Shown here piece by piece: positions 1-20,803 of a stretch of DNA of 20,803 nt. The DNA is taken from positions 1-20,803 of IMG/VR virus record IMGVR_UViG_3300043161_000061. The stretch is one strand, 5' to 3'. The stretch is from a virus. The notes below the pieces were generated by a model. That model searched no databases. It was given only the letters and a program-made list of their open reading frames with translations, and was not told the origin of the DNA. Numbering within the stretch: position 1 is the stretch's first letter; each line of letters begins with the position of its first letter. A program made the position numbers and the translations under genes.

Positions 1-1099
1 CTCCCGGTCGAACCAGCATCGCGGGATGAACGCCCGTGCCGCCTCCGTCCGCGAGCCCGATGCTCGGCACAATCTCGAATTTAATGCCGAGGCCGGCCGC
101 GGTTTCCAGCCGCGATTTGCCGGATCCTAGTTCGCGGACCTTGATGTCGTGGGGTGCGTGGTGCTGGCCGTACACATAAGCGCGCTCTTGCAGCACCTTG
201 GCGTAATGCGGCAGGCCCTCGCCGCTTTGTTCGTAGTAGTCGATGACATGGATTTCCCGGCCCACAGTCTGCGTAAACCAGATGGCGGTCGCATCGTCGA
301 TACCCAGATCCCACCACGTCTCGACCGCTATTTCCGCCTGATACGGCACCCGGCAGATGCGGCCTTCGACCTCGGCCTGGTTCATGGCCCGGCCGTAATA
401 GGAGCCCTGCTGCGCACCCTCGAAGCTGCAAAAATACTCCTGCTGAACCAGCTCCTCGTCCATCCCCTCGCGGCGCTCGGCCTCAATGTCCGCCGCCGAC
501 AGAACGCCGGTATCCTCGATCGTCAGCCGCTCGACGAACCACGAAGGATCGCCGTCCTCGACCAACTTGCTCGCGAGGTTGAACAGCTCGTATCCGTGAT
601 TTTTGCCCCTCGGGGTGTAATCGAAAACCGCCCAGCCACCGTTCTCCCGCAGGATCGGTCTGATGTAATCCCACGCCCGGGGATCCTGGAGAGCATATTC
701 GGCAAAGACGACGCCGATCGGGTTTGTTGACATCAGCGAGTCGATGTTGTCGCTGCCGACGAACTGGATGATCGAGCCGTTCGTCAGCGTGAGCTTCATC
801 TCGCTCTCGTTCTTCCCGGCCAGGATCGCCGCCGGGAAGTGACCAAGGAAGGGAAAGCCCTCTCGGTCGCGGCCATCCCACACCGCCTTTTTGGCCTGCG
901 TGTAATTCGGGAACAGGTAAAAATAGGTTCCGATCCGCTGGCAGGCGCGCTTGGCCGTGAAGTTCACGAACGTCTTTTCCTTGCCAGATCTTCGGTGCCA
1001 CACCGCCACGGCGCGCGTCACCCCGGCATCCAAGGCGCTGAGGATCGGCAGCTGGTACGGTCGAGGCGTGAAATGGTGCGGGATAGTGATGTTAGGCAT
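1..1099 (-). CDS. terL: Phage terminase large subunit (element A), partial
   Basis: ATPase-nuclease motor that packages phage DNA into the prohead. The frame is open from the ATG at 1099 to the window edge (366 codons, no stop), so the C-terminus is missing. A Walker A-like motif HRRSGKEKT is at residues 35-43. The Walker B stretch GVVFAEYA (129-136) ends in the expected acidic residue E134. A motif III-type FDYTPRGKNHG lies at 159-169. The nuclease domain begins with WWDLGIDDAT, giving candidate metal ligand D264, with D318 further on. The start overlaps the end of terS by 8 bases, indicating translational coupling. It is unrelated in detail to the second terminase at 16875-18239, which has a classical AGRGFGKT P-loop. 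The family call is firm; the subtype is not. Confidence 0.9.
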   Translation of the reverse strand, partial: MPNITIPHHFTPRPYQLPILSALDAGVTRAVAVWHRRSGKEKTFVNFTAKRACQRIGTYFYLFPNYTQAKKAVWDGRDREGFPFLGHFPAAILAGKNESEMKLTLTNGSIIQFVGSDNIDSLMSTNPIGVVFAEYALQDPRAWDYIRPILRENGGWAVFDYTPRGKNHGYELFNLASKLVEDGDPSWFVERLTIEDTGVLSAADIEAERREGMDEELVQQEYFCSFEGAQQGSYYGRAMNQAEVEGRICRVPYQAEIAVETWWDLGIDDATAIWFTQTVGREIHVIDYYEQSGEGLPHYAKVLQERAYVYGQHHAPHDIKVRELGSGKSRLETAAGLGIKFEIVPSIGLADGGGTGVHPAMLVRPG

Positions 1100-1559
1100 C
1101 AGCCGCTCTACCATTCGGCGCCTGCGGGCCGAGCTGCTTCTGCGGGGCTGGAATTAGCGGCTCGTGCTCGATAGTGACCGCGTTGGCATAATTGACCACA
1201 TTGACGCGGATCGGGCTGCCATCGTCGCCAGCAACTACCAGCCGATCGTTGTAGACTTTCGGCAAGAGCTTGGCCGCCGCCCATTTCCGGCTGTCGCACA
1301 TGACCCGGCGGGAGTCGGGCGGGAGTTCCTGGTCGTCCGCGATCGTCACGACCTCGGCTGCGTATTTGTGCGCCAGCATCTCGCGGGCGCGGGCATAAAG
1401 CAGCGCCCATTCTTCCGATGTCGTCAGCCATTCGTATGGTGCGGCCCGGGCAACACCAACTTGTTTGCAGGCCTCGGCGAGCGGCACGCCATCGGCAACC
1501 AGCTTCGCCAGCTTCTCGCCGGTCTCGGGCTTGTAGATGCACGGGTTTTTCGTGCTCAT
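1092..1559 (-). CDS. terS: Phage terminase small subunit (element A)
   Basis: A 155-residue protein that should recognise phage DNA and load it onto the large terminase subunit. Residues about 15-60 contain a helix-turn-helix pattern (LAEACKQVGVARAAPYEWL) followed by a short helical region and a conserved-looking DSRKWAAAKLLPKVY segment, as in terminase small subunits of alphaproteobacterial phages. The ATG at 1559 overlaps the stop of the upstream gene as ATGA, and its own end overlaps the start of terL by 8 bases. The position directly before terL supports the call. The C-terminus is proline- and glutamine-rich and probably flexible. Confidence 0.85.
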   Translation of the reverse strand: MSTKNPCIYKPETGEKLAKLVADGVPLAEACKQVGVARAAPYEWLTTSEEWALLYARAREMLAHKYAAEVVTIADDQELPPDSRRVMCDSRKWAAAKLLPKVYNDRLVVAGDDGSPIRVNVVNYANAVTIEHEPLIPAPQKQLGPQAPNGRAADA

Positions 1560-1789
1560 TCCACGCCTTCCGGCACCATAACTTCGCCCGGCGGCTCGCC
1601 ATCAGCGATGGCCTCCTCGATGGCATCAAGCGCCGCGGTCCGGGCGTCTCTTGCGTACCACTCGGCCGTCCTCGCACCCTCGCCGTGGATCTCAACAGCT
1701 TTGTCCCCGCCGACCATCGACAGCCGCGCCGCCTCAACGCCCATCAAAGGCGCCCAGAACTTGTATTCGTGGTAGTGCCGCCCTCTCAC
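1556..1789 (-). CDS. Hypothetical late-operon protein, 77 aa
   Basis: A small acidic protein of 77 residues that I do not recognise. It starts at a GTG that overlaps the stop codon of the 874-residue gene (GTGA) and ends in an ATGA overlap with terS, so it is surely translated as part of the late operon. The middle contains an amphipathic alanine/glutamate helix (around RTAALDAIEEAIADGE). There is no membrane segment or cysteine pattern. Its place between a virion protein and the terminase suggests a structural accessory role, but this is inference. Confidence 0.7.
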   Translation of the reverse strand: MRGRHYHEYKFWAPLMGVEAARLSMVGGDKAVEIHGEGARTAEWYARDARTAALDAIEEAIADGEPPGEVMVPEGVE

Positions 1790-4410
1790 CGGGCAATCTC
1801 ATAACTGAGCGCTGGCGCCGCCACGGCTGGCGCTTGTTGAGCCGCGCGGGCGAGCGCGAGCAGAGCGTTGGTATTCGGCGGTACTGCCGGAGGCGGCCGC
1901 AATGCCCGCAATGCGTTTGGTGAGGCCATGCGAAGCCGGGCGAGCGCGTTGAGCGCGAGGTGACCTGCCACGGTTCCGGCGACACCACCAACCGGGCCAC
2001 CAGCAGCAAACCCGACGCCCGCGCCGAGCGCGTGGCCGACAATCCTGCGCGACAAGTGGTTCACCACCGCTGCGCCGAGACTGTCATTGAACGAGCCCGG
2101 CCATGTCTCGCCGATCGCGCGCCCAAGCTGGAGAATGGCAGGACCGCCAGGCTGCGATGCCTGACCCGGAAACTTCTTGTATATCCGGGCGACAAACCGC
2201 TGCGGGTTGAGCTGCGTTTCACCCGGCTTCAAAGTTTTCTCGACTATCCGAAGATCCCGCCATTGATGCCGCGCGGCGCTGTAGAGAGCGGCCTCGTCGG
2301 GCGGCAACTGGCGGTTCAATGCCCCGCGAATTGCGGTCTGCGCCCGCTGCGCTAACCCCGCGACATCGCGGTTGGCGCTATCGGTCAGCCGATCCAACGG
2401 GCTGCCCCAATGCCACAGCGTGGCGGCGGATTTGCCGGAAATCACACCTTCTTCCGACGCGCGGGAGAGAATGCCGTCGATCGCCCGCACGATCGGAGCG
2501 GCCGCGCCGCCGTAATGCTCGTCACCGAGAAGATCGCGCGCCTCGCCCTTGACGGCATCGAGATCGGCCAGCAATCGCGTGTCGCGCCCAATGTCGATGT
2601 CGTGACCCTTCTCGATGCGCTCCAGCGTGGCGCCGGTACGGCTACGGATGCCGGCCAGGAACTCGGGGGTCAGCCTGTCCGCGTTCTCTCCAAACAGGCG
2701 GGCCGCGGCCTGCGTCACTGTGGTCGGAGAGACGACGCTGCGCAGAGCGTTGACCCCGGCGCCGCCAACAGTCGCCAATGCCGAACCACCGCCACCGAGG
2801 GCGCCGCCGAGTACCATCCCCTCGCCGATCTGCCCCGTCTTCTGGGCGGCAAAATTGCCCGGTGTCGTGACGGGGGATACCGCCGCGCCCGCACCACCCG
2901 CTAAGGCACCACCAAGAGCCGCACCACCGATACGCGCCAGAGCATTACCGCCAGCACCAATTGCACCAGCGCCGGGCAAAACAGCCAGCGGAGCCGTGCC
3001 GATCACATTGCCGAGAAGGCGGCCCCAATCTACGCCGGTATCGCCTTCTGAGCGTCGCTGCGCCTGGTATGCGGCCTCGCGATCCTGAATAGTCCTATCA
3101 ACCTCGGCCGTGCGATCAGGAGGCTGAGGCGCAAGCGGCTGCTCCGGTATGCCCGCTCCCGGCATTTGCTCGATGCGGGCGCCTATCTGGGCCGCACCGA
3201 TTGCCGGATCGACGATCCCAGTGCCGATGCCGCTGCCAACCTTCTCCCACCACTTCCGGGGGGGCGGCGGTGGCGGCGTGTAGATCACCGGCTTAAAATC
3301 GTAGGGGAACGTCTTGCCGCTCAGCCCCTCGATCTCCGATGGCTTGTCGCCCTTCCCGACGCCCCGGATAACAACTGGAATGAGCCCAACGCCCTCTTTC
3401 AGAGCCAATTCGGCCCGATTGCGGCCGTCGTAGTCGATGACCTTGAACTTGTTCCCCTCGCGCTTCACGTCGAGCGACGGCAAATCCTGAATCTCTTCAC
3501 CCGCATTGACGCTGCGCTGCAACGAGGTCCGCTTTGCCCGGTTGGCCGCGTCGCCCTCCAGCGGTGGCAACATGGCGAGGTAGTCGAGCGGGTCGAGCCA
3601 TTGCACGGCAGCATCCGGTATCGAGGTCCCATGCCGGAGCGCGTCGGTCGATACCTGCCACTTGCCCGCGCCAATGACGTTCCAAGGCCCGCCGTAATCT
3701 TTCGCGCCGAATCCCGTCCACTGGTACGCGAGCGATTCTGTGTTCAGTTTGCCGGATTTTAGATCCTCGCGGAGCCGGGCCTCGCCGCCGGGATAGACCT
3801 TACTGGCGTTGAGCCAGGTCATTGCGCGTTGATCGTCGTCGCTCGAAAAATCCGGATTGCGGCCAAACCTTGCCTGAAAATCCGGCTTGAGGCCGTTCCA
3901 TGTGTCCGGTTCCCACTGCCCCGGACCAGCGGCATGCGTCACCTTGCCAGTCTTCGGATCAACCCTGCGCGCGGCCTCCCCGGGATGCTCTCTGCCGGGC
4001 GCAAAGGGATCACCGCCGTAGACTTTCCATGGATTGTCAGCAGTGCCTTCGGCACGCCGGACCTTGTTGTAGAGAAGATCCGCCTCGGGCGGTAATTCTG
4101 TTCCGGAGGCCGGCGCTGTTCCTTGATGCGTCCCGGCGGGAACGGTGACGTAGATCCCGCCCGGCTTCGCGTCGGAAAGGTTTTTCGCCTCGCCCTTCGG
4201 AACCGAGACAACGGGCGTCTTGTCAGCCAATGGCGCGTTTTGCCACCGGCTCACGGGCATTTGCGAGACGACCTCCCAACCCATCGACCGAGCGGCGGCG
4301 TCGGCCTGAGTCAGCGGAACAAGCGGCGGCAGATCATCGTCCTTGACCAGCGGGTAATCATTCCACCGCGGCGTCGCCGGAGGAGTCGTTGGATCGCTGC
4401 CGTAGGGCAT
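1786..4410 (-). CDS. Large virion protein with lysozyme-like domain (putative ejection protein)
   Basis: An 874-residue multidomain protein. Residues about 111-205 resemble phage lysozyme/GH104-type muramidases: VRRAEGT with candidate catalytic E121, a YGG turn at 131-133, an AAGPGQWEPDTW segment at 160-171, and an acidic DFSSDDDQRA segment at 187-196. Residues about 275-352 look like a ParB/DGR-type module (IDYDGRNRAELALKEG, 325-340). A proline run at 379-384 is followed by a hydrophobic glycine-rich zone at about 465-560 that could enter a membrane, then a helical C-terminus. Lytic plus membrane-active parts in one late gene fit an internal virion or DNA-ejection protein, but a tail-associated lysin is also possible. 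It starts 1 base after the preceding stop and ends in a GTGA overlap with the next gene. Confidence 0.65.
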   Translation of the reverse strand: MPYGSDPTTPPATPRWNDYPLVKDDDLPPLVPLTQADAAARSMGWEVVSQMPVSRWQNAPLADKTPVVSVPKGEAKNLSDAKPGGIYVTVPAGTHQGTAPASGTELPPEADLLYNKVRRAEGTADNPWKVYGGDPFAPGREHPGEAARRVDPKTGKVTHAAGPGQWEPDTWNGLKPDFQARFGRNPDFSSDDDQRAMTWLNASKVYPGGEARLREDLKSGKLNTESLAYQWTGFGAKDYGGPWNVIGAGKWQVSTDALRHGTSIPDAAVQWLDPLDYLAMLPPLEGDAANRAKRTSLQRSVNAGEEIQDLPSLDVKREGNKFKVIDYDGRNRAELALKEGVGLIPVVIRGVGKGDKPSEIEGLSGKTFPYDFKPVIYTPPPPPPRKWWEKVGSGIGTGIVDPAIGAAQIGARIEQMPGAGIPEQPLAPQPPDRTAEVDRTIQDREAAYQAQRRSEGDTGVDWGRLLGNVIGTAPLAVLPGAGAIGAGGNALARIGGAALGGALAGGAGAAVSPVTTPGNFAAQKTGQIGEGMVLGGALGGGGSALATVGGAGVNALRSVVSPTTVTQAAARLFGENADRLTPEFLAGIRSRTGATLERIEKGHDIDIGRDTRLLADLDAVKGEARDLLGDEHYGGAAAPIVRAIDGILSRASEEGVISGKSAATLWHWGSPLDRLTDSANRDVAGLAQRAQTAIRGALNRQLPPDEAALYSAARHQWRDLRIVEKTLKPGETQLNPQRFVARIYKKFPGQASQPGGPAILQLGRAIGETWPGSFNDSLGAAVVNHLSRRIVGHALGAGVGFAAGGPVGGVAGTVAGHLALNALARLRMASPNALRALRPPPAVPPNTNALLALARAAQQAPAVAAPALSYEIAR

Positions 4411-4411
4411 C

Positions 4412-4675
4412 TCAGCGCCGCGCCCCGTGCGAAATCTGGTCGAAGGTCAGGGTCACCTGCGCCGGGCTATGCGACACTTCCACTTCCATCACCGTCACCC
4501 CGGTCGAGCTAGGTTTTGTCGTGCTAGGTGTGGTCGTGGTCGGCGCTGCCGTGCTCGACGAGCCGTAGGTGTACCCGCTCGCCAGCGCGTTGTTGAACGC
4601 GCCAGCATCGAGCACCAGCATGTCGGGCGCGCCCGGCTTCGATAACCACACCGGGAAATGCGCTGGCGTCGTCAT
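4412..4675 (-). CDS. Hypothetical protein with one [FY]P module, 87 aa
   Basis: The N-terminal part (residues about 6-36, beginning HFPVWLSKPG) matches a module that occurs three times in the next gene upstream. It has F/Y-P, a short beta-like stretch, a turn, a hydrophobic strand and a helix ending in Gly. A threonine/serine/proline linker at about 38-57 separates it from a C-terminal strand-rich tail (VTVMEVEVSHSPAQVTLTF). The start overlaps the upstream stop as ATGA, and the 874-residue gene begins one base after its own stop. No function is known to me. Linker-separated small beta modules in a late operon suggest a virion decoration or head-fibre role, which is a guess. Confidence 0.65.
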   Translation of the reverse strand: MTTPAHFPVWLSKPGAPDMLVLDAGAFNNALASGYTYGSSSTAAPTTTTPSTTKPSSTGVTVMEVEVSHSPAQVTLTFDQISHGARR

Positions 4676-5082
4676 GCGGCCGCGGGCGGCGGCGCCGGGG
4701 TATCGAGTGGGCCGACCAACCTTTCGTGCTCCTCGCGGCTATGCACGGTGACCTGTTGCAAGCCGCCGGAAATCGAGATTGTCATCGGATATTCCGGCGG
4801 TGCCTGAATTTTGCCGGCCTTTGCCAGCTTCAATTCCCGCTCATCGTTCACGATCATCCGCTCACCGTTTCCGAGCGTCAGCCACATCGGAAATTGCTGC
4901 GGTTGGTAACCGCCAGGCGCACCGTTCCGCGATTGGGCATAACCGTCAGGATCGCTTCGGCCACGCCGCTCATAACCCTGCTCCCGAAACCGCTTCTCGT
5001 CGGCTTCGGTGGCTGCCACCACGGCCGGCCGATCGGGATGCTGGAGCATCACCGGGTATTCGTGAAAACCAGTTTCGCTCAT
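4672..5082 (-). CDS. Hypothetical protein with three [FY]P modules, 136 aa
   Basis: A 136-residue protein holding three copies of a roughly 30-residue module: residues 8-38 (HEYPVMLQHPDRPAVV), 63-92 (QFPMWLTLGNGERMIV) and 97-125 (EYPMTISISGGLQQVTV). Each is Y/F-P, a short strand, a glycine/proline turn, a hydrophobic strand, then a charged helix. I recall similar YP-x-L-YHP modules in other phage proteins, without a function. A glycine/glutamine linker separates copies 1 and 2, and the tail is proline/alanine-rich. The ATG at 5082 is the likely start. In the older, unshifted frame the preceding gene would end 12 bases upstream of it, giving a tight operon. Confidence 0.65.
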   Translation of the reverse strand: MSETGFHEYPVMLQHPDRPAVVAATEADEKRFREQGYERRGRSDPDGYAQSRNGAPGGYQPQQFPMWLTLGNGERMIVNDERELKLAKAGKIQAPPEYPMTISISGGLQQVTVHSREEHERLVGPLDTPAPPPAAA

Positions 5083-5792
5083 CGATTTCTCCCGTCACCA
5101 AATCCGCTTTGACCCGAGTTCCGCTTGGCGGCGCACCAAGTAGCTTTCCATCGATTCCTCGCGTCTCGGCCGAGCGGGAGTTGCCTGCCGCGGCGTCTCG
5201 GCTTTCGTTGATCTCGTCGAGCCATGCGGGCGGCGCGCTTCGGCGATCTCCGCGCTACGGCGTCGCAGGTAGGTGTCGTTGTCCTCGGCATCCTCGTCCC
5301 GCTTCGCCCCGGCGAAGCGGCCAATGGTTGCCGCGAGCTTGCCGATTTCGACCGATTGCAGACTTGGGGCGAGTTTCGCGATCCGGGCCGCTTCGGTTGG
5401 GTTTTCGCCGAGATAGCGCGCGACCGAACGGCACTACCGCTGCCCAACAACGCCGCGCCCATCGCGTGAGTAATCTGCAATGACGGATTGTTGATCGTCG
5501 CCCTGACTTCGGGGCCGGCCTTCGCGAGCTGCGCCTCCCATTGCGTGCCGATCTCGCGGACGGCGGCGGCGGCTGCCTGCTGATCGCCTACAGCGGTGGC
5601 TCGATCCAAGCGCGCAAGGCCGTCTGACAGCTTATCCGGTGCTACAGGAACCGGCGCCGGGGGCGGTTGCTCGATCACCGGCGAGTCGGAGGTCGATGAC
5701 AGTGCCGGGCCAGTGCGCGCTGGCTGAGAGAGGTTGATATCGAGCTTCTCGACCGGAGCCAGATAGCTCGCGGCGCGCAGAGTGTCGGTCAT
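5079..5792 (-). pseudogene. Frameshifted late-operon protein
   Basis: The open frame from the ATG at 5792 (TAATG overlap with the previous stop) reads well for about 120 residues, ending MGAALLGSGSAV. It then turns into an arginine/serine/proline-rich stretch of over 100 residues with no protein-like pattern. Another minus-strand frame, open from 5433 to a TGA at 5095, continues plausibly: ARYLGENPTEAARIAKLAPS, then EIGKLAAT, and a charged tail ending LVRRQAELGSKRIW. This ARYLGENP-type segment is one I recognise from hypothetical late proteins of alphaproteobacterial phages. A single-base indel between about 5421 and 5433 would rejoin the two halves. Both outcomes are possible: a real loss of function or a sequencing error. 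An ATG at 5816 also exists, but 5792 fits the operon better. Confidence 0.7.
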
Positions 5793-5983
5793 TACGAAGC
5801 CCCCGGCGCAGGGCACCTTACCGACGCATCGTTCGCCGCCTCAGCCGCTTCGGTGCGGACGATCGAGCGCGTCGCGCCCTGCAATAGACGCTGCGCCAGT
5901 CGGAAGGACTGGGTAGGCGAGAGCTGCACCGCTCCGCCCTTCACAACCAGCGTGAGGTTATCGGTAAGCTCGACAGAAGGCAT
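5792..5983 (-). CDS. Hypothetical small protein, first gene of late operon, 63 aa
   Basis: A 63-residue unrecognised protein: an N-terminal strand-like part (VELTDNLTLVVKGGAVQL) followed by a helical segment (SFRLAQRLLQGATRSIV). It resembles small phage proteins placed before head genes, but no family is clear. Its stop shares one base with the ATG of the next gene (TAATG). A GGAG lies about 10 bases before the ATG. The palindrome at 6003-6015 and hairpin at 6033-6057 sit just upstream, so this is probably the first gene of the late operon. Confidence 0.65.
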   Translation of the reverse strand: MPSVELTDNLTLVVKGGAVQLSPTQSFRLAQRLLQGATRSIVRTEAAEAANDASVRCPAPGAS

Positions 5984-6002
5984 GAGCAGAACGCTCCGAA
6001 AC

Positions 6003-6015
6003 TTGTCCGAGACAA
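6003..6015. promoter_or_regulatory. 13-bp palindrome upstream of late operon (candidate operator)
   Basis: TTGTC-CGA-GACAA is a perfect inverted repeat with 5-base arms, lying about 20 bases before the ATG at 5983. Its place at the head of the late operon suggests a binding site for a regulator. No convincing -35/-10 pair is seen beside it. Confidence 0.3.
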
Positions 6016-6032
6016 AGGATCGGGAGCGGTTT

Positions 6033-6065
6033 GGGAAGTTTTTAGAATTAACTTCCCACTTTTTT
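6033..6065 (+). terminator. Hairpin with T-run, plus orientation
   Basis: GGGAAGTT (6033-6040) pairs perfectly with AACTTCCC (6050-6057) over a 9-base loop. Six T residues follow on the plus strand (6060-6065), so it is a terminator only for rightward transcripts. The minus-strand gene ending at 6048 has its stop codon inside the loop/stem, and no T-run follows on that strand. It may block antisense transcription or act as a weak bidirectional end between the resolvase transcript and the late operon. Confidence 0.45.
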
Positions 6066-6497
6066 CGCGCGGCGCTGCTTCAGGATTTCCCTATGCCAGC
6101 GGGCACTCGGAAGCTTTACGCCGGTCCGCATCATCTTCCGCAGCAAGTCGCGCTCTGGATTGCCGGTGTTTTCCGGCTTGTCGTGCTCATGGGGCCAACC
6201 TTCCGCGGCGTAGCGCTCAAATTTCACCCGGGCCAGCCGAATGCGCTTGCTTTGCTTGCCCGGCTGCAAATTGGTGAATTCGCGCACCAGCTCGTGCTGC
6301 TCCTGAACCCGTTGCGATACGGGGCGACCACCGCGGCGCTTCGACTTCGGCGGCCGGAACATCGCTAGAAAGTATTCCACTCCCTCGATGAATTCCGACT
6401 GCTCGATGGCGTCGCGGCATTCGATGTCCGCGCTGGCGAGCATGAACGTGTGCAAGGCCCGGCGCGCACCCTCGCTCTCTGGATACCTGATGGTCAT
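6048..6497 (-). CDS. Hypothetical protein downstream of recombinase, 149 aa
   Basis: A basic, helix-rich protein I do not recognise. The first 50 residues carry acidic helices (ECRDAIEQSEFIEGVEYFLA). The second half is strongly basic (RPPKSKRRGGRPVSQR, then RWHREILKQRRAKK near the end), suggesting nucleic-acid or protein binding. The ATG at 6497 lies 11 bases after the stop of the serine recombinase, so both are probably made from the promoter at 7175-7203. It could be a recombinase accessory factor or a late regulator; the sequence alone does not decide. Confidence 0.6.
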   Translation of the reverse strand: MTIRYPESEGARRALHTFMLASADIECRDAIEQSEFIEGVEYFLAMFRPPKSKRRGGRPVSQRVQEQHELVREFTNLQPGKQSKRIRLARVKFERYAAEGWPHEHDKPENTGNPERDLLRKMMRTGVKLPSARWHREILKQRRAKKVGS

Positions 6498-6508
6498 GAA
6501 CGTGCGCC

Positions 6509-7150
6509 CTACCCCCGAAGCATCGCCTTAACCGACTGCGGGCCATAGTGGTTGCCGGAAGGGCTGCAATAGCCGGCAGCGGCCAAGCGAGACGCGATCT
6601 CCCGAAGCGCCAAGCCATCGGAGCGCAGAGCGGCGGCAAGCCCGCGGGCAGCCTCCGGAGCGGGTTTCCGCCCCTCGCAGCGGCCCTCCCTCGCCCGCTT
6701 GCGCTCACGGGCGCCCCGCAGCTTGGCAACGATGCTGGCCTTCTCGAATTGGCTCACGGCGCCGAGAATTTGCCGGATCAAGGTCCTTGTCGGGGTTTCC
6801 TCGGTGAAGCTGTCCGGGTCGTCGGCGGCGATCAGGGTGTAGCCGAGGTCGCGCAGATAGCTGTAGCCGGTTTCCTGCACGATCAGGTCACGGGCGAAAC
6901 GGTTGGCCGTCTCGACGATGATCGTCCGAACGCCATTGCCGGCTATCGTCGCGAGCATGTCGGCAAAGCCCGGCCTGCTCTCGATGCGGTCGGCGCCCTT
7001 GACCTTGGCGTCATAGAACCAGCCGGCGATCTCGATGCCGTTGGCGTCGGCATAGCCCTGGATGGCGAGCCGCTGGCGTGTTTCCGAATCCTTGTCCTCG
7101 CCAACATTGGCCGCCGAGCTGGTGCGCATGTACCCGAATGCCTTGGTCAT
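6509..7150 (-). CDS. Small serine recombinase (resolvase/invertase type)
   Basis: A 213-residue serine recombinase that cuts and rejoins DNA at short crossover sites through a 5'-phosphoserine link. The catalytic start YMRTSS gives nucleophile S11 (or S12). The conserved arginines lie in RPGFADML (R59) and ANRFARD (R84, R87). A long E-helix (TLIRQILGAVSQFEKASIVAKLRGARERKR) leads to a short C-terminal helix-turn-helix of about 40 residues (LREIASRLAAAGY). The length fits resolvases/invertases rather than large serine integrases. An AGGAG lies just before the ATG and a near-consensus promoter further upstream. Because the element already has a tyrosine integrase, a role in dimer resolution, inversion or regulation is more likely than integration. 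Confidence 0.9.
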   Translation of the reverse strand: MTKAFGYMRTSSAANVGEDKDSETRQRLAIQGYADANGIEIAGWFYDAKVKGADRIESRPGFADMLATIAGNGVRTIIVETANRFARDLIVQETGYSYLRDLGYTLIAADDPDSFTEETPTRTLIRQILGAVSQFEKASIVAKLRGARERKRAREGRCEGRKPAPEAARGLAAALRSDGLALREIASRLAAAGYCSPSGNHYGPQSVKAMLRG

Positions 7151-7174
7151 GGGCGGTCTCCTGAACGCCCGGAA

Positions 7175-7203
7175 ATCCTAGCAATTCAACCCGTCTCTGT
7201 CAA
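7175..7203 (-). promoter_or_regulatory. Sigma70-type promoter of the serine recombinase
   Basis: On the minus strand TTGACA (7198-7203) is separated by exactly 17 bases from TAGGAT (7175-7180), close to the bacterial consensus. The ATG at 7150 is about 25 bases downstream of the -10 box, so the leader is short. It is the best promoter seen in element A. Confidence 0.65.
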
Positions 7204-7204
7204 C

Positions 7205-7216
7205 ATTCTTCAGAAT
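7205..7216. promoter_or_regulatory. Perfect palindrome next to the -35 box (candidate operator)
   Basis: ATTCT-TC-AGAAT, arms of 5 bases, begins two bases upstream of the TTGACA box of the recombinase promoter. A dimeric regulator, perhaps the recombinase itself, could bind here. It is short enough to occur by chance. Confidence 0.3.
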
Positions 7217-7342
7217 AATGACATCCTTAATTTGTTGCCATGCTGTTCCGGGGGGTTGGTGGAATTTCCAGCCACGCGGGGGAGTCTCAATCTCGTCACG
7301 CAATTGCGGTCAACTCCGCCCGGCTTTTTTTTCGGAGGGGCC

Positions 7343-7420
7343 ATGTGCACACTGAGTCTCCTACTCGGCTCGACCATCGCGGCGTTCGCTTGGCTCGTGG
7401 CGGTCTGGTGCTGGAGCTGA
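7343..7420 (+). CDS. Candidate tiny plus-strand membrane peptide, 25 aa
   Basis: An ATG at 7343 follows a strong ribosome-binding sequence (GGAGGGG, ending 2 bases before the ATG, with CGGAGG usable at 4-5 bases). It opens a 25-residue frame that is one hydrophobic segment, LLLGSTIAAFAWLVAVW, ending with TGA at 7418. Its last 60 bases are antisense to the end of the 126-residue gene. A T8 run lies just before the ribosome site. Small membrane peptides of this size are common in phages, for example holin- or toxin-like ones, but chance cannot be excluded and no plus-strand promoter is clear. Confidence 0.3.
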   Translation: MCTLSLLLGSTIAAFAWLVAVWCWS

Positions 7421-7741
7421 ACCGAAACTCCCCAGCCGCCTCGCCACTGCCGCAGTCAATTCGCCCGCTAGCCGGATTGCGCGGGCAGGGTCGAGCACCA
7501 CCGCAACAGCCTCGGCCTCCCGATACAGCGTGAGCGTGATCCTCTCGCCATCGTCGGCGATCACCACGCGGTCGGCCGGCGCGACCTCATCGCTGCCGGG
7601 CAATGCGTCGATCGCCACCAGCGCGCCCTGCACGTTCCCCAGCAGGGCAAGGGTGCCACCGTCCACCTGGCAGCCGAGGTCGGCGACAAGCTGGTGACGC
7701 AACTCGACCAAGCGTTGTCGGGTGTCGCTGCGGTCATTCAT
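7361..7741 (-). CDS. Hypothetical protein, 126 aa
   Basis: A 126-residue unrecognised protein with good protein-like composition. The N-terminal helix (TRQRLVELRHQLVADLG) is followed by an alpha/beta pattern (ADRVVIADDGERITLTLYRE, then AVAVVLDPARAIRLAGELTAAV). The C-terminal tail is rich in Pro, Arg and Ser and probably disordered. The ATG at 7741 is about 60 bases after the small gene upstream. It lies in the early/accessory block between the replication genes and the recombinase. No function can be assigned. Confidence 0.6.
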   Translation of the reverse strand: MNDRSDTRQRLVELRHQLVADLGCQVDGGTLALLGNVQGALVAIDALPGSDEVAPADRVVIADDGERITLTLYREAEAVAVVLDPARAIRLAGELTAAVARRLGSFGSAPAPDRHEPSERRDGRAE

Positions 7742-7802
7742 CGGCTAACCAGCGATGCACAGCGCGCGTGCGCGTCGATGTTGCCACGCGGGCCTGTGTG
7801 GC

Positions 7803-7964
7803 TTAGCTCGTTTTGATGCAGTGGTAAGTCCAGCGACCATGCTTCACGTGGGTAAGCGCTGCAATTGTCTCCTCCGCCCCAGCGGAACACGTCTGCTCGG
7901 TCGAAAAACCGGGGACAGTGATGACCGTCTGCGTGATGAGGGATATGACGATGAGTACCCACAT
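7803..7964 (-). CDS. Small exported or membrane-anchored protein, 53 aa
   Basis: The ATG at 7964 is set by a perfect AGGAGG (7973-7978) 8 bases upstream. The frame could extend to 7988, but that start has no such site. The 53-residue product begins with a hydrophobic segment (WVLIVISLITQTVITVPGF, residues 2-20) like a signal peptide or membrane anchor. A small domain with two cysteines (C26, C49) follows, which could form a disulfide in the periplasm (QTCSAGAEETI and WTYHCIKTS). Similar short proteins with a signal segment and two cysteines are frequent in alphaproteobacterial prophages. The function is unknown; an effect on the envelope or superinfection is only a guess. Confidence 0.65.
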   Translation of the reverse strand: MWVLIVISLITQTVITVPGFSTEQTCSAGAEETIAALTHVKHGRWTYHCIKTS

Positions 7965-8088
7965 GGCGTTTTCCTCCTGGACCAGCATGGCTGTGCCGTC
8001 GCGCTTGATAGGCGATGGTTGTTGTCATGTTTTCAAGGCCAAGGATTGGCCGGCCGCCGAGGGGGTCGCGCGCGCCTGCGCGTCTGCG

Positions 8089-8787
8089 TCAGCCATGCCG
8101 CGCGCACATCGTCTGTCCGGGGAGCGCGGGTTTGGCGCAGCCGGTGCCGAGGGGCCATCGACAGATCGGGGTGTCACCACCCGAGGCAACACCCGCGCCG
8201 TTTACCTTCTCTGCACGGTTCGGCTGCTCAGCCTCACTCCGAACAGCCTCAGCACTAACCTCAGTGCCATAACCCCCCTCTTCCTTGAGACTGTCGCTGC
8301 CCTGGTAAGAACTTCTATAGAGCGCCTTCCCTTCGGTAGGCAGATTTCCGCTAGGCTCTGCCTTCCCTTCGGTAGGCAGTTTTGAGCCATCTGCCTTCCC
8401 TTCGGTAGGCAGCCCTGCCTCACTTTCGGTAGGCAGATTTCCCGGTTTCCGGAACTCGCGCCATGCGTTGCTCGGGGTGCTCCCGTCATGGAGCGGGAGC
8501 CAGGTCAACTCGTAAGTGGTGGCGATCCGCAGACCGTGGCGATGACAGACGACCAACCCACTTTCCTCGGCTTCGCCGATTGCGGCTGTGACATGTCGTG
8601 GGGCAATACCGAAAGCCACAAGCTGACGGCACGGCGCCTTCAGGTTGCCGTTTTGCCGACCACCGCGCCGCATGTGCTCGATCATCAGGAATCGCACGAC
8701 TCGGAATCCGTTGATGCCGAGCGATCCGAACACTGCGCTTTCCAGCACATCGCGCGGCAGTTTGATAAACTGCTCTTTGCCGCTCAT
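8089..8787 (-). CDS. Winged-helix, replication-type protein with repeat linker
   Basis: A 232-residue protein. The first ~100 residues resemble the helix-turn-helix domain of phage replication proteins of alphaproteobacteria (FRVVRFLMIEHMRRGGRQNG, then FGIAPRHVTAAIGEAEESGL, then a beta wing TTYELTWLPL). Residues 118-156 are a linker with four LPTE-type repeats (three full LPTEGKA), matching the DNA repeat at 8322-8436. The C-terminus carries C209, C217, C228 and H231 in a pattern like the tail of GcrA (CRWPLG...CARHG). The start overlaps the primase stop as ATGA. It probably works with the primase and helicase in starting phage replication, by binding the origin; this is inferred from fold and position. 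Confidence 0.6.
   Translation of the reverse strand: MSGKEQFIKLPRDVLESAVFGSLGINGFRVVRFLMIEHMRRGGRQNGNLKAPCRQLVAFGIAPRHVTAAIGEAEESGLVVCHRHGLRIATTYELTWLPLHDGSTPSNAWREFRKPGNLPTESEAGLPTEGKADGSKLPTEGKAEPSGNLPTEGKALYRSSYQGSDSLKEEGGYGTEVSAEAVRSEAEQPNRAEKVNGAGVASGGDTPICRWPLGTGCAKPALPGQTMCARHG
8322..8436. repeat. Four in-frame copies of a 22-bp palindromic repeat
   Basis: Plus-strand copies CTGCCTTCCCTTCGGTAGGCAG or variants start at 8322, 8358, 8391 and 8415. The outer six bases are inverted (CTGCCT/AGGCAG) except in the first copy. Starts are 36, 33 and 24 bases apart, all multiples of three, so the reading frame of the host gene is kept and each copy codes LPTEGKA or a variant. They could be protein-binding iterons of an origin, hairpins in the mRNA, or an expanding mobile repeat. 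Confidence 0.75.
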
Positions 8788-9698
8788 GGCCGCCCCCGCT
8801 GGTTGAGTACGTCGAGCCAGTCGGTATCGGCGATCGGCGGAACGTGAACTTCGACGGTGATCCCGTCGCGATTGGCCCGGTGTGCGAGCTGATAGGCGGC
8901 GGACTGGCCGACATAATTCGCATCGTTGTCGGCGAAGACATGCAGCCGCAGCAGCCCGCGCGGCGGCTCAAATGTCTTGATGCCGTTGGCGGTCAGCGCG
9001 GCCCATACCGGCACCCGGAACAGCTCGTGCGCGGCGAGCGCGTTCTCGACGCCCTCGGCAACGCCGAGGTCTTCGTCCGGCTCTTGCAGGCGGACTGCGC
9101 CGCCGTTGATTGTCGAAACCGCGGGCAAGCTCTTTTTGCGCGGCTCGACCTCGGCGTCATAGATGCGATGCGCCGATTGCAGGCTCCCCTCCGGCCCGAT
9201 GATCGGCGCCACGACCGCTGGGTAACGGCCGACTAGATGCCGATCGTCATCGAAATACGGGCAGCGGGCATCGCCGCGCAGCACCGATGAGGTGACGGTA
9301 AGACCGCGGTGCTGGAGATAGGCGGCGGCGACGCCGGGATCGCGAGCCTCAGCCAAGGCACGCTCAATCGCCCGTAATCGGCGCCCTGCATCGTCCTTCT
9401 CGACTGCCTCAGGTCGCTCTATTGGGCGAACCTCGCCGAGTATCTTGTCGATGGCGTCGCACGCGGTCTTGAAATTCCAACCGTGCTTTTTGCGAATCAA
9501 GATGATACCGGCGCCGGCCCCGCATTGCCCGCAGTAGTAGGTTCCCTCTCCGTCCTTATCGTCGAACCGGAACCGATCCTTGCCGCCGCAGAGCGGGCAG
9601 GGTCCGTGCTTTTTCGTCAGGAACCGCGTGTCGATGCCGAGTTGCGGGAGGATCTCACGCCAGCGGTGACGGGCGCGCTCGATGGTTTCGCCGCTCAT
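8784..9698 (-). CDS. Phage DNA primase (zinc finger plus Toprim)
   Basis: A 304-residue primase that makes RNA primers for phage replication. The N-terminus has a CHC2-like zinc ribbon with C34, C37, C56 and C59 (CPLCGGKDRFRF, then YYCGQCG). A Toprim domain at about 208-285 follows: the catalytic glutamate in VAEGVENA (E215), the D-x-D motif in FADND (D257, D259), and a final DTDWLDVL. This layout matches the short P4-type/DUF7146 primases of prophages. No helicase domain is fused; a separate SF2 helicase is encoded just upstream with an ATGA overlap, and the replication-type protein follows with another. All key residues are present, so it is probably active. Confidence 0.88.
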   Translation of the reverse strand: MSGETIERARHRWREILPQLGIDTRFLTKKHGPCPLCGGKDRFRFDDKDGEGTYYCGQCGAGAGIILIRKKHGWNFKTACDAIDKILGEVRPIERPEAVEKDDAGRRLRAIERALAEARDPGVAAAYLQHRGLTVTSSVLRGDARCPYFDDDRHLVGRYPAVVAPIIGPEGSLQSAHRIYDAEVEPRKKSLPAVSTINGGAVRLQEPDEDLGVAEGVENALAAHELFRVPVWAALTANGIKTFEPPRGLLRLHVFADNDANYVGQSAAYQLAHRANRDGITVEVHVPPIADTDWLDVLNQRGRP

Positions 9699-11206
9699 GC
9701 GGAGGCCCGCTGTTTGGCTTGCGCTTTGGCGTAGGCGATCTGTCGGGAACGTACCCAGGCGCGAACCGCATCGTCAGGCGGCGATGGTTCGGCGAAGCGC
9801 CACGAGGGCCATGCCCCGAATTTTTCGCGGAACTTGTGAGCGGCCCATCCCTGCTGGTAGCCGCGCTCGCTGGCGATGTAGAGGAGCTGACCAAAGAAGC
9901 GCCGCTGATCGATCGCCGCGGCAACGATACTGCGGTCGCGCTCCACCCTGCCGAGATCGCCATCGATGACACCAACGGCGGCTGGTTTCGGCCGCGGGCG
10001 CCAGCCGCAGGCGCGACACGCCTGGCCCTCGAACCGTATGGCGTGACACTCCGGGCAGTCGGTCAGTCCTGGTGTCTTGTAGGCGAGGCGAGCGGCGTGT
10101 GCCGGGTTCTCAGCACGCCGATCCTCGTGCAGGGTCCACCGGATCGGGTCATCCGGGAAGCCGTGCTGAAATACCGCCCCGGCATGGTCGAGGATGATGC
10201 AATCCGTCTTACCCGGTGCGGAGCGCAAGCCGCGCCCAATCATCTGCCGATAGAGCCCGAGGCTTTTTGTCGGCCGAGCCAGCACGAGGCAGCCGACATC
10301 GGGCGCGTCGAAGCCTTCCGTCAGGACCAGACAGTTGCAGACGATCTCCACCTCGCCGCGAGCGAGCCGGACGAGAATGGAATCCCGCTCTTCGGTCGGC
10401 GTGCTACCGTCTATGTGCTCTGCCAAGACGCCGCTGCGCCGGAATTCGTCTCTGAGGTGAACCGAATGGGCGACGCTCGTGGCATAGACGATCGTTGACC
10501 GTCGCTCGGCGTGCCGGTGCCAATGGACGACGATATCGCCGACCAGTTGCGGCCGGTCCATTCGTTCCGCGAGCTGGCCCTCGTCATAGTCGCCCTGGCG
10601 GATGCGAATGCCATCCAGATCCGGCCGGGTCGGCGCGTAAATCCTTGGCCGTACCAGCCAGCCGGCCGCGGTCAATTCGCCGACATCCGGGCATTCGACT
10701 AGGACATCGAAGACGTTGCCGAGACCTCGGCCATCGCCCCGGCACGGGGTCGCGGTCAAACCAACCACCACCGCGCGCGGGTATTCCTGCAGGATACGCC
10801 GATAGGTCCGGGCGCGGGCGTGGTGAGCCTCATCTACAACCACGATGTCGGCGATCGGCATGTCGATAGACGAGGAACTGATTGCCCGCGCACGTAACGA
10901 GGCGATGCTCGCCACCTGCACCGGCTCGGTCAGCCGCATCGGGTGGCCGGGCAGGATGATTCCGGCATCGACACCAGCCGCATGAAGCTTCCGCGAGGCT
11001 TGATTGATCAACTCGCGGCGATGCGCCAGGAATAGAACCCGCCGCGAACGCCGCACCGCATCGGCAATGAATGCGGCGGCAATGACGGTCTTCCCGGAAC
11101 CGGTCGGCGCGACTAGAAGGATATGTCGGCGGCCGGCGACAATCTCGGCGTTGACGCGCTCGATTACGTCGCGCTGATAAGGGCGAAACTCGGGAGCAGC
11201 GCTCAT
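9695..11206 (-). CDS. SF2 DEAH-type helicase with zinc motif
   Basis: A 503-residue ATP-dependent helicase for phage replication. Motifs from the ATG at 11206: Walker A APTGSGKT (33-40), Ia-like LAHRRELINQ, Walker B DEAH (125-128), motif III TAT (151-153), and motif VI QMIGRGLR (321-328). Next comes a four-cysteine zinc motif (C384, C387, C397, C400; CPECHAIRFEGQACRACGW), which many phage members of this SSL2-like group carry. The open frame extends up to 11431, but the ATG at 11206 overlaps the previous stop as ATGA, and the extra N-terminus is arginine-rich and unlike protein. The gene is complete and couples to the primase. Confidence 0.9.
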   Translation of the reverse strand: MSAAPEFRPYQRDVIERVNAEIVAGRRHILLVAPTGSGKTVIAAAFIADAVRRSRRVLFLAHRRELINQASRKLHAAGVDAGIILPGHPMRLTEPVQVASIASLRARAISSSSIDMPIADIVVVDEAHHARARTYRRILQEYPRAVVVGLTATPCRGDGRGLGNVFDVLVECPDVGELTAAGWLVRPRIYAPTRPDLDGIRIRQGDYDEGQLAERMDRPQLVGDIVVHWHRHAERRSTIVYATSVAHSVHLRDEFRRSGVLAEHIDGSTPTEERDSILVRLARGEVEIVCNCLVLTEGFDAPDVGCLVLARPTKSLGLYRQMIGRGLRSAPGKTDCIILDHAGAVFQHGFPDDPIRWTLHEDRRAENPAHAARLAYKTPGLTDCPECHAIRFEGQACRACGWRPRPKPAAVGVIDGDLGRVERDRSIVAAAIDQRRFFGQLLYIASERGYQQGWAAHKFREKFGAWPSWRFAEPSPPDDAVRAWVRSRQIAYAKAQAKQRASA

Positions 11207-11616
11207 TGCCGGTTCTCCAATCCGGCAACAAAGCCGCGGAGGAGCGCGCGCGCGCTCTCCTCTGCGGCCTTTAACGCATTGAATTGATGCTTCGGAAGGT
11301 GATCCTCGATCGCGAGCCGCACTAACGTCCGGAGCGTGTCGGGCTCGATGGCGTCGAGTTCGACGGAGATTTCGCCGAAGCCTCTGGCGCGGGTGTCGCG
11401 AGCTTTGGTCGGGCGCGTCGGAAGATCCCAAGCCTCAATCTGTCCCGGCGTGACGGCGAGGCGCTCGAAATGGATATCGGCATCGGGCTGACGGCGAAGG
11501 CGCAGAAACGCTTGCGATTGCGCGGCAGACGTGCCAGATAAGCGGTGTTCCAGGCCGCTATTGACATCTGCCGCACTGCCGGGTCGCAACCCCGGCAGTT
11601 GCGGCGCTGCGGTCAC
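11203..11616 (-). CDS. Truncated Toprim/Spo11-like family fragment, 137 aa
   Basis: The GTG at 11616 overlaps the stop of the AlpA-like gene (GTGA) and gives 137 residues. The C-terminal ~90 residues (FERLAVTPGQIEAWDLPTRP, then GEISVELDAIEPDTLRTLVR) match a segment I know from the C-terminal part of phage-encoded Toprim or Spo11/TopoVI-A-like hypothetical proteins, where a D-x-D core normally stands upstream. Here the N-terminal ~45 residues are low in structure and show no Toprim motif, so the gene looks truncated or rebuilt. The family name is from memory and moderate in confidence. It is followed by the helicase in an ATGA overlap, so translation is likely. Confidence 0.55.
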   Translation of the reverse strand: MTAAPQLPGLRPGSAADVNSGLEHRLSGTSAAQSQAFLRLRRQPDADIHFERLAVTPGQIEAWDLPTRPTKARDTRARGFGEISVELDAIEPDTLRTLVRLAIEDHLPKHQFNALKAAEESARALLRGFVAGLENRQ

Positions 11617-11798
11617 GCCGCGTCGCCGAGGGCTTTGATTGATTCGACGCTGACGAGGCGCATGCCGCCAACCTTGGCGGTCTTCAGCTTCCCGTCGTTG
11701 ATCAGCTCGTAGCAACGGGTTAAGCCGAACCCGCCGATTTTAGCGGCCCTTTTAGGTCTGACCCAGATCGGCTCGGGCGTGTCGTTTGTTCGGTCCAC
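11613..11798 (-). CDS. AlpA/excisionase-like DNA-binding protein, 61 aa
   Basis: A 61-residue helix-turn-helix protein of the AlpA/MerR-excisionase type: RPKRAAKIGGFGLTRCYELI carries the turn, followed by a basic beta wing DGKLKTAKVGGMRLVSVES. It starts at a GTG with GGAG about 8 bases upstream. Such proteins stand between integrase and replication genes, where they act as excisionase or early activator. Its stop overlaps the start of the next gene (GTGA), so it heads the replication operon. Confidence 0.75.
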   Translation of the reverse strand: MDRTNDTPEPIWVRPKRAAKIGGFGLTRCYELINDGKLKTAKVGGMRLVSVESIKALGDAA

Positions 11799-11922
11799 AG
11801 AAGGCTCTCCGGTATATTTCGCTGCCGTTCGACAGCAACCGGCGCCCTATATGAAGCAACTACCTGACGCGCCCTAAATGTTTAAAATTGCGTGATTAGA
11901 AATCTTTTCTGGATTTAGCTCG

Positions 11923-12261
11923 TCATTGATTTTGTGGCCGTTCGCTGAACCGCTTTTTGTATGGTTCCCTCAGCGGCCAACCCGTAAGCGGTGGTCTACC
12001 GCGATCTGTTTGGTAGACCCGTTGGTACGCGGTCGTGAAATCCTCCATTTTGAATTTGCCCAGCGAACTTGCGAGCGCGAGCGTGAGATCCAGAAGCCCT
12101 TTTTTCTGTTTTGGCGGCCCCTGGTCTGGATGCTGCTCAAAGATCCATTCGGCCAAGCGATCCGTTACATTAAGCTCGGCCTCCGTGCGTTCCGGCGTGA
12201 TCTGTTCCGGGCACGCCATGTTGTCGGGCACTTTGATGCGGTCTCTTGCCCACTCCTCCAT
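11923..12261 (-). CDS. Hypothetical early protein, 112 aa
   Basis: A 112-residue protein of unknown function, with lower GC than its neighbours. The middle section is helical (LLDLTLALASSLGKFKMEDFTTAYQRVYQ), followed by a basic C-terminus (REPYKKRFSERPQNQ). No signal or membrane segment is seen. The ATG at 12261 has no strong ribosome-binding site. The 124 bases between it and the AlpA-like gene are AT-rich and may hold the promoter of the replication operon. The composition suggests more recent acquisition than the replication genes. Confidence 0.6.
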   Translation of the reverse strand: MEEWARDRIKVPDNMACPEQITPERTEAELNVTDRLAEWIFEQHPDQGPPKQKKGLLDLTLALASSLGKFKMEDFTTAYQRVYQTDRGRPPLTGWPLREPYKKRFSERPQNQ

Positions 12262-12279
12262 AGAGGGTTCTGGTACTAG

Positions 12280-12585
12280 CTATTTCCGGCGGTTCCCCCA
12301 AGCCGCTCGGTCCACTCGCAGATTTGTTGCGCGGACCAGCTTCGATTCACCGTCGATGACCAACCTAAACACAACCGCGTTGTGCGGGTATTTGATTGCG
12401 CCAGCCGCCCACCATGACGGTTCAATTTCCGTCGCAATCCCGTCAATCGTGGCCCGAACCGGCGGTAATTGCCCGGTCGCCAGCAAGTCACTCATTTGAC
12501 TAATGGCCGATTGCAAGTCCACGTCGCAGATCACGCGCAAATCGTGGATGGCCTCTATTACTGTTGTAGTTTCAAGGTCAGGCAT
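12280..12585 (-). CDS. Hypothetical early protein, 101 aa
   Basis: A 101-residue unrecognised protein with a clear alpha/beta pattern: an N-terminal helix (TTTVIEAIHDLRVICDVDLQSAISQMSDLL) and a C-terminal sheet (NAVVFRLVIDGESKLVRATN). It is preceded by GGGGGCGCG before the ATG at 12585 and lies 97 bases after the integrase gene on the same strand, so it may share its transcript. Function unknown; its place beside the integrase suggests an accessory early gene. Confidence 0.6.
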   Translation of the reverse strand: MPDLETTTVIEAIHDLRVICDVDLQSAISQMSDLLATGQLPPVRATIDGIATEIEPSWWAAGAIKYPHNAVVFRLVIDGESKLVRATNLRVDRAAWGNRRK

Positions 12586-12681
12586 CGCGCCCCCGTGGGC
12601 GTCCGCAAGAATGGTCGCGGCGGCAGTCTGGTGCGGGTGTCCGGACGTTCGGGAGCTACCCTAGCCGTCGCGATGGGAGTG

Positions 12682-13854
12682 CTATCGACTAGCGCGTAAT
12701 GGCAACACCTCGGCGGGAGTAGGCGGGTTGGTGCAGTATTTTGCCCATGCGTCGGCTAACTGCCGTCGTTTCTGGAATAGATCGCCGCGGCGGTAGGCTG
12801 CCTCGACGGCGTTTGGGATCTTATGCGCCAGCGCCGCTTCCGCGACCTCGCGGGCGAAGTTCGTCTGCTCGGCCGCCCAATCCCGGAAGCTCGACCGGAA
12901 ACCATGGATTGTCACGGTGGCGCGGCCCATCCGACGCAACAATTCCCACATCGCTTCGGTGGTGATCGGGCGACCCGTCTTCCCGCCGGGAAAGACAAAA
13001 TCGCTCTGCCGGATTTCTGCCATCGTCTTGATGACCTCGATCGCTGGAGCCGACAACGGCACCCGATGTTCGCGGTCACCCTTCATGCGCTCTGCCGGGA
13101 TAATCCACACCCGGTCGGCTATGTTGATTTCATCCCACCGAGCACCCGCCACTTCGCTGGCGCGCGCGGCGGTCAGGACCACCAATTGCAGCGCCATCGC
13201 ACCGATGCCCGGCTCGTCCTGCAGCTCGACCAGGAACTCCCCGACCTTGGGGTAAGGCATGGCTGCGAAATGCTTCACCCGGCGCACCTTGCCGCGTGAC
13301 GGGAGTAGCTTTTCGAGATGCCCACGCCAGCGCGCCGGATTTTCACGGCTGGCGGTTTCGGGCTTCTCGGTCCAGATTGGCTCGATCGCCTTCATCACTA
13401 ATCCGGTGTCGATCGCCTGGATCGGAAGGTCGCCGAGAACCGGGTGAGCATACGCGGTCAATGACCCGGTCCACGCCTTCGGGTGCTTCGCGCTCTTCCA
13501 GCCTGCCCGGTGCGCGGCAATGTAGCGGTCAGCACATTCTCGAAACGTGACGGTGGCGGCTACTGCAAGCTTGGCCTGTGTGCGTCCAGCCCTGCGGGCC
13601 TCAATCGGATCAATCTCGTCAAGACGCAGCTTTCGACACTCCTGCGCCTTCTCCCGCGCTTCGGCGAGCGAGATGGTATGCAGCGGGCCGAGGCCCATGT
13701 CGTGTAACTTGCCATCGCGCCGATATCTGAAGATCCAGCTCTTTGAGCCGGTCGGGCCAATCCTCAGATAGAGGCCCCCGCCATCGGCGAGAAAACCCGG
13801 CTTCGTCGCCTTCGCGGCGGTGACGGCTTTGAGCCGATTAATTGCCCTTGCCAT
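12682..13854 (-). CDS. P4-type tyrosine integrase, probably internally deleted
   Basis: Site-specific recombinase that inserts and excises the element. The N-terminal DUF4102-type arm-binding domain (FLADGGGLYLRIGPTGSKSW) is intact, and the catalytic residues are present: R231 (TAARASEV), K258, H317 and R320 (HGFR), H344 (LAHK) and Y354 (AAYRRGD). Between residues 170 and 171 the family's usual helix (roughly 20 residues, of the RVRGRIEAVLDWA type) is missing: IWTEKPETASR runs straight into ENPARWRGHL. The frame is kept. This removes part of the core-binding domain, so activity may be lost. The family call is firm; the deletion is judged from memory of close homologues. The start at 13854 is an ATG. 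Confidence 0.9.
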   Translation of the reverse strand: MARAINRLKAVTAAKATKPGFLADGGGLYLRIGPTGSKSWIFRYRRDGKLHDMGLGPLHTISLAEAREKAQECRKLRLDEIDPIEARRAGRTQAKLAVAATVTFRECADRYIAAHRAGWKSAKHPKAWTGSLTAYAHPVLGDLPIQAIDTGLVMKAIEPIWTEKPETASRENPARWRGHLEKLLPSRGKVRRVKHFAAMPYPKVGEFLVELQDEPGIGAMALQLVVLTAARASEVAGARWDEINIADRVWIIPAERMKGDREHRVPLSAPAIEVIKTMAEIRQSDFVFPGGKTGRPITTEAMWELLRRMGRATVTIHGFRSSFRDWAAEQTNFAREVAEAALAHKIPNAVEAAYRRGDLFQKRRQLADAWAKYCTNPPTPAEVLPLRASR

Positions 13855-14032
13855 GATGGGACCTGCACCGCTTTGTCCATACGATGTACCATACTCTAGC
13901 GCCGATTTCGGCCGAACGCAATCGAACGATTGTGAAAGACCGACCGCCGTAATCTATTGTGATCGTGAGCTTTATGCGGATGACAGCGGTTGATATCGAA
14001 AGGCCGGCGAGAAGATAGGCGAGGATCTGCAT
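13838..14032 (-). CDS. Small membrane peptide ORF at the element A/B junction, 64 aa
   Basis: An ATG at 14032 follows an AAAGGAG (14039-14045) at 6 bases. The product begins with a hydrophobic helix (ILAYLLAGLSISTAVI), then strand-like ITIDYGGRSFTIV, and ends in a basic tail. The last 17 bases overlap the integrase start. It lies directly behind the terminator of element B, so it may be a small phage gene or the head of a B gene cut by insertion of A. No homologue is recognised; the good ribosome site is the main support. Confidence 0.4.
   Translation of the reverse strand: MQILAYLLAGLSISTAVIRIKLTITIDYGGRSFTIVRLRSAEIGARVWYIVWTKRCRSHHGKGN
13878..13932. other. Direct repeat and palindrome upstream of integrase (candidate att/arm sites)
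   Basis: CCATAC occurs twice 12 bases apart (13878-13883, 13890-13895), and CAATCG-AA-CGATTG (13919-13932) is a perfect palindrome with 6-base arms. They lie between the integrase start and the edge of element B, where P4-type integrases usually have attP. No copy is seen elsewhere in the window, so they are only candidates. Confidence 0.3.
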
Positions 14033-14054
14033 CTGCGGCTCCTTTCGAGGCAGC

Positions 14055-14076
14055 AAAAAAGCCGCCCGAAGGCGGC
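14055..14076 (-). terminator. Rho-independent terminator of element B operon
   Basis: On the minus strand GCCGCC-TTCG-GGCGGC is followed by six T (plus strand 14055-14060). The stem (14061-14066 with 14071-14076) is perfect and GC-rich with a stable tetraloop. It lies about 75 bases after the 125-residue gene. Confidence 0.85.
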
Positions 14077-14093
14077 CTGGGATGGGGGAATTG

Positions 14094-14121
14094 CCCTCTC
14101 CGCCCCCGAGGGCGGAGAGGG
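14094..14121. terminator. Perfect 12-bp GC-rich hairpin before the terminator
   Basis: CCCTCTCCGCCC (14094-14105) pairs without mismatch with GGGCGGAGAGGG (14110-14121) over a 4-base loop. There is no T-run, so it may assist the next terminator or be a short intergenic palindrome of the host type. Confidence 0.5.
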
Positions 14122-14149
14122 AGTTAGATGCGGGCCAGCTTCAACAGGG

Positions 14150-14527
14150 CTATTTGCGGTCCTGCTTGTGGACGAGGTCGGTCTTCAGATCGGCGATCGC
14201 CTGCATGACCCGCTGCAGCTGCGTGCGCATCTCGGCCTGAAATTCGCGGTCCTCGGTGCGGCGCTCGTCGAGGAGACGCTCGGCGACGGTGAGGCGCGCC
14301 TCGTGCCCGGCCAGCGCCACACGGAACTCGGCGCGCTGCTGGTCGAGATCGGCGCGCAAGCTCAGATAGCCGCCGAGAATGCCGCCGCCGACCGTGGCGA
14401 TGACGACGATCGCCTGCACCAGATGACCAAGGTTGATGTCGGGGGTGAAATGCGGGTGCAGCATCGAGAGCCAGGCGGAATCGCCGCCGTGGAGCGGCGG
14501 CAAGGGATGGTCGGCATCGTTGGTCAT
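14150..14527 (-). CDS. Membrane-anchored coiled-coil phage protein, 125 aa
   Basis: Residues about 35-55 form one membrane helix (AIVVIATVGGGILGGYLSL). Residues 57-115 form a long charged helix likely to be a coiled coil (QQRAEFRVALAGHEARL, then RRTEDREFQAEMRTQLQRV). Small proteins of this plan stand at the end of tail/lysis regions in alphaproteobacterial prophages. A role beside holin or endolysin is possible but not shown; no lysozyme gene follows. The ATG at 14527 is 11 bases after the tail-gene stop, and terminators follow its end, so it closes the operon. Confidence 0.6.
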   Translation of the reverse strand: MTNDADHPLPPLHGGDSAWLSMLHPHFTPDINLGHLVQAIVVIATVGGGILGGYLSLRADLDQQRAEFRVALAGHEARLTVAERLLDERRTEDREFQAEMRTQLQRVMQAIADLKTDLVHKQDRK

Positions 14528-14537
14528 GGCATGCCCG

Positions 14538-16232
14538 TCATAATGTGCCCGCCAAGGTCCAGGCGAGGTTGGCGAGGGTCGCGTCGGCCGGCGTGGGCCC
14601 GGCGATGGTGAGGACGTCGCCGGCGGCGAAACCGGTCGCCGCGCTCATCGTGAAGCTCGCGGAAGCGGCGCCCGCGGCGAATGCCATCGTGCCGATTGCC
14701 GTGCCGTTCTTGGCGATCGTGAAGGTGGCGCTGGCGGTCGCCGCGGTGCCGGCGGTGCCATAGCTGCCGCCGAGCCCGGCCGGAAAGGTGACCGGGGTCG
14801 CGAAGATGTAGCGCTCGACCACCTCGCCGGCGGCGGGGCTCCCGGCCCAGGAGCCGGAGACATAGGCCGGCCCCTGCACCGCGCCGTCGCCCGTTAAGGT
14901 GTAGCCGGTCGGGGTCAGCCCGGCCAAGGACTGCATCGCCTGGCCGAAGATGTTGAAGGCCGGCAATTTGACGTGGATGGTCTGGCCGACAAAGTTCGCG
15001 GGATAGACGTATTTGAACAGGGACGGGTCGTTCGGCCCGAAGCGGGCGAAACTGGCGCCATTGGAATGCGCGCCGATCGGGGTGCCGTAAACCCCGCGGC
15101 GCAGATAGGTCAGGTTGTATTTGTAGGGCGCGGTCAGGGTGGCGGTGGCGAAGGCGACAAGTTCGGTCTTGTCGTCGACGCCGGCCGCCGTGTAGCTCGC
15201 CGTGGCCGGGAACTGCCACTGCGCCCAGCTGCCGGTGCCGACGATCTGGATGCCGACCGATTGCGGTCCGCGGTTGACGACATTGCCGGCGTAGGTCGGG
15301 TTGATCAGGACATTACGCGTGCTTGCGGTCGCGCTGATCGCGGTGGTGCAATTGAAATAGGGCGAGACAAAGCTGTTCTGGCCGTCATGGTTGAAGCTGA
15401 TGCCGAGACAGGTGGGCGAAGCTTCCATGTCGAAGGCGAAGACCGTATTGGCGAAGTTGAAGCCGTTTTCGAGCAGCAGCGCGATGCCGCCGGTGCCGTT
15501 CGCCGAGCCGGCGCCGGAGATGCGCGAGAATTGCGTCTGCTCGAGCGCGAGGCCGGCCGCGCCGCCGGCGCTGTCGGCGACGGCAAAGATGTCGGCGTCG
15601 AGGACGTAATTGAGCTGCAACCCGCCGGCCGCGGTGGCGGTGGAAGCGTTGTTGACGACGAGATGGTCGGTCTTGATCGAATTGTGCGCGTCGGAAAAAT
15701 CGCTCTTGCCGATGACGACCGCGTAGGCGGGGGTATCGGCGTCGACGAAGAGCGTGCCTTCTTCCTTGAAGTAGAAGCAATTGGCCGGGCTCGCCGTCGT
15801 GCCGCCCGAGCATTGCACCTGCAATACCGGCCCGGAGGCAATCGTGCGCCCGTCGATCGTGGCGCCCTCGGAAATCAGCCGAAAGCCGCTGCCGGACTGG
15901 CCGGCGTAGTCGATCGTCAGCTCCGCGGTGACCTTGTATTTGCCCGCGGGAATGTGCACCGGCCAGTCGTTGGCGATTGCGGCGTTTATCGTGGTTTGGA
16001 TCGCGCTGGTATCGTCGTGGCTGTCGTCGCCGACGGCGCCGTTACAGCGCACGTCGAGCCACGGCCGGCCCGAACACATCAGCACGTCGCCGTTGAGGGT
16101 CGCGGTGGCGGTGGTCGACAATGTCGAGAAACTGCCGGGCGACTGCGCCTTGGCGGGCGTCGGCAGCCAGACGCCCGGGATCAGGATGCCGATCAGGCTG
16201 ACGGTCAATGTGAACAGACGAGTGAGCCGCAT
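14538..16232 (-). CDS. Chimeric beta-helix/tail-tip protein with signal peptide
   Basis: A 564-residue protein from the ATG at 16232. Residues 1-30 are a typical signal peptide (basic start, hydrophobic core, PAKA-Q cleavage). Residues about 55-350 begin like pectate-lyase-type beta-helix proteins (NGAVGDDSHDDTSAI, then VHIPAGKYKV) and continue with strand repeats. Residues 360-450 resemble the C-terminus of GTA/phage tail-tip hub proteins (YLRRGVYGT, SLFKYVYPANFVGQTIHVKL, FNIFGQ). Residues 475-564 are an alanine-rich beta module (FPAGLGG, IAKNGTAIGTMAFAAGAA) found at the end of tail fibres. It may bind or cut surface polysaccharide. A signal peptide on a tail-type protein is unusual. The longer start at 16283 lacks the signal-peptide logic. 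Confidence 0.7.
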   Translation of the reverse strand: MRLTRLFTLTVSLIGILIPGVWLPTPAKAQSPGSFSTLSTTATATLNGDVLMCSGRPWLDVRCNGAVGDDSHDDTSAIQTTINAAIANDWPVHIPAGKYKVTAELTIDYAGQSGSGFRLISEGATIDGRTIASGPVLQVQCSGGTTASPANCFYFKEEGTLFVDADTPAYAVVIGKSDFSDAHNSIKTDHLVVNNASTATAAGGLQLNYVLDADIFAVADSAGGAAGLALEQTQFSRISGAGSANGTGGIALLLENGFNFANTVFAFDMEASPTCLGISFNHDGQNSFVSPYFNCTTAISATASTRNVLINPTYAGNVVNRGPQSVGIQIVGTGSWAQWQFPATASYTAAGVDDKTELVAFATATLTAPYKYNLTYLRRGVYGTPIGAHSNGASFARFGPNDPSLFKYVYPANFVGQTIHVKLPAFNIFGQAMQSLAGLTPTGYTLTGDGAVQGPAYVSGSWAGSPAAGEVVERYIFATPVTFPAGLGGSYGTAGTAATASATFTIAKNGTAIGTMAFAAGAASASFTMSAATGFAAGDVLTIAGPTPADATLANLAWTLAGTL

Positions 16233-16287
16233 TCCTGTTTGCTCCCGATCCCTGGCGCCTAGTTCCTGCGTCAACGGCCGCAAATAG

Positions 16288-16378
16288 CCCGTGCCCGGCC
16301 TTGTGCCGGGTACCCACGTCTTTTCGAGCTTGCCCCCACTTCAAGACGTGGATGGCCAGGACAAGCCCGGCCACGGGG
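16288..16378. repeat. REP-type inverted repeat pair
   Basis: Two arms of about 35 bases (16288-16322 and 16343-16378) are imperfect inverted copies, meeting in CCACGTCTT/AAGACGTGG around a 20-base loop. They contain CCCGGCC/GGCCGGG-rich blocks and TGGCCAGGACAAGCCCGGCC. From memory this is the common intergenic palindrome of Bradyrhizobium/Rhodopseudomonas-like genomes. It fills most of the 134 bases between the 564-residue gene frame and the 147-residue gene. Confidence 0.7.
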
Positions 16379-16417
16379 ATGATTTTTGAGAATTGATTCC
16401 GATTTCCGGCTGCTGAA

Positions 16418-16861
16418 TCACCAGCGGCGGGCGGCGAAGGCCTGGCCGGTCGTGCCGCCGTAAAGGCTGACCGGGCCGGCCGGCTTGTAACCCGAGGGCG
16501 TGAAAAACAGGCCGCCATTGGCGGCGATCTGGATGCTCGCCCCGCCGTTGGAAGCGGCGCCGATGTCGGACACCCACAAAGCCGCCGCGGAATTGTTCTG
16601 CACCAGATAGCCGTTCACCGGCGCCACGCCGCCAAACAAGGTCTGGGCGCTGCCGCCGGTCGCGACCGCGCCGCTGCCGTCACTGGCGGCGACGCCGGCG
16701 GTATTCACCACCGGCAGCGGGTTTTGCGGTCCGACCGGACTGGCGACGCCCTGCGCGTTAGTCGAGGCCGGCGCGTGCACCGGCACGAGGTTGCCGTTGC
16801 AATCGAGCTCGGTCGACAGCGGCTGGATCGTGGTGTTGGCGTCTTTGACCAAGAGCGTCAT
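16418..16861 (-). CDS. Small phage virion-type protein, 147 aa
   Basis: A 147-residue, Gly/Ala/Ser/Asn-rich protein with a beta pattern (TLLVKDANTTIQPLSTELD, then VNGYLVQNNSAAALWVSDIG, then IQIAANGGLFFTPSGYKPAG). This composition is common in short phage decoration or fibre-like proteins. I recall similar short proteins next to tail genes in Rhizobiales prophages, without a function. It lies 13 bases after the large terminase and before the repeat. No cysteine, signal or membrane segment is obvious. Confidence 0.6.
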   Translation of the reverse strand: MTLLVKDANTTIQPLSTELDCNGNLVPVHAPASTNAQGVASPVGPQNPLPVVNTAGVAASDGSGAVATGGSAQTLFGGVAPVNGYLVQNNSAAALWVSDIGAASNGGASIQIAANGGLFFTPSGYKPAGPVSLYGGTTGQAFAARRW

Positions 16862-16874
16862 GAAGCCTCCAATG

Positions 16875-18239
16875 TCAGCCTCGTAGGGCGCGCTGATGAT
16901 AGAATTCAGCGATTCCAGCCGCAGGCATCGGCGCCAGCAGCAGATCGGTCAGTGCCCAGACCAGCGCGTCGACCCGGTCGGGCGAATAGCCGACAGCATC
17001 GCGATCGAAGTCGCTCGAAAACGCGCACATCTGGTCTTCGAGCAATGGCTGGGCGCCCAAATGGTGCACCCTGCCCTGCTCGTACAGCGCGGCCACCGGC
17101 TCCGCCCGGGCGACCTTGCCGCGCGAGGCGTGCACCGCGGCGAACGGCACATTCGGATCGACAACGCGCAGCGTCGCCTCGACCATGTCGCCGCCATTGT
17201 TCACTTCGGCGACGATGCGGTCGGCCCGATGCGCCGCATAGGCGGCGATCGCTACCTTGGCCCATTCCGCCGGTGCGTAATGCCCGGAGGCGTCGGCCAG
17301 CACATAGCCGTGCCCGTCGACGTCGCGGCCGGCAATGATGATGCCGGTTTCGTCGGCATTCTCGTGCGAGCTGACCGCCGGATCGATCGCGACGACGATC
17401 CGCGTCAGCGCCGGCGCGGCGGTCAGGCGCGCGGCGTCGATGATGCCGTGCGTCCACAGCGCGCCCGGCATGTCGTCGAGGATCTCGCCGTCGAGCTCCT
17501 GCCGGCCAAGCCGCGTGCCCTGATAGCGCCGCACGATCTGCTCCAGGAAAGCGGGCGCCAGATGCTTCCTGTTGTCTTCGGTGCGGCCACGGGTCACGAC
17601 CACTTTCGGGTCGGCCAGCAGCTCGCGGATAAGCTTGATCGGCCGCGGCGTCGTGGTGACGATCGCGCGCGGGTCCTGCCCAAGACGCAGACCGAACATC
17701 AGCATGTCCCAGGCGGCCGGGTAGCGCCAGGCAGCCAGCTCGTCGCACCAGGCGAGATCGTGCTGCGGTCCGCGCAGCCGGTTCGGCTCGTCGGCCGAAA
17801 ACACCGTCGCGACGGCGCCGTTCGGCCAGGTCAGGCGATGCAGCGACGGTTCGTAATCGGGCCGCTCGCCGGGCGGGCCGATCGACAACAGGCCGCTTTC
17901 CCCCTCGACCATGACGGCGCGGGCGTCGAGTGCGGTCGGCGCCACCAGCGCGACATGACGGGCGAGGCCGGCAGTAACCGTCGCCCGGACAAACTCGGCG
18001 CCGGCGCGGGTCTTGCCGAAGCCGCGCCCGGCGAGCAGCAGCCACACCCGCCAATCGCCGGGCGGCGCTATTTGCGAAGGCCTGGCTGGACCCGGAGGAG
18101 CCCAGGCGTACTTCCGTTCCAGAGCCTGATTGAGCGCTCGCCTATTCTGAAGCTTCCGGATCGCCTTCCTCGCCAGCGACTTCGGCAGCCAGACGATCGA
18201 GCTCCTCGATAAGAAACTCGCGCGCCTCCTCGCCGTCAT
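16875..18239 (-). CDS. terL: Terminase large subunit (element B), complete
   Basis: A 454-residue DNA-packaging ATPase/nuclease of the Terminase_6 type. Walker A AGRGFGKT lies at 70-77, Walker B WCDE at 164-167, and the coupling motif TTTPRP at 195-200. The RNase H-like nuclease domain follows: D286 (VVAIDPAVS), E345 (RIVAEVNNGG) and D421/D424 (DRVDAL). All key residues are present. The ATG at 18239 lies inside terS and gives an overlap of 98 bases. No ribosome site precedes it and no other ATG/GTG is evident before the ATPase domain, so the exact start is unsure. The portal gene that should follow is absent. Confidence 0.9.
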   Translation of the reverse strand: MTARRRASFLSRSSIVWLPKSLARKAIRKLQNRRALNQALERKYAWAPPGPARPSQIAPPGDWRVWLLLAGRGFGKTRAGAEFVRATVTAGLARHVALVAPTALDARAVMVEGESGLLSIGPPGERPDYEPSLHRLTWPNGAVATVFSADEPNRLRGPQHDLAWCDELAAWRYPAAWDMLMFGLRLGQDPRAIVTTTPRPIKLIRELLADPKVVVTRGRTEDNRKHLAPAFLEQIVRRYQGTRLGRQELDGEILDDMPGALWTHGIIDAARLTAAPALTRIVVAIDPAVSSHENADETGIIIAGRDVDGHGYVLADASGHYAPAEWAKVAIAAYAAHRADRIVAEVNNGGDMVEATLRVVDPNVPFAAVHASRGKVARAEPVAALYEQGRVHHLGAQPLLEDQMCAFSSDFDRDAVGYSPDRVDALVWALTDLLLAPMPAAGIAEFYHQRALRG

Positions 18240-18609
18240 CGTCGGATTGCCCGTCCTTCAGCTTCTCCAATAGGCCGAGATGCCGCGCCATCGCGTCGAG
18301 CACCGGCTTCTTGTCGTGCATCTTGATCCGATAAATCTTGCCGCTGCTGGCGCTGGCGACGATCTCGGCGATCGCCGCCACCTGGTCGCGCGTCAGATCG
18401 CATGAGGGCTTGACCTGCAAACCGTCCTTGCCCGGGCCCCAGTCGGCGATGTCGCGCAAGCTGGCAAACGCGATGCGGGCATATTCTTCCAACACCCGCT
18501 CGGGGGTGATGCCGAGCCGCGCCGCACGCTCCGCAACCTCCTCGATCGAAGGCGGGGCGACACGCGCCGTCCCGCCGCGGCCACGTTCATCCCGCTCCGT
18601 CATCGCCAT
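18142..18609 (-). CDS. terS: Terminase small subunit (element B)
   Basis: About 155 residues with a pattern known from small terminase subunits of alphaproteobacterial prophages: an N-terminal helical region (SIEEVAERAARLGITPERVL), FASLRDIADWGP, then LTRDQVAAIAEIV and KMHDKKPVLDAMARHLGLL. The C-terminus is acidic (DDDGEEAREF). ATGs at 18609 and 18603 are both possible starts, and a TTG lies at 18615; a GGAAAAAT lies upstream. It overlaps terL and follows the regulatory gene pair. Confidence 0.85.
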   Translation of the reverse strand: MAMTERDERGRGGTARVAPPSIEEVAERAARLGITPERVLEEYARIAFASLRDIADWGPGKDGLQVKPSCDLTRDQVAAIAEIVASASSGKIYRIKMHDKKPVLDAMARHLGLLEKLKDGQSDDDGEEAREFLIEELDRLAAEVAGEEGDPEASE

Positions 18610-18639
18610 GCCCAATTTTTCCAGTGTGCCTATCTTGTA

Positions 18640-19254
18640 TCACATCAATCCGGATTTGTCAAGAGAAAAATGCGCCTCCCGCAACAATCGTCCACCGCCG
18701 AAATGCGATTCGAGCGCGCCGAGTGCGGCGATCAGGATGCCGGCCGCCGATTCCTGGCTGACCCGGCGCCCGCTCCAGCCTTGCTCCAACGCCCATTCCT
18801 TGACGCTGCGCTCCCAGCCGAGCACATGCCACAAGCAGGAGCCCGCCGGCGAGCCGAGGCCGCCGACCGCCTGGATCGCCCGCCACACCGCCGCGCGCGC
18901 CGCCTCGATGCGCAGCCCGGGGCCGGCGATGTCCGGCCGCACGCCGCGCTCGCCGAGCCGCAGATGCGACAGGTCGATCGCGCGCAGCGGGTCGAGCTGC
19001 GCCACCGCGAAGCGGGCGCGGAAATCCTCGCCAGCCTGGCGCATGCCCGAAGTGATCGAGCCGCGCCGCTCCATGACCGCCAGCGTGTCGACGGCGCGAT
19101 AGGGCCGCCCCGGCTGGCCGGAGAGGTCGGCGATCGGCCGCTCCAACCGCTCGACCGGCCCGTGCTGCTGCCGCTCCAAGGTCGGCGCGGTGGCGTTGTC
19201 GCGTTGCGGCGCCGGCTTTCGCGAGGATTGCGCGGTCATCTTTCCCTCAGCCAT
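18640..19254 (-). CDS. Alternative shorter product from internal start: DUF6456-like, 204 aa
   Basis: The ATG at 19254 follows AAGGAGG with a 5-base gap, the best ribosome site of element B. Translation from here yields a 204-residue DUF6456-like protein (MAEGKMTAQ..., then the domain with GEDFRARF and WERSVKEWA). It is nested in frame inside the 318-residue ORF, so both a long and a short product may be made. Confidence 0.55.
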   Translation of the reverse strand: MAEGKMTAQSSRKPAPQRDNATAPTLERQQHGPVERLERPIADLSGQPGRPYRAVDTLAVMERRGSITSGMRQAGEDFRARFAVAQLDPLRAIDLSHLRLGERGVRPDIAGPGLRIEAARAAVWRAIQAVGGLGSPAGSCLWHVLGWERSVKEWALEQGWSGRRVSQESAAGILIAALGALESHFGGGRLLREAHFSLDKSGLM

Positions 19255-19596
19255 TCTGTCCTCCTTGTGAACAATACGTGAACGAATTGGGCGCAGAACC
19301 GCCCGGCTCGCCCGCTCGATGCGAGAGAGCCAGGCCTCCGACGGCGGCCCCGCCGGCTTGGCCTGCCGGCCGCCGACCGCGCCGGCCAGCGCCTCGATCT
19401 GCCGCAGGCGGGTGCGCTCGCGGCCGCCGCGGGGGCGGAGATGGCAGAGCGCATGATGGGTTGGGCAATAATCCGAGCCGGGCCGGCGCTGCGCGGCGCA
19501 ATATACCGGCCCGCCCGGGCCGGCCGGCCAGGTATCGAGAATATAGGCGCAGCCGAAATTGTCACCGTAGCCGGCAGTGTGACCGTTTTCGGTCAT
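18640..19596 (-). CDS. Merged GcrA-tail and DUF6456-like protein, 318 aa
   Basis: One frame is open from the ATG at 19596 to 18640. The N-terminal part (about residues 10-105) has a GcrA-like Cys/His tail motif (GCAYILDTWPAGPGG, VYCAAQ, DYCPTHHALCH) and a basic helix (RLRQIEALAGAVGGRQ). The C-terminal part resembles DUF6456 proteins (AVDTLAVMERRGSI, MRQAGEDFRARFAVAQL, SCLWHVLGWERSVKEWA). From memory these are two neighbouring genes in related prophages; here no stop separates them, and a strong internal ribosome site stands at the junction. Both parts probably act in early regulation under the repressor. The start has only a GGGGGTGG stretch upstream. Confidence 0.6.
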   Translation of the reverse strand: MTENGHTAGYGDNFGCAYILDTWPAGPGGPVYCAAQRRPGSDYCPTHHALCHLRPRGGRERTRLRQIEALAGAVGGRQAKPAGPPSEAWLSRIERASRAVLRPIRSRIVHKEDRMAEGKMTAQSSRKPAPQRDNATAPTLERQQHGPVERLERPIADLSGQPGRPYRAVDTLAVMERRGSITSGMRQAGEDFRARFAVAQLDPLRAIDLSHLRLGERGVRPDIAGPGLRIEAARAAVWRAIQAVGGLGSPAGSCLWHVLGWERSVKEWALEQGWSGRRVSQESAAGILIAALGALESHFGGGRLLREAHFSLDKSGLM

Positions 19597-19609
19597 GCGC
19601 CACCCCCAC

Positions 19610-19638
19610 TTGCAAAAGCCGCACGAGTGATATATTAT
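19610..19638 (+). promoter_or_regulatory. Promoter of the repressor gene
   Basis: TTGCAA (19610-19615), a 17-base spacer and TATTAT (19633-19638) make a good sigma70 match pointing right; transcription would start near 19645, leaving a leader of about 36 bases before the ATG at 19681. It overlaps the leftward promoter. Confidence 0.55.
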
Positions 19639-19656
19639 CCATAGTTGTAATGTCAA
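19629..19656 (-). promoter_or_regulatory. Leftward promoter of element B operon
   Basis: On the minus strand TTGACA (19651-19656), a 16-base spacer and TATATC (19629-19634). Its -10 box overlaps the -10 box of the rightward repressor promoter. GTTG-N6-CAAC (19644-19657) covers the -35 box and could be part of the repressor's operator. Confidence 0.6.
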
Positions 19657-19680
19657 CACGGCAATTACGGATCTGCGAAC

Positions 19681-20346
19681 ATGGATGCGACCTGGTTTCA
19701 ACAGGCCCTCGACCGGGCCGGTGCCAGCCAAGCCGATCTCGCCCGTCATCTGCGCCTCGCGCCATCGGCGATCTCGCGCATGCTGAAGGGCGAGCGGCAG
19801 ATGAAGCTCTTGGAGGCGGTGCAGGTCGCCGCCTTTCTCGGGGTCTCGCAGGAGGAAGTGCTGCGCCATGCCGGGGACGGCGCCCCGCCGGCGCCGCGCA
19901 CCGAGCCGCCGCGTCGCGGCCGCCCGCCCCGCGCCGGCATCGTGCCGGCCGCCCCACCCAGGGCCGAGCCGATCCCGATCCGGAGCGCCGCGCGCGGCGG
20001 CGGCGAGCAGGAGATGTTTCTGGAGGACGGGCCGATCGGCTACACCGCGCGGCCCAACAATCTGGTCGGGGTACGCGGCGCCTATGCGATCTATATGGTC
20101 GGCGACTCGATGGAGCCGCGCTATCAGCAGGGCTGGCTCTTGCACGTCAACCCGTTCAAGCCGCCGACCCGCGGCCGCGACGTCGTCGTCTACAAGAGCG
20201 ACAAGGCGGTGCTGATCAAGCAGTTCCTGCGCTGGGACAATGACGCGCTCGTATTGCGCCAGCTCAACCCGGAGCAGGAATTGCGCATCCCGCGCAGCGA
20301 GGTCAGCGAATGCCACCTCGTCGTCGGCGTCGACCAGGAGGGGTGA
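19681..20346 (+). CDS. LexA/CI-type phage repressor
   Basis: A 221-residue repressor. The N-terminal XRE helix-turn-helix (ASQADLARHLRLAPSAISRML, about 15-36) binds DNA. A Pro/Arg/Ala-rich linker at about 67-105 follows, then an S24 peptidase-like domain with nucleophile S143 (VGDSMEP) and K180 (VLIKQF). Damage-induced self-cleavage would normally occur at an Ala-Gly; an AG lies at 85-86 (RAGIVPA) in the linker, but this assignment is tentative. It faces a leftward operon across a shared promoter, as in immunity regions, and presumably keeps element B silent. The ribosome site before the ATG is weak. Confidence 0.88.
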   Translation: MDATWFQQALDRAGASQADLARHLRLAPSAISRMLKGERQMKLLEAVQVAAFLGVSQEEVLRHAGDGAPPAPRTEPPRRGRPPRAGIVPAAPPRAEPIPIRSAARGGGEQEMFLEDGPIGYTARPNNLVGVRGAYAIYMVGDSMEPRYQQGWLLHVNPFKPPTRGRDVVVYKSDKAVLIKQFLRWDNDALVLRQLNPEQELRIPRSEVSECHLVVGVDQEG

Positions 20347-20395
20347 CGGCAAGCAGCGCCGCGATGACTATATATATCTGCCCGGCGGAGTGGAG

Positions 20396-20650
20396 ATGGA
20401 CAAGACGGTTGACGTGACCATACCGGTGGACCCGGAAGCGGCGGCAGCGCTCGGAGATGCGCGCAATCGGGAGGCCGTCGGCCGCCTGATCAGCCGCGTG
20501 CTACGTCCGGCCGCCGGCCCGACTCCTCTTACGCAAGCCATCGCCGAGATGAAGGCCGAGGCGAGGGCGACTGGCCTGACCGATGCCGATATCGACGCCG
20601 AGCTCGCGGCCTATAACGCCGAGCGGCGCGGCCGCAGCCACAAAAGTTGA
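20396..20650 (+). CDS. Antitoxin of a VapBC-like pair, 84 aa
   Basis: The ATG at 20396 follows GGAGTGGAG. The 84-residue product has a short N-terminal strand and helix (VDVTIPVDPEAAAAL, then REAVGRLISRVL), as in ribbon-helix-helix antitoxins, and a charged helical tail (PLTQAIAEMKAEARATGLTDADIDAELAAY) that would wrap the toxin. The stop overlaps the toxin start as TTGA. The frame can be extended to the left into the repressor, but the start with a ribosome site is clear. A TATATATAT stretch about 20-25 bases upstream may hold the -10 box. It probably represses its own operon together with the toxin. Confidence 0.65.
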   Translation: MDKTVDVTIPVDPEAAAALGDARNREAVGRLISRVLRPAAGPTPLTQAIAEMKAEARATGLTDADIDAELAAYNAERRGRSHKS

Positions 20651-20803
20651 TCGTTTTCGACGCATCAACTGTCGTAAGCGCGGCGCTCAAGGCGGACAGC
20701 ATCCCGGAACGCGCGCTGCTGCGCGCGGAAGAGGTTGATGTGTTCGCCCTCTCTGCCGCGGTCGATGCCGAAATCGCCAGCGTTCTGAACCGTCCGAAAT
20801 TCG
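20647..20803 (+). CDS. PIN-domain toxin of a VapBC-like pair, partial
   Basis: Starts at the TTG at 20647 overlapping the antitoxin stop (TTGA) and runs off the window end (52 codons). The N-terminus IVFDASTVVSAALKADSIPE carries the first PIN acidic residue in FDAS, and the second acidic region follows in AVDAEIASVLNRPKF. It matches the COG1569-type PIN toxins, which are RNases. The C-terminal acidic residues are outside the window. Confidence 0.75.
   Translation, partial: MIVFDASTVVSAALKADSIPERALLRAEEVDVFALSAAVDAEIASVLNRPKF

Follow-up and report, generated by a model that had tools for sequence, protein, structure and literature searches.

Repeat array and its host gene

The locus analysed here raises the question of what maintains four near-identical palindromic repeats inside an open reading frame of a virus: the function of a replication origin, the spread of a repeat, or the peptide or RNA hairpin that it encodes. 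The window, that is, the whole stretch of 20,803 bases that was analysed, comes from an IMG/VR virus record, and its main features are the following.

8089..8787, minus strand: putative replication initiator gene, 232 aa
8452..8787, minus strand: N-terminal winged-helix domain (residues 1-112), the predicted DNA-binding part, from family alignments, structure model and Foldseek
8415..8436, minus strand: putative iteron 1 in gene order, CTGCCTACCGAAAGTGAGGCAG; gene-proximal copy, core altered, both arms intact
8391..8412, minus strand: putative iteron 2, CTGCCTACCGAAGGGAAGGCAG; identical to iteron 3
8358..8379, minus strand: putative iteron 3, CTGCCTACCGAAGGGAAGGCAG; identical to iteron 2
8322..8343, minus strand: putative iteron 4, gene-distal; last arm degenerate (AGGCGC, outer two bases lost); runs into the TA box
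8304..8323, minus strand: TA box and probable DNA-unwinding element, GCTCTATAGAAGTTCTTACC; coincides with the least stable 20-bp duplex in the 1 kb to either side
8784..9698, minus strand: DNA primase (Toprim_3, Zn_Ribbon_Prim; phrog_510), sharing 4 bases with the start of the initiator gene
9695..11431, minus strand: DNA helicase (ResIII/DEAD, Helicase_C; phrog_16), by domain and PHROG match
16875-18239: large terminase, 8 kb from the array; a small ORF (18142-18615) lies before it

The preliminary description had reported palindromic 22-bp repeats kept in frame in a replication-type gene. The four copies were confirmed and are non-random, as 100 dinucleotide-shuffled versions of the window yielded not a single repeat match, and the strand was corrected: the repeats and the 232-codon frame that holds them (8089-8787) are on the minus strand. 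Read on that strand, the copies differ from CTGCCTACCGAAGGGAAGGCAG by two mismatches at 8322-8343, none at 8358-8379 and 8391-8412, and three at 8415-8436. The start-to-start distances of 36, 33 and 24 are each divisible by three, exactly as had been described. The CTGCCT/AGGCAG arms ascribed to every copy are both present in three of the four, the copy at 8322-8343 ending in AGGCGC; likewise, three copies encode LPTEGKA and the gene-proximal one encodes LPTESEA. The dyad symmetry of the units exceeds that of column shuffles (p = 0.007), and because the spacers between the copies are mutually unlike, the array is not a plain tandem duplication. With the codon usage of the window, two random encodings of LPTEGKA would use the same codon at each of the seven positions with a probability of about 0.002; identical codons in the copies are thus unlikely to result from peptide selection alone, and recent duplication could be another source of them.

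The window protein had no Pfam (E 0.1), PHROG or NCBIfam match, and no replication family was hit in these searches. Its C-terminal end (8089-8180, minus strand) reads CRWPLGTGCAKPALPGQTMCARH, which we take to resemble the Cys/His motif that ends the alphaproteobacterial regulator GcrA; this end has no Pfam match. In an Rfam search of the window the repeats were unmatched and int-alpA RNA was the only hit (12603-12671, minus strand; 36.6 bits against a cut-off of 35.8), directly behind an integrase gene at 12682-13854.

Relatives of the N-terminal domain

Searches of IMG/VR contigs and of plasmids yielded about two dozen relatives of the N-terminal domain, and membership was confirmed with an HMM built from the plasmid and viral relatives; the queries used found no family member in the cultured-phage collection. 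Excluded from the counts were L010 and L024 (same as L009), L001, L002 and L008 (same phage as the window) and, as duplicates, L016, L017, L019, L027, L028 and L047, the last being equal to L033 over 1338 bases. Three records are plasmids, and it is because of these that an alphaproteobacterial host is assigned; for the window such a host is probable, as judged from these relatives. Helicase and primase genes adjoin the family gene in the window and in L009, and a helicase gene does so in L037. Most other members looked at have an integrase gene nearby, and the tested neighbours in these include neither a helicase nor a primase.

Two members have unusual family genes. In L030 (oriented 4093-5191), the intact gene is followed by two weaker matches to the family domain (E 1e-12 and 3e-4), possibly a broken second copy. 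In the Azospirillum plasmid member L004 (2950-4600), the gene is interrupted by an opposite-strand gene, presumably a transposase from its resemblance, and no array was found behind the interrupted family gene.

Position, frame and orientation of the arrays

Nearly all relatives carry a comparable array right behind the N-terminal winged-helix domain, with a TA box at its end. Behind the domain, 24 of 26 distinct members have a direct-repeat score above that of every one of 20 shuffles; the set of 26 includes L004, which is absent from domain alignment A4. The exceptions are L004 and L026, which has the domain and no array. Upstream of the domain, the score was at most 4 in all 25 members measured. 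The top-scoring repeats of L035 lie behind its box, and its iterons were identified by eye.

The repeat sequence varies between members, and the box and the layout persist. The closest relatives, L009 and L011, have five or six CTGCCACCTGATCCGGAGGCAG-like units at the place of the window array, the last two of which lie beyond the stop codon in a different register. More distant members have entirely different repeat sequences in the corresponding position behind the domain, such as GTTCACCTTCGTGAAC in L012, GGGGCGAAAGCGCCCC in L022 and AGTCTCGCTAGCGACACT in L018. Spacing within the arrays is often 23-26 and 33-36, and dyad symmetry of the units reaches p < 0.05 in 17 of 23 members. Among the 23 members tabulated for frame, the array is wholly inside the coding frame in seven, partly inside in eight and outside in eight (both sets of 23 omit L004, L026 and L035), and four members, L018, L020, L029 and L045, have inverted arrays. 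Behind the box and stop codon of L009 (5486-5580) and L011 (3190-3290), about 70 bases are strongly conserved between the two and contain a GCGCTAT/ATAGCGC inverted pair.

Two comparisons bear on whether selection acts on the DNA or on the peptide. Between L015 and L022, both with in-frame arrays, codon differences in the domain were 31 synonymous to 3 nonsynonymous, against 3 synonymous to 10 nonsynonymous in the array and box (Fisher p = 1.2e-5); the array peptide is free to change and the DNA is constrained. The contrast between L009 and L011 has the same direction and is not significant (26:9 against 3:4, p = 0.18). Iteron sequence co-varied with the recognition helix in the raw comparison (Mantel r 0.41, p 2e-4), an association that disappeared once the remainder of the domain was corrected for (partial r 0.09, p = 0.08).

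The TA box

The best form of the TA box across the family is CTACTATCTATATCTCGG. A blind scan of 2.9 million viral contigs with this sequence returned four loci, all four beside a family gene, and in one of them, L029, array and box are inverted relative to the gene. Among the 122 loci listed with an exact match to a 15-base core, nine (eight distinct) have a family gene with an array and 113 have neither, and 109 of the 122 lie below 50% GC, where a chance match is likelier. The claim of a shared box sequence is weaker for the window, L009, L011, L033, L043 and L046, because their boxes are diverged and were recognised by position and alignment; the window box, which is degenerate and scores no better than background against the 18-mer, was placed by alignment to L009 and L011.

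In 16 of 21 members, the window included, the box also coincides with the least stable 20-bp duplex within 1 kb, compared with 38 of 4200 random positions. The melting value is the best of 14 starts, with the random control treated likewise, and the boxes of divergent members were picked by eye; the 21 members omit L033, L043 and L046, whose boxes were recognised later, as well as L004 and L026. Cumulative GC skew marked no origin at the array in the window or in the related Methylobacterium indicum plasmid pVL1_6, the array of which lies at about 23.5 kb of its record.

Predicted fold and protein kinship

The domain was modelled as a winged helix (pLDDT 89.8, pTM 0.83). The best five Foldseek rows in the PDB are 4pql, 4pt7 and 5kbj only (E 5e-3 to 3e-2), with titles that name the N-terminal domain of a DNA binding protein, the structure of an initiator and a Rep-DNA complex; we take these entries to be RepA_N initiator domains. 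VIA-align also ranked 4pql first, over 91 residues at 3.2 A with a Z of 7.5, and because this Z is below 8 and the Foldseek E values are as given, the match may reflect only the common winged-helix arrangement. The best BFVD rows are phage replication initiators, and a gpO N-terminal protein appears lower down. Weak PHROG matches to replication initiation were obtained with phrog_270 in 6 of 25 members (best E near 4e-4) and with the O-like phrog_678 in 5 of 25 (best E 9e-4); an hhalign comparison of the family with lambda O alone was null.

Search for the repeat elsewhere

The repeat had also been proposed to belong to a self-spreading family, a proposal that we reject. The window contains no copy of the 22-mer beyond the four. 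Among 2.9 million viral contigs, the exact 22-mer occurs in one other, the protein of which is 100% identical, and a pattern with three free bases (19 fixed) had a single match in 84,980 genomes, in another frame of an unrelated gene that presumably encodes an acyl-CoA ligase. By our own estimate, one such match is about the chance expectation for 19 fixed bases in so much DNA. Copies in many unrelated genes, as for Rickettsia palindromic element-type repeats, were not seen in these searches.

Discussion

The array, the box, the DNA-level constraint in a pair of relatives, the family-wide architecture, the initiator-like predicted fold and the replication neighbours in the window are all observed. 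From these we infer that the protein binds to the array, that melting occurs at the box and that the site has origin activity. It is very likely, as judged from sequence, that the repeats are iterons bound by the winged-helix initiator of their own gene and that, together with the TA box, they form a phage replication origin. The reading as an initiator with an in-gene origin is adopted because the pattern equals that of lambda and pSK41, and the earlier suggestion of a lambda O-like origin within the initiator gene is well supported by the layout, the gene position, the replication neighbours, the initiator-like fold, the melting box, the DNA-level constraint and the arrays that leave the frame in relatives. 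In such an origin, initiator molecules would occupy the four sites, bending and wrapping the DNA; the TA box at 8304-8323 would melt, and the helicase and primase encoded by the adjacent phage genes would be loaded. The LPTEGKA stretch would then be a tolerated linker imposed by the DNA site.

A winged helix is also common among repressors, and CodY, GntR and MarR rows are indeed among the fold matches of the domain; the array might thus be an operator, with the protein acting as a transcriptional regulator and the TA box belonging to the promoter of the gene behind, a small gene being present downstream of the array in several members. We regard this as unlikely. In L018, L020, L029 and L045, where array and box are inverted, such a promoter would point back towards the gene of the regulator, a simple scan of the region found no sigma-70-like promoter at the window array, which itself lies within the coding frame, and initiators make up most of the PHROG and top fold neighbours. 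Binding to clustered repeats close to the protein's own gene is also a property of small terminases and centromere-binding proteins, and pVL1_6 has a ParA gene, so that the array might be a partition (centromere-like) or packaging site for the family protein. The distance of 8 kb to the large terminase argues against packaging in the window, no ParA was recognised beside the window gene, and a box at the weakest duplex better fits melting; this alternative is therefore very improbable.

The remaining alternative, that the palindrome is self-spreading or owes its maintenance solely to a role as protein linker or RNA hairpin, draws on the four near-identical copies, all in frame, and on the RNA of the window array, which folds better than shuffles (z -4.6). 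It seems to us hardly credible: the 22-mer elsewhere amounts to a near-identical contig and a chance match, relatives retain the array outside the coding frame, and between L015 and L022 the peptide changes while synonymous sites hold. The hairpin of DNA or RNA raised in the preliminary description may exist as RNA, as a side effect; it is not required to account for the array, and it leaves the constant geometry and the inverted arrays of some relatives unexplained.

As a kind, the in-gene iteron origin that we propose is already known. In lambda, the middle of O holds the origin, made up of O-binding iterons and an AT-rich tract, and iteron number varies in frame, from four in lambda to six in Stx phages with 13 additional residues, according to the excerpted text of PMC7466680. 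Lambda O and the window protein are alike in an N-terminal DNA-binding part (predicted for the window protein), four dyad-symmetric mid-gene iterons at nearly equal positions (gene nt 349-433 in lambda O, 352-466, putative, in the window gene) and an AT-rich tract behind, which in the window would be the site of melting. They differ in that the family has no direct sequence match to lambda O, that the neighbour of O is a P-type loader whereas those identified beside the window gene are primase and helicase, that lambda has a long A-rich tract whereas the family has a short TA box of shared sequence, and that arrays of relatives may sit behind the gene or be inverted. In pSK41, four Rep boxes at the centre of rep are bound by an approximately 120-residue domain of Rep, and the ori-encoded middle is a dispensable linker; RepA_N-type domain crystal structures are described in the same source (PMC5703833, in excerpt). 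The window protein resembles pSK41 Rep in its mid-gene repeats and, by predicted fold, in a winged-helix N-terminal domain that may be of RepA_N type, its top five PDB fold matches being the entries named above. In contrast, it has no Pfam RepA_N (PF06970) match and no evident DnaG-binding C-terminal domain, and RepA_N belongs to Firmicutes plasmids whereas the window is from a phage of a GC-rich, probably alphaproteobacterial host. The Sinorhizobium prophages phi2LM21 and phi3LM21 are alike by description, having HTH proteins in their replication modules as putative initiators in alphaproteobacterial prophages; unlike here, the excerpt of PMC5537653 describes no origin or repeats.

In the literature searched, the motif strings were absent, DUF6074 returned nothing, and at most analogues of the unnamed family were found; no description was found there of the protein family, the shared TA box or the range of array positions (in frame, across the stop codon, behind the gene and inverted). 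More tentatively, and with somewhat less than even confidence, we suggest that these loci constitute an undescribed phage-origin family, in which a fast-diversifying iteron array and a far stabler TA box together make up a single movable cassette, able to slide past the stop codon and to invert, the box being read by a second shared factor (of the host, or a conserved phage protein) besides the initiator. The members offer a natural series in which one DNA site lies within, astride or beyond a reading frame, a useful basis for studying how the demands of coding and of an origin are reconciled. The signature of winged-helix domain, phased repeats and TA box also locates candidate origins in unannotated phage contigs and in a candidate Methylobacterium phage-plasmid. 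The latter, plasmid pVL1_6 (L028, NZ_AP024151.1), encodes a tail tape-measure protein, ParA, a toprim protein and a RepA-type helicase, and also carries a family member with array and box.

Follow-up and report, generated by a model that had tools for sequence, protein, structure and literature searches.

Probable in-frame fusion of an exported spike-like gene and a tail hub gene by deletion in a degenerating alphaproteobacterial prophage

Results

The fused gene and its surroundings

The stretch of DNA analysed here (the window; 20,803 nucleotides, positions 1 to 20,803 of the IMG/VR virus record IMGVR_UViG_3300043161_000061) carries on its minus strand, at 14538–16232, a gene for a protein of 564 residues, with the ATG at 16232, the stop codon at 14540–14538 and an AGGA directly 5' of the ATG. 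The predicted protein begins with a Sec signal peptide (residues 1–29; 16146–16232, minus strand), with cleavage at AKA↓QSPGSF. This is followed by the front of a spike-like exported protein with a pectate-lyase-like beta-helix (mature residues 30–356; 15165–16145, minus strand), in which the Pfam family PF12708 (pectate-lyase-like) matches residues 58–109 (E=6.6e-7). The back part (residues 357–564; 14541–15164, minus strand) is formed by half of an Rcc01698_C domain and a fibre-end module (residues 463–563). The Pfam match to Rcc01698_C (PF23666, residues 345–395, E=3.9e-9) spans model positions 45–97 of 98 only, leaving the domain incomplete, and the tail-fibre PHROGs of the fibre-end module match residues 461–563 with E values of about 1e-14. 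The original prediction, which had described a signal peptide, a pectate-lyase-like part, a GTA hub C-terminus and a fibre-end module, was correct in that all four are present, each above chance.

Upstream of the fused gene, and on the same strand, lie the genes of a conserved 147-aa protein ending in AARRW (16418–16861), of the terminase large subunit (TerL, 16875–18239) and of the terminase small subunit (TerS, 18142–18615), the last two assigned by domain and PHROG matches and by synteny. A CI-like S24 repressor, syntenic in relatives, is encoded on the plus strand at 19681–20346. On the other side a gene for a 125-aa protein with a hydrophobic segment (14150–14527, minus strand) starts within about 10 bp after the fused gene, the same arrangement being seen after the intact hub gene in relatives such as L018, L019 and L027. 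It is followed by the truncated start of the next gene (MQILAYLLA..., 14000–14032, minus strand), which is broken at about 14003 and is longer in L025 and L015. The element made up of these genes is referred to as phage A.

Phage A ends inside this truncated gene, and about 150 bp further the integrase of a second phage (B), which occupies positions 1–13854 of the same record, starts. Besides the integrase (12682–13854), for which the search returned one distant relative, phage B encodes a helicase, a primase, a resolvase-like protein (6509–7150) and a second TerS/TerL-like pair (1092–1559 and 2–1114). Either insertion of B into A or a further deletion could account for the joint between the two phages.

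Conservation of the signal peptide

The signal peptide of the window protein, MRLTRLFTLTVSLIGILIPGVWLPTPAKA followed by Q, shows two arginines before the hydrophobic core, a strong core and an AxA cleavage site, and the mature N-terminus reads QSPGSFSTLSTT. Signal peptides were scored by simple custom measures and not by a dedicated predictor. A readable start was available for 11 distinct intact relatives, ten of them from IMG/VR (L005/L006 and L011/L012 being each counted once) and the other a MAG copy, read from L048 as MTRWVDRALAPAAFVLCLAFGWSALA followed by QSAGNF. All 11 have a signal-peptide-like N-terminus, divergent in sequence, in which the hydrophobic core is kept and the A-x-A↓Q site is invariant, and the mature start QS(P/S/A)G(N/S)F(S/T)TL is conserved across them. 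The charge before the core is net positive in all ten IMG/VR relatives but L011. The L007 frame begins only one codon upstream of the ATG, so that a longer cytoplasmic form is impossible there.

With its AxA↓Q site and a mature start of the QSxG(N/S)F type, the window protein falls within the exported family (L002–L014, L046). It shares the beta-helix domain (PF12708) with virion tailspikes and lacks their cytoplasmic, virion-anchored N-terminus free of a signal peptide, the signal peptide being conserved instead. Judged from these comparisons, the predicted export signal is genuine and common to the intact protein in related phages. The signal peptide, which had been singled out beforehand as unexpected for a virion-type protein, is thus real. 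The misjudged start that had been proposed as an escape is ruled out by the AxA↓Q site and the conserved mature start of the 11 relatives and by the limit of the L007 frame; none of the orthologues examined has an extended cytoplasmic N-terminus in place of the signal peptide. The same evidence, with these properties retained despite sequence divergence, makes it scarcely credible that in the intact family protein the signal peptide results from a wrongly placed start and that the protein is a virion spike assembled in the cytoplasm, even though a signal peptide is lacking in some of the related fibre and SGNH proteins (see below).

Two separate parent genes in relatives

When the whole fused protein was searched against IMG/VR, 14 loci were obtained, 13 of which match the front (to about residue 361) and one (L015) residues 357–564 only. 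Residues 375–564, used as a second query, gave 30 hub loci. One contig (3300025320_000141) contains both L002 and L015, whose matches lie on one strand at a distance of about 22 kb. Both genes are present separately, and on the same strand, in four related IMG/VR contigs, where the two positions corresponding to the join in the window are spaced by 21,813, 16,454, 17,483 and 16,899 bp.

The frame of the front parent continues in relatives for ~500 aa beyond the break, giving a total of ~860 aa. This extra part consists of four copies of a repeat domain of ~115 residues and a short tail-protein-like C-terminus (PHROG 17312), and the window gene is without both of these features of the exported spike-like family. 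Foldseek searches with a model of the front parent (mean pLDDT 65) gave weak matches to tailspikes and to polysaccharide-acting beta-helix proteins, with low TM-scores for what is a multi-domain chain. The gene lies downstream of TerS–TerL wherever the DNA of the relatives covers that stretch, and the 147-aa gene sits between TerL and it in all relatives except L010, in which it was not detected. The model of the 147-aa protein had a low pLDDT (34), and the protein gave no significant sequence match in the PDB.

The frame of the back parent opens 157–169 codons upstream of the matched part in 15 of the 17 extended loci, and earlier in L030 and L034; the ORFs that were read residue by residue are of the MPGTI or MTGTI type and about 346 aa long. 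In L015 the intact gene (hub C gene) matches Rcc01698_C over model positions 3–97, versus 45–97 in the window, and the genes before it encode an NlpC-like protein and a hub body with PF13550. In L038, L039–L042, L044 and L045 the match of the hub C gene is limited to the first ~78 residues of the query, and the fibre-end module appears to be swapped in these loci.

As read from the relatives, a two-gene origin of the fused protein is established. What had been taken for a mosaic of four parts is therefore two by origin: the signal peptide and the beta-helix come from one parent gene, and the hub C-terminus and fibre-end module from another, since the intact 346-aa hub gene contains both, and the window cuts the first of its domains mid-way. 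No cultured phage carrying the whole protein was found in the searches of phage collections, and among 385 genomes of one class all matches beyond the MAG holding L046 were at domain level only.

The junction and the origin of the fusion

Alignment of the window with the relatives of the signal-peptide gene and of the hub gene places the join at 15165/15164, between T356 and E357, in frame and within a junction region (15159–15168, minus strand) that shows about 2 bp of possible microhomology (CG). The Rcc01698_C domain is halved at this point. The fusion was seen in none of the 13 signal-peptide-gene loci and in none of the 30 hub loci, the exact 27-mer spanning the junction was found nowhere else in IMG/VR, and TerL, the 147-aa gene and the signal-peptide gene are all missing from the fetched upstream DNA of the 30 hub loci.

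Both outer flanks of the join are syntenic in the window, with CI-TerS-TerL-147 upstream and the 125-aa gene downstream. In intact relatives the portal, the prohead protease, a protein at the position of the major capsid protein and the tail genes lie between the two halves; in the window no portal, protease, capsid or tail genes are present between TerL and the 125-aa gene, and the hub body (PF13550) and the NlpC-like peptidase, present in L015, are absent from this interval as well. The phage A element is thus a terminase-bearing remnant and, from its gene content, can hardly make virions by itself.

These observations are best explained, with a probability that we put at about 0.78, by the in-frame fusion of the two genes through one recent deletion in a degenerating alphaproteobacterial prophage. 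Before the deletion, the genes would have been arranged as CI ... TerS-TerL-147aa, the spike-like gene with the signal peptide (~860 aa), portal ... protease-capsid ... tail-hub, the 346-aa hub C gene, the 125-aa gene and the next gene. A deletion at short homology, of 16.5–21.8 kb as judged from the four intact relatives, would have removed everything from spike codon 357 through into the hub C gene. Against a simple scar, the ORF is open across the join and in frame, for which the chance is one in three. The product would be exported and then probably degraded or inert, as it is without the four repeat domains and the C-terminal end of the spike and has only half a hub domain.

An assembly chimera, with the join made by the metagenome assembler between two regions of one phage or of two related ones and with no natural counterpart to the fused gene, is a less likely origin that deserves some weight, given that the record is a single virus contig and that IMG/VR holds no second copy of the junction. 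However, the sequence common to both parents at the join, about 2 bp, is far shorter than an assembly k-mer, the frame is kept, and the order and orientation of the flanks are those right for a single deletion. Since assemblers depend on longer shared words, illegitimate recombination would produce a join of this kind more readily, and we infer a true genomic event rather than a misjoin.

The pN/pS values of the window gene against relatives (0.24–0.37 for the front and 0.22–0.48 for the back) are only slightly higher than those between intact relatives (0.17–0.31 and 0.19–0.30, respectively). No clear trace of prolonged decay is seen in either part; this is compatible with a recent deletion and also with a gene that has been kept. 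This, together with the intact signal peptide, the open reading frame and the in-frame join, is what can be said for a selected fusion, in which the hub C-terminus was recruited as a new module of a domesticated secreted surface enzyme or effector. Such an origin is nevertheless quite improbable: there is a single instance, the hub domain is cut mid-way, the repeats and the C-terminal end of the exported parent are lost, and the neighbours are exactly those that a deletion leaves. The domestication or effector role suggested in the original prediction is likewise unsupported, in that the intact protein with the signal peptide is a standard gene of whole phages, and its join to a hub C-terminus is seen only in the window, where both outer flanks of the deletion are kept.

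Other predicted exported proteins in the phage family

Further predicted exported proteins are encoded among the virion genes of the same phages. L002 encodes one of 150 aa (9888–10340) and, next to it, an SGNH/GDSL hydrolase with a signal peptide (10334–11839; PF13472, E=8e-14; PHROG 9703 'head decoration', E=1e-15), which is located in the late region, between the portal and the prohead protease. A second predicted exported beta-helix is found in L004 (8090–9598), and other predicted exported proteins in L010 (7972–9861) and L038 (10882–12129). In L030 a fibre-like protein of 285 aa bearing a signal peptide (12967–13824) is encoded between the hub C gene and the 125-aa gene; it gave no match among cultured phages and shows, by eye, the same kind of repeat domain as the exported spike.

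Both behind TerL and behind the portal, a large exported protein is preceded by a small one of ~150 aa with AARxW at its end (L002, 9888–11839; L004, 7635–9598; window, 16418–16861), and the second, post-portal copy of the small protein also has the look of an exported protein.

The repeat domain of the exported spike is also present in a fibre without signal peptide encoded in the MAG that holds L046 (L049, 1462–2277; 42–49% identity). After the hub C gene of L049, this fibre is followed by a fibre-like protein of 317 aa with a signal peptide (2277–3230). No signal peptide is present at the start of the SGNH homologues of Caulobacter phage DMCA and Bradyrhizobium phage BDU-MI-1. From these few cases, signal peptides have probably been gained or lost more than once by related proteins.

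Discussion

The back half of the window protein and its 346-aa parent match PF23666, as does the megatron or tail hub of RcGTA (Rcc01698), and in intact relatives the parent adjoins the hub gene. Unlike in RcGTA, this phage family usually encodes the hub C-terminus in a gene of its own, and the window retains half of the domain, the rest of the baseplate being gone. The front half resembles pectate-lyase-like tailspikes such as CBA120 TSP4, phi92 gp150 and Dettilon gp208 in its PF12708 start, its tail-spike PHROGs and the weak Foldseek matches of the parent model. As far as is known, tailspikes of this type carry a virion-anchoring N-terminus, whereas the protein of this phage family has a Sec signal peptide at its N-terminus and is encoded after the terminase, not after the tail genes.

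The nearest published precedent that we found is gp40 of Xanthomonas phage PBR31, a signal-peptide-bearing esterase related to tail hydrolases (PMC10975493). That protein is a single enzyme discussed together with lysis genes, and not a spike of beta-helix and repeats encoded between terminase and portal (PMC10975493). Exported tailspikes of alphaproteobacterial phages were not described in the literature that we searched, where only the PBR31 esterase came close. By analogy, TspA of RcGTA, a detachable tailspike that acts as a freely released biofilm depolymerase (PMC13420450, preprint), may indicate how the exported protein could act; unlike it, TspA is released from the virion and not exported, and the term 'signal peptide' is absent from the text of that work (PMC13420450).

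The small-plus-large pair formed by the 147-aa gene and the exported spike possibly parallels the head spike of RcGTA, which is built from a small base (Rcc01079) and a larger carbohydrate-binding fibre (Rcc01080) whose N-terminal anchor is IALGLGLGL (PMC7296036). An RcGTA-like head spike was rejected because the LGLGL anchor is absent from the mature N-terminus of the window protein; moreover, the signal peptide would send the protein out of the cytoplasm.

Most likely, by analogy with these systems and with less support than the fusion itself, the intact protein would be a surface-acting adhesin or depolymerase that is produced late, passes through Sec and is released at lysis, or that leaves the periplasm by some other route, and that then acts on surface polysaccharide. 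More tentatively, and with the odds rather against it, this family of temperate alphaproteobacterial phages may possess Sec-exported versions of several virion-type proteins (spike, fibre and esterase), encoded after TerL, after the portal and after the tail hub, which would be secreted or released free to act at surfaces and would not be built into the virion in the cytoplasm, the same repeat domain occurring also in a fibre without signal peptide.

The fusion shows that a deletion in a prophage can create an apparent new multi-domain secreted protein, which gene callers and domain searches would read as a real mosaic. It is the pattern of predicted exported proteins, and not the fusion, that is the interesting part, and the useful lead is the intact family protein, tailspike-like, with a conserved Sec signal peptide and encoded among virion genes. 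If such proteins truly leave the cell before or at lysis, they would be phage-made surface enzymes or adhesins released by lysogens or by bursting cells.
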